Assembly: GCF_036208045.1 (NCBI RefSeq)
Contig: NZ_CP121472.1
Span: 682,001 to 746,000, forward strand
Direction: 5' to 3'
DNA length: 64,000 bases
Origin: Thiorhodovibrio winogradskyi
Lineage (GTDB): Bacteria; Pseudomonadota; Gammaproteobacteria; Chromatiales; Chromatiaceae
Part shown: in pieces, positions 1 through 64,000 of the stretch
Layout of the letters: every line of letters starts with the position of its first letter
Position numbering within the stretch: position 1 is the first letter of the stretch
Notes under the pieces: generated by a model
Database searches by the model: none
What the model saw: the letters and a program-made list of their open reading frames with translations, nothing else
What the model was told of the DNA's origin: nothing
Position numbers and translations under genes: made by a program

Positions 1-1717
1 CGCTGCCCTGGCTTTTGTGGATGGTCATGGCGAAGACGGTCTCGTGTGCCGGCAGGCGGGCTGGCAGGAGGCGGCGCACGCCTTCAGGGCTCTGCAGCCA
101 AAACCGCAGCGCACCTTCGGCGTCTGGATCGGTGAGGATGATGCCGACGTCGCCGTTGTAGAGATGCTGACCATGGTCGTTGGCGGTGATCATCAGCGGC
201 AGACCGGGGTAGAAGCTGCCGCCGCGCTGAATGGCGCCGACAGACTCTAGCGTATCAGCCGCCAGAGTGTTGAGCCGGTTGACGCCATAGGGGCCTTCGC
301 GCACGGCGGTGAGGATGCGGAAGCGGTTGAGTGCCTTTAATGCGCTTGAAGCATCGGCGGCATCGATGGCGTCACGAAAGATGGGTGCGAGTTGGTCGCG
401 AATGACCTCTTTGAGCGGCTCTAGCCCCCGCTCGAGGCGTCTGACGTCGGGATAGGCCAGATCGTCCAATACCTCGGCGGCGCGCTTGCCGTCGCCTGCA
501 TTGACCGCCGCCGCCAAGTCGCCGATGCCGCTCGCGGCGTCAAAGCGCCAACTCTTACGCAGATCGACGATGTGGTCAGCCAATCCGCCGCGCTGTGCCG
601 ACGGGCTGGGGGAGGAGCTGGGCGACGAGCTGCGCGACCGGTCGGTCTCGGGAATATGGCACCCCAGTGCAGTGAGCGCATCCAGCTGCTCCACTGAGTA
701 GCCCAGCCGCGCGCCGCGTCCGCAGATGTCGCCCAGCACCATGCCGGCGGCGACGGAGGAGAGTTGATGGCGATCGCCGAGCAGAATCAGGCGCGCGCCT
801 GGCGCAAGGGCGGCCACCGTGCGGCTCATCAGGGACAGATCCACCATGGACGCTTCATCGACCACCAGGACATCCAGGCGCAACGGGTTGTCCGGGCCGC
901 GGCTGGGCAAGGCCCGCCCCGGCCGATAGCCGAGCAGCCGGTGCAAGGTGACGGCTTCCTCGGGAATGGCCGCGCGGATGTCAGACGTGATGTCGAGTTT
1001 GCCTTTCTCGGCGGCAACGGATTCGCTCAGACGCGCGGCCGCCTTTCCGGTGGGCGCGGCCAGTCCGATCCGCAGCGGGCCTTCGTCCGACTGCTCTTGT
1101 AGCAGGGCCAGGACGGAGGCGACCGTGCGGGTCTTGCCCGTCCCCGGCCCACCGGAAATCACCGCCACGGGTCTCAGCACCGCCACGGCCGCGGCCAGGC
1201 GCTGCCAGTCGACCTCACCGCTCGCCGACGGTGGAAACAGCCGATCGAGTCCCGCGCGCAGGCGCTGGCGGTTGACGTCTCCGCGCCAGTGTCCGATGCG
1301 CGCGCGCAGCGCCCTCGCCAGCTGGTCCTCGAGCGACCAGAAGCGGGCCAGGTATAGCCGTCCGGCGTCGTCGAGAATCAGCGGCTTGCGCTCGGCGGGA
1401 CGACCGATGAGTGGTGCCGCCCGCAGCGACGCGAGCCAGTCCTTGAGTGGCGGAGCGGAGAATTCCGAATTGCCCTTGATCACCTCCCCGGCCCGCTCGC
1501 CGTCTTCGCCGAGCGCTCGCCCGGCGTAATCCGACAGCGCCAGACACACATCGCCCTGACCGGCGCGATAACTCGCCAGCGCCGTGGCCAGCAGAACCTG
1601 GGGATCAGGCGGGGAATCCGCGGATGCCCAGATCCGGTTCAACTGCTCGGCGAATTGCAGGTCGAAGTTCCGAATCGCTCCCAAGGCGACGGCACGCTGC
1701 AACAGGTGCGAACTCAT
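1..1717 (-). CDS. recD: RecD, exodeoxyribonuclease V alpha subunit (3' end beyond window)
   Basis: This is the 5'-3' helicase subunit of RecBCD, which unwinds and degrades double-strand ends before RecA loading. The open frame runs 572 codons from ATG at 1717 off the left edge, so the extreme C-terminus is missing. Seen: Walker A GGPGTGKT near residue 184, a DEAS Walker B (VVDEASMVD) near residue 285, the LRKSWRF segment typical of RecD, and the late motif MTIHKSQGS at the edge. The start overlaps the recB stop as ATGA, implying translational coupling. A serine/proline-rich insertion (SSSPSSSPSPSAQ) at about residues 360-372 is unusual but in frame. Confidence 0.93.
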   Translation of the reverse strand, partial: MSSHLLQRAVALGAIRNFDLQFAEQLNRIWASADSPPDPQVLLATALASYRAGQGDVCLALSDYAGRALGEDGERAGEVIKGNSEFSAPPLKDWLASLRAAPLIGRPAERKPLILDDAGRLYLARFWSLEDQLARALRARIGHWRGDVNRQRLRAGLDRLFPPSASGEVDWQRLAAAVAVLRPVAVISGGPGTGKTRTVASVLALLQEQSDEGPLRIGLAAPTGKAAARLSESVAAEKGKLDITSDIRAAIPEEAVTLHRLLGYRPGRALPSRGPDNPLRLDVLVVDEASMVDLSLMSRTVAALAPGARLILLGDRHQLSSVAAGMVLGDICGRGARLGYSVEQLDALTALGCHIPETDRSRSSSPSSSPSPSAQRGGLADHIVDLRKSWRFDAASGIGDLAAAVNAGDGKRAAEVLDDLAYPDVRRLERGLEPLKEVIRDQLAPIFRDAIDAADASSALKALNRFRILTAVREGPYGVNRLNTLAADTLESVGAIQRGGSFYPGLPLMITANDHGQHLYNGDVGIILTDPDAEGALRFWLQSPEGVRRLLPARLPAHETVFAMTIHKSQGS

Positions 1718-4700
1718 GCTGCCTCCTTCTGGTCGGACCTGAACAACTGGTCGAGGCGTTCGATAACGGCAAGCGGTGGCCGATCCGACCAGACGCCAGC
1801 GCTGGAGCCCTGCTCCGGATGCATCCCGCGCAGGAACAGATAGCGCACGCCGCCGAAGTGCGTCTCGTAGTGGTAGCCCGGCAGGCGTTGGCGCAGGTAG
1901 CGATGCAGGGCCAGGGTGTAGAGCAGATATTGCAGGTCGTAGCGATGCGCGCGGATGGCCTGGGCCATGCCCTCTTGGCGATAGGCGGCAAAGGTGCGCC
2001 CGAGCCGATTGGATTTATAGTCGACCAGGTAATAGCGCGCGTCGTGGCGGAACACTAGATCGATGAAGCCGCGCAGCAACCCGCGCATCTCAGCGAAGGT
2101 CAGTCCATCGGCGATGCCGGCATAACGCGCGTCGCCAGACAGCGCGGTGGCCAAGGCCGGCGGGCTCAGCAGCGACACCGGCAGATGAAACTCAAGCTCG
2201 TCGAGCCGGTCGGCACGGGCGATAGCGCGCAGGCAAGGCTCGCCGGCTTCGTCCAGTGGCGTGTCCAGCACGCGTTCCACCAGGGTAGCCAATCCCTGCT
2301 GCCAGTTCTGGCCTTGGTCGCCTTGAAGCTGGGCCAGGGGACCGAAACGCGCGCTGAGTCGGGCAATCAGCGCCAACAGCTGATCGCGCCCAGCCGCCTG
2401 AAAATCGAGCAGCTCAAACAGCTGATGCACCAGCTCGCCGAAGCGGGTGCCAGCGGGCAGATCGAAGACCGGATCTGGCGGCGCGCTTTGGTCATCGATC
2501 AGTGCATCGGCGTCCGCCGCCGGGGTGGGCGCGGCCACGGCATCGTGATCCGGCTGCTCGGGGTCGCGCCCGGCGATCAGCCCGGAGTAGCTGGTGACGC
2601 GCCAACGGCTTGCCGCCTCCAGGGGCCGGGTCAATGACGCTGGCGCCAGCGAACTGGACGCATTCGCGCGACCTTGCCAGTGGTGTCCGGCATCCTCCTC
2701 CACCTCGCCAATCAGGATGCCATCCGGCGCGCCCGCGGCCAGGCGCTCGAGATCGGCTCGAATGCCGGCGTCGTCCAGCTGCTTGAGGCGGTTCTTGGGC
2801 TCGAGCGCGCTCGAGGACGCGTCCTGATGCAGCAAATAGGCCAGCCCCGAGCCTTCCGCGCCATTGACCTTGCCCCAGCCCAGGATGCAGAGCTTGGCCG
2901 CGCGGGTGACGCCGACGTAGAACAGGCGCAACTGCTCGGCCAACTGCTCCACCCTGGCCAGCGCGCGATGGGTGTCGATCTCTGGCGAGCCCAGGTCCAG
3001 CAGCAGATCCCCCTTGTCGCGGTCATGGAACAAGGGCGGTGGCTTGCGTTTGTTGTCCCCCTGGTAATAGGACCAGGGAAAGGGCATCAGCACCACGGGA
3101 AACTCCAGTCCCTTGGATTTGTGCAGGGTCATCACGGTCACTAGGCCGTGATCGCTCTCCAGTCGCAGCTGATCGTCCTCCGCGCCGCCGCGGGTTTCGG
3201 CGCCGCCGGCCCGCTGCCCGCGAAACCAAGTCAGCAGCGCGGGCAGGCCGCGATGCTCGCGCGCGGCGACTTGCAGCAATTCGGCCAGTTGCAGGACGTT
3301 GGTCATGCGCCGCTCGCCATCGGGGCGCGCCAGCAGCCGCCGGGGAACGGCTTCCCCGTCCAGTAGCGCCTGGAAGGCGACCATGAAGCCGCGTGTTTCC
3401 CACAGCTCCCGATAACGCAGAAAGCGCGCCGTCACCGCCTCCCAGTCGCGCTCCTGTTCGGCGAGCCTGGCCAGGGTGGGGGCATCGACGCCCAGCAGGC
3501 CGGTGGCCAGGGCCGCGCGCAGCAGCGGCTCGTCGCCCGGGGTGGCGATGGCCTCGAGCACCAGCCCCATGGCCTCGGCGTCCTCGGAGTCGTAGACCGA
3601 GTCCTCGCTCAGGCTGACACTGCCGACGCCACGCTCGCGCAGCGCCTCCTGCACCAGCTCGCCCTCCGCGCGCGAGCGCACCAGCACGGCAATGTCGGCC
3701 GAGGTCAGCGCGCGATCACCCAGGGTCGCCTGGCCCGCATCCGCCAAGGTAAGCAGTTCGGCGACGCGTTCGGCACAATAGGCCGCGAGCGCCGCTTTGG
3801 CGGCCACGGCGCGAATGCAGCCCTTGGGGTTTTTTGACGCATTTTGTTCGGTGACCCGCAGATGGCGAATCTCCAGCGGGATGGGCTCGGTGCCGCGGAT
3901 GCACAGCGGTTCCTTGTCCGCGCGCGGGCTGGGATCAATCTCCTCGTAGCTGATGTCGGGGTCGAACAGGAAGGGGTTCTCCGCCGCCTGGAACAGCCGG
4001 TTGAAGGCGCCGACCAGGCGGCTGCTCGAGCGCCAATTGGTCGCGAGGGTAAAACGCGCGGTTTCGGGCGTCTGCCGCTTGGCGCGCATGTAGGCGAAGA
4101 TATCGGCGCCGCGAAAACCGTAAATGGCCTGCTTGGGGTCGCCGCACAGCAGCAAGCAGGCATCCTGCCGGCCGCCATGAATCGCCTGAAAGATGCGCGC
4201 CTGCGCCGGGTCCGTGTCCTGGAACTCATCGACCAGGGCGACCGGCAGTCGGGTGCGAATCCGTTCGGCGAAAGCGACACCACCCGGGCTTGCAAGCGCG
4301 CGATCGAGACGGCTCAGGAGATCGTCGAAGAACATCGCGCGCAGCTGGCCCTTCTCGCGCTCCATGGCGGCGCGAATGCTCTCGCGGGCGCGGCGCAAGA
4401 AGAGTGCGCGCGGCAGTGTTGCCAGCTGAGCATGCAGGTTCTGGATCTGCTCGCACAGGTCGAAGATCAGGTGCTGGGGTATCTCGGCTTCGGGCTTGGT
4501 CTTCTCGGCGATCATGGTTGAGGTCAGCCGCTCGAAGGAAGTCGGCAGGCTTGTCGGCAGCTCCTTGAGCCTTGCTACCTCGTCGCCGGCTTCGAGGGCT
4601 GCCTGGCGAACATTGCGATTGTATGACCGGTGATTGATCACGCTGCCATCCTCGAGAATCGCGGCCACCTCTTCTTTCCCCGCATGCCAGGCGTGCCCAA

Positions 4701-5373
4701 ACTGCTCCAACAGCTCCAACAACTCGGCACGCGTGCTCTCGAGCGATTCCTCGGTGACATCCGGCAGCAGCCTCAAATCCTCGCTCGCCAGGGTGCGGTC
4801 GAGGTCTCCTAGCAGCCGGTCTGGCCCTTCCGACCAGTGCGCGGCAATCCATTCCACATCCTCGGGGGAAGCGGTCGCCACCCGGGCGCGCCAATAGTCT
4901 GCCGCGCCCTGGCGCCGCAGCGGTCGGTCATCGGTCATGAACTCGGCTGAGAAGGTGATGCCGGACTCGAAGGCAAAGGCCTCCAGCGTGCGCTTGCAAA
5001 ACCCATGGATGGTATGAATCGCGGCCTCGTCCATGCGCGCGAGTTGATCGACCAGAAACCGCGTGGCCTCGGCCGGGTCGCTGACCGCGCCGAGCAATGC
5101 ATGCAGCACCGGGTCTTTGTAGGCAAGCGGACCGAGGTCGGGCTGCGCCAGCCAGGACAGCGCCTCGCCGATGCGCGCGCGCACCCGCTCTTTAAGCTCC
5201 TGCGTGGCCGCCTCGGTGAAGGTCACCACCAGGATTTGATCGACGCTATGACCCGCCTCGATCAGCAGCCTCAGATACAGGGTGGCGATGGTGAAGGTCT
5301 TGCCGGTTCCGGCGCTGGCCTCCACCAGCACGGTGCCATGAAGCGGCAAGGTCAAGGGGTCCGCCTGTTTCAT
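1714..5373 (-). CDS. recB: RecB, exodeoxyribonuclease V beta subunit
   Basis: 3'-5' helicase and nuclease subunit of RecBCD, 1219 aa, the usual family length. UvrD-type helicase motifs appear in order: Walker A EASAGTGKT (residues 18-26), Walker B VDEFQDTD, motif III GDPKQAIYGFRGAD, TNWRSS, motif V TLHKSKGLEFPVV and motif VI LFYVGVTRA. The C-terminal nuclease domain shows GFIDLVF followed by YLVDYKSN, the D...DYK catalytic core, near residues 1105-1120. It overlaps recC upstream and recD downstream by 4 nt each (ATGA), so the three subunits are made from one coupled message. The order recC-recB-recD lacks the ptrA gene found between recC and recB in Escherichia coli. Confidence 0.97.
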   Translation of the reverse strand: MKQADPLTLPLHGTVLVEASAGTGKTFTIATLYLRLLIEAGHSVDQILVVTFTEAATQELKERVRARIGEALSWLAQPDLGPLAYKDPVLHALLGAVSDPAEATRFLVDQLARMDEAAIHTIHGFCKRTLEAFAFESGITFSAEFMTDDRPLRRQGAADYWRARVATASPEDVEWIAAHWSEGPDRLLGDLDRTLASEDLRLLPDVTEESLESTRAELLELLEQFGHAWHAGKEEVAAILEDGSVINHRSYNRNVRQAALEAGDEVARLKELPTSLPTSFERLTSTMIAEKTKPEAEIPQHLIFDLCEQIQNLHAQLATLPRALFLRRARESIRAAMEREKGQLRAMFFDDLLSRLDRALASPGGVAFAERIRTRLPVALVDEFQDTDPAQARIFQAIHGGRQDACLLLCGDPKQAIYGFRGADIFAYMRAKRQTPETARFTLATNWRSSSRLVGAFNRLFQAAENPFLFDPDISYEEIDPSPRADKEPLCIRGTEPIPLEIRHLRVTEQNASKNPKGCIRAVAAKAALAAYCAERVAELLTLADAGQATLGDRALTSADIAVLVRSRAEGELVQEALRERGVGSVSLSEDSVYDSEDAEAMGLVLEAIATPGDEPLLRAALATGLLGVDAPTLARLAEQERDWEAVTARFLRYRELWETRGFMVAFQALLDGEAVPRRLLARPDGERRMTNVLQLAELLQVAAREHRGLPALLTWFRGQRAGGAETRGGAEDDQLRLESDHGLVTVMTLHKSKGLEFPVVLMPFPWSYYQGDNKRKPPPLFHDRDKGDLLLDLGSPEIDTHRALARVEQLAEQLRLFYVGVTRAAKLCILGWGKVNGAEGSGLAYLLHQDASSSALEPKNRLKQLDDAGIRADLERLAAGAPDGILIGEVEEDAGHHWQGRANASSSLAPASLTRPLEAASRWRVTSYSGLIAGRDPEQPDHDAVAAPTPAADADALIDDQSAPPDPVFDLPAGTRFGELVHQLFELLDFQAAGRDQLLALIARLSARFGPLAQLQGDQGQNWQQGLATLVERVLDTPLDEAGEPCLRAIARADRLDELEFHLPVSLLSPPALATALSGDARYAGIADGLTFAEMRGLLRGFIDLVFRHDARYYLVDYKSNRLGRTFAAYRQEGMAQAIRAHRYDLQYLLYTLALHRYLRQRLPGYHYETHFGGVRYLFLRGMHPEQGSSAGVWSDRPPLAVIERLDQLFRSDQKEAA

Positions 5374-8300
5374 GATGACTTCCGCTCCTCGCCGGCCTTG
5401 ATCTGCCGCGACACCTCAGCGATGGGCTGGTAGATGCGCAACGCCAGCGCCTTGAAGGGATCGGCCAGGGCATCCTGACCGCGAAAGGCCATGCGCACCG
5501 CCAGTTCTTGGCTCTCGCCCGCGGCGTAATAGCCCCCGTCCCAACTGTTGGCAACGGCCTCGTCGGTTTGTTGGTCGCACCAGGCAAAGCTGGTGGCCGG
5601 GAAGAAGGGCACCGGTCGGCTGAGGCCTTCCCAATAGAGCGCGAGTAGATCGGCCAGCTGATCCACGGGATCTTGCACGGCATCCAGCATCAGGGTGACA
5701 TCCTCGGCGACATAGGCAGTAGAGGCTTTGACGCCCGCCGGCGCGGCGGCGCACAGCACCAGATGGCGCACCCAGGCATTCAAGCGATCCTTGGGCTTAA
5801 GCTTGGCCGGGCGTGTCAACACCAGGCCGGCCGTGGTCAGCGGGTGCAGCTCGCCAACCAAGCGGAACTCGCCGATCTCCAAGTCCACATCCACTGGGTC
5901 GAGCGGCTCGCCGAGCAAAGGCGTCCGACGCGCGATCAGGTCATCGACCAGCGCCAGTTCCTGCCGGGTTTGCTGCGCGCCAAAGGTGCCGTGCGGCAAG
6001 ACGCCCGCGGCGCGCAGCGTCGCGAGGATGTCGTCATCCCCAAACCCGGCTTGGCGGCTATCCAGCAGCGCCGTGCGCAGGCCGTAGCGCGCGAGACCGG
6101 TGCCGACAATGAAAGGCTCGTCATCGGATGGCGCGTCCTCCGAGCGCGGCAGGCGCAGACCGATGCGCTTGCGCAGAAAATGGCCGGAGGGGTCGCGCAG
6201 GAAGCCCAGCAGATCATGCAGCTCGACCTCCCTTGGGGATGGCCTTGGGGATAGATCGGGGGCCGCCAAGGGCTCCTCGATGAAGGGCGCGAGGCGGCTA
6301 TCTTCCAGGGCTCGCGCCGCCTCGCACCAGCGCGTGGAGTAACTCGCCACCGCCGGCCGGACGCCGTCGAAATGCGCCGGGCTGAAGGGCTGCAAGGGAT
6401 GATGCACCACCAGGCGGTCGCGGGGCGTTTCGGCCCCTTCGATGCGGAAGGCGGCGTCGATATAGTCGAGCACTTCGTCGACCACGACGCTGCACGCGCG
6501 CGGGCTGTTATCGCGCGGACCATGCGCGGCCCAGCTGATGTGCACCGCATCGCGCGCGGCGAGCAGGCATTCGAGAAACAAATAACGGTCGTCGCGCCGG
6601 CGTGAGCGGTCGCCGCGCCGCGGCTCGGTGGCAATGCGATCGAACGACAACGGGCGCTGCGCGCGTGGAAAGGCATCGGCCTCCATTCCCAGGATCGCGA
6701 CCACCCGGTGCGGGATGGAGCGCATGGGCACCATGTTGGTGAAGGTCACGCGTCCGGTCAGAAAACCATAGGCCCCGCCGGGCTCGTCCAGTGCTTGGCG
6801 AATGAGCGCGCCCACCAGGTCGCTGCTGATGGGCTCCTCGACGCCGGCCAGCCGCTGCTGGGTCAGCGTCTGTTCCATGGTGGCGCGCACGGCATCGAGC
6901 AGCGCGAGTTCGGCGTCCTCCTCGGCGTCGAAAAAGGTCTCGAGCAGCGCGTTGATCCTCTGCATCCAGTCCGCGCCGGTGCGCGTGTGCTTGAGCCGAT
7001 GGCGCCACTGGCTCAGGGCATCGACCAGGCTCTGGAGCGCGCCGAGCACATCGACATCGCCGGCGTCGATATCCGCATAGGGCCGCACGCCTTGGTAGGG
7101 TCGGTCCGCCCACTCGGGCGGCATGGCGTAGCCAAGAAACAACCGCGCAAGGCCAAAGGCCCAGGTGTTCAACGCCTCGGCGGGCAGACCCAGCGCGCGG
7201 CGGCTGTCCGCGTCCAGGCCCCAACGGATACCGGCATCGTTGATGAACGACGCCAGGCGCTCGCGGCTCGACTCCGTGACTCCGAATCGCCGCTGCAGCG
7301 CGGGCACCGCGAGCAACGCCAGCACATCGCTCGCGGTGAGGCGCGATTGGTGCAATCCGAGCAGGGTCTTGATCGCCGCGACCAAGGATTGGCCCGCGCC
7401 GGGCTTGCGGTCGGCCAGGGTCCAGGGCAGGCGCAGCGTCGGTTCCGCCGCGCCGAAGACGGCCTCCACATAAGGCGCGTAGAGATCGATATCTGGGGCC
7501 ATGACGAGGATGTCGCGCGGCTCCAGACCGGGCAGCTTCTCGACCAGATCCAGCAACCGGTCATGCAGCACCTGCACCTCGCGCAGCGGACCATGGGCGC
7601 CGTGCACGCGAAACGACAGGTCGTCGGGGCTGATGCTGGTGCGGGTCGTGGCGTCCAGGGAACGGCGGTCGGCCAGATTGAGCAGATCCCGCTGCAGGCA
7701 GGCCAGCAGGCTGTCGCCCTCGGGCTCGAGAAAATGCTCGCTGTCCTCGCCACCCAGCTCCAGCAGCTGATCGAGAAACACCTGTCCGGCATGGCCAAGG
7801 GAGGCGAGCAGCGGATTGCCGATGTCCAGCATCCCGGTCGGATCGGGCAGAGCAGCCCGCCGCGCCCGCGCCCGGCGGCGCGCCAGCCGGCGCTCGTCCT
7901 CGACATCGGCCCAATATTCGCGACAGGGGTTGAGGTAGTAGAGCACCACCTCGGTGTGATCGGCGAGCGCCCCCAGCATGCGCACCTGCACCGGCGCCAG
8001 CGCGCCCACGCCGAACAAGCTCACCGTCTTGGGCAAGGGGACAGCAGGCGGCGTACCGGCGGTGATGGCTTGCTCGAACTCCGCCACCAAGCGCGCCCGA
8101 TGAGCGCTGCCGACGCCTGCCGCGACCGCGCGCCACAGGATGGCTTGCCAATCCTCGGGCGCGGCTCCGCGCTCGAAATCGAGGCAGAGGTCATGGCGAT
8201 AGACCAGGTATTGATCGAACAGGCTCGCCAATTGCGCGGCCAGCTCGAAGCGGCGCAGGTCGGATAAGTCCGCGTCCAGATAGCGCTTCAAATCGGCAAA

Positions 8301-8618
8301 GGCCGGTGCGGCGATCATCTCGGGCAAGAGCCGAAACATCCGCCAGGTCAGGGCGCCCTGCTGATAGGCGTCTTGTTCCGGAGCCTCCGGCAGCCAGCTC
8401 TTGAGCATCCGCCAGAAAAAGCTCGCCGGCAGCGGGTAGTCGATGTTCGCCGCGATGCCCCGGCGCATCGCCAGCTGCTGCGACACCCAGCGCGCCATGC
8501 CCTGATTGGGCACGACAATGACCTCGCGCGCGAAGGGGTCCTGGCCAGCCGCGTGCTCTTGCGTGGCCAGGACATCAATCAGCTGCTCGAGCCGGTTGGA
8601 ATGATGGACCCGAAGCAT
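5370..8618 (-). CDS. recC: RecC, exodeoxyribonuclease V gamma subunit
   Basis: Chi-recognition and scaffold subunit of RecBCD, about 1082 aa. The N-terminus MLRVHHSNRLEQLIDVLA and the following VVPNQGMARWVSQQLA are characteristic of RecC. The start is placed at 8618 rather than 14 codons upstream (8660) because a GGAGG Shine-Dalgarno sequence sits 8 nt before this ATG. No Walker A is present, as expected for RecC, whose helicase-like domains are inactive. The stop overlaps the recB start (ATGA). It is the first gene of the recCBD operon; a WYL regulator ends 77 nt upstream on the same strand. Confidence 0.95.
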   Translation of the reverse strand: MLRVHHSNRLEQLIDVLATQEHAAGQDPFAREVIVVPNQGMARWVSQQLAMRRGIAANIDYPLPASFFWRMLKSWLPEAPEQDAYQQGALTWRMFRLLPEMIAAPAFADLKRYLDADLSDLRRFELAAQLASLFDQYLVYRHDLCLDFERGAAPEDWQAILWRAVAAGVGSAHRARLVAEFEQAITAGTPPAVPLPKTVSLFGVGALAPVQVRMLGALADHTEVVLYYLNPCREYWADVEDERRLARRRARARRAALPDPTGMLDIGNPLLASLGHAGQVFLDQLLELGGEDSEHFLEPEGDSLLACLQRDLLNLADRRSLDATTRTSISPDDLSFRVHGAHGPLREVQVLHDRLLDLVEKLPGLEPRDILVMAPDIDLYAPYVEAVFGAAEPTLRLPWTLADRKPGAGQSLVAAIKTLLGLHQSRLTASDVLALLAVPALQRRFGVTESSRERLASFINDAGIRWGLDADSRRALGLPAEALNTWAFGLARLFLGYAMPPEWADRPYQGVRPYADIDAGDVDVLGALQSLVDALSQWRHRLKHTRTGADWMQRINALLETFFDAEEDAELALLDAVRATMEQTLTQQRLAGVEEPISSDLVGALIRQALDEPGGAYGFLTGRVTFTNMVPMRSIPHRVVAILGMEADAFPRAQRPLSFDRIATEPRRGDRSRRRDDRYLFLECLLAARDAVHISWAAHGPRDNSPRACSVVVDEVLDYIDAAFRIEGAETPRDRLVVHHPLQPFSPAHFDGVRPAVASYSTRWCEAARALEDSRLAPFIEEPLAAPDLSPRPSPREVELHDLLGFLRDPSGHFLRKRIGLRLPRSEDAPSDDEPFIVGTGLARYGLRTALLDSRQAGFGDDDILATLRAAGVLPHGTFGAQQTRQELALVDDLIARRTPLLGEPLDPVDVDLEIGEFRLVGELHPLTTAGLVLTRPAKLKPKDRLNAWVRHLVLCAAAPAGVKASTAYVAEDVTLMLDAVQDPVDQLADLLALYWEGLSRPVPFFPATSFAWCDQQTDEAVANSWDGGYYAAGESQELAVRMAFRGQDALADPFKALALRIYQPIAEVSRQIKAGEERKSS

Positions 8619-8695
8619 GGGCTTGGCCTCCGCTGACTCAACGGATCTGTCGGGACGCATGGCTTGATCGCCGTGCGGCTTGGGTTGGCTGGGGA

Positions 8696-9727
8696 TTAAA
8701 GCACATTCGCGTAAAGCGTCGATGCCTTGTTGATCTGCGCGGCCACATTGCGCCGCATCGCATCCGGCGCCACCACCTCCAGATTGTCCCCGGCCGCCAG
8801 CAGCCAGCGCAACAGCGCGCCGCTTGAGGGGACAGTCGCGTGCAACCGCAAATCGAAGTCGCTGTCCTCGGGCTCGGGCAGGGTTTGCTGTCCCTCGGCC
8901 AAGGGGCAGGCCTCCAACACATCGGTCAGGTAGCCCCGCACGCGCAGCTCCAAGGCGATGGTCTCGCCACAGCCGAAGTCCACCAGACCTTCCGCGATGG
9001 CCCGGTCCAGGTCGAACCCCGCGGCCGCGCGAGCCGCGTCCTCGGTCAGCTCGACGCGCACCATCCGATGCAGGGCATAGAACCGCACATGCGCGGGCTC
9101 GTTGTTCTTCAGCGCCACCAGGTAGATCACGGGACCGCGCTGCACCAGGGCTTGCGGATGCAAGCGTGGCTTGCGGAGCTGGCCCGTGGCTTTGCGATAC
9201 TTAACGGACAAGATGCGTTGCTCGGCCACCCCCGTGATCACGGTGCTGAGAATCCGCGGGTGCACCTTGGCCGGAATCAGCCGCTGCTCGGCGGACAGAA
9301 TCCGCAGGCGCTGATCATTCAGTGCTGGCACCTGGTCGGACACAACCAGCTGGCGCCACAGCGCCTCGAGCCGCCCCTTGGGCACCAGATCGGTCACCGT
9401 TTGGTCAATCAGCTGGCGGGTATAGGCGATCACGTTCGGATCATCGTCCCCCGCCTCGGCCCGCCGCCGATAGCGCAACGGCTTGCCACCGGGGTTGACC
9501 GCGACGATGCGCTCGTCGCGAATCAGCTCGGTCAGGTCCCGCTGCAGCCGGCGCCGCCGCGCGGCCGCCGAGGCCTCAGTGCCGTATTCATCCTCCAACA
9601 GCCGCTCGAGCCGCCCAACATCGACGCAGCGCTGCGGCGCCGTCTGGGGTGGCGAGATTCGAGCGAACAGGGCTTGCAAGCGCTCAATGCGCTCCTGATG
9701 GGTCGCACTCATGCCGAAAATTCTCAT
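8696..9727 (-). CDS. WYL-domain transcriptional regulator
   Basis: About 343 aa. The N-terminal ~90 residues (ERIERLQALFARI ... RRRRLQRDLTELIRDERIV) are a winged helix-turn-helix of the WYL type. Residues ~150-230 contain the WYL core, here GPVIYLVALK followed by FYALHRMVRVEL, and the C-terminal ~80 residues fit the WCX extension. WYL proteins are known to bind nucleic-acid ligands, in several cases single-stranded DNA, and to control DNA-damage or phage-defence genes. It lies directly upstream of recCBD on the same strand, so control of that operon is plausible but inferred. Start uncertain: ATG 9727 or ATG 9712; a longer open frame to 9868 has non-conserved N-terminal sequence. Confidence 0.82.
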   Translation of the reverse strand: MRIFGMSATHQERIERLQALFARISPPQTAPQRCVDVGRLERLLEDEYGTEASAAARRRRLQRDLTELIRDERIVAVNPGGKPLRYRRRAEAGDDDPNVIAYTRQLIDQTVTDLVPKGRLEALWRQLVVSDQVPALNDQRLRILSAEQRLIPAKVHPRILSTVITGVAEQRILSVKYRKATGQLRKPRLHPQALVQRGPVIYLVALKNNEPAHVRFYALHRMVRVELTEDAARAAAGFDLDRAIAEGLVDFGCGETIALELRVRGYLTDVLEACPLAEGQQTLPEPEDSDFDLRLHATVPSSGALLRWLLAAGDNLEVVAPDAMRRNVAAQINKASTLYANVL

Positions 9728-9953
9728 GGCCAAAGGATGGCATGAGTATAGGACAGAGTTTGACGTGAGTGCTTTGAGCAAAGAGGTGGGGGCTGTACGT
9801 TGGCGAAAATCCAGCGGCCAGGTAAGACGAGCTGTCTGGATTTTCGCCCACGCACCTTGACAGTCCATTGAAATCCTTGTTTAACTTCATGCTTACCAAT
9901 CCGTACAACAGTGGCGGAAAGAATGACAATCCGGATCGACTGATAGAGGTGAC

Positions 9954-10202
9954 ATGGTGGCAACAATGAATCTGTCTTTACCGGATACGATGATCGCTTG
10001 GATCGATGAATGCTCCCGCTCCGGTCAATACAGCGACGGCAGCGAGTATGTGCGCGAGTTAATTCGGCGCGATCAGGAGCGCACCGCAAAAATTACACGG
10101 ATGCAAGCGTTGATCGATGAAGCAGGCGCGCGCAGAGAAGGACGGCGTTCCATGCAGGATCTTGAGGCCGAAGCGCTTGCGAGGTTAGCCGCGCCACAGT
10201 GA
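9954..10202 (+). CDS. parD: ParD-family antitoxin (ribbon-helix-helix)
   Basis: 82 aa. The N-terminus MNLSLPDTMIAWIDECSRSG with SEYVRELIRRD is the ribbon-helix-helix DNA-binding fold of ParD/CopG-like antitoxins. The C-terminal part would wrap the toxin. GAGGTG lies just before ATG 9954; ATG 9966 is an alternative start. It overlaps the downstream parE remnant as GTGA, the usual coupled antitoxin-toxin order. Because the toxin is frameshifted, the antitoxin may now act without its partner. Confidence 0.88.
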   Translation: MVATMNLSLPDTMIAWIDECSRSGQYSDGSEYVRELIRRDQERTAKITRMQALIDEAGARREGRRSMQDLEAEALARLAAPQ

Positions 10203-10490
10203 AGCCTTACGTCCTCAGTGAAGCGGCCGAAGAAGACTTGATCCAGATTTACATCGCAGGCGCGACAGAATTCGGTCTCGACCAAGCCAGGCGCTATCAC
10301 CGAAGGCTGCATCAGGCATGCGAATTTTTTAGCAGAAAACCCTCTTGCCGCGCCAGAGCGGTCAGAGTTGAGTCCTGCGTGCCGCATTCATCCTGCTGGA
10401 TCACATATCGTAATCTACAGGATTCGCAAGCACGACATTTACATCCTGCGCGTGCGTCATAGGCGAGAGGACTGGACAAATCCTGGTTGA
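10199..10490 (+). pseudogene. parE: parE toxin, frameshifted in a T6 run
   Basis: The GTG start overlaps the parD stop. The first ~44 residues (KPYVLSEAAEEDLIQIY...) are ParE-like. The frame is then lost at the six-T run 10325-10330. Removing one T restores a full toxin C-terminus reading CRIHPAGSHIVIYRI, then IYILRVRHRREDW, ending at the TGA at 10488-10490; this matches the conserved ParE end. The restored length would be 96 aa. As written, translation gives a chimeric 87-aa product without the conserved tail. It could be a true inactivation, programmed slippage at the T-run, or a sequencing error in a homopolymer. Confidence 0.85.
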
Positions 10491-10630
10491 TCTTTATTTA
10501 TTCAGTGCGTCCCCGACTTTTCTGTTAAGCCTATCCCGCTCGAAAAGACGGAAGTACCTTGGTAAGTTTGAATTTCATTCACTTACCTGGAATTAAATTG
10601 ACCCTGGTACCTTTTATTCTGTTAGGCCAA
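10491..10630. other. Short intergenic region with nested stem-loop and integron half-site
   Basis: Two nested inverted repeats are visible: GTACC 10554-10558 with GGTAC 10606-10610, and GGTAAGT 10561-10567 with ACTTACC 10581-10587. AATTAAATTGACCC at 10591-10604 belongs to the AATTAA/GGGTC repeat family seen elsewhere in the window. GTTAGGC at 10621-10627, just after the toxin stop, reads GCCTAAC in the toxin's direction and so fits the first core half-site (RYYYAAC) of an attC. No gene is seen. Confidence 0.5.
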
Positions 10631-10885
10631 TTAACCATTGATTAATTGATCATATTCTTGGTGAGTTCCTATCCAAACCCAAACGTACCCTTTATCGTCC
10701 TCCATAGCCAGCGCACGATGATTGCCTCCAACACGAGCCGACCACAATTTGCCGACCTTTTTGAAACGCAAGGATGGATGGCGTGAGTTTTCTTTTAGTA
10801 ATTCATAATTCTTTCGTGCGAGTTTCTGCACTTGTTCCGGCAAAGCATAAAAGCAAGCCCAGAATCGCGCAGTAGTTTTGTGCAT
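10631..10885 (-). CDS. RelE/ParE-superfamily toxin
   Basis: 84 aa from ATG 10885 (a TTG one codon upstream is less likely). The protein has the small toxin pattern: LPEQVQKLARKNYELLKEN, then SLRFKKVGKLWSARVG, then ending in VWVWIGTHQEYDQLI. It starts at TGATG, where the antitoxin stop and toxin start share one base. It probably acts as a ribosome-dependent RNase or gyrase poison; the sequence does not decide which. AT content is visibly higher than in neighbouring genes, which fits acquisition by transfer. Confidence 0.82.
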   Translation of the reverse strand: MHKTTARFWACFYALPEQVQKLARKNYELLKENSRHPSLRFKKVGKLWSARVGGNHRALAMEDDKGYVWVWIGTHQEYDQLING

Positions 10886-11085
10886 CAAAGTTGACCAAGC
10901 TTTCCTTTTGCTTTTTCTTCTAATGCCTCATCTATAAGAAAATCCAATTTTCCTGCGGCAGAGTCTCTTTCTATTTCCTCGTCCCATGCATCCCAATCAT
11001 GCTCCGAGAACCATTGCCAGAGTTTCATGTATTCACAATGAGGCAGTGCTTCTATTTCTGTTTTGATTTTATCTAATGTCTGCAT
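10885..11085 (-). CDS. Antitoxin of RelE/ParE-type pair
   Basis: 66-aa acidic protein with MQTLDKIKTEIEALPHCEYMKLWQWF at the N-terminus and an acidic C-terminus. It precedes and overlaps the toxin gene by one base. A GAGG Shine-Dalgarno lies 6 nt before the ATG. No DNA-binding fold is obvious, as is common in short antitoxins of this type. The start lies 16 nt from the end of an attC-like site, the spacing expected for a gene at the head of an integron cassette. Confidence 0.75.
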   Translation of the reverse strand: MQTLDKIKTEIEALPHCEYMKLWQWFSEHDWDAWDEEIERDSAAGKLDFLIDEALEEKAKGKLGQL

Positions 11086-11101
11086 AAAAGAGCCTCTTTA
11101 A

Positions 11102-11185
11102 GCCTAACGCCAGCCCCAGCCACCGCGAGCGTAGCGAGTGGTCGGACTGAAGGCCAACTTTAGGCGGTTGATTCGGCGTTGTCTC
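11102..11185 (-). other. attC-like integron recombination site
   Basis: Read on the minus strand, this ~84-nt element starts ACAACGCCG and ends GGCGTTAGGC. It has outer arms AACGCC/GGCGTT, a perfect GTTRRRY core (GTTAGGC, 11108-11102), and an internal imperfect hairpin with CCACTCGC and GCGGTGG. Size and layout fit an attC site. It lies immediately upstream of the antitoxin start, where the attC of a preceding cassette would sit. The left core (ACAAC) is degenerate. No integrase is present in the window. Confidence 0.45.
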
Positions 11186-11209
11186 ACTGCCCGAAAACAA
11201 TTTCATCCA

Positions 11210-11255
11210 GACCCCTTTTAATTCGACCCCTTTTAATTCAGACCCCTTTTAATTC
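11210..11255. repeat. Three tandem copies of GACCCCTTTTAATTC
   Basis: Copies lie at 11210-11224, 11225-11239 and 11241-11255 (one extra A before the third). The reverse complement, GAATTAAAAGGGGTC, resembles the GGGTC-type scars at 10591-10604, 12893-12960, 27693-27730 and 28979-29005. The array sits between the toxin-antitoxin cassette and the broken repeat-protein gene. An open frame crossing it (11179-11391) has no credible protein character. Confidence 0.85.
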
Positions 11256-11410
11256 TAATGAGGGAGGGCTGGTTGTCAGCGCCATGCCTCGGCTATTTAG
11301 GCACCACCAAACGAAAGGGGCGGAAACAGATAAGCCGCGACTAAAGGAATGGCAACCTGCTCTCTACTCTACCCTTTGGTTAACGTTTTGAATTCCACCT
11401 GCGCTTAGGA

Positions 11411-12603
11411 TCAGAAAAACCAGTCGTCTCCCACCTGATATAGCGTATCCACATAGGTCGCCTGACTGCGATTTTCCGTGCTATCGGCAAAAAAGATTAG
11501 AACCTCTTCTCGAGAAAGCCCTTGCTGCGCCATCGCCTCTTCCCACCAAGAAAAACCCGCCGTGTCGGGCTGTCTGCCCAGAAGATATCGTACATTACGG
11601 TGAGGAACCTTTGCGACGTCATTATATCGTCGTCGCCATAGCGGTTTGTGAATTCCGACGAATCAAGAAAAGCACCAGCGATTATACCGAGCGACATGCC
11701 GTTCGCATGCTGATCGATCCAGAAATTCAAGCCACCTACATCCGGAACTCTCCCTAGACCCGCACCATAGAGCAGCGCGATATTTGTTGCCTCCGACTGC
11801 CCGATTTCATTACCTGGATTGCTACCGCCGCTTCTGGTGGGTGCAGCAATGCTCAGGTTATATGATGAAGCGATATTACCTTGTGGATCAACTCTGACGG
11901 TATATGTCTCATCAGCATTGACACTGTAGGTTATCGTCTTGCTCTCGCCTCTGCTAGTCGATTCTACGACTTCAATTCCGTTGCTGTCATACAAACGGAA
12001 ATAAAACTCTCCAGAAGCAGTTAAATTTAATTCCGAAAGGTCGATTGTGACTGTGCCATCCCCTGATGATGTAAAACGGTAGTAGTCATCGTCGCCGATG
12101 GTATGACCGGTGACACTAGCTTCGCCATTACTATCAAGGGTTACAAGTTCGGCGGAGCTGATGCCATCTCCGGCATCACCGATATTTACTCCGTTGACGT
12201 AGTCGTCGGCATCACGAATGCTAAGGTTATAGTTTGTGGAGGCAAAATCGACTGGATCAACCTTGACAAAAAAGGTCTCGCCAGCATTAAGATTGTATGT
12301 TAGGTACGGTCCATAAGAAAAAATACCAAGCTCTTTTTCTAAGTAATCTCCGTTGCTGTCATAAGACCTTAAATAGACAGATGGAAGTGGTATGCTGGAA
12401 CCGACGAGGCCCTCTAAATCTGTCAGTTCAATTGAGACAGTTCCGCTCCGTTGTGATGTGAAACGGTATGTATCATTATCCCCGGCGATATGACCGGTAA
12501 TGGTCGCTTCGTTATTACTATCAAGAGTTACCGGTTCGGCGGAGCTGACGCTTTCTCCGGCATCACCGATATTTACTCCGTTGACGTAGTCGTGTGTTGT
12601 CAT
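11411..12603 (-). pseudogene. Secreted-type repeat protein with DUF4214 domains, frameshifted
   Basis: From ATG 12603 (AGGTGA 6 nt upstream) the protein has two ~129-residue repeats beginning DYVNGVNIGDAG, each a PPC-like beta domain ending in a YNLSI strand. A DUF4214 unit follows (LLYGAGLGRVPDVGGLNFW ... AFLDSSEF). The frame is lost near 11580. A -1 shift there restores a second DUF4214 unit (LLGRQPDTAGFSWWEEAM) and a natural end QVGDDWFF at TGA 11413-11411. The total length of 1193 nt is one base short of a whole frame. DUF4214 proteins are often exported by type I systems; no signal peptide or RTX nonapeptides are seen here. As written the product is 368 aa with an aberrant basic tail. 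Confidence 0.8.
12167..12593. repeat. Two identical 40-bp blocks, 387 bp apart, within the repeat protein
   Basis: The 40 bp at 12167-12206 and at 12554-12593 are identical and encode the DYVNGVNIGDAG start of each protein repeat. The spacing of 387 bp equals 129 codons. Such exact identity between otherwise diverged repeats suggests recent gene conversion or duplication. Confidence 0.85.
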
Positions 12604-12654
12604 TTTCTTTCACCTACATGTTGGTTTGATACAGAGAGTTTTATCGCCACATCA

Positions 12655-12881
12655 CGGTAGGACGGCCAGTTACCCGGCCGCCCCGTACAGATCACGGCGT
12701 GCGGAATTACCGCACCGGGCTCCTCGAAGTGATTCGCTTCGCACGCGGAAACCGTGCAGACTAATCAGAAGCTGTGGAAGATTCGTGGTCGCTCAAGCTT
12801 GAACACCTTGATCAGTTCGGCAAAGCCCTTCCAGTTGTAGCTCCGCCGCTGGCTGCTACGATTCATCTCCCGGTAGAGAAA
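12655..12881 (-). mobile_element. 3' end of a group II intron: maturase C-terminus plus domains V-VI
   Basis: On the minus strand, 12881-12765 encodes FLYREMNRSSQRRSYNW ... VFKLERPRIFHSF and a stop, the characteristic C-terminus of group II intron reverse transcriptase/maturases. It is followed by an RNA hairpin at 12722-12690 that starts GAGCC, with arms GTGCGG/CCGCAC and loop TAAT, matching intron domain V. Another hairpin at about 12689-12658 (GGCCGGGTAACTGGCC) fits domain VI. A TGA and unrelated sequence precede the maturase fragment, so the intron is 5'-truncated and dead. It ends about 50 nt before the start codon of the repeat-protein gene. Confidence 0.8.
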
Positions 12882-13150
12882 TCAAAGGAGAAATTAAAGG
12901 GGCCTGGCTCGATTTGTTTTCTATAGATTTAAACCAAACAGGGAACAGACCAACTCAGATTTCATAGACTACTTATTTCGTTAAGGTCCGTATGCCAACA
13001 AACTCATTCTGCGCTTGTAATGCACGCGATAGTGGGTGGAGTTGTGTGAGAGCTTAGTAATTTCTGCAGATTGGATCTGGCGTTTTTTATCAACTCTCAA
13101 ACTCAAAGGCTTGAATCTATTAGCGAACACATCGGTGCAGAGCTTTGGTA
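12882..13150. other. Intergenic region without recognisable gene
   Basis: AT-richer stretch between the intron remnant and the next toxin gene. It contains AATTAAAGGGGCCTGG (12893-12908) and, further right, AACAGGGAACAGACCA (12939-12954), both resembling the GGGTC-scar context near 27740. No protein-coding character or RNA gene is seen. An open frame starting at 13036 runs into the antisense of the toxin gene and looks spurious. Confidence 0.4.
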
Positions 13151-13447
13151 TCATTGCTTTTCGATATTACCTGCCTTCAAATCGCGACGTTTATGCACCA
13201 CGGCTAAGACAAATATCCCTTCTTCCTTAATCTTGTAAATAATCCGGTAAGAGTAAAGGGAGAGTTCTCTGACCGTATCCTCATTAAGCTCCGTTACCTT
13301 CTTTCCAGCCCTGGGCACCCGTTCCAAAATATCGGTCTTCTCCCGAATATCCTGGACGACCTTTTTTGCATAGAAGCGGGAATCATGAGCGATGAAATCA
13401 TGGATTGAACGCAAATCTGCCCTGGCCGGTTGCGACCAAACTACCAC
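13151..13447 (-). CDS. RelE/ParE-family toxin
   Basis: 98 aa. MVVWSQPARADLRSIHDFIAHDSRFYAKK is the N-terminal helix pair of ParE/RelE toxins. VRELSLYSYRIIYKIKEEGIFVLAVVHKRRDL is the conserved strand block with the basic end typical of the family. It overlaps the antitoxin gene by 7 nt. It is the third toxin-antitoxin locus in this region, convergent with no partner to the left. Confidence 0.9.
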   Translation of the reverse strand: MVVWSQPARADLRSIHDFIAHDSRFYAKKVVQDIREKTDILERVPRAGKKVTELNEDTVRELSLYSYRIIYKIKEEGIFVLAVVHKRRDLKAGNIEKQ

Positions 13448-13620
13448 GATTCGATTTCCCGCTTCAGCTCATCACTGGTGACGATCTGACGCTGTTCCAC
13501 GGCATCCTGGCCCTTGCGGATTTTGTCCAGCACATAAAGCCGGTACATGATTTCATCCATGTCGGCGTCCTCTGGTAACTGGCCAATGGTGCTGAGTGCT
13601 TCCTGTTTTGCGGCTTGCAT
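13441..13620 (-). CDS. Antitoxin paired with RelE/ParE toxin
   Basis: 59 aa from ATG 13620 (MQAAKQEALSTIGQLPEDADMDEIMYRLYVLDKI); the frame is open to 13650. The PEDADMDEIMYRLYVLDKIRKG segment is common to a family of short antitoxins found with ParE-like toxins. The downstream start is preferred because a GGCGG/GGAA-rich stretch precedes it and the extra upstream residues are basic and unlike the family. It overlaps the toxin start, as usual in such pairs. Confidence 0.82.
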   Translation of the reverse strand: MQAAKQEALSTIGQLPEDADMDEIMYRLYVLDKIRKGQDAVEQRQIVTSDELKREIESW

Positions 13621-13739
13621 GGTGAATTTCCGCCGGTAATCGTGTATCAAGAATCGAGGACAGACAATGTTAGGCTTGGCGAGCAGGGGGATTGAGAATG
13701 ACGCGCTCCTCGATCATGTTCAGCGGCTTCGCTCCCAAT

Positions 13740-14354
13740 TTACCCCACGATAAACCCGCACAGCATTCCCCGCTCAAGCCACGTGTGCTGCCGCCACTTT
13801 CTATCTTCCGCCGCGTGCGCTTGTTCATCCGCCCGCTGGCTTAACAATGCCCCCAACCGCGCCAGCGCCAGCCGCCGATTCGTGTGCTGGGAGCGCTCTT
13901 TCTGTGCCAGCACGCTGAGTCCGGTCGGCCGATGGGTGATCCGCACGGCGCTCTCTGTGCGATTGACATGCTGGCCGCCGGGGCCGGACGCGCACTGGGT
14001 TTCGATGCGCAGGTCGTGCTCGCGCCAAGTATAGACCACCGGTTCCGTGAATGCCAAGATACGGACAAACCAGTTCTTGCGCTTGTGATTTGGGCGATAG
14101 GGGCTGGCGCCGATCCATTGGATGGTGCCGAGCCAATCGGCGACGCGCGCCCGAACGTCGGGGCCGCTGACGCGCAGCAGCACCGAGCGCGCGTCGCCGG
14201 CGTGCTGGCCGGGGGTGCGGTCGATCTCCTCGACAGCGAGACCGCGGTCGGTCAGCTCGGCGGTCTGACGCGGGGCGAGCTGGCCGACCACCCATTCGCA
14301 CTCGTCGGGATAGCGACCGGCGGAAAGTTGCAGCCAGAGCCTTGGGGTGCTCAT
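13740..14354 (-). CDS. prfH: Peptide chain release factor homologue PrfH
   Basis: 204 aa. [20 protein letters not shown] contains the GGQ motif (residues 126-128) that triggers peptidyl-tRNA hydrolysis. The stop-codon-reading domain 2 of RF1/RF2 is replaced by a shorter N-terminal half, which defines RF-H. The start overlaps the rtcB stop (ATGA). RtcB-PrfH pairs are known to act together on ribosomes damaged in the decoding centre: PrfH frees the stalled peptide and RtcB reseals the cut 16S rRNA. It is the last gene of a three-gene coupled operon. Confidence 0.93.
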
Positions 14355-15760
14355 CGCCGGGCCTGTTTGAATTTGCGCTTGGATTTGGGCTCGGAATTTG
14401 GCTTGGACTTGCCAGCGCCGCGCGCTTTGCTCGGCCCTTTGATCGCTCCGGCGCGATCAGCACGTCGCACCTTGTAGGTCAGCACCGGTCGCAGGGTGGC
14501 GATGATCTGGCAGAGTCCGGCCGCGACCAGGTCGGCGACCACTTGTTCGATGCCTTTATAGGCTTCCGGGGCTTCGTCATAGAGCAGTTCCTTGTCGTCG
14601 CAGATGACCTGGCTGTCGAGCGCGGTGGTGCGCAGATCCTCGGGACGCTGGCGGGCGCTAAGACGCGGGCGGGCGTCGCCGCGTTTCCATTTGCGCCCAG
14701 CGCCATGGGCGAGGGAGCGCAGACTGGTGTCGGTCGTGGTGCTGGTTTCGTGCCCGGACTGGATCAGGGGCTTGACCAGATAGGACAGGGTGCCGCGCGA
14801 GCCGGGGATGACCACGGGGCCGCGATCAGCCGGGGCGGCGCCTTTGCGATGCAGCCGGAGGGTCTCGCCGGCCCAGTCAGTGGGTTCGACCAGGTTGTGC
14901 CAGACATCGAGCCGTCGCTCGCCGTCGGCGTTGAGGGCGTCGAGCAGGCGCCGGGCGATGAGCCGACGATTGGCTTCGGCCCAGTGGATGGCTTGGTCGT
15001 GCGCCTGGAGGTAGTCGCGCGCGGCGGGGGAATCCGGCGCCAGGCCCTGATGGCCGTGCGCGTCGATCACGGCGCGCAGCTCGGCTTCGCCAAGACCGCG
15101 CGAGCCGCTGTGGACTAGGAGCAGGAGATGATCGGAGTCAAGATTCAGCGCGGCGACGGCGTCTGGATCCAATACCTCGGCCAGCGTCTGCAATTCGGCG
15201 AAATGATTGCCGCCGCCGATGGTGCCAAGTGAGGCATCGAAATCCGTTGGCACCAAGCCCTGCTCGGCGCGCCAGTGCGCGAGGTCGCCGCTCCAGGGGC
15301 CTTCGAGATCGGTCAAGCGCTCGCTGGCGCGGGCGGGCTTGAACTTGCGCATCGCCAGATCGGTCTGCCACAGCCCCATGCCGCAGCCGATGTCGTTGCC
15401 GACCAGGGCGGGATAAATCCTGTCCGCCAGAAAAGCCGCGCCAATGGGATAACCCTTGCCGGGGTGCAGGTCGGGCAGACCGACAGCGGCGCGCATGCCG
15501 GGCAATGCGGCGGTGTGCTCCAGTTGGCGCAGCGCCTCGCCTTCGATCCAGGTGTCCGGGGAGGCGATGAGGTTGACCTGTGATGTGGCCGGACTTGGAT
15601 GGCCGTTTTGCCCGTTCATCCGGGCGCGCCGCGCAATTGCCTCGGGGGTCAAGGCGTCTGTGTCTTCGATAGGCAGGGTCGCTTGCGCAAGCGGTCGCTG
15701 GCGCGCGCGGACCCGGTCTTCCTCTGTCATGCCGAGCTGTCTGTTACGCATCCGGTTCAC
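14351..15760 (-). CDS. rtcB: RtcB-family RNA ligase paired with PrfH (RtcB2 type)
   Basis: 469 aa. GTP/Mn-dependent ligase that joins 3'-phosphate or 2',3'-cyclic phosphate ends to 5'-OH RNA. Seen: [10 protein letters not shown] with the metal-binding Asp and Cys, [26 protein letters not shown], and [10 protein letters not shown] carrying the His that becomes guanylylated. The last motif has KWKR where canonical RtcB (including the second copy in this window) has RMSR. A lysine/arginine-rich tail of ~40 residues ([19 protein letters not shown]) is likely an RNA or ribosome contact. Coupled by ATGA overlaps to the upstream FtsZ-like gene and the downstream prfH. Confidence 0.93.
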
Positions 15761-16692
15761 CCCGTCACACCCAGCACCCGCCGGTCGCGCGGCCAGTCCT
15801 CATGCAAGAAGCCGCTCGCGACCAGCCGGGCTTCATCGCGCACTGGCAAGCGCATCTCCAGCTCGTCCATCAGGTCGAAGAATTCATGGATGCTCAGCCC
15901 CTTGCCGGCATGCACGAAGGCGAGCAAGTCTCCGGGGGGATGCACCAGTCCGCGCTGCCGCAACCGCTGCAACGCGCGCTCGCGCTGATCGGGGCGATGC
16001 CACAGGGTGGCAGCGGTACGAAATTGTTTCGTGCGCTTCAAACACTCGCGAATGTCGCCCGGGTCGTAACCGATAGGAGTGCGGGATAACAGCAGCGTGC
16101 CGTCGATGAGCAGTTGGATCGCCAGCCGCTGGGCGGCGGCCATGCCGGGCGCTGGCTCGATAACGGCATCAAAGGCGCTGTCCAACGCGGCTTGTTCCGT
16201 TGCGTTCCAGGGCATTGAGGCGAGGTGTCTTGGACGGTTGATCACCACCGCGACGCAGTAGACGCATTCCGGCGGTCGCCAGCCTGGGGCATGCCGGGCT
16301 AGGTCAGCAACGGCCTGCGGATCACTGGCATCGATCACCACCACGACGTAGTCGCCCGGCGCGACCTGAGCGTGCAGCCAATGGGTAACGGCCCGGGGCT
16401 CCTGTGCCGACTGCGCCATCAGCTCGACTTGGTCGACATCGGTGCGACGCTTCAGGGTTTGGATAAAGGGGCTCGCACCGGCACCAAGGCCGATACAGCA
16501 GGATCGCGAGGGAGGGAACAGGGCCGTCATGACAAAGCCGCCGCCGGCTTCTTCAGAACGGGTCGCCGTCGAGTGCGGCTCGAACGGCCGCAACAGGGTT
16601 GTGAACTTGTTGCTCGCGGCCCCTACGCCAGCGCCACCCAGCGGCCAGAGCAGGCCAGACCCGAGTGCTTGCAGCCATTGACGGCGATTCAT
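15757..16692 (-). CDS. Divergent FtsZ/tubulin-like protein with Tat-type N-terminus
   Basis: 311 aa, first gene of the rtcB-prfH operon, with a strong GGGAGG Shine-Dalgarno. The N-terminus MNRRQWLQALGSGLLWPLGG resembles a twin-arginine signal, though the hydrophobic part is short. The rest looks to me like a degenerate FtsZ fold: CCIGLGAGASPFIQTLKR (compare FtsZ IGVGGGGGNAV), VVVVIDASDP, then LLIDGTLLLSRTPIGYDPGD in the place of FtsZ ITRPGLINVDFADV, and GDLLAFVHAGKGLSIHEFF in the place of the FtsZ C-terminal NITGG.DL...E region. The FtsZ GTP signature GGGTGTG is not seen. The family assignment is inference from pattern; otherwise it is a hypothetical protein. Its coupling to RtcB suggests a role in the same RNA-repair pathway. 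Confidence 0.55.
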   Translation of the reverse strand: MNRRQWLQALGSGLLWPLGGAGVGAASNKFTTLLRPFEPHSTATRSEEAGGGFVMTALFPPSRSCCIGLGAGASPFIQTLKRRTDVDQVELMAQSAQEPRAVTHWLHAQVAPGDYVVVVIDASDPQAVADLARHAPGWRPPECVYCVAVVINRPRHLASMPWNATEQAALDSAFDAVIEPAPGMAAAQRLAIQLLIDGTLLLSRTPIGYDPGDIRECLKRTKQFRTAATLWHRPDQRERALQRLRQRGLVHPPGDLLAFVHAGKGLSIHEFFDLMDELEMRLPVRDEARLVASGFLHEDWPRDRRVLGVTG

Positions 16693-16729
16693 CCTGCCTC
16701 CCTCCCGTGCATTGTGTTTTCCGCCGACA

Positions 16730-16782
16730 GAGTCGTCGACTCGGCTTCAGTCTAGCTGGACGTTGCGACTGAGTTTGTCGCA
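16730..16782. promoter_or_regulatory. Two inverted repeats upstream of the FtsZ-like/rtcB/prfH operon
   Basis: GAGTCGTCGACTC at 16730-16742 is a perfect palindrome around one base. TGCGAC (16764-16769) and GTCGCA (16777-16782) form a second inverted repeat with 7-nt spacing. Both lie 38-90 nt upstream of the start codon at 16692 and could be operators. No sigma-54 promoter (GG-N10-GC) of the kind used by RtcR-controlled rtcB genes was recognised. Confidence 0.45.
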
Positions 16783-16905
16783 CGTCGGTCGCCATCACCG
16801 ACCAGTCAGACGGTCTTCGTCGTTGCTGGGTGATTTCGCGAGCCAATGAGACAGCCGCTCGGAACGCCGTTGATGATCAATCGACATGGGCTTGGCCTCA
16901 ATCGG

Positions 16906-17307
16906 TCAGAGCCAGTCTTCGCAGCGCAAGCCCGGGACGCGTTCAAACTCCCGGCGATTATTTGTCACCAAAACAGCATTTTCCGCCACCGCGTGGGCTG
17001 CGATCAGCAGATCCATGTTGCCGATCGGCGTGCCGGCGCGTTGCAGCTGAGCGCGCAATTGTCCGTAACAGCGCGCCGCGGCTTCGGTCCACGCCAGCAC
17101 CCTCAGCCGCTGATAGAAATCCTCAATGTCGCTCAGAATCGCGGTGCCGCGGGTTGGATGCAGCGCGGCCCCAAATTGCAACTCGGCAAGGACGATGGTC
17201 GAGATGGCGAGGTTGTCATGTCCGACTTGATCGAAGCGTTCCTTGACGGCGATTGGCCGTTGTCGGATCACGAAGCTACAGGTGTTGGTATCAAGCATCC
17301 AGGTCAT
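16906..17307 (-). CDS. vapC: VapC-family PIN-domain toxin
   Basis: 133 aa. The PIN ribonuclease core shows the acidic residues in MLDTNTCSFVIR (first Asp), LAELQFGAAL (Glu) and GNMDLLIAAHAV (Asp), and ends with LVTNNRREFERVPGL. VapC enzymes cleave tRNA or rRNA. The gene overlaps vapB by 17 nt from ATG 17307, or by 8 nt if ATG 17298 is used; neither has a strong ribosome site, consistent with coupling to vapB. An upstream extension to 17394 is open but unlike the family. Confidence 0.93.
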   Translation of the reverse strand: MTWMLDTNTCSFVIRQRPIAVKERFDQVGHDNLAISTIVLAELQFGAALHPTRGTAILSDIEDFYQRLRVLAWTEAAARCYGQLRAQLQRAGTPIGNMDLLIAAHAVAENAVLVTNNRREFERVPGLRCEDWL

Positions 17308-17536
17308 GGAAGCACGCTCGGTCCTGTGGTGGCTCTTGGGCGCGATCCTGGAGGAAATCCTCGGGGGTTGCGCTGGGCTGGGTGAAAAAATCATCCCACC
17401 CGCTGGACTTCTCGCGCAACACCACCGTGTTTCCGACTTTCTCGATCAGAACCTCGGTGCCTTTCATGCGGAACTCGGCCGGCAGTCGCACGGCCTGGCT
17501 ACGACCATTCTTGAAGAGTTTGGCGGTTGCGGTCAT
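17291..17536 (-). CDS. vapB: VapB-family antitoxin (AbrB/MazE-like)
   Basis: 81 aa. MTATAKLFKNGRSQAVRLPAEFR is the swapped-hairpin AbrB DNA-binding fold of VapB antitoxins. EVLIEKVGNTVVLREKSSGWDDFF continues the family pattern, and the C-terminal third should bind VapC. First gene of the vapBC operon. It is immediately downstream of a 600-bp gene-free region. Confidence 0.93.
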   Translation of the reverse strand: MTATAKLFKNGRSQAVRLPAEFRMKGTEVLIEKVGNTVVLREKSSGWDDFFTQPSATPEDFLQDRAQEPPQDRACFHDLDA

Positions 17537-18141
17537 CGATGATCCTCCGGGATGCCATGGGCGCGGTCTATACCATCAGTATAGATCGGTTTTACGACCA
17601 TCGTGCCGTTCCCGGTGGCGGTTCCCGATGATTTTTCACCAGTCTAGCCATGCATCGCCCCCTCTTTCGCGTCTCCTTTTTTTTGGCCGGGGGAAAGCCC
17701 GATGAGAGTCCAATACGACAGCCTTCGTCGCATGTCCCCGCTATATTGATCATCGCGCTGTCGGCCCAGCGGCGTGAAGCCGATTGGCACGAGACGCCAA
17801 GCCCCAACAGCGAAACCGGGTCTTTCCCGACGAGCGGTCGTTTTTCAACCCTGAACGGTCGATTTTCGCGGAAACGCGACCGCCGCCTAACGGATATCAC
17901 AGGGTTCTGGCACATCCGGACGGCTGGATTTTGGTTCTTTAACAATTCATTCAATGCTGCCGCATCCCCCGCGCGTTGCGACCGCTCGGGCGTTGATTGC
18001 GCCCCGGCGACGACTTTTCTGGATTAGCCCCAGGCTGAAACAGCCCGTCAACACGGATATTCATGCACGAAATGGCAAACAGCGCTGACGTCATCTTTCA
18101 GTTTTCTCGCCTAGTCGAACACCCACGCAGGAGATTCATCC
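17537..18141. other. 605-bp gene-free region with leader-like sequence
   Basis: Open frames on both strands here have no protein character. The stretch 17824-17960 includes CGACCGCCGCCTAACGG followed by a segment ending in TTTTGGTTCTTTAACAATTC (17930-17949). That ending resembles the AT-rich leader ends found next to CRISPR repeats in several proteobacteria. No repeats follow. The last 40 bp carry the ribosome site (AGGAGA) of the gene at 18142. Confidence 0.35.
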
Positions 18142-18567
18142 ATGCCGAAAAACACTGACCGCCTTAGCTCCCACGATTGGCTCGTGCGCATCGGCCTCGA
18201 TGAGGACGGCCAAAACGATCTGCTATTAGAGGACGAACCACTCGACAACCTGACCGGCGATCCCTCCTCGGCGCTGCGCGAGCGCTTCCAGCAATGGCAG
18301 CAGCGGCACCGTTTCGCGCCCGGCGATCTGGTGGTCTGGAAGCCGGGACTGATGAACAAGCGCTACCCGCGTGCCACCCAGCCAGCGGTGGTGCTGGAGG
18401 TGCTCGATCAGCCGGTGTTCGACAGCGAACGGGATGCCGGTAGTCCCTACTTCCGCGAGCCGTTGGATCTGGTGCTTGGGCTGTTCGTCGATGAAGGGCC
18501 GAATCGCGGCGACTTTCTGAACTGGCATTACGACAGTCGCCGCTTTCAACCCTGGCAGCCCGACTGA
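18142..18567 (+). CDS. Conserved hypothetical protein, partner of AAA+ ATPase
   Basis: 141 aa, start supported by AGGAGA 6 nt upstream. The N-terminus is acidic (LDEDGQNDLLLEDEPLDNL). The centre reads FAPGDLVVWKPGLMNKRYPRATQPAVVLEVL, which looks like a small SH3-like beta barrel. I do not recognise the family. It lies 80 nt before the two-module AAA+ gene on the same strand, separated by a hairpin, and probably serves it as adaptor or substrate-recognition protein; this is inference. Confidence 0.75.
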   Translation: MPKNTDRLSSHDWLVRIGLDEDGQNDLLLEDEPLDNLTGDPSSALRERFQQWQQRHRFAPGDLVVWKPGLMNKRYPRATQPAVVLEVLDQPVFDSERDAGSPYFREPLDLVLGLFVDEGPNRGDFLNWHYDSRRFQPWQPD

Positions 18568-18574
18568 GTTTGAG

Positions 18575-18598
18575 CACCGGCCCCCTTGGGGTCCGGTG
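18575..18598 (+). terminator. Hairpin between the hypothetical gene and the AAA+ gene
   Basis: CACCGG (18575-18580) and CCGGTG (18593-18598) with the C-rich/G-rich inner arms CCCC/GGGG form a long stem with one mismatch. No run of T follows, so it may be an attenuator or mRNA-stability hairpin rather than a full terminator. Confidence 0.45.
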
Positions 18599-18647
18599 AA
18601 AACATATGTGAGTTAGGACATTGGCAATTTCACATCAGGAGAAACGC

Positions 18648-20882
18648 ATGACTGACAACCTTTACCGCTGGCGCCCCGACCTAAACGCTGTCACAGCCCA
18701 TGAGCTGCGCCTGGCGCGCTTTGCGCTGGGGCTGCTATTTAGCGACAAGCGCGTGCGCGAGCGCCTGGAGGATCGCGATTTTCTGCGCGCGCTTTGGGAT
18801 CTGACCGGGACGTTGCTGCCGACTCGGTTCCGTGCCGAACTTTATGCGCAGGCAGCTGACACTGACGAGGACGACGAGGATGACAAGGACCTAAGTGATC
18901 TGATCAGGAAGCTGGAAGCGGAGCTTGAGCGCCCCCTTCCCGAGCCAGATGAGAATGAGCACTTGTTCTCTAGCCGTGGTCCACTGCGCAAGTTTTACCG
19001 GGGCCTGCCACGCCGGATGCTCAAGCAATTGGATCAGGCCGACGACAATCGCTGCATTTCGCCGGTGGCCAGTCTGCTCAGCCAGTCCCTGGGGCTGGAC
19101 GCCACCGCCGAACGCATCCTCGAGTACCTCGACCTGCGCGACACCAGCAGCGCCTTTGACGAGTTGGTGAACGAAGGGCGTATCAATCGGCATGTGCGCG
19201 GTGATGTGCGCCATTGCGTCGCGACCATGCTGCGCATCGATGAGCGGGCGCTGCGCCGTTCCGTGCAGAAAAGCGCTCCGCTGCGCCAGCTCGGATTACT
19301 GGACTATCGTCGTAACCATCCGGATGTCGAGGATCTGCTGAAGCCGAGCGATCTCTTGAGCGATCTGTTTGAGGCCGAACCACAGGATGAAGCCGCGCTG
19401 CTCGCCCGCCTGGTCGAACCCGCCCCGGCGGGGGACTGGACACCGGCGGCCTTTCCGCATCTGCGCGAGCGTGCGCTGGAGGTGCAAGAGACCCTGGCCG
19501 CCGCCGCACGCTCGGGCGTCGCTGGCGTCAATGCACTCTTCCATGGCCCGCCGGGCACCGGCAAGACCGAGCTGGCGCGCGCGCTGGTCGCAACCAGTGG
19601 ACTGACCGCCTATCAGGTGGCCAGTACCGAGGACAACCGCGACGGCCAGGAGGGCGGGCTGGATCGTGACGGGCGCCTGTCCGCCTACCTGGTCGCGCAA
19701 CGCCTGTTGGCCAAGCGCCGGGACGCGGTGCTGATCTTCGATGAGGTCGAGGACGTGGTCACCCAACAGGACAGCTTGTTCGCGCTGCTCGGTGGTGCCG
19801 GCCCGACCGGCGAGCAAAAAGGCTGGATGAACCGCATCCTGGAAGAGAATCCAGTACCGGCGATCTGGATCAGCAACCAGACCCGCGGCATGGACCCGGC
19901 CTTTCAGCGCCGCTTCCTGCTGCCCGTGGCCTTCGTCACCCCGCCGCGCTCGGTGCGCTTACAAATGGCCGAGCGGCATCTCGGGGATCTTGGTCTGCCG
20001 CCGGCCTTGCTCGACGACCTGGCAGCCGACGACAAGCTCGCCCCGGCCACCCTGGGTGCGGCGCGTCGCCTGCTCGACTTGCGCCCGGATGCGCCCAAGG
20101 AAACCACGGTGCGGCGCAACATCGCCGCCATGCGCCACTTGTTGCATGGCGCGCCCGCGCCCCGGCGGCGGGAGTCGGCGACGGATTTTGATGTCGCTTA
20201 TCTGAACCTGGCCGGCGGCATTGCGCCCAGCGCCCTGGTGCGCGCACTGGAGCGCGAGGGCAGCGCCCGGCTGTGCTTCTATGGCCCGCCGGGAACTGGC
20301 AAAACCGCTTTTGCCGAGGTATTGGCCGAGGCGCTGGATCGGGAACTGATCGCCCGGCAGGCATCGGATTTGATCTCACCCTATGTGGGCGAGACCGAGC
20401 AGAATCTGGCGCGGCTATTCGTCAGTATTGACCCAGAGCGGTCGGTGCTCTTTTTGGATGAAGTCGATAGCTTTCTGGCGGATCGCCGTCAGGCGCAGCG
20501 CCCTTGGGAGCGCACCCAGGTCAATGAGCTCTTGCAGCAGATGGAGCGCTTCCCCGGCATCTTCATCGCCGCCACCAATTTAATGAGCGGTCTGGATGCG
20601 GCGGCATTGCGGCGGTTCGACTTCAAACTGCATTTCCGCGTGCTCAAGCCAGAGCAACGGCTTGGATTGTTCGCGCGGGAAGCGCTCGGCGACGCGCACG
20701 CTGTGGTGCCTAGCAATCTCGCCTCGCATTTGGAGCGGTTGGAGTCGCTGACACCGGGGGATTTTGCCAATGTGAAGCGCCAACAGCGGCTGCTCGGTGA
20801 GCGGCTGGAGCCGGAAGCCTTTCTGCGGCGGTTGATGGCGGAGTGTCGGTTGAAGGAGACGGGGATGCGCGAAACAGCTTAG
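18648..20882 (+). CDS. Two-module AAA+ ATPase
   Basis: 744 aa from ATG 18648 (AGGAGA 5 nt upstream; the frame is open to 18621). The first ~290 residues are a helical domain with an acidic stretch (TDEDDEDDKDLSDL). Module 1 has Walker A GPPGTGKTELAR (about residue 300) and Walker B VLIFDEVED (about 362). Module 2 has GPPGTGKTAFAE (about 545), VLFLDEVDSFL (about 601), sensor 1 AATNL and an arginine-finger-like ALRRFDFK. Module 1 ends with a similar PAFQRRFLLPV. Such enzymes remodel protein complexes; the substrate is unknown. It resembles stand-alone ClpA/Cdc48-like machines only in architecture. Confidence 0.85.
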   Translation: MTDNLYRWRPDLNAVTAHELRLARFALGLLFSDKRVRERLEDRDFLRALWDLTGTLLPTRFRAELYAQAADTDEDDEDDKDLSDLIRKLEAELERPLPEPDENEHLFSSRGPLRKFYRGLPRRMLKQLDQADDNRCISPVASLLSQSLGLDATAERILEYLDLRDTSSAFDELVNEGRINRHVRGDVRHCVATMLRIDERALRRSVQKSAPLRQLGLLDYRRNHPDVEDLLKPSDLLSDLFEAEPQDEAALLARLVEPAPAGDWTPAAFPHLRERALEVQETLAAAARSGVAGVNALFHGPPGTGKTELARALVATSGLTAYQVASTEDNRDGQEGGLDRDGRLSAYLVAQRLLAKRRDAVLIFDEVEDVVTQQDSLFALLGGAGPTGEQKGWMNRILEENPVPAIWISNQTRGMDPAFQRRFLLPVAFVTPPRSVRLQMAERHLGDLGLPPALLDDLAADDKLAPATLGAARRLLDLRPDAPKETTVRRNIAAMRHLLHGAPAPRRRESATDFDVAYLNLAGGIAPSALVRALEREGSARLCFYGPPGTGKTAFAEVLAEALDRELIARQASDLISPYVGETEQNLARLFVSIDPERSVLFLDEVDSFLADRRQAQRPWERTQVNELLQQMERFPGIFIAATNLMSGLDAAALRRFDFKLHFRVLKPEQRLGLFAREALGDAHAVVPSNLASHLERLESLTPGDFANVKRQQRLLGERLEPEAFLRRLMAECRLKETGMRETA

Positions 20883-20896
20883 GTGCCCGAGGCTCG

Positions 20897-20912
20897 CCCC
20901 GCGTGCGCGGGG
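20897..20912 (+). terminator. GC-rich hairpin after the AAA+ gene
   Basis: CCCCGC (20897-20902) pairs with GCGGGG (20907-20912) around a 4-nt loop, 15 nt after the AAA+ stop. There is no T-run. It looks like one type I-E CRISPR repeat core but occurs once only. Confidence 0.4.
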
Positions 20913-21031
20913 TGCAGCCTGGCCGAGGGCAACAGGCGATCCACCGGTTTGGATTGCAAGGTTCCAGTGAGTGACCATCACTCTGCTACAATGAAGACGA
21001 ATCGTAACCAGCATTGGTTTGGAGAATAACC

Positions 21032-22165
21032 ATGTTTTTCCGACTTCCCGTGAAGATCATTCTCTTGATTCTCGCCTGCATCTCCGCCGCTGTGATCTGG
21101 CAGCAGGCACAATTGGCGGTTTTGGCGCTGGGTCGTATTGACCCGGTTCCTGAGGTTGAGACGCTGATCGCCGAGGAGCGATACGCCGAAGCGGCCGATT
21201 ACCTCGATTTTTTCCTGAACTACGATTATGTCAGGGACGACCCAAACGCACAGGCGTTGCATGCCGAAATCGAAAAAGTGCGCGGCAGCCTTTCCTATCG
21301 GGCAAGCAAGCTTGGCGAGGGCTTGTTTGAGGGCACCAGCGATGAAGCCATCGGCAAGGCGGCAGGAGTGATCACCGATTTTTTCGTTATTGGCGACCTG
21401 CGCGATCTTGCCGCGCAGGGCTCCAACTGGGTGCAGGGTGAAGAGGTCGATGAGGTGGTTGCGGCACTGGCCGCCATCGGCGTAGTCGCGACCGCGGCTC
21501 AGGTCGCCAGCGCGGCGGCCACGGTTGGCACCGCGGGTGCGGCGGCTCCAGCAGCGGCCGGTACGACGGGGGTGAAAGGGGGAGTGACCATCCTGAAAGC
21601 CGCCCGCAAGCTCGGCAAACTGCCGCCTTGGCTTGGAAAAACGCTCGTCAACAGCGCGCAAACCGTAAAAAAGACCAAGAAACTCGATTCCGTCACCGAT
21701 CTCTTCAACGATGTTTACCGGCTGGCTCGCACACCTGGCGGTCTGAATCTGTTGAGCAAGACCAGCGATGCTGCCTCCCTTAGACGGATGGCGAAAGCAG
21801 CTGAAACCTTTGGCGATTCCACCGCCACCCTGTATCGCATCGGCGGTCCGACTTTTTTGAAAACCGCCGCTCGGGCGAAGCAACTGGGAACCGAGAGCAT
21901 CAAGCTGGCCTCAACCTATGGGGTGAAAGGGCTCCGCGTGCTGGACAAAATCGGGCCGACGCGCTTTATCAAATATTCCGCCCGCGCTTCGAAAATCGCT
22001 TACAAAGGTGATTTTTTTGACTTGATCGCGCGTTTCCTTGCCATGCTGCCTACCTGGCTCCTCTACCTCCTGTGCGGCCTAGGTATTGTTGCCTGGATAC
22101 CTTGGCAGTGGTTGAAGCGGCTTGGTCAGTCACTCATTCCCGAGAAACAAATCCCAGCCGCTTGA
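21032..22165 (+). CDS. Membrane protein of unknown function, Ala/Gly-rich core
   Basis: 377 aa from ATG 21032 (GGAGAA upstream; GTG 21014 is less likely). An N-terminal membrane segment (VKIILLILACISAAVIW) is followed by an acidic helical region, then a hydrophobic Ala/Val/Gly-rich stretch at about residues 148-185, then a lysine-rich amphipathic region, and a C-terminal membrane segment (LPTWLLYLLCGLGIVAWI). I recognise no family. The hydrophobic core between charged helices is the pattern seen in pore-forming or polymorphic-toxin proteins, but no such domain can be named. It may belong to the same transcription unit as the AAA+ gene, 150 bp upstream. Confidence 0.7.
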   Translation: MFFRLPVKIILLILACISAAVIWQQAQLAVLALGRIDPVPEVETLIAEERYAEAADYLDFFLNYDYVRDDPNAQALHAEIEKVRGSLSYRASKLGEGLFEGTSDEAIGKAAGVITDFFVIGDLRDLAAQGSNWVQGEEVDEVVAALAAIGVVATAAQVASAAATVGTAGAAAPAAAGTTGVKGGVTILKAARKLGKLPPWLGKTLVNSAQTVKKTKKLDSVTDLFNDVYRLARTPGGLNLLSKTSDAASLRRMAKAAETFGDSTATLYRIGGPTFLKTAARAKQLGTESIKLASTYGVKGLRVLDKIGPTRFIKYSARASKIAYKGDFFDLIARFLAMLPTWLLYLLCGLGIVAWIPWQWLKRLGQSLIPEKQIPAA

Positions 22166-22218
22166 GCGTTAAAAAAACAAGCGCATCAAGCCCGTGGGCT
22201 GGGGTGAACGGTAGTGGC

Positions 22219-22249
22219 CCCCAGCATCGTCGCTGGCAAAATGCTGGGG
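22219..22249. repeat. Perfect 9-bp inverted repeat, terminator-like
   Basis: CCCCAGCAT (22219-22227) pairs with ATGCTGGGG (22241-22249) around 13 nt, 54 bp after the membrane-protein stop. A second CCCCAGC at 22261 follows. It may be a terminator without T-run or a small palindromic mobile repeat. Confidence 0.45.
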
Positions 22250-22439
22250 TTCCTGCCTCACCCCAGCTTTCGCAAGTGAGCTAAATTATGAGGAAATGTC
22301 ACAATGCCAAAGCGTGGTTACCTTCTCGCGCAGTTTGACAACGAGATTAGTTCTGCTTTGTTAGGTTCTGTTTTTCGTATGTTACTGACTTAAAAGCCTG
22401 TAGAAAATTGCTGGCTCAGCTCTGTAGTTCTGCAACACT

Positions 22440-22624
22440 CCGAAAAGCCCCTGGAAGCACCTAGGCCAATTAACGGCAATGCTGTCCGCAAGCGGACGCC
22501 GTGTCGGGCCGTCCGCGAAGGCGACTGTATCGAGCGACAGTCAAGCGGCTGGCTCGCTGGCGAGCAACCTCCTGGAGAAGGTGCTCTTGCCTGAACCAGC
22601 ATTACCCAGAAGAATGACTTTCAC
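22440..22624 (-). pseudogene. P-loop nucleotide kinase-like protein, truncated with nonsense codon
   Basis: A GTG start at 22624 has AAGGA 5 nt upstream. The product begins MKVILLGNAGSGKSTFSRRLLASE, a Walker A of small adenylate-kinase-like proteins. An in-frame TGA interrupts the frame, followed by LSLDTVAFADGPTRRPLADSIAV, the matching continuation. Homology fades at about 22460. CGA to TGA would explain the stop. The remnant faces away from the next gene. Confidence 0.7.
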
Positions 22625-22695
22625 GGTTGTCCTTGGCAAGATAGGCCCGCGAGACAGTCGCGCTGATGGTGTCTCGTCGGCATTGGGAAGCAATC

Positions 22696-22920
22696 ATGGC
22701 GGTTATCCTCTGGCTTGTCATCGCCGCCTGGTCCTTTCACTGCATGGATCTGTTTTCCAGTGATTGGCTCAGGGGCGCTTTTTGTCCGATTCTTTTCGGA
22801 ATGGCCATCCTTGTGCTGCTGGTCAAGCTCGTCTCCCGCTTCGGAGCAGGAGCTGGCGACGGATTCGGTGGCGATGGCGGGGATTGGTTTGACGGCGGTG
22901 GTGACGGAGGCGGTGATTGA
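22696..22920 (+). CDS. Small membrane protein with Gly/Asp-rich tail
   Basis: 74 aa from ATG 22696 (GGGAAG upstream; frame open to 22666). Two hydrophobic segments (MAVILWLVIAAWSF and FGMAILVLLVKLV) are followed by a glycine/aspartate-rich tail (GDGFGGDGGDWFDGGGDG). The family is unknown. It converges with the downstream rtcB gene; 31 bp separate the two stops. Confidence 0.65.
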   Translation: MAVILWLVIAAWSFHCMDLFSSDWLRGAFCPILFGMAILVLLVKLVSRFGAGAGDGFGGDGGDWFDGGGDGGGD

Positions 22921-22951
22921 GCCTCCATCCACCAAAGCCGCCTTGCTTGGC

Positions 22952-24148
22952 TCATCCCTTCACGCACACCACCTGCTTCAAGGTATGCACCACCTCGACC
23001 AGGTCGCTCTGGTTGGTCATGACCTGGTCGATGTCCTTGTAGGCGCCGGGGATTTCATCGAGCACGCCTTTGTCCTTGCGACAGACCACGCCTTGGGTCT
23101 GGGCTTCCAGATCGGCCGGCTTGAACTGCTTCTCGGCGGCGGTGCGGCTCATGCGTCGGCCAGCGCCATGGGCGCAGGAGCAGAAGCTCTCGGGGTTGCC
23201 CTTGCCGCGCACAATGTAGCTTTTCGCGCCCATGCTGCCAGGGATGATGCCCAGATCCCCCTCACGCGCGCGAATCGCACCCTTGCGGGTGACCCAGACA
23301 TTGGCGCCGAAGTGGTTCTCGCGATCCACATAGTTATGGTGGCAGTTGACCACTTCCTCGGTGACGCTGAACGCTGGCAGATGCCGGGCGAGCGCGGCCA
23401 GCACCAGACGCATCATCTGGTCACGATTCTCGCGCGCATAGGCCTGCGCCCAGGAGACGGCCTCGACATAGTCATCGAAATGCTCCGTGCCCTCGGGCAG
23501 ATAGGCCAAATCCCGATCCGGCAGCTGAATCATCCAGCGCTCCATGTCGCGGCGCGCCAGTTCGATGAAGTAATGGCCGATGGCGTTGCCAATCCCGCGG
23601 CTGCCAGAATGCAGCATCACCCACACGCGGTTGGACTCATCCAGACAGACCTCGATGAAGTGATTGCCCCCACCCAGGGTACCGATCTGGTTGACCCAGT
23701 TGGAGAAGCGCCCGAACGCCTTGAGCAGTTGCGGGTGCTTGTCGGTCATGGCCTTGAGCGGCGCGGCGAAGGGCTCGGCGGCGGTGGTGAGCGCGCGATC
23801 ATCCTTGTGCTGCGCGCGCCCGACCGGCACGTCGCGGCTGATCTGGTCGAACAGCTTTTTCAGGGCCTTTTCATCGATCTGCTCGGCCGTCAGCGAGGTC
23901 CGCGCGGCGGCCATGCCGCAGCCGATGTCGACACCGACGGCGGCCGGGATGATGGCCTTGTCGGTCGCGATCACACTGCCGATGGTGGCGCCTATCCCTA
24001 AATGCACATCGGGCATGGCGGCGACATGATGATGGATGAAGGGCAAGGTCGAGATGTTGATGAGCTGCGCTTGTGAGCGCGCATCGATGTCGTCGGTCCA
24101 AACCTTGACGGGCTTGGCGCCCTCAGTGAATACCTGCCGAATGGGCAT
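22952..24148 (-). CDS. rtcB: RtcB RNA-splicing ligase (canonical, second copy)
   Basis: 398 aa. All RtcB signatures are intact: HHVAAMPDVHLGIGATIGSV, GVDIGCGMAAA, GTLGGGNHFIEV, MLHSGSRGIGN, VNCHHNYV and CAHGAGRRMSR with the guanylylated His. Enzymes of this class repair tRNA or rRNA cut by ribotoxins, joining 3'-P or cyclic-P to 5'-OH ends. No rtcA or rtcR is adjacent. This paralogue is clearly distinct from the PrfH-linked RtcB 7 kb to the left, which is longer and has an altered His motif. GAGGAGGACAAC precedes the ATG. Confidence 0.95.
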   Translation of the reverse strand: MPIRQVFTEGAKPVKVWTDDIDARSQAQLINISTLPFIHHHVAAMPDVHLGIGATIGSVIATDKAIIPAAVGVDIGCGMAAARTSLTAEQIDEKALKKLFDQISRDVPVGRAQHKDDRALTTAAEPFAAPLKAMTDKHPQLLKAFGRFSNWVNQIGTLGGGNHFIEVCLDESNRVWVMLHSGSRGIGNAIGHYFIELARRDMERWMIQLPDRDLAYLPEGTEHFDDYVEAVSWAQAYARENRDQMMRLVLAALARHLPAFSVTEEVVNCHHNYVDRENHFGANVWVTRKGAIRAREGDLGIIPGSMGAKSYIVRGKGNPESFCSCAHGAGRRMSRTAAEKQFKPADLEAQTQGVVCRKDKGVLDEIPGAYKDIDQVMTNQSDLVEVVHTLKQVVCVKG

Positions 24149-24804
24149 GTTGTCCTCCTCGCCGCCCTTGAGCGGCTTTGTTGATCCGGCTCCTCTTGGA
24201 ACAAGAGGGACGCCGAGATGACATGACCGCCATTAACCCTGACGGGCCAAGGCAGCCAAACCACGGCGGGGATGGCGTTGCGAACAGGAGGTTTCGGGAC
24301 GGAAGCCTGGACACTCCGGTGTTGCTCAACCCCGCCAGATCGACTGACGGGGTGACCGGTCAGGCGATCAGCACATGCGCGCTGGCGTTTTGCCGAATGG
24401 TCGGCGGTTGAGGTGGCAGCGGCGCGGTGATGTGCGACGTTGATGGGCGGGGAACGCGCTTGCGAAATCACGCGCACGCAGAACCACCATGCCGCCTGAT
24501 CGGGAATCGGCGGCAGTCGGGGTGATCGCGACGGTGGGAATGGTGGGACGCAAGGCGTTATCCTGACAGCGAAGCATCATGGAAACGGTTGTCTGAAGAC
24601 ATCCGCGAAAGTGAGAAGTCTAGACCCGATGCGTTCGTCCCGCAACCGGCGAAGAACCGGCATCGCGGGCGCTGGCAAGGGGATCGGAGAGCCAGCCGCA
24701 ATAACCTTGCGCGCACTGATCACCTATTCGCGATTAACCAGCGCGCGAGTGTCAGGCACCCGATTCAAACGCTGAAGGCCACATGCCCCTTGGTGCACGC
24801 GAGA
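24149..24804. other. Gene-free divergent region with a leader hairpin
   Basis: CCTCTTG (24192-24198) and CAAGAGG (24202-24208) form a perfect 7-bp stem with a 3-nt GAA loop, about 45 nt upstream of the rtcB start in its presumed leader. The rest has no recognisable gene or RNA. Open frames into the cupin gene from upstream (24589) have no family character before residue 72. Confidence 0.4.
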
Positions 24805-25167
24805 ATGGAATTGATCGGAAACCTGTTCGAGGATATCCCGCCGACGCTGCCAGGCGAAGTTGTCGAGGAACTGATCCGCGCCCGTCATGCGCGCATTGAG
24901 CGGATCCTCTCCCATGGTCAGTCGTCGCCAGAGACGGGCTGGTACGACCAGGACGAGCATGAGTGGGTCTTGGTGCTGCAAGGCGCGGGACGGCTATTAT
25001 TCGACGATCAGCGCGAGGTGCTACTAAACCCAGGGGATCATCTTCTGATTCCCGCGCATTGCCGGCACCGGGTTGTGTGGACCGACCCTGAGCAGGTCAC
25101 CCTTTGGTTGGCTGTGTTCTTCCGTGAGATAGAGGGTGCGCCTCCGCATCACGAGGGCGCGGCGTAA
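24805..25167 (+). CDS. Cupin-domain protein
   Basis: 120 aa from ATG 24805. The single cupin fold is shown by WYDQDEHEWVLVLQGAGRLLF, with an E..E metal-site pattern in motif 1, and by LNPGDHLLIPAHCRHRVVWT in motif 2, which carries the His. The substrate is unknown. The upstream start at 24589 adds 72 residues unlike any cupin, so it is rejected. Genes of this type are often lone stress or sugar-binding proteins. Confidence 0.8.
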   Translation: MELIGNLFEDIPPTLPGEVVEELIRARHARIERILSHGQSSPETGWYDQDEHEWVLVLQGAGRLLFDDQREVLLNPGDHLLIPAHCRHRVVWTDPEQVTLWLAVFFREIEGAPPHHEGAA

Positions 25168-25286
25168 GAAACTGATGCTGTCAATGGATGCTGGCCCGAA
25201 TGATCGCTAACACCCGCATTGCGAGCTATCAGCAGCAAGCTGCGCTTGGTCCCTGAAGGATGCTTGATCCAAGCACGACTGAATCC

Positions 25287-25739
25287 ATGCCCGACCTGCG
25301 CCAACCCGATCCCACTCCCGCCGAACGCGCCCTTGCCGTCGGTGACTTTTCCGCGGCGGCAGCCGGAATGGCTCTGGCCTTGTCGGTCTATGTCCTCTTC
25401 ACCCGCACACTGCATGGCGCCGGGAAATCGGTGCCCAACCCACTCACACCGGCCGCGCGGCGACGCCTGCCTGGGTTGGCCGGGGCGCTGTTGCTCGGCA
25501 CCGGGCTGCTTTATCTGCTGACCGGCCTCTGGCATGGCTGGGAGGTGAGTGCCCAAGCCGCGCGCATCAATCACGTGGTCTTTGTGCTGGCGGTCATGGC
25601 TTCCCTGTACAACTTCCACGCCATGCGGATTCAATATGAGCAGCACCGCTCAATCGCTGGTGGAAATCGCCGCGCGCAGCGGCCTGTGGCTCCCGGATGC
25701 ACCGCAGGCGCTGGTTTTAGCGTGAAGGAATTCGCATGA
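25287..25739 (+). CDS. Small integral membrane protein, unknown
   Basis: 150 aa from ATG 25287 (ATG 25260 is also possible). It has three hydrophobic segments: AAAGMALALSVYVLFT, LAGALLLGTGLLYLLTGLW and HVVFVLAVMASLYNFHAM. No catalytic motif is recognised. It overlaps the Bcr/CflA exporter gene by 4 nt, so the two are probably co-translated. Confidence 0.65.
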   Translation: MPDLRQPDPTPAERALAVGDFSAAAAGMALALSVYVLFTRTLHGAGKSVPNPLTPAARRRLPGLAGALLLGTGLLYLLTGLWHGWEVSAQAARINHVVFVLAVMASLYNFHAMRIQYEQHRSIAGGNRRAQRPVAPGCTAGAGFSVKEFA

Positions 25740-26917
25740 TCCACCGCGCGACGCTGCCGCCGATGCTGCTCGTAACGCTTGGCGCCCTGGCGGCGCTGAC
25801 GCCCTTCGCGATCGATCTTTACCTACCGAGCTTGCCGACACTTGCGCGCGATCTGGACAGCGATATCCGCCTGGCGCAGTTGAGTGTGACGCTGTATCTT
25901 TGGTTCTTCGCCAGCGCACAGTTATTCTTTGGGCCGTTATCGGATGTGCACGGGCGCCGACCGCTGATCGGCGGAGGTTTGCTGGTCTTTGCCCTCGGCG
26001 CGCTGGGCTGCGCACTGGCCCCGTCGATCAGCTTGCTGCTGCTCTGCCGCGGTCTGCAAGCCATTGGCGGCGCCGCTATTGCCGTGACGATTCCGGCCTT
26101 GGTTCGAGACCGCTTCGCGAATGATGACTATGCTCGGGTGATGACCCTGGTGATGTTGATCATGGGACTGGCTCCACTCATCGCACCGAGTCTTGGCGGA
26201 CTGTTGCTCTTGCTGGGCTCCTGGCGCTGGGTGTTCGCCACCCTCCTTATCATTACTCTGGCCACGGCACTGCTATTCACCCGGGTTATTCCCGAAACCC
26301 TACCACCGCAGCGGCGGCAGCCGCGTCTAGGCGCGCAACTGCGCCACTATGGGCGCATTCTTGGCCATCGGCGAGCGCTGGCTTATCTGGGCACGGCCTC
26401 GGCCAGCTTCGCGGGGCTAATGGCTTTTGTGGTGGGCTCGCCCTTCGTCTATATCGAGCTGCATGGCATCTCGCCGCAGATCTTCGGCCCGTTGTTCGGT
26501 GCCAATGTGGCGGCGGCGCTGGTGGTCTCGCTACTAAACGCCCGCCTGATTCCGCGCTTTGGCGCCGAACGGATGCTGCGCGTTGGGCTTGGCGTCCAGG
26601 TCTTCGTTGCCGTGCTATTGCTGGGGTTAACTAAAGTGCCCGAGCCAAGCCTGTGGCTCATCGCACCCTTGACTGGTGCTTATCTTGGCATGACAGCACT
26701 GATCATGGGCAATGCCATGGCTGGGTTCATGGCAGACTTCGCCGCGCTGGCCGGCACCGCCTCGGCCTTCGGCGGCGCGGTTCGCTTCGCAGTGGGCGCA
26801 CTCAGCGGCTCGCTAATCAGTCTGTTGCACAACGGCAGCGCCACGCCGCTCTTGGTTGGAATGGGGGTGAGCGGTTTGCTGGGCGGGTGTTGCTATTGGC
26901 TTGGTGCGCGGAAGTGA
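25736..26917 (+). CDS. Bcr/CflA-type MFS drug exporter
   Basis: 393 aa, twelve membrane segments. Seen: FAIDLYLPSLPTLARDL at the first segment, GPLSDVHGRRPLIGGG (MFS motif A between TM2 and TM3), and [20 protein letters not shown] (motif C of drug:H+ antiporters). AAGGA is 7 nt before the ATG. The family exports bicyclomycin, sulfonamides or chloramphenicol; the specific substrate cannot be read from sequence. Confidence 0.93.
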   Translation: MIHRATLPPMLLVTLGALAALTPFAIDLYLPSLPTLARDLDSDIRLAQLSVTLYLWFFASAQLFFGPLSDVHGRRPLIGGGLLVFALGALGCALAPSISLLLLCRGLQAIGGAAIAVTIPALVRDRFANDDYARVMTLVMLIMGLAPLIAPSLGGLLLLLGSWRWVFATLLIITLATALLFTRVIPETLPPQRRQPRLGAQLRHYGRILGHRRALAYLGTASASFAGLMAFVVGSPFVYIELHGISPQIFGPLFGANVAAALVVSLLNARLIPRFGAERMLRVGLGVQVFVAVLLLGLTKVPEPSLWLIAPLTGAYLGMTALIMGNAMAGFMADFAALAGTASAFGGAVRFAVGALSGSLISLLHNGSATPLLVGMGVSGLLGGCCYWLGARK

Positions 26918-26951
26918 GGCAGGCAGGTCTCCGCCGTCAGAGCAAAGGCCC

Positions 26952-27350
26952 TCACCAACAGGGGGCGGCCAGGCTGGACGCCAATCCCATGACATCCCAG
27001 GGCGAGGGCATCGGCATCCCGGACGGGTATCCACCGGCCTTGAGGCGGATAACAAACTCGGCCCATTGCAGCGGACGCGGCAGACCACCATGCCGCAACG
27101 CCAGCGCATGCAATTCACCCACAAAGGCACGATCGCAGGCAATATCGGAGCCAAAACCGGCGGTGCAAAGATCGTGTCGCATGCAGGCCGCGTCGAAGGG
27201 GTCGATAGGTGGCGGAACATGGCCGGCTTGGGGCCAATCGATCCCGCACCAGTTGCCATAGATGGGCATGCATTTGAAGGCCAGAGCGCTCTCGCTGCCG
27301 CCGGCAAGACTCATAGCCATCAATGCAACCACAATTGTCTGTCGGATCAT
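26952..27350 (-). CDS. Secreted phospholipase A2-like protein
   Basis: 132 aa from ATG 27350 (GGAGAGG upstream). There is a signal peptide (IVVALMAMSLAGGSESALA), then GNWCGIDWPQAG and PIDPFDAACMRHDLC. The latter is the PLA2 active-site signature with catalytic His-Asp and flanking Cys, and the GNWCG stretch resembles the Ca-binding loop. Bacterial PLA2 proteins hydrolyse phospholipids outside the cytoplasm. The gene stands alone, converging with the exporter gene. A longer frame to 27470 lacks a signal sequence. Confidence 0.75.
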   Translation of the reverse strand: MIRQTIVVALMAMSLAGGSESALAFKCMPIYGNWCGIDWPQAGHVPPPIDPFDAACMRHDLCTAGFGSDIACDRAFVGELHALALRHGGLPRPLQWAEFVIRLKAGGYPSGMPMPSPWDVMGLASSLAAPCW

Positions 27351-27535
27351 CGAACCTCTCCGCTCTTGGATCAAGACTGTGCGAAAGTGTAGCACGCGCG
27401 TTCCTCCGATCTCATCGACGCGATCAACCAGAGAATCGCAATACGCTCTTTCAGGGGCGACATCGGGCAAGCAATCATTGCCAAAGTCCCCAATCGATCA
27501 TCAGAGGACATAATCAACGCATCGGAGTCTGGTTC

Positions 27536-27694
27536 TATGTCCAAACCAAAGCACCCCTGGCAATTTCGATCACGCTTTCGCGCCAATGCCTTCGGCTGGA
27601 AGGGCTCCAAGCTCGCCTGCGAGCGGCTCAAGCAGGCGCTCACACTCACCGAGATCATTTAGGTGGCGCGCTCGGACCCGTTGCTCGCCGCTGA
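27536..27694 (+). pseudogene. Fragment of a conserved hypothetical gene with nonsense codon
   Basis: ATG 27536 opens SKPKHPWQFRSRFRANAFGW and ALTLTEII, then TAG, then VARSDPLLAAE in the same frame. The pattern matches the N-terminal part of a conserved family I recall as having KVARKDPVLAAEGA at this point. The reading stops at the GAATTTAACGGGTC repeat, so the gene is both interrupted and truncated. Confidence 0.5.
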
Positions 27695-27829
27695 ATTTAA
27701 CGGGTCGAATTTAACCGAATTTAACGGGTCAGGATCGATTTAAATATCGGGAACAGACCAGGACGATCAAATCGCGTTACGTTTTGCTCCAACCGAAGCT
27801 GTTTTCGCTCTCGCTCAACCGGCCCGGCT
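27693..27829. repeat. Left composite direct repeat beside the Rpn gene
   Basis: GAATTTAACGGGTC occurs at 27693-27706 and 27717-27730 (a partial copy lies between), and CAACCGGCCCGGCT at 27816-27829. The same two landmarks recur at 28979-29105, offset by about 1276 bp. The GC-rich end also forms a hairpin, GGCCCGG (27821-27827) with a downstream CCGGGCC. Confidence 0.7.
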
Positions 27830-27959
27830 GAGCTTTAAAAACCGGGCCAGGCTCGCATTATTTTCCCTGCGCGCGACACCGCCTGCCTGGAGAAGGGGGG
27901 ATCACAAAAATGACTTTAACAATCGGAAACCCCTTATAGCTGCGCTTGAGGGATGCGAA

Positions 27960-28931
27960 TCACTGCTCGGCGGCGGTGTGCAAGGCAGCCAACCAGGAGT
28001 CGGCATCGGTGCACAGCACAACATCGTCGGCAAGCTGCTCGAGCCGATCCAAATCGGTGATACGCTCGAGCATCGGCTTGCTTTGTTCGGCAGCGGCCTC
28101 GCCGAAGCGACTGTGGAGTTGGCGCAGCAGCGTGCGGCGGGTACTTTCGATAGCGCCTTCCTTGTGGCCTTCCCTGCGTGCCGCGTTCAGCAGTGTGACC
28201 TCATCACTTAGCGCACGGGCGCGCGCTTCGGCCCAATAGCGCTCCTGCTCATCGGCGCTCAGGACGCGCAGCTTGGCGTGGGCTTTCTGAACGGCGGGGT
28301 GGGCGAGATTGTTCATGACAGCCTCCTCGTTCCAGTGCTCGAAGTAAGCGATCCAAGCGGACAGGCGCTCGGGGAGTTGGCCGAGCCGGTCGGCCTTGCG
28401 CAGTTCGACAATGTTGACCTCGATGGTTTCCTCAAGGCGCTTGGCGCGCTGGGGATCGTACATCACAAAGCGCCACAGGGCATTGTTCTTGTCGCCGGGC
28501 TCGCCTTTGAACAGGTCGAAATCGAGCAGATGGATGCCGATGACCGCCTGGGCTTGCTGGTAGTCCTTGCCGACTTCGAGTTGCTCGCTGTAGAGGCGCG
28601 AGAGGTACATCATGGCGCGCCGGATCCAAAACGTGAAGTGTTGCACCTGAATCTCGATGTTGAAGCGCCGCCCGCGCTCATCGACGCCCTTGAGATCCAG
28701 CACCAGGCGCTTGCCGGTGATGCGCTCGGGCGTCAGGCGGGCATCAAGCAGGGTGATCTCGACAATCGGTGGTTCGTCGGCGCGCACCGCATTAATCAGA
28801 TCGATCAGCAACTCCGGCTCTTCGGAGAAGATGCGGAAGAAGACGTAATCGTTTTTCGGATCGAGCAGGCGGTTGGTTTTCTCGGTCATGGTAGGGGCGG
28901 GCAACATCGGTTTCGCGCTCGGATAAGGCAT
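27960..28931 (-). CDS. Rpn-type PD-(D/E)XK nuclease/putative transposase
   Basis: 323 aa. LLDPKNDYVFFRIFSEEPELLIDLIN is the typical N-terminus of the Rpn (YhgA-like) family. The nuclease core is seen as LVLDLKGVDERGRRFNIEIQVQ, with Asp then the E-x-Q catalytic pair. GHKEGAIESTRRTLLRQLHSRFG near the C-terminus is the usual family tail. Rpn enzymes cut DNA and promote RecA-independent recombination. It lies between two diverged direct repeats, which suggests a mobile unit. The start is ATG 28931; ATG 28889 (MTEKTNRLLDP) is an equally possible start. Confidence 0.9.
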   Translation of the reverse strand: MPYPSAKPMLPAPTMTEKTNRLLDPKNDYVFFRIFSEEPELLIDLINAVRADEPPIVEITLLDARLTPERITGKRLVLDLKGVDERGRRFNIEIQVQHFTFWIRRAMMYLSRLYSEQLEVGKDYQQAQAVIGIHLLDFDLFKGEPGDKNNALWRFVMYDPQRAKRLEETIEVNIVELRKADRLGQLPERLSAWIAYFEHWNEEAVMNNLAHPAVQKAHAKLRVLSADEQERYWAEARARALSDEVTLLNAARREGHKEGAIESTRRTLLRQLHSRFGEAAAEQSKPMLERITDLDRLEQLADDVVLCTDADSWLAALHTAAEQ

Positions 28932-28978
28932 ATGTCACCACGAACCGCTAGCCTTGACCAACCACGGAGGCTAACTGT

Positions 28979-29105
28979 AATCAAACGGGTCCAATCAAAC
29001 GGGTCAGGTTAGGTTTCATTTTCCTGGATGAGATTGAATAAACCTGCGCTATTCGCCAAACTCTGTGCATTCGAGCGGGTTAACAGTTGCGCAACCGGCC
29101 CGGCT
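28979..29105. repeat. Right composite direct repeat beside the Rpn gene
   Basis: AATCAAACGGGTC occurs at 28979-28991 and 28993-29005, and CAACCGGCCCGGCT at 29092-29105. The gap between the two landmarks is 86 bp here and 85 bp in the left copy. The sequence between landmarks has diverged. Confidence 0.7.
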
Positions 29106-29554
29106 TTTAATGTTTTTCGGCTGGAAAATCCCAAGACCTCCGAATAATGATCGAAAGGCGTGAAAACTGGGATGATTGCTCTTGACCTTTAACGCTTCTC
29201 TCAGTGGTTGCATCTGTTGTGGATTGGACGTCGGACACCTGAATTGGCTGCGCAGTCGTCGCGATCAGCGATAAGCCCCTGTGGAGAACCCAGAAGACCT
29301 GTTGGCTCGCCCGCGTTTGCGTGTTTCACTGGAGCACTTCGAGATGGTTGAGCCGCAATCAGGCGGCGAGCCCCATGCCGCTGTCGCGCTTGGCTTCCAA
29401 CTCCTGTCCTCAAGGAACCGCCTGGTCTTGAAAACCGGCGAGATCCAGGAGCGCCAAACACTGCCCCCCGATCCGTCTCTGGAACAGGTTGTGCTGGCAT
29501 TCAACCGCGCAAGCGCGCGGTGTCGCGCTTTGTTGCCGAGGTGTCAGATTTGCG
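29106..29554. other. Gene-free region
   Basis: No ORF with recognisable protein character is seen. The minus-strand frame 29265-29504 has unnatural composition rich in Ser/Arg/Trp. Probably decayed sequence between the Rpn element and the CinA-like gene. Confidence 0.35.
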
Positions 29555-30322
29555 CTAGGGCTCGCGATAACGCATCTTTGCCGCCCCGAGCCGCGCCTTG
29601 AGTGCGTTCATGGCGGAATCCAGCGCACCGCGACCGCGAAAGCCCAAGCGGATATGCGCGTCCTCACCCATGTGCGGCAGGCTAAAGAGCTTGAACGCGG
29701 GGAATTCCGCCCCAAGCGCCTGCATGATGGGGATGAGCTGACTCTCTGGCACCCCAAGTACCTCAATCGCTTGTTCCGCGAGCGGCGCCGACAGCTCTCC
29801 AGTGGACCCATACAGAGTGTCGAGCACCCAGTCCGCCATTGGCCAGGCCATGGACGGGAAGCCGGGCAGGAAGCAATGTCGATGGATCTGAAAACCCGGC
29901 ACCTGGGTGACCGGATTGGGGATCAGAGTGCTGCCATCGGGGAGCTCGGCCATCAGAATTCGGTGCGGATAGGCCTCGGCGCCAAAACGCTCCTCAATGA
30001 TGGCGCGCGCCTCGGGATGCTGCACCAGGGGGGTACCAGCCGCGGCGGCGGCGCAGGCGCGGGTATGGTCATCCGGGGTCGCGCCGATGCCGCCGCAGCA
30101 AAAGACCGGCTCGCCAGAGGCAAAGGACAGCCGCAAGTGGCGCTCAATGGTCGGCGGATCATCGGGCAGCATCCAATACCAGGCCAGCTGATGCCCGCGC
30201 GCCAGCAGCCGCTCGCGCAGCGCCGGAAAATGGCCATCGCTGCGGGTGCCATTCAGCACCTCATCGCCGATGACAATCAGTCCGAAGTCAAGTGGTCCAC
30301 TGATCTTGCAGGTTTCCAACAT
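29555..30322 (-). CDS. CinA-like molybdopterin-binding-domain protein
   Basis: 255 aa. FGLIVIGDEVLNGTRSD and FCCGGIGATPDDHTRACAAAAA are the conserved blocks of the MoaB/MogA fold found in the N-terminal half of CinA (competence/damage-inducible protein). The amidohydrolase half (PncC) is absent, so the protein is a stand-alone CinA-N type. CinA-N domains hydrolyse ADP-ribose; whether this one does is inference. It lies 45 bp downstream of the lysE-like gene, same strand. Confidence 0.85.
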   Translation of the reverse strand: MLETCKISGPLDFGLIVIGDEVLNGTRSDGHFPALRERLLARGHQLAWYWMLPDDPPTIERHLRLSFASGEPVFCCGGIGATPDDHTRACAAAAAGTPLVQHPEARAIIEERFGAEAYPHRILMAELPDGSTLIPNPVTQVPGFQIHRHCFLPGFPSMAWPMADWVLDTLYGSTGELSAPLAEQAIEVLGVPESQLIPIMQALGAEFPAFKLFSLPHMGEDAHIRLGFRGRGALDSAMNALKARLGAAKMRYREP

Positions 30323-30367
30323 CTTAAGACATTTCTGTGTAGGGACGAATGGATTCGCCTAATGGAT

Positions 30368-30988
30368 TCACCACCCGAGCAATCGCAGACCGTCCCGCGC
30401 CAGACCAAGCGCCAGGGCGCAAAGCGCGAGCCCAAGCACAACAAGGACTGTGCGGTAGGCACGCTGGTTCAGGTATCCGCGCGTGCGGCCCATCAGCATT
30501 GCAATCAGCACCTTGGTGCCAACCAGCAATCCATAAAAGCTCAGCAGAAAAGCCGCTGGCGCTAGTGCGCCAGTTTCGCCGGCGCGAGTCAGAATCGGCC
30601 CGCCAACACCCAGCCAAAACAAATAAGGGTGGGGGCTAAACACATTGGCCAGCAGGCCCTTGCGCAGCGAATGGGGCGCGACTGGCACTGCCTTGGGGTT
30701 GGGCAACTGAGCCGGCGCGCGCAGTGTCTGCAAACCAAAGCCGAACACCAGCAGGCTACCCACCAGCGACAGGGCACCGAGCACGGCATCGGAATCCGCC
30801 CACTGACGCAGCAGCAACCAGCTCGCCAGCACCAGCGGCAGATCGGTGATCAAGGGCGCAAGCGCGACCCGCACCCCGGCAGCCGTGCCATGGCGCAGCG
30901 CCTCGGCCAGCACCAGCGTCAACAAAGGCCCAGGCGCGACACCGGCGGCAAGTCCAAGCACCAGGCCAAGGATGAAGAACTCAGTCAT
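30368..30988 (-). CDS. LysE-family amino-acid exporter
   Basis: 206 aa with about six membrane segments. The N-terminus ILGLVLGLAAGVAPGPLLTLVLAEALRHG contains the LysE signature (PGP). LRKGLLANVFSPHPYLFWLGVG is the conserved middle segment. It probably exports a basic or neutral amino acid. First gene of a two-gene unit with the CinA-like gene. Confidence 0.88.
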   Translation of the reverse strand: MTEFFILGLVLGLAAGVAPGPLLTLVLAEALRHGTAAGVRVALAPLITDLPLVLASWLLLRQWADSDAVLGALSLVGSLLVFGFGLQTLRAPAQLPNPKAVPVAPHSLRKGLLANVFSPHPYLFWLGVGGPILTRAGETGALAPAAFLLSFYGLLVGTKVLIAMLMGRTRGYLNQRAYRTVLVVLGLALCALALGLARDGLRLLGW

Positions 30989-31111
30989 TGTTCGTCAGGG
31001 TGCGTGGTGTCAGGCGGGGCAAGAGCGGATCGCAGTGGCGAAACGCCAGCTGAAGCGAGCCTGGTCAGTATAAAGCAGCCGCTTTTCCGAACGCCCAACA
31101 GGCTCAAGGTC

Positions 31112-31543
31112 TTAATCAGCGGCTGCCTTAACCGTCGGTTCCATGTCCACTGGGCAGTTGAGCGAGCGTGCAATCAAACAGAGCTTGTGAGATTTTTCCA
31201 GTATCCTCTGTCCCTGCTCCTCTTTGCCGGCGGCAACTGTCAGTTCGGGGCGAATCAGAATGCGCTTGAAACGGTAGCCGATCTTGCCCTCCTGGATCAG
31301 CTCGCCCTCGGCGGTTGAGCGGTAGTCTTTGATCTCGAGTTGTGACATGCCGGCGATGACCAGCACATAGTTTGCGAGGCAGGTCTCGGCCGCGACCACC
31401 AGCAGGTGCTCGGGGCTGAAGCGATCATGGCTGTGCGGGGAGCCAACTGGCAAGGTCGCATGCTCGTCAATGGCGATATCGCCACCTTCGCCATCTCCTG
31501 TCCAGCTGTAAGCGGTGTGATAATGCATGGGAATTTGGCTCAT
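31112..31543 (-). CDS. OsmC-family protein
   Basis: 143 aa. SPEHLLVVAAETCLANYVLVIAG carries the first redox cysteine of the OsmC/Ohr fold and KLCLIARSLNCPVDM the second. These proteins reduce organic hydroperoxides. AAGGAG lies upstream of the ATG. Divergent from the vanZ-like gene, 20 bp apart. Confidence 0.9.
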   Translation of the reverse strand: MSQIPMHYHTAYSWTGDGEGGDIAIDEHATLPVGSPHSHDRFSPEHLLVVAAETCLANYVLVIAGMSQLEIKDYRSTAEGELIQEGKIGYRFKRILIRPELTVAAGKEEQGQRILEKSHKLCLIARSLNCPVDMEPTVKAAAD

Positions 31544-31563
31544 CTTGGGAATCTCCTTGGGTA

Positions 31564-32016
31564 ATGAATGACACTATGAATTGCCTTGGTGCCTCATCAG
31601 CGCATGGCCAGCCGATCCGGCTCAAGTTTTGGCGCGGCATCGCCTGGTTGCTGGTGATTCTGGTGGTGGTGCTATCGGTGCTGCCGACCAGTGTGCCACC
31701 GGGATTTGATGGTGGCGACAAGCTTCAGCATCTGCTGGCTTATGCGGTTCTGGGGTTTTTCTTCGCCGTCCTCTATCCGCGCCACCAGCGCCTGGCTCTG
31801 CTGGGGCTGATTCTGCTCGGAGCCCTGTTGGAATGGGTGCAGGGTCTGCTGCCGGTGCGTGTTGCCAGTCTGCCCGATTGGCTGGCCGATGCCTTGGGTG
31901 TTTTGCTTGGCATCTGGCTGGCGCAATCCCGGGCGCGGGCTCTGTTTGCCTGGCTCGAACAGAAGATCCTGATGCTTGCCATGGTATTGGGCCGCCGCGC
32001 TCACAGGCGCAATTGA
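31564..32016 (+). CDS. VanZ-family membrane protein
   Basis: 150 aa with four hydrophobic segments. GGDKLQHLLAYAVLGFFFAVLY and GALLEWVQGLLPVRVASLPDWLADALGVLLG are the family pattern (D-K-x-x-H, E-x-x-Q, D-x-x-x-N/D). Function unknown beyond glycopeptide relatives. The C-terminus overlaps the convergent metallo-beta-lactamase gene by 16 bp. Confidence 0.88.
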   Translation: MNDTMNCLGASSAHGQPIRLKFWRGIAWLLVILVVVLSVLPTSVPPGFDGGDKLQHLLAYAVLGFFFAVLYPRHQRLALLGLILLGALLEWVQGLLPVRVASLPDWLADALGVLLGIWLAQSRARALFAWLEQKILMLAMVLGRRAHRRN

Positions 32017-32741
32017 GCCCCGGCGCCGCCGGCATGGGCATTTTCGCCAAAGGCATGATGGAAAGCAGCGATGCCGGCTTCGCCCGTGCAATGGGTGGCC
32101 ATCACATCGGTGATGCCGAGATCCCGCAACCGCTGGATCTCGGCAGCAATGGCCGACGCGTCGGAGTACATCAGATGAAAACCACCGATGGCCCAGCGCG
32201 CCGGCGCGGGCAGCCAGTCGTTCGCCCTGGCGACCAGGGCGCTCATGCCTGGGTGGGCGCAACCGCTGATGACCGCAGCACCGCTTGGTGTCTCGAGCAC
32301 CAGCGCATGCTCGGGTGGGTCGCTTGCGAGCATGCCGGTGGAATGCACGCCCTTGGCGATCTGGAGCGGTTCGTCATCGGCAATAAGGCAGTGGATCCCA
32401 AGGTCGATCAAATCGCCAAGCAGATGTTTGGAGAAGCCGCTGTGCAGCACGCACTTGATGCGGGGGTTAAGTTCGAGTATCGAATCCAGCCCGCCAATAT
32501 GATCCCAATGTGCATGCGACAGAAACAGCCAGTCGATGTCGGTCGGCGCCACGCCAAGCGCGTGCATGTTGGCCAGCAGCACGCGTCCGTTGCTGCCAGT
32601 GTCAAACAGCAAGCGGTGGCTCGGCCCCTCGGACCCGAAGGCGAGGCCAAACTCAATAAGGGCAGAGAAACCCCAGAGGGGACGCGTGCCAGGCGCGCCC
32701 GGGATGTTGTCGTAAAGGATCTGGAGTTGCACAGGTGTCAT
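32001..32741 (-). CDS. Metallo-beta-lactamase-fold hydrolase (dihydropterin phosphate synthase-like)
   Basis: 246 aa from ATG 32741 (MTPVQLQILYDN); the open frame extends to 33041 but without family character. LLFDTGSNG, LFLSHAHWDHIGGL (HxHxDH metal site), SGCAHPGMSAL and MATHCTGE are seen. The order of motifs matches the MBL subfamily that includes archaeal dihydropteroate-precursor (beta-RFAP/DHPPP) synthases. The substrate is not certain. Convergent with the vanZ-like gene. Confidence 0.85.
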   Translation of the reverse strand: MTPVQLQILYDNIPGAPGTRPLWGFSALIEFGLAFGSEGPSHRLLFDTGSNGRVLLANMHALGVAPTDIDWLFLSHAHWDHIGGLDSILELNPRIKCVLHSGFSKHLLGDLIDLGIHCLIADDEPLQIAKGVHSTGMLASDPPEHALVLETPSGAAVISGCAHPGMSALVARANDWLPAPARWAIGGFHLMYSDASAIAAEIQRLRDLGITDVMATHCTGEAGIAAFHHAFGENAHAGGAGAQLRL

Positions 32742-32866
32742 CGCGGTTGGCTTCTTGGACGTCGAGGAGACTTGCGGGTTGGATGGGTGGCATTCCAGCA
32801 TGCCGGGCGACCTCCGGTCGATGAAATCTGTCACCGCGCGGGCCAGGCTGCCGGCGTGCGGGCGCC

Positions 32867-33565
32867 ATGACCAGCTCAAGCCAGCATGATGCCACGCCGA
32901 CCGGCTCACCTCGGTGCGGAGGGGTGGACGGAAGCTTTGGGCTGGTGGCGTTCGATTTCGACGGTACCCTGGCCGACAGTTACGGCTGGCTGGTGGGTGC
33001 TCTGAATCGGTTGGCTCCGCGCCATGGCTTTCGCGCCCCAAGTCCCGCTGAGGAGCCCAAGCTGCGCCAACTTAGCGCGGCGGCCATTTTGCGCCGGCTT
33101 GGGATTGCGTGGTGGAAGCGCCCGCGGGTGGCCCGCGCCTTGCGCCAGTTGATGGCGCGGGAGATCGACCAAATCCGGCTCTTTCCCGGCATTCCCAGCC
33201 TGGTGCAAAGCCTACGCGCCCACGGCCTGAGACTGGCCATCGTCAGCTCCAACGCGCCGGAGAATATCGCCTCCGTTCTGGGGGAGTGTCACTTCGGGCT
33301 CTTTGAGCGGGTGGAAGCCGGTCTGAGCCTCGGCGGCAAGGCGACAAGCCTGCGCGCCCTGCGGCGGCGTTATCGGCTCGCACCCGGGCAACTGCTCTAC
33401 ATCGGCGATGAGGTGCGGGACTTGGAGGCCGCGCGCGCGGCCAAGGCGGCAAGTGGTGCCGTCGCCTGGGGCTACAACCACCCGGATGCCCTGCGCGCCT
33501 TGCAGCCGGATTTTCTGTTTGAGTGTCCCGAGGACATTGCCCGGGTACTGACCCCGCATGGCTGA
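32867..33565 (+). CDS. HAD-superfamily phosphatase, Gph-like
   Basis: 232 aa. The HAD core shows LVAFDFDGTLADS (nucleophile and acid Asp), LAIVSSNAPENI (motif II Ser), GGKATSLRAL with the motif III Lys, and LLYIGDEVRDLEAARAA (motif IV). The helical cap is that of phosphoglycolate phosphatase-like proteins. Substrate unknown. Confidence 0.88.
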   Translation: MTSSSQHDATPTGSPRCGGVDGSFGLVAFDFDGTLADSYGWLVGALNRLAPRHGFRAPSPAEEPKLRQLSAAAILRRLGIAWWKRPRVARALRQLMAREIDQIRLFPGIPSLVQSLRAHGLRLAIVSSNAPENIASVLGECHFGLFERVEAGLSLGGKATSLRALRRRYRLAPGQLLYIGDEVRDLEAARAAKAASGAVAWGYNHPDALRALQPDFLFECPEDIARVLTPHG

Positions 33566-33681
33566 GAGGGCTCGGCTGCGATTCAGGCGCGAGCCCGGAC
33601 GCGCGTGAGGCCAATATCGAGCGCCCGGGTCAAGCAATGGGATTAAGAACTGGGATCAGAAACGGGGATCAGGCGCTGGCA

Positions 33682-34242
33682 TTAGGCACGACCGGAGAAG
33701 GAACTGAAGGCAGAGGGATCTCCGCCACGCGACTGGCTCCCGTAGGAATCCATCAGTCGTGTGACATTTTGGCGCACTTGTTCGTTGACATTCATGTCCC
33801 GCGCGCCTTCGCTCATGATGTTCTCCGCACCGGGATTGGCCTGGCCGGTCTCCAGCGGCCCCGTGGCGCGCGTCAAGGCTTGCAGTGTCGGCGTGAGATT
33901 ATTCCCGGCGCTCATGTCCGAGCGTCCAGGGCCTGTCGTGCTGGCGGGATTGGTGGTCTCGGTGCCGGGTGGATTTTGTCCAGGCACTGATTCCAGCATG
34001 CTCGAGCGCGCCCCGGGTTGTTCGCCCGGGCGGAAGGCACCCTCTTGCTGCCCGATTTGCAATTGGCTCTGCGAGCGATCTTGCAACCTATCCTGCAGCT
34101 GGGTTTGCTCCGGCATGGGCGCGCCGTTCTCGAGCGGCGATGAACCCTGTTGTTGGCTCAGTGCCGCCGACGACATGTTGCCAATGCTCTGTTGCGGGTA
34201 GTTCAGCGGTTGAAAGCTGGAAATGCTGCTGATTGCGCTCAT
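33682..34242 (-). CDS. Disordered Gln/Ser/Pro-rich hypothetical protein
   Basis: 186 aa, GGAGACAACC before the ATG. Almost no predicted structure: Gln/Ser/Gly/Pro-rich throughout, with a short helix near the end (NEQVRQNVTRLMDSYG). No family recognised. The opening MSAISSISSFQPLN resembles the start of small putative motility proteins, but this is too weak to name it. Confidence 0.65.
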   Translation of the reverse strand: MSAISSISSFQPLNYPQQSIGNMSSAALSQQQGSSPLENGAPMPEQTQLQDRLQDRSQSQLQIGQQEGAFRPGEQPGARSSMLESVPGQNPPGTETTNPASTTGPGRSDMSAGNNLTPTLQALTRATGPLETGQANPGAENIMSEGARDMNVNEQVRQNVTRLMDSYGSQSRGGDPSAFSSFSGRA

Positions 34243-34329
34243 GGTTGTCTCCGTGCCGGTTGCACCGGCGAATCTGGCTCCCAGGTCACCTTAAGAATGA
34301 TTGGGCTTGTTCTCTTCAATACTAGCCGA

Positions 34330-36993
34330 TCAATGGTTTCCAGTGGAGGATTTTTTGCTCGCGACAGGGATCATCCGGATGCCGTCCTCGGCGTCCAGTC
34401 GCAGGCAGGCCCTGCTCGGCACGCCATCGGGATCCATCAGACCATCGATAGGGGCGCTTTCTCCGCGCGCGATCAGGTCGCGGATGTGTTGCTCATCGAG
34501 CTGCACTCCAAACTGCTCGCGCCAGATGACGAAGTCGCAGCCCTCCCGATAGCGGTTGCAACCATAGCCACGGCGCCCTTTGATGATTTGCCCCTGTCGA
34601 CACTTTGGACAAGCTCCGAGGCCAGAAGTTTGGTTGGGGGATGAGGCTAGGGGAAGCGATTGGGACTGGGCTTCCGGCTGCTCGGTCGCGGCTGACGACG
34701 GGACAGGTCGCGGACTCGTCTCGGGTGCTGTGCTGGTTTGAGGCGAGGGCGTATCGAAGTCGAGCTTGACCCGGCCCTTGGCGTCAAGCCGCAAGCGGGC
34801 GCTGAACGCCTTGCCGGCTTTGGAGCGGAAATCACCTAGGGGCGCGGTCTGGCCGGTCTCGATCAGGGCTTGGAGTTCGGTCGGGGTGACCTGGTGCCCG
34901 GCGATAGTTTTCCAGACGGTAAAGCCGCAGCCGTCCCGGTAGCGGTCGCAGCCGAAGGCGCGGGAGTTCTCGGTGATCTGGCCCTGCTGGCAGATGGGGC
35001 AAGTGCCGAGATCGGCTGTAGACCGGGGCGCGCGCTTGCCCCGGCCTTTCCCGCGCGTGCTCTTGCCGCCCTTGGTACTCCCTTTGTTGCCCGGCGCGAG
35101 CGCGCGCGCGGCGACGATCTGCTCGGCGCTCATGGCGGCACCCTCGGCCACCCGGGGGATGAGCGCGCGGATAAAATCACAGATGTCGCGATAGAAGGCC
35201 TCGGCATCGCTCTCGCCGCGCTCGATGGCCTTCAGGCGCTGCTCCCACTCAGCGGTCAGCTCGGGGCTGCGCAGGGGCTCGGCGACCAGCGCGATCAGCA
35301 CCCGGCCCTTTTCGGTGGCTCGCAGGGTTTTGCGCTGGCGTTCCACATAACCGGTGCGAATCAGCTTCTCGATGATCTCGGCGCGGGTGGCCGGGGTGCC
35401 GAGTCCGCTGTCCTTCATCGCCGCCGCCAGCGCATCGTCCTCGATCTCGCGCCCGGCGTTTTTCATCGCGTTCAGCAGGCTGGCGTCATCGAATGGGCGC
35501 GGCGCCTGGGTTTCTTTCTCGACCACCTCAAGCCCATCGACAGTGACAGTCTGGCCTTGCTCCAGCGCGGCCAGGGCGGCGGTCTGGGGCGGCTCGGTGT
35601 CGGGCTCGCTGGCGGTGCGCTTGGTTTTCAGCTCGGCGGCTTTCCAGCCCGGATCCAGCACCCGCGCCGCCTGGGCGAGAAAGCAGGCGCCGCCGATGTC
35701 GAGCCGGACATGGATGTCGAGCACCCGCTGATCGGGCAGAAAAACGGCGACAAAGCGCGCGCAGACCAGATCATAGATGTGTTTGAGCGGCTCGGGCAGG
35801 CTGGTTGGCGCCCGGGTCTGGGTGGGCAGGATGGCGTGGTGATCGGTCAGCCGCGTTTTGTCGACATAGGCTTTACTGAGCTTGTGCCCGGCGGCCAGGC
35901 GCTCGGCGGCGACGGGCGCGAGCGGGTGGCCGAGGGCGCCGAGAATACCCGGCAACTGGGGCAGCATGTCCTCGCTGATGTGGCGGCTCTCGGTGCGCGG
36001 ATAGCTGATCAGCTTGTATTGCTCATAGAGTTGCTGGGCGAGTTCAAGCGTCTTGGCGGCGGTGAAGCCGAAATGCCGGTTGGCGTCGCGTTGCAGATTG
36101 GTCAAATCATAGAGCGGCGGCGGGCGTTGACGGCGTTCCTTGCGCTGGATGTCGGCGACAGTGCCGCTGTGGTGCGGGGCGAGCTGCTCGCGGTGCTTTT
36201 CGGCCTTGGCCTTATCATCGATGCGCGTCTCGCTATCCTCTGGCCAGTGCGGCGCCAGGCGGGCGTCAAAGCCCTCGCGCAGGTGCGCGACCAGTTCATA
36301 AAAGTAGGCTTTCTGGAAGGCGGCGATGGCGGCATCGCGCGCCACGATCATCGCCAGCGTCGGCGTCTGTACCCGTCCGATGGTGCAGAGCACGCGGTTG
36401 CGCACCGTATAGGCGCGGGTCAGATTCATGCCGATCAGCCAATCGGCCTGGGCACGGGCGCGCGCGGCGGCGGCGAGTGGATCGAAGGCGCTGCCGGGTT
36501 TGAGCGCCTGGAAGCCGGCGCGAATGGCCTCGTCGGTCAGGCTCGAGATCCATAGCCGCTCCACCGGCTTGGTGCAGCGCGCATGCTGGTAGATGAGCCG
36601 GAAAATGGCCTCGCCCTCGCGCCCGGCATCCGTGGCGCAGACCAGGCGCTCGGTTTCCGGGGCATTCAACAGCGCCTTGACGATCTTGAACTGCGCCGAG
36701 GTCTTTTTGTCGGTGCGCAACCGCCAGCGCGCCGGGATCATTGGCAGTTGGGCGAGCGACCAGCGTCCGGCCCAATTGACTGTTCCACCCGAGGTGGCCT
36801 GATCATCCCCCGCCGCGCGCTCTTGCGTTCCGTAGTCATCCGGCTCGGCGAAGTGTACCAGATGCCCCAGCGCCCAGGTGACGCGATAGCCGCCGCCTTC
36901 GAGATAACCCTCGTGGCGCGCACGCGCGCCCAGGACACGCGCGATGTCACGGGCGACACTGGGCTTTTCGGCCAAAACCAGGGTGGTCACCAT
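34330..36993 (-). CDS. topB: DNA topoisomerase III with two zinc-ribbon C-terminal repeats
   Basis: 887 aa, longer than Escherichia coli TopB (653 aa). The toprim N-terminus (VLAEKPSVARDIARVLGA), CATDAGREGEAIFRLIY and LISYPRTESRHISEDM (catalytic Tyr) define type IA topoisomerase III. The extra length comes from a basic linker (GSTKGGKSTRGKGRGKRAPR) and two Cys-rich units, CPICQQG...FGCDRYRDGCGF and CPKCRQG...YGCNRYREGCDF, separated by a Pro/Ser-rich linker. The units would bind ssDNA. Relaxes and decatenates DNA at replication forks. Confidence 0.95.
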   Translation of the reverse strand: MVTTLVLAEKPSVARDIARVLGARARHEGYLEGGGYRVTWALGHLVHFAEPDDYGTQERAAGDDQATSGGTVNWAGRWSLAQLPMIPARWRLRTDKKTSAQFKIVKALLNAPETERLVCATDAGREGEAIFRLIYQHARCTKPVERLWISSLTDEAIRAGFQALKPGSAFDPLAAAARARAQADWLIGMNLTRAYTVRNRVLCTIGRVQTPTLAMIVARDAAIAAFQKAYFYELVAHLREGFDARLAPHWPEDSETRIDDKAKAEKHREQLAPHHSGTVADIQRKERRQRPPPLYDLTNLQRDANRHFGFTAAKTLELAQQLYEQYKLISYPRTESRHISEDMLPQLPGILGALGHPLAPVAAERLAAGHKLSKAYVDKTRLTDHHAILPTQTRAPTSLPEPLKHIYDLVCARFVAVFLPDQRVLDIHVRLDIGGACFLAQAARVLDPGWKAAELKTKRTASEPDTEPPQTAALAALEQGQTVTVDGLEVVEKETQAPRPFDDASLLNAMKNAGREIEDDALAAAMKDSGLGTPATRAEIIEKLIRTGYVERQRKTLRATEKGRVLIALVAEPLRSPELTAEWEQRLKAIERGESDAEAFYRDICDFIRALIPRVAEGAAMSAEQIVAARALAPGNKGSTKGGKSTRGKGRGKRAPRSTADLGTCPICQQGQITENSRAFGCDRYRDGCGFTVWKTIAGHQVTPTELQALIETGQTAPLGDFRSKAGKAFSARLRLDAKGRVKLDFDTPSPQTSTAPETSPRPVPSSAATEQPEAQSQSLPLASSPNQTSGLGACPKCRQGQIIKGRRGYGCNRYREGCDFVIWREQFGVQLDEQHIRDLIARGESAPIDGLMDPDGVPSRACLRLDAEDGIRMIPVASKKSSTGNH

Positions 36994-37041
36994 GGGGCCC
37001 TTGGTCTGAGTGGCTTGCGCCTTGTGCGCTTTGCGCGCGAC

Positions 37042-38445
37042 TCAGTTGGCTGGTTCCAGGTCCTCAAGGCGCAGGCCCTGGCGCTGAAACAGCTGGATGC
37101 AGATGGCCGCGGCGTCCGGGTCGTAGCAGCTGCCCGCGCCGCGGGCGATCTCTTTAAGGGCGGCGTCAAGCCCGAGGGCTTCGCGATAGGGACGGCGGGA
37201 GCTCATGGCATCCACCACGTCAGCGACGGACAGGATGCGTGCCTGCAGCAGAATGTCCTCGCCCTGGAGTCCGCGCGGGTAGCCGCTGCCGTCGATTCGC
37301 TCGTGGTGCTGATGGATCATTTCCGCCAGCGGCCAGGGAAAGTCGATGCCGCCGATGATGTCGCGCCCGACCGCGCAGTGGGTTTTAATCAGCATGAACT
37401 CAGCATCGTTGAGTTTGCCCGGCCGGTTGAGGATTTCCGCCGGGATATAGAGCTTGCCGATATCGTGAATGGTGCCGCCCATGTAGACGCCATCGACGAT
37501 ATCCTGATCCAGTCCCATCGCCAGTGCCATCTCGCGCCCCAGGGTGGCGACGCGGCGCTGATGACCGGCGGTGTAGGGATCACGCGTCTCGACCGTGCGC
37601 GAGATGGCCTCGATGGTTTGCACCAGGGCGGTGCGGATGCGCTCTGCGCTGGCGCGCTTTTCCTGTTCGGCCAGGTGGCGGTCGGTCAGGTCACGCAGCG
37701 TGAGCACATGGGCGCGCTGGTTCTCCCAGGTGGTTTCCATTGCATGCAGTTCCACCGGCACCAGTTCGCCCGTGGATCGATGTACGTCGATTTCGCCGCA
37801 GCTGCTTTGGGAAGTGAGCCCGAGCGGGAAGTTCTCGAGTTCGCGTTCGTCGCGCGCAAGCAGACGTTGCGCTGCGGGATTGGCGAAGCGCACGCGGCCG
37901 CTGTCGTCGGTGATCAGGATGGCATCTGGGTTGCGATGAATAATTTCATCGAGTTGGCGCTCGCGGCGCTTGGTCTCGCTGATGTCGACAAAGATGCTCA
38001 CATGGCCTTGCGCGCGACCGGCTCCGGGTCCGGCTCCGGCTCCGGCGCGCCGGGGCAGGGTGCTGACGCGTACCGGAAGAGCCTGACCGTCTCGATGCCG
38101 AGCGACCACCTCACCCTGCCAACTCTCGGTCGTGTCACACTGTGGCAAACTGCCAAGGTAATCGAATCCAGGCAGCCCGGAGCCGTCCTTGCCATTGGGT
38201 AGATCCAGCAGTGCCAGGCTGTCTAGGCTGTCGCCAAGGAGGTCGGCTGCCGGGTGGCCAAAGAGTTGCTCAAAAGCGGCGTTGACATACTCAATCACGC
38301 CAAGGTGGTCGGTGATGCAGACCGCCTCGGGCAAGCGGCTGACAATGGACTCCCAGGTGCGCAGCTGCTCAACCAGCGTCTGGCGGGAGAAGCCTGGCTC
38401 GGAGCGGGCAGGCTTTAAGCGGGATGCGGCAATGACTGAAGGCAT
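37042..38445 (-). CDS. PAS-PAS-HD-GYP protein (c-di-GMP phosphodiesterase)
   Basis: 467 aa. The first PAS domain (~residues 35-150: AVCITDHLGVIEYVNAAFEQ) is followed by a second (~160-270: AILITDDSGRVRFANPAAQR). HD-GYP follows with HQRRVATLGREMALAMGL, IHDIGKLYIPAE (HD) and HHERIDGSGYPRGLQG (GYP). The full metal-binding set seems intact, so hydrolysis of cyclic-di-GMP is likely. A Gly/Ala/Pro-rich insert (GAGAGPGAGRAQG) between the PAS sheets comes from a CCGGCTCC simple repeat near 38020-38050. No membrane segment. Confidence 0.9.
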   Translation of the reverse strand: MPSVIAASRLKPARSEPGFSRQTLVEQLRTWESIVSRLPEAVCITDHLGVIEYVNAAFEQLFGHPAADLLGDSLDSLALLDLPNGKDGSGLPGFDYLGSLPQCDTTESWQGEVVARHRDGQALPVRVSTLPRRAGAGAGPGAGRAQGHVSIFVDISETKRRERQLDEIIHRNPDAILITDDSGRVRFANPAAQRLLARDERELENFPLGLTSQSSCGEIDVHRSTGELVPVELHAMETTWENQRAHVLTLRDLTDRHLAEQEKRASAERIRTALVQTIEAISRTVETRDPYTAGHQRRVATLGREMALAMGLDQDIVDGVYMGGTIHDIGKLYIPAEILNRPGKLNDAEFMLIKTHCAVGRDIIGGIDFPWPLAEMIHQHHERIDGSGYPRGLQGEDILLQARILSVADVVDAMSSRRPYREALGLDAALKEIARGAGSCYDPDAAAICIQLFQRQGLRLEDLEPAN

Positions 38446-38726
38446 TGGATGATGGATGAATCGCTGGGGAAGATGCTGGACGGCTGCCAGTGTAACAGGC
38501 GGCCATCAATTGAGAGCATAGTTCATGAACCACCCTGGGCGCTGATTTTTCGCGTTAAAAGTGAATTCAAGGAGTAGGTTCACGCGCTGGATGCGCTTGG
38601 GGTCAGACTCTCGTTATGATGTCTGTGTCCGCCCAGCTCTGACCGCCTCGGAAACCGGCCGCGCCCTCGGTTTCTCGGGACTGATCCCTATCACATTCCC
38701 CTAATTATAAGAGAGACCCTCCGCCC
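38446..38726. other. Intergenic region
   Basis: GGGGTCAGACTC (38600-38611) resembles the GGGTC-type scars elsewhere in the window. No gene or RNA recognised. Confidence 0.4.
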
Positions 38727-39038
38727 ATGAACTCTTCGCGCCTGCCACCACACACATCCAATTCGTCATCACCGACATCACCGGCTGCCTCGCCCCTGGA
38801 GCGCGTCGAGGCGCTGTATCTCGAGTTGGTCGCGCATTATGGCGACGGCGACCAGCGCGAGTTGCGCGCGGCGGCCAAACTGCTGCTGGTGGCCCTGGCG
38901 CGGTTTCGCACCCATGGCGGACCGGACTGGGCGCGACTGCTCGATGAGTATGTGGTCTTGGCCAAGACCGATCCGGCGCGTTTCGAGCGCCTGCTCTCGA
39001 GCAATCGCAGCGAGCCGCACGATGGCATCTGGGCCTGA
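38727..39038 (+). CDS. Conserved hypothetical protein, helical
   Basis: 103 aa. A Ser/Pro-rich N-terminus is followed by a compact helical domain (ERVEALYLELVAHYG, LRAAAKLLLVALARF, WARLLDEYVVLAKTD). No family recognised. It precedes the RND pump operon by 94 bp but an operator lies between, so it is probably transcribed separately. The start is not supported by a strong ribosome site. Confidence 0.6.
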   Translation: MNSSRLPPHTSNSSSPTSPAASPLERVEALYLELVAHYGDGDQRELRAAAKLLLVALARFRTHGGPDWARLLDEYVVLAKTDPARFERLLSSNRSEPHDGIWA

Positions 39039-39095
39039 CGTATAGTGCCGCGGGGCAGCGGATAACGCCTTGAATGAGACTGGATATCGCCATAT

Positions 39096-39111
39096 ATTAG
39101 AAAAATCTAAT
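39096..39111. promoter_or_regulatory. Palindromic operator upstream of the RND pump
   Basis: ATTAGAAAAATCTAAT is a perfect inverted repeat (ATTAGA, four A, TCTAAT) in an AT-rich stretch, 21 nt before the start at 39132. The symmetry and position are those of an ArsR/SmtB-type or similar dimer-binding site; no regulator gene is adjacent. Confidence 0.6.
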
Positions 39112-39131
39112 GTTCCAACAGGCAGGCTATC

Positions 39132-40292
39132 ATGCACATTGTCAAGACTCTTTTTCACCGGGGCCTGACTTATGGAGTCGGCGCGCTGGCGCTGACCGCT
39201 CTGGCGGGTGTCGTGCTCGCCAGTGATGAGGAAGGCCGCGCCCATGCGCAAGGCATCGAACTCGATACCGCCCCCGTGACCTACCGTCAGGTCGAGCGGG
39301 AATACCGTCTCGATGGCGTGGTGGAGGCGGTCAACCGGACCACCGTCTCGGCCCAGACCCAGGGGCTGGTGGAGGACATTCTCTACGACGTGGACGATTT
39401 CGTTGAGCGTGGCGCGATCATCGCGCGGCTGCGCGACACCGAGCACCGCACCCGGGTCGCCCAGGCGGCGGCGGAGATGAAAGCCGCCGTCGCTCAGCTG
39501 GAGCAGGCACGCGAGGAGCATCGGCGTGTCGAGGGGCTGTTCAAGAAAAAAACCGCGTCCGACTCAGAGATGGACAAGGCCGCCGCCGAGCTGAAAAGTG
39601 CCGAGGCCAGGCTCGAGGCCAGCCAAGCAGCGCTGGAACAGGCGCAGGAACAGCTCGACTACACCCTGATCCGCGCGCCTTATTCAGGCATTGTCACCGA
39701 GCGCTTCGTCGAGGTCGGCGAGATGGCCAGCCCCGGCAAGGCGGTGATGAGCGGGGTGTCGCTCGAGAAGCTGCGAGTGAGCGTGGATGTGCCCCAGAGC
39801 GTGATTCCGGCGGTGCGCGCGCAGGGCGCGGTGCGGGTGTTCGCGCACGACGGCGAGCCGGTGGAGACCGGTACCATCACGGTATTTCCCTTCGCCGAGA
39901 CCGGCTCCAACAGCTTCGAGGTGCGGGTGGCGCTGGCTGGCGACAATCCTGGGCTCTTCCCTGGCATGTTCGTGAAAACGGTCTTTGTCACCGGCGAGGC
40001 GCGCGAACTGACCATTCCCGCCGAGGCGGTGGTGTACCGCTCGGAGGTCACCGGCGCCTATGTGGTGGCCGAGGACGGGCGCATCGGCTTCCGGCTGATT
40101 CGCGTCGGACGCCGGCTCAATGGCTCGCTGCGGGTGCTTTCTGGCCTGAGCGAGGGGGAGCGGGTGGCGCTTGATCCCATCGCCGCCGGCGTGGCCTTGA
40201 AGGAACAGGCCGCCGTGCGCGCCGAAACCCGCGCTGGGCCCCGTGCTGGGATTGCAGATCGGAACCAAGGCGGAGATCGGGATCATGGCTGA
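39132..40292 (+). CDS. RND efflux periplasmic adaptor (membrane-fusion protein)
   Basis: 386 aa. The N-terminal signal/anchor (GVGALALTALAGVVLA) is followed by a biotinyl-lipoyl hairpin: VVEAVNRTTVSAQTQGLVEDI and later YTLIRAPYSGIVTERFVEVGE. A coiled coil (AAEMKAAVAQLEQAREEHRR ... AALEQAQEQL) and a beta-barrel domain follow. It bridges the inner-membrane pump to an outer-membrane channel; no TolC gene is in the window. The stop overlaps the permease start by 8 nt (ATGGCTGA). Confidence 0.92.
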   Translation: MHIVKTLFHRGLTYGVGALALTALAGVVLASDEEGRAHAQGIELDTAPVTYRQVEREYRLDGVVEAVNRTTVSAQTQGLVEDILYDVDDFVERGAIIARLRDTEHRTRVAQAAAEMKAAVAQLEQAREEHRRVEGLFKKKTASDSEMDKAAAELKSAEARLEASQAALEQAQEQLDYTLIRAPYSGIVTERFVEVGEMASPGKAVMSGVSLEKLRVSVDVPQSVIPAVRAQGAVRVFAHDGEPVETGTITVFPFAETGSNSFEVRVALAGDNPGLFPGMFVKTVFVTGEARELTIPAEAVVYRSEVTGAYVVAEDGRIGFRLIRVGRRLNGSLRVLSGLSEGERVALDPIAAGVALKEQAAVRAETRAGPRAGIADRNQGGDRDHG

Positions 40293-43200
40293 GTCCACCC
40301 CTCTGGGTTTCTCGGGGCGCATTGCCGCCCGCTTTCAGAATACCGAAATCACCCCACTGCTGGCACTGGTGGGCCTGCTGCTAGGGCTGTTCGCCATCTT
40401 GGTGACCCCGCGCGAGGAAGAGCCGCAGATCAACGTGACCTTCGCGGATGTGTTTATCCCCTTTCCTGGCGCCTCGGCCACCGAGGTGGAACATCTGGTG
40501 GCGGGACCGGCCGAGCAGGTGCTCTCGGAGATTAAGGGCATCAAGCACGTCTATTCGGTCTCGCGCCCCGGCATGGCGGTGGTGACGGTGCAGTTCAAAG
40601 TGGGCGAGGACCGCACCCAGGCCATCGTGCGTCTGTTCAGCAAGGTGTTCGCCAACGAGGACTGGCTGCCAGCGAATCTTGGTGTCGGCCAGCCTATCGT
40701 TAAGCCCAAGGGCATCGATGACGTGCCCATCGTGACCGCGACCCTGTGGTCGCGCAATCCAGACATTGGCGCTTTTGAACTCGGCCAGGTCGCGCATGCG
40801 ATTGAACAGGAACTCAAGCGCGTGCCCGGCACCCGCGATATTTACACCCTGGGGGCGCCCGATCAAATCGTCCATGTGTTGCTCGACCCACAGGCGCTGG
40901 CCGGCTTTGGCATTGACTTAAGCGACCTGCGCCGCGCGCTTCAGGCCAATAACTTAATCCGCGACGATATCGAGATCACCGCCGATAACCGCGAGATCGC
41001 GGTTCAGGCCGGGACCTTTCTGACCTCCCCGGAGCAAATCGCCGATCTGGTGGTGGGACTGCATGAGGGGCGCCCGGTGTATCTGCGCGATGTCGCCCAG
41101 GTCACGCGCGGTCCGGCCTTTCCCGAGACTTACGTTACCCTCGGCGCCGGGCCGGATGCCGCCAGCCGCGATCTGGACCTGGCCGGCACCACCCCGGCGG
41201 TGACCATCGCCCTGGCGAAACAGGCTGGCACCAATGCGGTGGATATCGCCGAGGCTGTCGCCGAGCGCTTCGATCAGCTGCAGGGGACTTTCATCCCCGA
41301 AGGCGTCGAGGTGCTGATGACCCGCGACTATGGCGCCACCGCCGATGCCAAGGCCAGCCGCCTGATCCAGGAGCTGATTTTCGCCACTATCTCGGTTGTG
41401 GCCCTGGTGATGCTGTCGTTGGGCTGGCGCGAGGGTCTGATCGTCGGTGCGGCGGTTGTCGTGACCCTGTCCATGACGCTCTTTGCCTCCTGGGCCGTGG
41501 GCTTCACGCTCAACCGGGTGTCACTGTTCGCGCTGATTTTTTCCATCGGCATTCTGGTCGATGATGCCATCGTGGTGGTGGAAAACATTCACCGGCATCT
41601 GGCCATGGGCGGCAAGAAGCTGCTCGAGGCCATTCCGCGGGCGGTCGACGAGGTCGGCAATCCCACTATTCTCGCCACCTTCACGGTGATCGCGGCCCTG
41701 CTGCCCATGGCCTTTGTCAGCGGTCTGATGGGGCCCTACATGACACCCATTCCCATTAATGCGTCCATCGGCATGCTGATTTCGCAGGTGGTGGCCTTTG
41801 TGTTCACACCCTGGCTAACCTACAAAGTGCTGGCGCCCAAATTCGCTCATGTGGCCGCCGCGCCGGCGAGCGGCCAACAGGGTTTTGAGCCGGTTCAGGA
41901 GAAGACAGCGCCGGGCGTCCCGCAGTGGCTGTTCGAGCGCTTGATCCGGCCCTTCTTGGCCGGCGGCAAGGGCCAGCGCAATCGCTGGCTGTTGCTCGGT
42001 GGCATTCTGCTGCTGATTGGACTGTCGCTGTCGCTGGTGGTGTCCCAGGCGGTGATCCTGAAAATGCTCCCCTTCGATAACAAGAGCGAATTTCAGGTGG
42101 TGCTCGACATGCCCGAGGGTACCAGTCTGGAACAGACTGCGCGGGTGCTCGCGGCCATGGGCGAGTATTTGGAAACCGTGCCCGAGGTGACCGACTACCA
42201 GGCCTATGCCGGCACGGCGGCGCCCATTAACTTTAACGGTTTGGTGCGCCAGTATTATCTGCGCGAGGGCGCGCACCTGGGCGACCTGCAGGTGAACCTC
42301 ACCGACAAGGCGCGGCGCAAGCGTGCCAGTCACCAGGTTGCGCTGGCGGTGCGCGGACCGCTGCAAGAGATTGCCCGAGGCTTCGACGGCAATGCCAAGA
42401 TTGTCGAAATTCCACCCGGCCCCCCAGTGCTGGCCCCTCTGGTGGCCGAGGTCTACGGCCTGGACTACCAGGGCCAGATTGCCATCGCCAAACAGGTGCG
42501 GGCGCAATTCGCCGACACGGCCGATATCGTCGACATTGATGACTCGGTCGAATATCCCGCCGAAAAGCTGATCCTGGTGGTGGACCGCGCCAAGGCCGCG
42601 CGCCTTGGAGTGGCCCAAAGCAGTATCGCCGAGGCGCTGTCAACCGTGCTCAGTGGCGAGGATATGAGCTTTCTGCACGGGGCCAATGTGAAATACGCCG
42701 TGCCCATCCGGGTCGAGTATTCCGAGGCCGACAAGGCCGACATCGACCAGGTGCTCTCGCTACGGGTGCGCTCCCAGGACGGCCACCTGGTGCCCCTGTC
42801 GGAAATTGTCGAGGTGCTGGACACGGAGCGCTCCAGCAGCGTCTACCACAAAGATCTGCTACCCGTGGTCTATGTCACCGCCGACATGGCCGGGCGCACC
42901 GATAGCCCACTGTATGGCATGTTCGCCCTCGCCAGTACCCTGACCGACAGCCTTGGGCTGACCCAATGGTTTACCCGGGCGCCGGAGAATCCCTATGAAT
43001 TCAGCATTAAATGGGATGGCGAATGGCAGATCACCTATGAGACCTTCCGCGACATGGGGCTTGCCTATGGCGTCGGGCTGGTGCTGATTTATCTGCTGGT
43101 GGTGGCGCAGTTTCGCAGTTATGTGGTGCCCCTGGTGATCATGGCGCCCATTCCGCTCACCATTATTGGCATCATGCCCGGCCATGCGCTGCTCGGTGCC

Positions 43201-43548
43201 CAGTTCTCCGCCACCAGCATGATCGGCATGATCGCCCTGGCTGGCATCATCGTGCGCAATTCCATCCTGTTGGTGGACTTCATCAACCTCTCGGTGCGCC
43301 AGGGCATGGCCTTCGAGGACGCCGTCATTCACTCCGCCGTGGTGCGAGCCAAGCCAATCGCGCTGACCGCCATCTCGGCCATGGCCGGCGCCATGTTCCT
43401 GCTCGGCGATCCGATCTTCTCCGGGCTGGCCGTGTCCTTGTTGTTCGGTCTTTTTGTCTCCACCCTCCTAACCCTCATGGTTATCCCGGTGGTCTACTAT
43501 GGCGTCATGCGCAAGCGGGTGGAGTGGATTCGCACGGCAACGGCTTAG
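40285..43548 (+). CDS. RND efflux transporter permease
   Basis: 1087 aa from ATG 40285 (GGAGATCGGG upstream). Twelve membrane segments in the RND layout, with two large periplasmic loops. Seen: FIPFPGASATEVEHLVAGP, the TM4-area IFSIGILVDDAIVVVENIHRHLAMG containing the conserved Asp pair, and MIGMIALAGIIVRNSILLVDF near TM10-11. The family carries lipophilic or metal substrates; specificity cannot be decided from sequence. It forms a two-gene operon with the adaptor behind a palindromic operator. Confidence 0.95.
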   Translation: MAESTPLGFSGRIAARFQNTEITPLLALVGLLLGLFAILVTPREEEPQINVTFADVFIPFPGASATEVEHLVAGPAEQVLSEIKGIKHVYSVSRPGMAVVTVQFKVGEDRTQAIVRLFSKVFANEDWLPANLGVGQPIVKPKGIDDVPIVTATLWSRNPDIGAFELGQVAHAIEQELKRVPGTRDIYTLGAPDQIVHVLLDPQALAGFGIDLSDLRRALQANNLIRDDIEITADNREIAVQAGTFLTSPEQIADLVVGLHEGRPVYLRDVAQVTRGPAFPETYVTLGAGPDAASRDLDLAGTTPAVTIALAKQAGTNAVDIAEAVAERFDQLQGTFIPEGVEVLMTRDYGATADAKASRLIQELIFATISVVALVMLSLGWREGLIVGAAVVVTLSMTLFASWAVGFTLNRVSLFALIFSIGILVDDAIVVVENIHRHLAMGGKKLLEAIPRAVDEVGNPTILATFTVIAALLPMAFVSGLMGPYMTPIPINASIGMLISQVVAFVFTPWLTYKVLAPKFAHVAAAPASGQQGFEPVQEKTAPGVPQWLFERLIRPFLAGGKGQRNRWLLLGGILLLIGLSLSLVVSQAVILKMLPFDNKSEFQVVLDMPEGTSLEQTARVLAAMGEYLETVPEVTDYQAYAGTAAPINFNGLVRQYYLREGAHLGDLQVNLTDKARRKRASHQVALAVRGPLQEIARGFDGNAKIVEIPPGPPVLAPLVAEVYGLDYQGQIAIAKQVRAQFADTADIVDIDDSVEYPAEKLILVVDRAKAARLGVAQSSIAEALSTVLSGEDMSFLHGANVKYAVPIRVEYSEADKADIDQVLSLRVRSQDGHLVPLSEIVEVLDTERSSSVYHKDLLPVVYVTADMAGRTDSPLYGMFALASTLTDSLGLTQWFTRAPENPYEFSIKWDGEWQITYETFRDMGLAYGVGLVLIYLLVVAQFRSYVVPLVIMAPIPLTIIGIMPGHALLGAQFSATSMIGMIALAGIIVRNSILLVDFINLSVRQGMAFEDAVIHSAVVRAKPIALTAISAMAGAMFLLGDPIFSGLAVSLLFGLFVSTLLTLMVIPVVYYGVMRKRVEWIRTATA

Positions 43549-43633
43549 TGGGGTGATGCCAGTATTGTGGAGTTGGCCATGGATCGCGGCAGCAATTCCA
43601 AATGTGGGTGTCTGGGTTTCTAATTTGGTGTAT

Positions 43634-43652
43634 AAGCGGCTTCAAGCCGCTT
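43634..43652 (+). terminator. Hairpin after the RND operon
   Basis: AAGCGGCTT (43634-43642) and AAGCCGCTT (43644-43652) are perfect complements around a single C, 85 bp after the permease stop. A T-run is lacking. No cobalamin riboswitch is visible between this hairpin and cobQ. Confidence 0.5.
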
Positions 43653-43751
43653 CATGTTGTGCCATTATGGTGTATCCACTGATAACCGGGACATCAAATT
43701 GGCGGCGGAAAATATTTCAAATTACTGAAAGATAAAGGGGATTTGTATTAA

Positions 43752-45446
43752 GTGCATGCTCCAGATAGCTCTGATGGCGATCGAACGCCTATGAAATCCC
43801 CACTAACCGATCATTCTCATCAATTTCCTGCAATGACGTTGGACTTGCCACCGCTTGCCATCCATGGCCCGCGCCGAGCGCGTGCGCTGATGATCCAGGG
43901 CACGGCCTCGGATGTCGGCAAGAGTCTGCTGGTAGCCGGGCTGTGCCGGGCTTACCAGCGACGCGGGCTGGTTGTGCGCCCCTTCAAGGCGCAAAACATG
44001 AGCAACAATGCCGCTGTAACCGAGGACAGCGACGCGCCGCCCGGTCCGGATGGCGAGCGCCCGCGTGGTGAGATTGGTCGCGCCCAGGCGCTGCAGGCGC
44101 GTGCCTGTGGGGTGGCGCCATCCATTCACATGAACCCTGTATTGCTGAAACCCCAGACCAATATCGGCTCCCAGGTGGTGCTGCGCGGGCGGGTACTCGG
44201 CAACTGTCCGGCACGGGTGTATCACGAAATGCGCCAGGGGCTGATGCCGGCGGTGTTGGATTCCTTCGAGCGTCTGTGCGCCGAAGCCGATCTGGTGCTG
44301 GTCGAGGGCGCCGGCAGTGGCGCGGAGATCTATCTGCGCCACTGCGACATCACCAATATGCACTTTGCCGAGCAGGCGCAAGTGCCCGTGGTGGTGGTGG
44401 GAGATCTCGACAAGGGCGGCACCATGGCCTCCCTGGTCGGCACCTGGCTGCTGCTCGATCAAGCCGACCGCGAGCGGGTGGTTGGCTACATGGTCAACAA
44501 GTTTCGCGGTGATTTTTCGCTGTTCGAGCCGGCCTGCGCGACCATTACCGCTCACACCGGCTGGCCCTTTCTTGGCGTGCTGCGCTGGTTCGAGGGTGCC
44601 GCGCGACTGCCAGCCGAGGATTCCTTGGCGCTGGAGCGGCCGGCGGAACAGGATTGGTCGGGTGCCGGGGCGCTCAAGATCGCCGTGCCGCGGCTGTCGC
44701 GGGTGGCCAATTTCGATGATCTTGACCCGCTTGCCGCCGAGCCGGCGGTTGACTTGCGCTGGCTGCAATCCGGCCAGCCGCTACCGGCCGATACCGATGT
44801 CGTCATCCTGCCCGGCTCCAAAGCCACCCGCGCTGACCTCGACACCTTGCGCCGCGAAGGTTGGGATATCGACATTCTTGCCCACGTGCGCCGCGGCGGT
44901 CGGGTGCTCGGTTTGTGCGCGGGCTTTCAGATGCTCGGCACCCAGGTACGCGATCCCCTGGGCATCGAAGGCGAGCCCGGCGATACACCGGGCCTTGGCC
45001 TGCTCGACATGGTCACCGAGATCGGTGCTGAAAAACGCCTGCTCGACATCGCCACCACAGAACTCACCAGCGGCTGCCCGATCAGCGGCTACGAAATGCA
45101 CATGGGCCGCACCACCGGCCCGGCACTGGCGCGGCCCTGGCTACGGCTGGCCGAGCCGGGCGGCGACTCCGCCAGCCACTCCGCCAGCGACCCTGGAAAA
45201 GGCGCCGGGCAGGGCATCGCGCGTGGCCGTGCCGAGGGCTGCATCTCCGCCAATGGGCGCGTCATGGGCGGCTATTTGCACGGCATTTTCTCCAGCGATG
45301 CCTTTCGCGCCCACTGGCTCGGGCAAGTCGGCGCCCAGGCCTCGGCGCTGGATTTCATCGCCCGCACCGAAGCCGCGCTTGACGAATTGGCCGACCACAT
45401 CGAAGCCAACCTGGATTTGGACGCTTTGCTGGCATTGGCGCGCTAG
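43752..45446 (+). CDS. cobQ: Cobyric acid synthase CobQ
   Basis: 564 aa (GTG 43752; ATG 43791 and 43836 are alternatives). Glutamine-dependent amidation of four side chains of adenosylcobyrinic acid in B12 synthesis. The N-terminal dethiobiotin-synthetase-like fold has MIQGTASDVGKSLLVAGL and PFKAQNMSNNAAV. The class I glutamine amidotransferase domain has LCAGFQMLG with the nucleophilic Cys, and YEMHMGRT. About 30 residues longer than usual near 455-480 owing to an Ala/Ser/Gly-rich insertion (DSASHSASDPGKGAG). No other cob gene is nearby. Confidence 0.95.
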   Translation: MHAPDSSDGDRTPMKSPLTDHSHQFPAMTLDLPPLAIHGPRRARALMIQGTASDVGKSLLVAGLCRAYQRRGLVVRPFKAQNMSNNAAVTEDSDAPPGPDGERPRGEIGRAQALQARACGVAPSIHMNPVLLKPQTNIGSQVVLRGRVLGNCPARVYHEMRQGLMPAVLDSFERLCAEADLVLVEGAGSGAEIYLRHCDITNMHFAEQAQVPVVVVGDLDKGGTMASLVGTWLLLDQADRERVVGYMVNKFRGDFSLFEPACATITAHTGWPFLGVLRWFEGAARLPAEDSLALERPAEQDWSGAGALKIAVPRLSRVANFDDLDPLAAEPAVDLRWLQSGQPLPADTDVVILPGSKATRADLDTLRREGWDIDILAHVRRGGRVLGLCAGFQMLGTQVRDPLGIEGEPGDTPGLGLLDMVTEIGAEKRLLDIATTELTSGCPISGYEMHMGRTTGPALARPWLRLAEPGGDSASHSASDPGKGAGQGIARGRAEGCISANGRVMGGYLHGIFSSDAFRAHWLGQVGAQASALDFIARTEAALDELADHIEANLDLDALLALAR

Positions 45447-45466
45447 TCGCCTGACTCACTGACACA

Positions 45467-47683
45467 ATGCGAATGTCGCCCTGTCACCCCCAGCCCGCGA
45501 CCGCGTTTGACCCTCGCGACCACGTTGAGCATGAACTGCGCAAATACTCGCGGGTGATCGAACAAAGCCCCAGCGCGGTGCTGATCACCGATACCGAGGG
45601 GCGCATTGAGTACGTCAATCCCGCCTTCTGTGCCGTGACCGGCTACGGCACCGAGGAGGTGCTGGGCCGCAATCCCAGCATTCTCAACTCTGGCCTGCAG
45701 GACGCAGAGCTCTATCGCGAACTCTGGGAGCGCATTCGCGGCGGCGAGGTATGGCGCGGGGAGTTGGCCAACAAGCGCAAGAACGGGGATATTTTCTGGG
45801 AACAGGCGGCGATCAGCCCGATTTTCGACGACCAGGGCGTGATTACCCATTTCTGCGCGGTCAAGGAGGACATCACCGAGCGCAAGCGCGCCGAGACCGA
45901 ACTGGCCGCCAGCGAGCGGCGCTTTCGCGCCCTGTTCGAGGCGGCCACCATCCCCCATGCCGAAATGATCACGAGCGGCGAGATCATCGGTCTCAATGCC
46001 AAGTTCACAGAGACTTTTGGTTGGACCCTCGCCGATCTCAAGCATATCGACGACTGGTGGGTGAAGGTCTATCCGGACCCGGCCTATCGCGCCGCGACCA
46101 TGGCCGACTGGAGCGCGGCGATCGCGGCGGCCGGCCCCGGCAAGCAGGATGTTGCCCCACGCGAATATTGCATCACCTGCAAGGATGGCAGCGAAAAAAG
46201 CGTTCTGATCTCCCAGCGCCAGGCCGGCGAGTCCCTGGTGGCGAGCTTCGTGGATGTGACCGAGACGCGCCGCTACGAGCGCGCCCTGCAGGATCAACTG
46301 CGCCTGCAGGAGGCCCTGATCGACACCATCCCCAACCCGATATTCATCAAGGATGCCAAGGCGCGCTTCATCGGCTGCAACCGTGCCTACGAGCAGGCCT
46401 TCGGCACCACGCGCGCCTTCATGCGCGGCAAGACGGTCATGGACCTGCCCTATTTGCCACTCGCGGCGCGCCTTGCCTATCAGGCCGAGGACACCGCCGT
46501 CATCGCCGAGGCTGGCCTGCGCCATCACGAGTTGCGCATGCGGCTTGCCGATGGCGGAGAGCACGATGTGCTCTATTGGGTGGCGGGCTTTGCACTGTCG
46601 GATGGGCGCCGTGGCGGGCTCATCGGCCTGATTGTCGACATCAGCGCACTGAAGGAGGCGCAACGCCAGGCCGAGGAGGCCATCCGCGCCAAGTCCGAGT
46701 TTCTCGCCAATATAAGCCATGAGATTCGCACGCCGATGAACATTATTCTCGGCATGGCGCATCTGCTGCGGCACACTGAAGCTGTCCCCCAGCAGCGGGA
46801 TTATTTGTCCAGAATCGAGAACGCCGGGCGCGCGCTGATGCGGCTGATCGACGATATTCTGGATTTCTCCCGCATCGAGACCGGGCGCCTGGATCTGGAA
46901 GCGAGCCACTTTCAGCCAAAGGCCGTGCTCGCCCAGGTGCGCGAGATCCTGCTGCCCGATGCCGATGCCAAGGGCCTGGCGTTGCGCATTGAGGTCGCAC
47001 CCGAGGTACCGCCGACCCTGGTGGGCGACCCGCGGCGCTTGCATCAGATGCTGTTCCACCTCGCTGGTAACGCGGTCAAGTTCACCGACGCCGGCGAGGT
47101 GCTGATCCGCGTGCATCTTGATGCGATGGATCAAACCCGGGCGCGGTTGCATGTCGCCGTGCGTGATACCGGTATTGGCCTGAGCGAAGCCGATCAGGCC
47201 AAGGTGTTCCAGGCCTTCTCCCAGGCCGATGGGTCCACTACCCGGCGCCATGGTGGTACCGGTTTGGGGCTGACCATCGCCAAGCGCTTGATCGAACTCA
47301 TGGATGGCACCATGGGCGTGGACAGTCAGCCTGGGCAGGGCAGTACCTTCTGGTTCACAGCCTGGTTCAATCTTGCGCCGGACCATCTCACGCCTGACCA
47401 ACCCACGCCTGACCAACCCACGCCTGACAAACCCGCACCGGATCCGCACGTCCGCGCGGAAACGACAGGCGCCGGCCTGATGGCCGTGCTCGACGACTTG
47501 GCGCCGGAGATCAGGGCGCGCCGCGCCACCCGCTGTCGCGCCGGCCTGCGCAAGCTGCAATCCCTGCACTGGCCTGAGCCGCTGGCGGCCGAGGCGCAAG
47601 AATTTGAGCGTCTGCTCGCGCGCTATCAATACCAGCAGGCGCTGGCGTTGCTTGAGCGTTTGCGCGAGGGTTTAGCCGACTAA
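45467..47683 (+). CDS. PAS-PAS-PAS sensor histidine kinase
   Basis: 738 aa, no membrane segment. PAS 1 about residues 25-150 ([21 protein letters not shown]), PAS 2 150-270 and PAS 3 280-400. HisKA follows with [18 protein letters not shown] (His phosphoacceptor), and HATPase with [21 protein letters not shown] and [15 protein letters not shown] Pro/Asp repeat linker ([15 protein letters not shown]) precedes a C-terminal ~65-residue module ending [17 protein letters not shown]. No receiver domain. It shares a TAATG junction with the next kinase gene. Confidence 0.93.
47391..47435. repeat. Three 15-bp tandem repeats coding a Pro/Asp linker
   Basis: CGCCTGACCAACCCA at 47391-47405 and 47406-47420, and a near copy at 47421-47435, coding TPDQP units. 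The period is a multiple of three, so copy-number changes keep frame and only alter linker length. Confidence 0.9.
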
Positions 47684-49722
47684 TGCTCACCCCTTCCCAG
47701 CTCGCCCGCTTCCGCACCCGGCTCACGCTGGCCATCCTGCTCAGCAGCCTGATCATGCTGTTGTTGGCCGGGCTTGGCCTGGTTATTTATGAGCGGTTTC
47801 GTGTCGAACAGGTGATGGTGCGGGATCTCGACAGCGCCGCGCGCTGGATTGCCGAGCGCAGCGCCACCGCGCTCTTGTTCAACGACCCCGAGGTGGCGCG
47901 CGCGAGCCTGGCCGCGGTGGCGGCCAAGCCGGCGGTGACCACGGCGCTGATCCGCACGCCGGATGGCAGCGACTTCGCCCGCTATGACGCACCCGATCAG
48001 TCAGTGCATCCGCTGCCGGCGCGCCTGCCGTCCAGGCGGCCCGACTTCGCCGGGGGAGAGCTGCTTATCGGCGCGCCCATCGCGCTTGATGGCGAGCGTT
48101 TGGGGCAAGTGGTGATTCGCGCCAGCCTGGGTGACTTCAACCGCCTGTGGCGCCGTTTCCTGCTGATCGCCGCTGGCATCCTGGTCATCGCCACGCTGGT
48201 TGCTCTCCCGCTCGCCTTGCTATGGCAGCGGTGGCTGCTGCGTCCGCTCGACGCGCTGCTCGCGCGCCGCATCCAGGCCGATCAGGATGCCAGCGGGCGC
48301 GAGCCGCTTGAAACCCGGGATGAGTTCGGCCGCCTAGGCAGCCACTTCAATACCCTGCTTGATCGCACCGAAGCAAACGAGCGCGACTTGGCCGCCGCCA
48401 AGCGTGACCTTGCCTTGCACAGCGAGCAGCTTGAGCAGCGTCAGCATCCCTTCGATCTCGAGGATCTGCTCCGGTCCTTGCGCGAGTCGCTCGCAACGCG
48501 GGCCGACGACAAGGATCTCGCGCTCCTGTTCCACATCGATCCGGATGTCCCCCAAGGGTTGCTTGGCGACGCCAACCGCCTTGGGCACGTGCTGACGCAT
48601 CTGCTCGACAATGCGATCAAATTCACCGAGACGGGTACAATTCGTCTACGTGTCGGCCGTGATCCTTTAGTGCAAGCCGATGCACAGCGCATACCGCTGC
48701 GCTTTGCTATAGAGGACACAGGATGTGGTATAAGCGCGGCGCGGCAGCAGCAGTTGCTTCAGTCGTTCTCCCGGGCTGACGGCGCCGGCACCCGCAAGCA
48801 GGGCAGCGGCCTGGGTCTTGATCCGGGTCTGGGTCCGGATCCGAATCCGGATCCGAGTCCGGGGCTGGCCAAGAGCGCCCGATTGGTCAGCCTCATGGGT
48901 GGGGAGATCAGGCTTGAAAGCCAGCCGGGCGCGGGCAGTACTTTTTGGGTCAGCCTCAGCTTCGCGCCGCCGCCGCGGCAGGACGCTTCGCCCTGGTCAC
49001 TGCCGCCGCGGGTGCGACAGCAACGCGCGCTCATCATCGCGGCCACGCCCGAACTCGTTTTTGCCCTGGGGCGGATGCTCGACGCCATGCAGGTTCTGGC
49101 TGGTAGCGCGAGCAGCGGGCGCGAGGCGCTGGCCATCCTCGCGACTGCCGCCGCGCGTGGACGAGCCTTCGACTTCGTCCTCTGTTCATGGCCTGGCGGG
49201 GAGGGGCGGCCAGGCGATCCCGCCGGCGCCGAACTGTGTCAGCAATTGCGCGACCGGCCGGACGCCAAGCGCCCCGCTATTTTCATGCTTGCGCGCCCGC
49301 GCGAGCGCGAACGCCTGCGGGCGGACCAGACACTGCTTGGTCTGAGCGCCGTGCTTGATCTGCCCCTGTTGCCCACGGAACTCGCGCGCGCCCTGGTCGA
49401 TGCACGACGCCAACCGCGATCCGCTGCCGAGCGCCGCGCCAAGGACACCGCGCCCAGCCAGTCGCGTCAGTCCGCCGCGCCGGCGCTCCCGTCATCACCC
49501 CAGTCACCAGACGCGCTGCGTCAAGTCCTTGAGGCACTGGTCCCCGACATCCGCGCGCGACGTGCCACCCGCTGTCATGCCAGCCTTAAGACGCTCGAGA
49601 GTCTGGACTGGCCTGAACCGCTGCGGGCCGACATGCAGGAACTCATGCGGCTGCTTGGCAAATATCGTTTCGGGGAAGCCGGCGACATCCTCAAGCGACT
49701 GTTGCAAGCGCTGAAGTCTTGA
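47683..49722 (+). CDS. Degenerate membrane sensor kinase lacking HisKA
   Basis: 679 aa. A TM segment (LTLAILLSSLIMLLLAGLGLVIY), a periplasmic part, a second TM (LLIAAGILVIATLVALPLALLW) and a HAMP-type linker lead directly to FDLEDLLRSLRESLA, which normally comes after HisKA. The H-E-I/L-R dimerisation helix is missing. The HATPase has LTHLLDNAIKFTETG and EDTGCGIS, but the G2 box reads GSGLGLDPGLGPDPNPDPSPG, an insert from simple repeats. The receiver-like domain has FDFVLCSWPGG, with Ser where the phosphoacceptor Asp should be, and no conserved Lys. The C-terminus repeats the ~65-residue module ([18 protein letters not shown]). Coupled to the kinase upstream, so it may modify that protein rather than signal alone. 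Confidence 0.85.
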   Translation: MLTPSQLARFRTRLTLAILLSSLIMLLLAGLGLVIYERFRVEQVMVRDLDSAARWIAERSATALLFNDPEVARASLAAVAAKPAVTTALIRTPDGSDFARYDAPDQSVHPLPARLPSRRPDFAGGELLIGAPIALDGERLGQVVIRASLGDFNRLWRRFLLIAAGILVIATLVALPLALLWQRWLLRPLDALLARRIQADQDASGREPLETRDEFGRLGSHFNTLLDRTEANERDLAAAKRDLALHSEQLEQRQHPFDLEDLLRSLRESLATRADDKDLALLFHIDPDVPQGLLGDANRLGHVLTHLLDNAIKFTETGTIRLRVGRDPLVQADAQRIPLRFAIEDTGCGISAARQQQLLQSFSRADGAGTRKQGSGLGLDPGLGPDPNPDPSPGLAKSARLVSLMGGEIRLESQPGAGSTFWVSLSFAPPPRQDASPWSLPPRVRQQRALIIAATPELVFALGRMLDAMQVLAGSASSGREALAILATAAARGRAFDFVLCSWPGGEGRPGDPAGAELCQQLRDRPDAKRPAIFMLARPRERERLRADQTLLGLSAVLDLPLLPTELARALVDARRQPRSAAERRAKDTAPSQSRQSAAPALPSSPQSPDALRQVLEALVPDIRARRATRCHASLKTLESLDWPEPLRADMQELMRLLGKYRFGEAGDILKRLLQALKS

Positions 49723-49758
49723 CGGGCATTCTCTGTCCTGGTTTGGTGGATCCGCTTT

Positions 49759-49784
49759 GGTGGATCCGCTTCGCTTGATCCACC
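49759..49784. terminator. Hairpin between convergent kinase genes
   Basis: GGTGGATC (49759-49766) and GATCCACC (49777-49784) pair around a 10-nt loop, directly after one stop and before the other. The outer copy TTTGGTGGATCCGCT is repeated twice. It may end transcription from both sides, and is probably a small dispersed palindrome. Confidence 0.55.
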
Positions 49785-52700
49785 CTACGCGTCCAACGAG
49801 TCTTGCGGAGGTTTTTTGCGCACTTGCGCCAGTGTCTTGGTGGCATCGGCGAAGCGATAGCCGGTGATTTGGCGCTGCAGTCGACGGTAGGCTTCCGCCT
49901 CCAGCGCGGCTTGGAGCAGGCCATGCTCGGCAAGCCAGAGATCCTCGGCGCTGGGGTCATAGGCTTGGGTCAGAATGTGCAGGCGCGCGAGCAAGTCGTC
50001 GACCCGCGCTTGGTCCACGGCGATGGGAGAGGCGGCGTGAGCGGGTGTCGCGGTGTCTCGGTCGCGCCAGGCGGCGATGGCGGTCAGGGCCGGTTCCAAC
50101 CGCGCGGCGAGCTGGGTGCGTGCCGCGGCGATGGCTGTACTGGCTTCCGGGCTGGCTTGGGGACGGTCTCTGAGCAGGTCTTCCAATGCCCGACCGGCGG
50201 TGCGAATCTCGACCAAACCCAAATTGGCGGCGGCGCTGGCGAGGCTGTGCGCCTCGCGCTCTGCGATCACGAAGTCGCCTTGCGCCAGCGCGGCATCAAT
50301 GCGCGCCAGACTTGTGGCGTGACTGTCTGAGAACAGCATGAGGAACTTCGACCACAGCGATGAGGAAGGGCCAAGTGCGGTCTTCAGGGCGACCGGGTTG
50401 AGCCCGGGAATCGCTGGCAGGGCGGCGGCATCCAGCAGGTGCTCGCCTGCGTCGGCCGCGCGCCCATCCAGGGTCACGGCGAGTTGTTCGGCCAGCGCCC
50501 CATACAGACGCGTCACATCGAGCGGCTTACCAAGAAGGGCGTTCATGTCCACCTCCCGGGTGCGGCGGATATCCTCATCGCGTACATGGGCGGTGAGCCC
50601 GATGATGGGCAGATCGGCGCCGTCGGGCAGCGTGCGGATGCGTCGGGTGGCTTCGAGGCCGTCGAGTTCGGGCATTTGTACGTCCATGAGCACCAGGTCG
50701 AATGCCTTGCATCCTTGTTCGCGCAACAGTGCTAAGGCCTCGGCGCCGTGCTCGGCCTCGGTGACCATGATGCCGGCGCGCTCAAGCATGGCGCGGGCGA
50801 CTTCGCGATTCACCGGGTTGTCCTCGACGAGCAGCACCCGGCGTCCGGCGAGGCCGGGTGGCGCTTGGGTCATGGTCCGCGGTTGCTCTTCGGCGACCTC
50901 CTCCCCAGGCAGCACGGCATGATTCCAGACGGTGAACCAGAAGGTGCTGCCTTCTCCCGGGCGACTGTCGACGCCAATGCTGCCGCCCATCATGGTCACC
51001 AGACGTTTGCAGATCGACAGTCCCAGCCCGGTGCCGCCATAGCGGCGGGTGATGGAGCCGTCGGCTTGCTGGAAGGGCTTAAATAGCTTGGCGATGTCTT
51101 CTTCCCGCAAGCCGATGCCGGTGTCGCGCACGCGAAATTCCAGTTGCACGCGCTCCCGCGTCTCGCTGCCTTGCGCCGGCAGGCGTTGCTGCAACCGCGC
51201 CTCGCTGCCTTGCGCCGGCAGGCGTTGCTGCAACCGCGCCTCGATGCGAACACTGCCTTGCGCGGTGAATTTCACTGCGTTGTTGGCCAGATTGAGCAAC
51301 ACCTGCCCGAGGCGCAAGGCGTCGCCATGCAGGGCATCGGGCACCTCGGGCGCGCAATCGAGGAGGAATTCCAGGCCCTTGTCCTCGGCCTGGCGGCCGA
51401 CGATATCGAGCAGTTGATCGAACACCTGCGACAAGGCGAAGGGCCGGGCCTCGAGATGCAACTGCCCGGCTTCGATCTTGGACAGATCAAGGATGTCATT
51501 GAACAGGCCGAGCAGCCCCTGGGCGGCATTTTGCGCCTTGGTCAGATACTGGCGCTGGCGTTCGTCGAGCTCGGTTTCCAGACACAAATGCTGCATGCCA
51601 AGCACGGCATTCATGGGTGTGCGAATTTCGTGGCTCATGTTGGCGAGAAATTCGCTTTTGGCGCGATTGGCGGCCTCGGCGTTTTCCTGAGCGGCGCGCT
51701 GTTCGGTCACATCGACAAACATCACCACATTGCGCTGGCGCAATGAGGTCGCGTGGCCGATGAAGATGCGGGTTTGCCCATCGCCGCAGCGAATCCGGGC
51801 TTCCACTGGTTCGAGGGCGCTTTGGCCGGCCATGGCGCGCTGCATTTTTTGTTGCCATTCCGTCTTGACCCGCGCACGATAGCTTGGCTCCGGATAGGCC
51901 TTGAGCCACCAGTGCTCGATATCGGGAATGTCATCGATCTCGTAGCCGAGCACCTCGCGGAAGCGCTGATTGACCATGAGCACGCGCTCGTCGGCGCCGC
52001 TGGAAATCAACGTGGGCAGCGGGGAGAACTCGAACAGGCCGCGGAAGTTGTCTTCCATCTCCCGCAGTTCTTCTTCAAGTCGCAAGCGCTCGGTGAGATT
52101 GACATTGAGCCCCTCGATGCGCAGCACGCGGTTGTTTTCATCCTTGACTGGGTGCGGAAAGCTCAGCAGATAGCGCGGCTCCTCACCGAGTTGGTACTTG
52201 AGCGCCACCGGCCCGGGCGCCTGACCAAGCCAGCAGGTGGCGATGGCGCGCTGCCCGCGCTCCAGGGTGTCGGGCGTCCAGGCGGCGATGTCGCGCCAGT
52301 TCATGCCCACCAGTTCCGCTTCCTCGCGGCCAAACAGCTCGCGTGAGCCGGCGCCGGCGTCAATCACCTCGCCCTGTACGTCGAGCGCGTAGAACTGCAC
52401 GACCGAGCGCGCCGATTCGACCATGCCGCGATAACGCTGCTCACTCTGGGCGAGGCGCTGCTCGGCGCGGCGGCGGCGCTGGATTTGGCGCGCCAGGCTG
52501 AGATTCCACGCCAGGATCAGCACGATCATCAGGGTGGCCAACAAGATGGCTTGCCAGAGCAACCGGTAGTCGCTGCGCGCGCTCGGCGGGGCGCCGAGCC
52601 AACGACTTTGAATGGCTTCGCGCTCGCCCGCGGGGATGTCGGCGATGGCGCGTTCCAGGATGCCGCTCAGGATGGGCCAATCCAGGCGCACCCCCATGGC

Positions 52701-52913
52701 GAGTTGATATTCGTAAGCTGTCTCGCCGGCGACGCGCAGTTGAAACAGCCGCTCGTGGGCGATCGCCTGGCTGGCCGCGAACAGATTGCCGACCAGGGCA
52801 TCGGCGCCGCCCGCGGCCAGCGCCTGACCACTGCCGAGGAGCAAGAGCAGGCCGGTCAGCAAGGGAAGCAGACACGCGAACCAGAAATGGCGGATCGCCG
52901 GCATCATCTCCAT
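49785..52913 (-). CDS. Hybrid sensor kinase with truncated solute-binding sensor, receiver and HPt
   Basis: 1042 aa from ATG 52913 (GAGAGGA 7 nt upstream). A signal peptide ([20 protein letters not shown]) is followed at once by a short piece ([18 protein letters not shown]) through QSRWLG, the C-terminal part only of a Venus-flytrap domain. Then come a TM segment ([17 protein letters not shown]), two PAS domains, HisKA ([13 protein letters not shown], about residue 428), HATPase ([13 protein letters not shown]), receiver ([13 protein letters not shown]) and HPt ([12 protein letters not shown]). The end carries a diverged ~65-residue C-terminal module ([14 protein letters not shown]). A 39-bp tandem duplication (51162-51239) lies in the HATPase lid region. 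Nearly the same N-terminal piece occurs at the end of the fourth flytrap domain of the 56.5-kb kinase. Confidence 0.92.
51162..51239. repeat. Two perfect 39-bp tandem repeats in a kinase gene
   Basis: 51162-51200 and 51201-51239 are identical. They code two copies of [13 protein letters not shown] (13 residues) between the N box and the G1 box of the HATPase domain. In frame, and looks recent. Confidence 0.93.
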
Positions 52914-52940
52914 GACTGCGTCCTCTCGCCGCACTGCGCT

Positions 52941-54923
52941 TTACTCAGCCGTCGCCACCGCCGGCATGCGCAGATGTAGGCAGGTGCGATCCTCCGCGTC
53001 CGAGGTGGTCATTGTCAGCTCAAATCCCATGGTGTCGGCCATCAGCTTGGCCGAATAGGTGCCGAGACCGGTGCCGCTTGCCTTGCCATGGGTGCGGTAT
53101 TTCTCGAAAAAACATGGGCGCATCGCGGCCGGTACCGCGCCGCGGTTGCACAACTCCAATTCGGCGCTGTCATGCTCCTGGATCGCGAGATGAATGGTCT
53201 CGCCGGGCGGCGAGGCCTCCACGGCATTGGTGAGTAAGTTGCCGAGCATGGAGCCCAATAGCCGGGCGTCGGCGAGCACCATGACTGGGCGGCGTTCACC
53301 CTCGGTCGCGATATCCACCGGCAGGAGTTGGTCGTTTTGGTGCAGGGTCAGATTGAGCTGTTTGCGCTTGAGCGGTTGCGCCACCGAGGCATAGACATCC
53401 TTGATGATGCGCATCAAATCGATGGGATTTGCACTCACATTGAGTTGCCCTGTCTCCATTTTGAACAGATCCAGGGACAGCTCGATCATCTCGAGCATGC
53501 GTCCGCCGGCTTCGCGGATGAGTTCGATATCCTCGCGCAACTCACCGCTCAGGCTGTCGTCCATCAACAGGAGATCCGGCACATTGATCACCACATTGAG
53601 CGGTGTTTTTAGATCATGGCGCATGATGCGCTCGACATCCTCCTTGATGCGTTCGAGTTCCTTACGGTCTTTGATGTCCTGCTTGACCGCCACATAGTTT
53701 TGCACCTCACCGCGATCATCGAATACCGGGGAAATGGCCGCCTCCACCCAGTAGAGCTGGCCTTGCTTGTTTTTGTTGATTAGCTCTCCGCGCCAGGTTT
53801 CGCCGCGCAGCAGGGTATCCCACATCGCGCGGTAGAAGTCGTTGTCATGCTTGCCGGACTTCAACAGACGAGAGTTCTTGCCACGGACCTCATCCTGGCT
53901 GTAACCCGAGAGCCGGGTGAAATGCGGATTGACATAGAGAATGTCGCCGGCAATATCCGTCACTGTGATAGTGACCGGCGCCTGCTCCACCGCCCGCGCC
54001 AAGGTGCGCAAACGCGCATCCAAGACGCGCTGTTCGGTCACATCAAGGGCGATGCCTTCGATCAGCTCCTGCTCGCGCTCTTGATCGAAAATCCGATAGG
54101 CGTGGATTTCTAACTGCCGCAAGTCATCATCGGGGTGGCGAAAACACAGCTCGAAGCGGGCTTTTTCGCGCCCCAGGCTGAGCCAGCGCCGGCTTTCCTC
54201 GATCACATTGGCGAGTGACTCCGGCGACCAGCTGGCCAGATTGCGCCAGGACAGACCAATGGCATCCTCGGGCGTCAGGCCACCGAGCAGCCGCTTAAAG
54301 CCCTCGGTGACGAACAGCAGCTCGCCATCGGGCGCGTTGGTGAAGAAAAACAGCCGGTAGGCCAGTTGGGAGGTCAGCCGCGCGAAGCGCGCCTGGCTTT
54401 CCCGCAAGGCCGCCTCGGCCTGCTCGCGCTCGGCGATTTCGCGCGCCAACAGGGCATTTTGGGTTTGCTGGTCGTCGCGTTCGCGCGTCACCCGCGCTAC
54501 CAGCCGGTTGCTCGCTTGCACCGCCCGCTGTGCCTGCTTGAGCTGAACGGCCAGCGCGAGTTGCGCCTTGATGCGTGCTCGCACCAGGCGCGGATTCACC
54601 GGCTTGGTGACATAATCCACAGCGCCGACCTCGAACCCGCGTTCCTCATCCTCGGGCCGGTCACGCGCTGTGAGAAAAATGACTGGTGTTTCGCTGGCCG
54701 CCGGGATGGTTTTTAGTCGCTGGCACAGCGCATAGCCATCCATCTCCGGCATCATGATATCGAGCAGAAACAGATCTGGCGCCTCGAAGCTGTGCAAAAG
54801 CTCCAAGGCTTCGGCGCCTGAGTTTGCCACCCGCACGCGATAATCGGGCTTTAGCGCATTGAACAGCAGCTTGAGATTGTCGACCTGATCATCAACAACC
54901 AGAATGGATGGCGGATTGGACAT
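52941..54923 (-). CDS. Receiver-PAS-PAS sensor histidine kinase
   Basis: 660 aa. An N-terminal receiver domain (ILVVDDQVDNLKLLF, LFLLDIMMPEMDG, VIFLTAR and the YVTKP lysine) is followed by a coiled coil, PAS 1 (~residues 185-300) and PAS 2 (~305-430: VTITVTDIAGDILYVNPHFT). HisKA follows as MRHDLKTPLNVVINV, an H-D-L-K variant, then an HATPase with LTNAVEASPPG and SGTGLGTYSAKLM. It lacks the common C-terminal module. It lies 27 bp upstream of the hybrid kinase on the same strand and probably forms an operon with it. Confidence 0.93.
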   Translation of the reverse strand: MSNPPSILVVDDQVDNLKLLFNALKPDYRVRVANSGAEALELLHSFEAPDLFLLDIMMPEMDGYALCQRLKTIPAASETPVIFLTARDRPEDEERGFEVGAVDYVTKPVNPRLVRARIKAQLALAVQLKQAQRAVQASNRLVARVTRERDDQQTQNALLAREIAEREQAEAALRESQARFARLTSQLAYRLFFFTNAPDGELLFVTEGFKRLLGGLTPEDAIGLSWRNLASWSPESLANVIEESRRWLSLGREKARFELCFRHPDDDLRQLEIHAYRIFDQEREQELIEGIALDVTEQRVLDARLRTLARAVEQAPVTITVTDIAGDILYVNPHFTRLSGYSQDEVRGKNSRLLKSGKHDNDFYRAMWDTLLRGETWRGELINKNKQGQLYWVEAAISPVFDDRGEVQNYVAVKQDIKDRKELERIKEDVERIMRHDLKTPLNVVINVPDLLLMDDSLSGELREDIELIREAGGRMLEMIELSLDLFKMETGQLNVSANPIDLMRIIKDVYASVAQPLKRKQLNLTLHQNDQLLPVDIATEGERRPVMVLADARLLGSMLGNLLTNAVEASPPGETIHLAIQEHDSAELELCNRGAVPAAMRPCFFEKYRTHGKASGTGLGTYSAKLMADTMGFELTMTTSDAEDRTCLHLRMPAVATAE

Positions 54924-55351
54924 GGCGGGAACCCCCTCGCGTCAGCGCTCTCATGCCAGCGCCTAATTGAAATGAAAGAACACATAAAGGAGTATTATAC
55001 TCAATGAAGAGCATGCGCAAAGCGATGAGATTCCGATAGTCCGGGTTCGGTGACATCACCGAAAAGGCCATGCCCATGGCCGAATCGCTTGCTTGTCCGA
55101 ACCCATCCCGCGACGCCGGCAACCTGTATTGCTAAGCAATGGTAGGTCCAAATCTCCTCCAGGCGATGAGGATTCAAGGCAGAGCACACAGAGGATTTGC
55201 ATGGATTCTATCCCGGGTCTGTCAGGAACGCCAAGGGATGAGAAGGCTGAGCAAAAATGACAGGGGGAGCGGACGCCTTTCGGTTCTTGGTCAATTGGGG
55301 CTGCAAGGGATACACTGACGTTCAATCATTGCGTTATCTGTCATCAGCAAC
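54924..55351. other. Divergent promoter region, no gene
   Basis: 428 bp between two divergent signalling genes. AT-rich TATTATACT (54993-55001) could be a -10 element. Open frames across it have no protein character. No recognisable RNA. Confidence 0.4.
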
Positions 55352-56494
55352 ATGACTGCCATCTCCCGCTGCACCATCCTCGCCGTCGATGACACCGAGG
55401 CCAACATCGACGTCCTGATGGATACCCTCGGCAATGACTATGAGCTGATGGTTGCCATGGACGGCCCCTCGGCGCTCGAGGCCGTTGCCACCGCCATTAC
55501 CGACGGCACGCCGCCGGATCTGATCCTGCTCGACATCATGATGCCGGGAATGACCGGCTATGAGGTCTGCGAGCGGCTGAAGGCCGATGCGACGACGGCT
55601 GACATCCCGGTGATTTTTCTCACCGCGCTCACCGAGATCGGCAGCAAGACGCGCGGCTTTCAGGTCGGCGCCGTGGACTACATGACCAAGCCGTTCGAGA
55701 TTCCGGAAGTGCGCGCGCGGGTCCAGACCCATCTGTCGCTGGCCTTGGCGCGGCGGGAGCTGGCCAGACAGAATCAGATTCTTGAGGAGACAGTTCGCCA
55801 GCGCACCCGCGAGCTGGTTTTGACGCAGGACGTGACCATTCACGCCCTGGCCAGCCTGGCCGAGACCCGCGACAATGAAACCGGTGGCCATATCCGCCGC
55901 ACCCAGAATTACGTCCGGGCGCTGGCCGAGCAACTGCGCGACACTGACAAGCTCGACAACGCCGATATCGAGATGCTCCATAAATCCGCGCCCCTGCATG
56001 ACATCGGCAAGGTCGGGATACCGGATGCCATCTTGCTCAAGCCGGGGCGTCTGACCGAGGAGGAGTTCGAGGTCATGAAATCTCATCCTACCCTCGGCAT
56101 GCAGGCTCTCGCCGTGGCCGAGCACTGCTTTCACGGCGAAACCGAGCCAGGCAACTTTTTGCGCTTCGCCAAGGAAATCGCCTACAGCCATCACGAGCGT
56201 TGGGATGGCGCCGGTTATCCGCGGGGACTGGCTGGCGATGACATTCCATTGTCGGCGCGACTCATGGCGCTGGCCGATGTCTATGATGCCCTGATCAGCC
56301 GTCGCGTCTACAAACCACCCTTTCCCCATGCACAGGCCGTCGAGATCATCCTTAAGGGTCGCGATGCGCATTTCGACCCGCGCGTGGTCGATGCCTTCCT
56401 GGCCCGCCAGGAAGACTTCCGCCAGATCGCCCTGGCCAATGCCGACCATGCGGAAGAAGTCGAGACGCTGAGCCAGGCCTATGTGCGTGGGTGA
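55352..56494 (+). CDS. Response regulator with HD-GYP output (RpfG-like)
   Basis: 380 aa. Receiver with TILAVDDTEANIDVL, LILLDIMMPGMTG, VIFLTALTE and YMTKPFEIPE, a coiled coil, then HD-GYP: HIRRTQNYVRALAEQL, LHDIGKVGIPDAILL, HHERWDGAGYPRGLAGDDIP and LADVYDALISRR. The complete motif set indicates active cyclic-di-GMP hydrolysis. It lies between the divergent kinase operon and the BvgS-like kinase, so either could phosphorylate it. Confidence 0.95.
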   Translation: MTAISRCTILAVDDTEANIDVLMDTLGNDYELMVAMDGPSALEAVATAITDGTPPDLILLDIMMPGMTGYEVCERLKADATTADIPVIFLTALTEIGSKTRGFQVGAVDYMTKPFEIPEVRARVQTHLSLALARRELARQNQILEETVRQRTRELVLTQDVTIHALASLAETRDNETGGHIRRTQNYVRALAEQLRDTDKLDNADIEMLHKSAPLHDIGKVGIPDAILLKPGRLTEEEFEVMKSHPTLGMQALAVAEHCFHGETEPGNFLRFAKEIAYSHHERWDGAGYPRGLAGDDIPLSARLMALADVYDALISRRVYKPPFPHAQAVEIILKGRDAHFDPRVVDAFLARQEDFRQIALANADHAEEVETLSQAYVRG

Positions 56495-56499
56495 AAAAA

Positions 56500-56529
56500 G
56501 TGTGAAGTGTGAAGTGTGAAGTGTGAAGT

Positions 56530-56534
<5 letters not shown>
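56500..56534 (+). repeat. Five perfect GTGTGAA heptanucleotide repeats
   Basis: 56500-56506, 56507-56513, 56514-56520, 56521-56527 and 56528-56534 are identical. The GTG start of the BvgS-like kinase lies in the last copy. ACACTTCAC at 56596-56604 is complementary to GTGAAGTGT in the array, so the mRNA could fold across the start. A change of one copy shifts spacing by 7 nt, not a multiple of three. Confidence 0.93.
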
Positions 56535-61656
<5,122 letters not shown>

Positions 61657-61792
61657 AGGCGGTTGCTCCGGCTTTGACAAACAGGAGGAGTCTGCGATAG
61701 CGATGTGATCACAGCTGGTGTCATGGCAAAAAGACCGGTTAACCCATGTACGTGCATTTTTTGTCGTCAGGAAGCTGACTGGCGATGATCTC

Positions 61793-61824
61793 GCCTAAGC
61801 GCTCGCGCCTCAGGCGTCATTTTT
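61793..61824 (+). terminator. Hairpin with T-run before motA
   Basis: GCCT..GCGC (from 61793) pairs with GCGC..AGGC (to about 61815), followed by TCATTTTT. It lies 140 bp after the BvgS-like gene and 55 bp before motA, so it fits a rho-independent terminator for the kinase message. Confidence 0.5.
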
Positions 61825-61878
61825 GCGTAGAATCGGGCATATCATAGATTCATCAAGGTTTGGAGAACTCGCGCCAGA

Positions 61879-62637
61879 ATGGATTTTGCAACCATCGCAG
61901 GTCTCGTTTTCGTGATGGTGGCCGTTATCGGGGCCATTCTGATCGGCGGCGAACTTGGCGTTTTCATCAATATTCCCTCTATTTTTATCGTCATTGGCGG
62001 AACCTTTGGCGCCACCCTGATGCGCATCTCATTTGGCGAGTTCTTTGGCTCGTTCAAGATTGGGCTAATTGCCATCATGCATTCCTCGCCCTCGCCGCGA
62101 GAGTTGATCGAAGAGGCTGTGCAGCTTGCCAACGTGGCGCGCAAGGAAGGAATCCTGGCGCTGGAGAATCAGAGCATCAGCGATCCTTTTCTTGAGAAAG
62201 GGATCAGTCTCTGCATCGACGGTCATCCGCCGGAGACGGTGGAGCGCGTGCTGTCGAAAGAAATCGGTCTCGCGATTGAGCGTCACGAAAAAGGTATCTC
62301 GATGTGGAAGTCGATTGCCGACTATTCTCCGGCCATGGGTATGATTGGCACCCTGATTGGCCTGGTCCAAATGCTTTCGAACATGGATGATCCCAAAGCC
62401 ATCGGGCCGGCCATGGCGGTTGCTCTGCTCACCACCCTTTACGGCGCGGTGATCGCCAACGGTATCGCGCTGCCGATTTCCGAGAAGCTCAAGGCGGTCA
62501 GTGAGCAGGAGCGCATGATTCAAGATCTGGTGCTGGAGGCCATCTCTTCCATTCAATCCGGTATCAATCCGCGGGTGATGGAGCAGATTCTGCTGACCTA
62601 TCTGCCGAGCAGTCAACGGGCCTCAAGCGCCGAATAG
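61879..62637 (+). CDS. motA: MotA/PomA flagellar stator protein
   Basis: 252 aa with four membrane segments. The N-terminal IAGLVFVMVAVIGAILIGG, IPSIFIVIGGTFGATLM and the cytoplasmic loop with conserved charges (ISLCIDGHPPETVERVLSKEIG) match the PomA/MotA family. DYSPAMGMIGTLIGLVQML contains the proline-glycine element of TM3. With MotB it forms the ion channel driving flagellar rotation; the PomA-type sequence suggests Na+ coupling, which is inference. 10 bp from motB. Confidence 0.95.
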   Translation: MDFATIAGLVFVMVAVIGAILIGGELGVFINIPSIFIVIGGTFGATLMRISFGEFFGSFKIGLIAIMHSSPSPRELIEEAVQLANVARKEGILALENQSISDPFLEKGISLCIDGHPPETVERVLSKEIGLAIERHEKGISMWKSIADYSPAMGMIGTLIGLVQMLSNMDDPKAIGPAMAVALLTTLYGAVIANGIALPISEKLKAVSEQERMIQDLVLEAISSIQSGINPRVMEQILLTYLPSSQRASSAE

Positions 62638-62647
62638 AGGCCTCACC

Positions 62648-63526
62648 ATGAGCGAAAAGGCCAAACCAACTTCATGTCCACCCCCAGGCGCGCCGGCCTG
62701 GATGGCGACCTTCGCCGACCTGATGTCGTTGCTGCTGTGCTTTTTTGTGTTGCTACTGTCTTTTTCAGAAATGGACGTGCACAAGTACAAACAGATTGCC
62801 GGTTCCATGAAAATGGCCTTTGGTGTGCAGCGCGAGGTCGACGTGCAGGCCATTCCCATGGGTACCACGGTCATTTCCCCTGACTTTAGCCCCGGCAAGC
62901 CCACGCCAACCCTGGCCCAGGAGTTGCGCCAACAGACCACGGACGAAACCAAGACCCAGCTTGGTCCGGACCAGATGCGCAAGGAGTTGGAGGCGGCCGC
63001 GCAGGAGATTGCCGCGGCCCTGCAACAGGAAATCGAGCAAGGCCTGATCGATGTCGAGGTGGTCGGAGAGGAAATTCTGATTCGCATCCGCGAAAAAGGC
63101 TCCTTCGCCTCCGGTAGCGCGCGCTTGCAGGACAGCTTTTTCCCGATTCTCGACAAGATCGCCGAGACCCTGTCGGCGACTGAGGGCAGCCTGATTGTCG
63201 CTGGCCATACGGATAACATGCCAATCAACACGCTGCAGTTCCCATCCAACTGGGTGCTCTCGGCAGCCCGCGCTGCCGCTGTGGTCCATCAGATCACCGA
63301 GGTTCAGCCGGAACTGGCGGAACGAATGCAGATTCGCGCCCATGGTGACACCCGGCCTGTGGCAACGAACGATACTTTCGAGGGACGGGCCGAGAATCGC
63401 CGCGTCGAGATTGTGATCGCGCGCAACAAGAAAGACGAAGAGGGGCGGGATATTACCGGCGATGCGATCAATATCCCCTACCGTAGCATGATGCCTGCTG
63501 ATCCCGCTGCGTCATCGGAGCTGTAA
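62648..63526 (+). CDS. motB: MotB/PomB flagellar stator protein
   Basis: 292 aa. A single N-terminal TM helix (WMATFADLMSLLLCFFVLLLSF) carries the ion-binding Asp in ADLMS. The OmpA-like peptidoglycan-binding domain shows VAGHTDNMPINTLQFPSNWVLSAARAAAV and IRAHGDTRPVATNDTFEGRAENRRVEIVI. It anchors the stator to the cell wall. Co-transcribed with motA. Confidence 0.95.
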   Translation: MSEKAKPTSCPPPGAPAWMATFADLMSLLLCFFVLLLSFSEMDVHKYKQIAGSMKMAFGVQREVDVQAIPMGTTVISPDFSPGKPTPTLAQELRQQTTDETKTQLGPDQMRKELEAAAQEIAAALQQEIEQGLIDVEVVGEEILIRIREKGSFASGSARLQDSFFPILDKIAETLSATEGSLIVAGHTDNMPINTLQFPSNWVLSAARAAAVVHQITEVQPELAERMQIRAHGDTRPVATNDTFEGRAENRRVEIVIARNKKDEEGRDITGDAINIPYRSMMPADPAASSEL

Positions 63527-63528
63527 GA

Positions 63529-63822
63529 ATGGATGTCTCTTTTTTGAGTCAATGGCCCATTGAGGCAGCACTGGCGATCCTTGCCGGTGTGCTGATTCTG
63601 CTCTTGCCACGGCTGTTGCATGTCATGGTGGCGGCCTATCTCATCGCGATTGGTGTCCTTGGGCTGGTGGCGTTCTTCTACGGCGCCAGTCTCCCGCTCA
63701 AAGCGGTCATCTCATTGGTCGCTGGGATCTTGGTGCTGCTGCGCCCGGCTGTCCTGAGCTATGTGGTCGGCATCTATCTGATTGTGATGGGGCTGCTTGA
63801 GTCGGGGCTGATTCGGTTTTGA
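63529..63822 (+). CDS. DUF3096 small membrane protein
   Basis: 97 aa, nearly all hydrophobic, with about three to four helices: LAILAGVLILLLPRLLHVMVAAYLIAIG and LVAGILVLLRPAVLSYVVGIYLIVMGL. The two similar halves (AGVLILLLPRLL, AGILVLLRPAVL) are the DUF3096 signature. Function unknown. 2 bp after motB; it overlaps the next gene start. Confidence 0.88.
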   Translation: MDVSFLSQWPIEAALAILAGVLILLLPRLLHVMVAAYLIAIGVLGLVAFFYGASLPLKAVISLVAGILVLLRPAVLSYVVGIYLIVMGLLESGLIRF

Positions 63823-64000
63823 GCGGAACCGGCCAGATCGAACGCGCGGCGGCCTGGATCGAGGCCGATGCTCCAGTGATATGGCTGCTCGGTAAAACCC
63901 AGGCGGGTAAAACCAGCATCGTCGCTGAACTGACCGGGCAGGCGCGCGATCAGATCGGCAATGGGTTTGAGCCCTTTACCGCCCACTCACGGCTCTATGC
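63819..64000 (+). CDS. P-loop GTPase-like protein (5' end only)
   Basis: TTG start at 63819 overlaps the DUF3096 stop by 4 nt. The first 60 residues are in frame to the right edge: IERAAAWIEADAPVIWLLGKTQAGKTSIVAELTG contains Walker A GKTQAGKTS. This resembles a family of stand-alone GTPases with YcjF/DUF697-like partners. The remainder is outside the window, so the product is open. Confidence 0.6.
   Translation, partial: MSGTGQIERAAAWIEADAPVIWLLGKTQAGKTSIVAELTGQARDQIGNGFEPFTAHSRLY

Follow-up and report, generated by a model that had tools for sequence, protein, structure and literature searches.

What is a 311-residue protein with FtsZ-like sequence blocks and a twin-arginine-type start doing upstream of the ribosome-repair pair rtcB-prfH? 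The question is posed by a 64,000-nucleotide stretch of Thiorhodovibrio winogradskyi DNA (here, the window). The three minus-strand open reading frames lie where the original prediction placed them (311 aa, 15757-16692; rtcB, 14351-15760; prfH, 13740-14354), and the motifs that it quoted from the 311-aa protein, GLGAGASP, GYDPGD, AFVHAGKGLSIHEFF and MNRRQWLQ, are all present. Judged from sequence comparison, this protein (FtsZl) is very probably a paralog derived from FtsZ that lacks the FtsZ GTP loop and carries a Tat-type N-terminus. The features discussed below are as follows, in window coordinates.

8696..9868, minus: WYL/WCX regulator (PF13280, PF25583)
13740..14354, minus: prfH (peptide chain release factor H) with an altered C-terminal tail (TIGR03072; homolog comparison)
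14351..15760, minus: rtcB2 (RNA ligase, release_rtcB type; TIGR03073; motifs common to other copies)
15620..15736, minus: relic of a DnaB-like gene within the N-terminal extension of the rtcB ORF (sequence identity to tagged DnaB)
15757..16692, minus: FtsZ-like protein FtsZl, 311 aa (ORF; homologs; FtsZ homology; whole-gene dN/dS)
15757..16107, minus: FtsZ C-terminal domain homology, FtsZl residues 196-311 (hhalign; hmmsearch against PDB)
16054..16074, minus: T7-loop equivalent IGYDPGD in FtsZl (alignment of 26 members)
16315..16338, minus: spot of the FtsZ T4 GTP loop, with IDASDP there and GGGTG absent (family alignment and element order)
16612..16692, minus: twin-arginine (Tat-like) N-terminal tag MNRRQWLQALGSGLLWPLGG (own rule and consensus)
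16906..17536, minus: VapBC-type toxin-antitoxin pair, named by eye (ORFs)
18142..18567, plus: 141-aa protein without a Pfam match, in a cluster of 22
18621..20882, plus: tandem AAA+ ATPase (PF00004, two stretches)
21014..22165, plus: M383, a 383-aa protein with both ends hydrophobic, without a Pfam match

Used alone as a query against Pfam, NCBIfam, PADLOC and PDB sequences, the window FtsZl returned nothing significant. A profile of 26 homologs matched 48 PDB sequences at E<=1, 47 of them FtsZ (hmmsearch, best 4.2e-11), and the C-terminal half aligned to FtsZ by hhalign at 97.3% (E 1.6e-11), against 0.1% for a reversed decoy. Chance resemblance was rejected on these two tests, and the FtsZ likeness without a GTP signature that had been read from the letters is thus borne out. 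Pfam FtsZ_C matched four of the 26 members at E<=1 (best 0.001). The T7-loop aspartates are kept as D..D, at position 210 in 25 of 26 members and at position 213 in 24 of 26, and three homologs (L012, L037, L086) end in DIPFFL or DIPAFL, resembling the FtsZ C-terminal peptide. The GTP-binding T4 signature (GGGTG or GGGTG[ST]G) was found in none of the 26 aligned members; its spot was placed by within-family alignment and element order, the N-terminal half being unalignable to FtsZ by profile (hhalign 0.3%). At the sequence level, homology to FtsZ is demonstrated for the C-terminal domain and T7 loop only.

Structure models bear on the tubulin-like fold proposed for the protein. The AlphaFold model of the window FtsZl has a pLDDT of 54, and a Foldseek search with this low-confidence model gave generic Rossmann folds, with no FtsZ among the 50 matches listed; for the low-confidence model of homolog L037, FtsZ took ranks 1-3 and 22 of the 50 matches listed, at TM-scores of just 0.35-0.40 for the top three. 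The Foldseek check suggested at the outset thus lists FtsZ for one model and not for the other. Strands and helices alternate in the N-terminal half of the low-confidence models, which is Rossmann-like. By hhalign and hmmsearch the C-terminal domain is homologous to FtsZ; for the whole protein the proposed fold is only a candidate, given the N-terminal hhalign value and the low TM-scores.

The twin-arginine-type N-terminus was assessed with a sequence rule of our own, requiring, close to the start, RRxx and a hydrophobic residue and then a run free of charged residues. Twenty of the 26 homologs, the window protein among them, pass this rule and six fail it, compared with four of 528 background ORFs drawn from the same regions rather than from whole proteomes; two of those four are tagged copies of FtsZ. 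The predicted N-terminus is upheld by this count, and the tag matches the typical form of a Tat signal. Across residues 1-54, dN/dS is 1.58 in one pairing of the window gene with a G001 copy and 0.45 in the other; the former value speaks against constraint on the tag, and purifying selection on this region is not evident in that pair.

The downstream genes are readily identified. The window rtcB scores 463.9 bits against TIGR03073 (cut-off 271.8) and also exceeds the curated cut-off of NF007153, and prfH scores 205.7 bits against TIGR03072 (cut-off 166.65); the two, release_rtcB and release_prfH above cut-off and adjoining on one strand, make up an RtcB2-PrfH module. Linkage of FtsZl to this module was counted over 41 FtsZl loci in 26 genomes, leaving out 16 more genomes with solely weak matches (E ~1e-5 to 1e-3), one of which (G003) falls in true FtsZ and the other 15 of which were taken to be FtsZ or chance. 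FtsZl lies within 3 kb of rtcB2 at eight of the 41 loci, in four genera, and as a relic in another family; upstream and on the same strand as rtcB2-prfH it occurs in G000, G001, G057, G526 and G444; in two of these, G057 and G526, the genes are closely spaced. Some contigs being short, no rtcB2 was found within 3 kb at 33 of 41 FtsZl loci and no FtsZl within 3 kb at 13 of 20 rtcB2 loci, and FtsZl is present in 10 of 16 rtcB2-bearing genomes. A tandem AAA+ ATPase lies within 12 kb of FtsZl at 22 of 41 loci, with varying cargo. FtsZl, rtcB2 and AAA+ occur together far more often than expected under a model of random placement, in which every genome, related or not, counts as independent, and a plain two-gene RtcB-PrfH operon beside an unrelated neighbour was rejected on this ground. 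What survives of the coupling first proposed is a recurrent linkage, and not an exclusive one.

FtsZl relatives are very probably cargo of Chromatiaceae islands built around the tandem AAA+ ATPase, and rtcB2-prfH is present in part of these islands. Of 210 genomes of the family, 45 have a match to the ATPase at E<=1e-40, in some cases at just ~40% identity. Its neighbours were grouped by single-linkage clustering of partly overlapping regions picked for FtsZl, AAA+ or rtcB2. The 141-aa protein belongs to a cluster of 22 members from 16 genomes; among the 38 maps with an AAA+ gene, 21 have it no more than 1 kb from that gene. A WYL-type gene (300-520 aa) lies within 3 kb of the AAA+ gene in 20 of 38 maps, its cluster including unrelated multi-domain proteins; the WYL and AAA+ genes are 8 kb apart in the window. 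Five maps show relatives of M383, for which a Pfam scan gave no match, at most 1.5 kb away from an rtcB, counted with an RtcB cluster that mixes both RtcB types; the window is among the five, and the rtcB concerned there is its second. Allochromatium has the order AAA+, FtsZ-like, 431 aa, PLD-like, SNF2. Some islands hold defence-type neighbours, with SNF2, GmrSD and PDDEXK above the Pfam cut-off and PLD-like and JAB below it. Several of these defence-type neighbours have PADLOC matches, and at E<=0.01 PADLOC gave none for the window FtsZl or its Allochromatium homolog. Viral contigs and phage records searched gave no relative, and the plasmid search returned one record, from Ca. Thiodictyon syntrophicum.

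The tag is not confined to FtsZl. We are highly confident that in a few related islands it also occurs on copies of intact FtsZ, the DnaB ATPase domain and the DnaA ATPase domain. The tagged intact FtsZ of G527 and G529 has a GGGTGTG loop and a DYQDIPAFL tail, and over 42 aa its tag shares 71% identity with the tag of a homolog lacking the GTP loop; from these sequences it looks like an intermediate between FtsZ and FtsZl. The same kind of tag occurs on the unrelated domains DnaB_C and Bac_DnaA, and the matches listed place tagged DnaB in three genomes and tagged DnaA in a single genome (E-value limits for the DnaB and DnaA counts, 1e-45 and 1e-48). By Pfam, the DnaB N-terminal domain was not found in the tagged DnaB proteins, nor the DnaA C-terminal domain in tagged DnaA. 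Walker-type motifs, identified by eye, are kept in both, so the tagged DnaB and DnaA may work as enzymes.

A DnaB-like gene has also left its mark in the window. Residues 9-47 of the rtcB ORF are a relic of it, sharing 51% identity with the tagged DnaB of G001 across 39 aa and 47% with its G553 counterpart across 47 aa. The original prediction had an ATGA overlap at both gene junctions. The one between rtcB and prfH is present in the sequence; the letters between the 311-aa ORF and rtcB are GTGA, and that overlap needs a GTG start inside rtcB's N-terminal extension. Since this extension contains the relic, the overlap is doubtful, and an inherited FtsZl-rtcB overlap was rejected. The nearest ATG stands 5 to 16 residues ahead of LIAS in three other aligned RtcB2 copies, and the window rtcB has a Met near 15619, 16 residues ahead of LIAS; rtcB may naturally begin at this Met, and FtsZl and rtcB would then not overlap. 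The window prfH ends in a 12-residue stretch unlike the 12 residues at that place in a homolog, and the tail looks frameshifted.

How might such proteins act? An FtsZ relative is ordinarily taken for a cytoskeletal GTPase; FtsZl has lost the nucleotide loop and kept the contact side, and this FtsZ descendant has gained a Tat-type N-terminus and moved into repair- and defence-type islands. In some related islands DnaB and DnaA domains are tagged in a like manner, which suggests that mimicry of host targets is a general principle and not a peculiarity of one gene. We tentatively suggest that the Tat-tagged proteins could be baits, resembling such targets and trapping proteins made by invaders. 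Some phage proteins act on FtsZ, DnaB or DnaA, and the Tat pathway exports hitch-hiker proteins. Each bait would retain the surface of an essential host machine favoured by invaders, its own machine function being dispensable; for the FtsZ type this surface would be the T7 face and the C-terminal domain, and in three homologs the C-terminal peptide too. Produced together with RtcB2-PrfH, which repairs cleaved ribosomes, the bait would bind invader-made inhibitors of division or replication, and the Tat signal would keep them at the membrane or export them from the cytoplasm as hitch-hikers. The FtsZ ancestry, the shared tag on unrelated domains, the tagged intact FtsZ, the DIPFFL or DIPAFL ends, the island association and the defence-type neighbours favour such capture; the six homologs failing the Tat rule, the dN/dS of 1.58, the few genomes listed with tagged DnaB or DnaA, the Walker-type motifs of those two, the broken copies of FtsZl and the negative PADLOC result for the window FtsZl and its Allochromatium homolog argue against it. 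That these islands define a class of anti-invader modules, with tagged FtsZ, GTP-dead FtsZ and DnaB and DnaA ATPase domains as baits alongside RtcB2-PrfH in AAA+/WYL surroundings, is a rather speculative extension.

The main rival, somewhat unlikely, is a dominant-negative cell-cycle brake: the T7 face of FtsZl would cap host FtsZ filaments at their nucleotide face and tagged DnaB and DnaA would poison replication, with growth halted until RtcB2-PrfH repairs the ribosomes and the N-terminal tag merely a membrane anchor. A T7 Asp pair kept (25 and 24 of 26) where the GTP loop is gone (0 of 26) fits capping, all three mimicked proteins drive the cell cycle, and the DnaB N-terminal and DnaA C-terminal domains went undetected by Pfam in the tagged copies; however, a working Tat-type tag would take the protein out of the cytoplasm, and the nearby WYL genes are the sole candidate restraint.

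Broken copies or relics of FtsZl in G001, G000, G125, G524 and G525 also fit a dispensable passenger. A decaying duplicate in mobile or defence islands, with no selected role, would also accord with the dN/dS of residues 1-54 in one pair. It is nevertheless improbable, as the window gene, compared with two G001 copies, has a dN/dS of 0.29 and 0.37 over its whole length and of 0.21 and 0.26 in the core, the T7 Asp pair and tag persist in members only ~20% identical to the window protein, and the gene order is the same in several genera. The dedicated ribosome-repair partner first proposed, in which FtsZl, perhaps in filament form, would serve RtcB2 and PrfH as a scaffold on damaged ribosomes, is hard to reconcile with the loci at which either gene lacks the other within 3 kb (33 of 41 and 13 of 20, some on short contigs), with the twin-arginine tag and with the Allochromatium copy among PLD-like and SNF2 genes; we regard it as unlikely despite the five genomes with FtsZl upstream on the same strand and its presence in 10 of 16 rtcB2 genomes. 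Folded mimics leaving through Tat to act outside, for example on competitors, would suit the shape of the tag, but this is a poor prospect because FtsZ, DnaB and DnaA work in the cytoplasm and require GTP or ATP, rtcB2 and prfH encode cytoplasmic enzymes, and no entry or adhesion domain or immunity gene was recognised among the few proteins scanned.

FtsZ itself (PF00091 and PF12327) shares with FtsZl the homologous C-terminal domain, the T7 D..D and, in 3 of 26 members, C-terminal peptide-like ends, but FtsZl differs in the missing T4 loop (0 of 26), an N-terminal half undetectable by profile, the tag in 20 of 26 and the island context. The diverged families FtsZl1 and FtsZl2, as described in excerpts of Makarova and Koonin 2010 (PMC2875224), both have a GGGTG(S/T)G loop, and FtsZl1, mostly with a coiled coil, has no recognisable FtsZ C-terminal domain; the window family reverses FtsZl1, keeping that domain and having lost the loop. 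Membership in either was rejected, with GGGTG in 0 of 26 members against a loop in the excerpted description of both. The RtcB2-PrfH (RFH) repair module has the same two genes in the same order in the excerpts of PMC9223846 and PMC1586002, whereas in the present islands the pair is preceded by an FtsZ-derived gene or, in some, by a gene for tagged DnaB. Burroughs and Aravind 2019 (PMC6514570) likewise describe additional genes gathering around RFH-RtcB, the accessory genes given in the excerpts being TPR, Pol-beta, ZnR and charged helical proteins; the words 'FtsZ' and 'tubulin' are absent from the main text. In the GTPase-centric conflict systems (PMC7159879, in excerpt) the GTPases are accompanied by tubulins, HSP70 or vWA proteins, which likewise places tubulin-superfamily proteins within predicted conflict systems, and 'RtcB' is absent from the text; the partner that recurs here is instead the tandem AAA+ ATPase, together with a WYL regulator. 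A TRAFAC/GAP1 GTPase would mark the GTPase/tubulin systems, and MoxR plus vWA the MoxR-vWA ones. The best match of the window AAA+ is PF00004, with bpMoxR below cut-off, and no vWA domain was seen among the island neighbours scanned, a small share of all. No description of the association of FtsZl with RtcB2-PrfH was found in the open-access literature searched, which is part of all literature.

The annotation of Ca. Thiodictyon syntrophicum gives the copy that lacks the GTP loop as a hypothetical protein and the tagged FtsZ as cell division protein FtsZ, with its start placed downstream of the tag. Annotation may thus mask the pattern of tagged copies.

The original prediction described a 311-aa FtsZ-like protein encoded next to RtcB and PrfH, and the ORFs of the window confirm the coordinates of all three genes:

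Window 15757-16692, minus strand: FtsZ-like protein, 311 aa
Window 14351-15760, minus strand: rtcB2, RNA ligase gene of the release_rtcB type
Window 13740-14354, minus strand: prfH, release factor H gene

RtcB and PrfH each score above the curated thresholds of their models, release_rtcB and release_prfH, and alignment shows that the RtcB motifs are common to three other RtcB2 copies and one canonical RtcB. Used alone as a query, the 311-aa protein gave no significant match in Pfam, NCBIfam, PADLOC or PDB. A profile of 26 FtsZ-like homologs, searched against 177,635 PDB sequences, gave 48 matches at E≤1, of which 47 were FtsZ (best E 4.2e-11) and one the GTPase Der (E 0.096). The GTP loop GGGTG occurs in 0/26 aligned members, in agreement with the prediction of FtsZ-like blocks lacking a GTP signature; the aspartates of the T7-loop equivalent are retained in 25/26 and 24/26. 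Profile-profile comparison of the family with nine host FtsZ sequences scored 95.6%; against 0.1-0.5% for reversed decoys, the C-terminal half by itself reached 97.3% (E 1.6e-11), and the N-terminal half by itself gave 0.3%, which is no match. Pfam FtsZ_C was matched singly by four of the 26 members at E≤1 (best 0.001), and three homologs without the GTP loop (L012, L037, L086) retain a DIPFFL/DIPAFL end resembling the FtsZ peptide. Two AlphaFold models of three rows each were poor, with pLDDT of 54 (window protein) and 51. For the model of homolog L037, Foldseek placed FtsZ at ranks 1-3 (E 2e-4 to 6e-4, TM-scores 0.35-0.40) and in 22 of the best 50 rows; for the window model it returned generic Rossmann matches, with no FtsZ among the best 50 rows. 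On these results the homology we claim from sequence covers the C-terminal domain together with the T7 region, where the tubulin-type ancestry is borne out; for the N-terminal half a Rossmann fold is no more than plausible.

The predicted twin-arginine-type N-terminus recurs across the family. By a simple rule (RR, two residues and a hydrophobic one near the start, then at least 12 uncharged residues), this tag is present in 20 of the 26 aligned members vs 4 of 528 other ORFs; these ORFs, from the same regions and 200 aa or longer, were allowed any early Met as start, and two of the four that pass are tagged FtsZ copies. Its consensus is M-[KNQH]-R-R-x-[LF]-L-Q-A-[LF]-G, and the six members without it come from Allochromatium, G032, G019, G023, G452 and, for one of its copies, G528. 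Tags also precede copies of DnaB, DnaA and intact FtsZ:

L124:12891-13877: DnaB ATPase domain, tag replacing the N-terminal domain, island with rtcB2
L155:1501-2406: the same
L011:14077-14949: the same
L002:2574-3500 (G001:C1:435136-436062): tagged DnaA ATPase domain, flanked by an FtsZ-like gene and by a broken rtcB2 with prfH
L130:7648-8859: tagged intact FtsZ, then a SIR2-family gene
L143:11091-12413: tagged intact FtsZ, then a SIR2-family gene

The tagged DnaB-like protein, whose tag is followed by a DnaB ATPase domain, was matched from its first residue at three places among the matches listed (genomes G553, G485 and G001); the remaining listed DnaB matches start at about residue 32 or later, are about 45-51% identical and are replicative DnaB by frame length. 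The tagged DnaA in the same island of G001 (Bac_DnaA E 9e-35) gave no match to the DnaA C-terminal domain. Over residues 60-299 it shares 43% identity with a 453-aa frame, presumably the host DnaA, that lies at the start of the genome, and among the matches listed it was matched from residue 1 in G001 only. The tagged FtsZ copies of G527 and G529 are intact (Tubulin E 4e-41 and 5e-42; FtsZ_C E 1.5e-28 and 6e-27), with GGGTGTG and a DYQDIPAFL tail, and 42 residues of their tag align at 71% identity with the tag of a homolog lacking the GTP loop. In Ca. Thiodictyon syntrophicum the tagged copy lies on plasmid pTs485 and is annotated as plain FtsZ. Since the RefSeq start lies downstream of the tag, translation of the tag there is something we infer rather than take from the annotation.

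Genome G001 has a DnaB-like gene, with a twin-arginine start of its own, between the FtsZ-like gene and rtcB; residues 9-47 of the window rtcB ORF match its product at 51% across 39 residues. Judged by sequence, the DnaB-like gene is lost from the window, with a remnant left in the rtcB ORF. The ORF overlap reported between the 311-aa gene and rtcB does exist, but because of this match it appears to be a by-product of deletion, and the overlap region may not be translated. Separately, the C-terminal tail of prfH (window 13740-13790) diverges from that of a homolog after LERG in a frameshift-like manner, and a second RtcB, canonical by alignment, lies about 7 kb from rtcB2 (window 22952-24148, minus strand).

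Compared with random placement, rtcB2 lay within 3 kb at 8 of 41 FtsZ-like loci (0.04 expected) and a tandem AAA+ ATPase within 12 kb at 22 of 41 (0.47 expected). Conversely, 7 of 20 rtcB2 loci had an FtsZ-like gene within 3 kb and 9 of 20 the AAA+ gene within 12 kb. The proposed coupling therefore exceeds chance, but most FtsZ-like loci are not within 3 kb of rtcB2. The linked cases come from the window's genome (G000), G001 (three), G057, G526, G444 and G019, and by the labels used they span four genera; in G019 the two genes are convergent. In Ca. T. syntrophicum (G529), prfH follows the FtsZ-like gene and rtcB is absent; in G125 a deleted FtsZ-like remnant stands immediately before rtcB and a shortened prfH.

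Island content was counted in regions fetched around FtsZ-like, AAA+ and rtcB2 genes. The AAA+ gene has a 141-aa gene within 1 kb in 21 of the 38 maps that include it, and a WYL-type gene (300-520 aa) no more than 3 kb away in 20/38; in 7/35 maps, PP2C lies at most 3 kb from the FtsZ-like gene. Cargo varies: rtcB2-prfH, a 383-aa protein, GmrSD, PDDEXK, or a 431-aa, PLD-like and SNF2 set, the PLD and JAB matches scoring below the Pfam cut-off. The window carries many of these pieces (WYL, FtsZ-like-rtcB-prfH, a VapBC-like pair, the 141-aa gene, AAA+ and the 383-aa protein):

Window 8696-9868: WYL gene

Beside it, recB- and recC-like genes were recognized by eye (window 1714-8660, minus strand), and in G001 (L036) a recC start likewise follows the WYL gene. 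Allochromatium humboldtianum (L037:6838-16849) has, on one strand, AAA+, FtsZ-like, 431-aa, PLD-like and SNF2 helicase genes in that order. Proteins of about 880-910 aa (MPNYLYP...) lie near FtsZ-like genes in G444 (L088:8554-11187, L089:12397-15120); the L088 protein, the one scanned, had no Pfam or PADLOC match.

Sequence comparison establishes the ancestry, GTP-loop absence and T7 conservation, the tag in most members, the recurrence with rtcB2-prfH and AAA+, and the presence of tagged DnaB, DnaA and FtsZ copies in a small number of related islands. As to function, we tentatively favour a reading, itself only possible, in which the tagged copies would mimic three cell-cycle machines and act as baits; it is preferred because of the three-machine mimicry, the one localisation-type tag and the defence-type neighbours. 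A brake that acts dominant-negatively on division and replication while ribosomes are being repaired would account for the retained T7 face, but the tag counts against it, and we consider it rather unlikely. The originally proposed scaffold for ribosome repair, an exported effector and a passenger are each improbable. The open-access literature searched gave nothing joining FtsZ with RtcB-PrfH in this sense, and the lone FtsZ/PrfH co-mention was a diplonemid mitochondrial proteome. RtcB2-PrfH is described as guarding E. coli from colicin E3 (PMC9223846), genes accessory to RFH-RtcB have been reported, with no FtsZ relative among those in the main text (PMC6514570), and tubulin proteins are described in other predicted conflict systems (PMC7159879).

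Named relatives of the FtsZ-like gene come from A. humboldtianum and a Thiorhodovibrio-labelled metagenome genome, both Chromatiaceae, and from Ca. T. syntrophicum, Chromatiaceae per its record. A seven-homolog profile matched 42 of 210 genomes of the window's family; with 16 genomes having weak matches only left out, the members counted are 41 loci in 26 genomes. In the class-wide set of 369 genomes (four of those listed belong to the window's own family), a five-row profile found only the window's genome and the relic in G125, of another family. The 26-homolog profile matched 310/369 at E≤1e-6, which is no measure of FtsZ-like spread since it also matches FtsZ itself; two listed matches compared (G035, G038) fall within FtsZ, and most matches listed have frames of FtsZ length. 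Against two G001 copies, the window gene had dN/dS of 0.37 and 0.29 overall, 0.21 and 0.26 in the core, and 1.58 and 0.45 in residues 1-54. Broken copies or relics occur in G001, G000, G125, G524 and G525. One relic elsewhere in the window's genome (L014, G000:C1:4652857-4653281) appears by eye to be joined to a transposase-like ORF or split by one.
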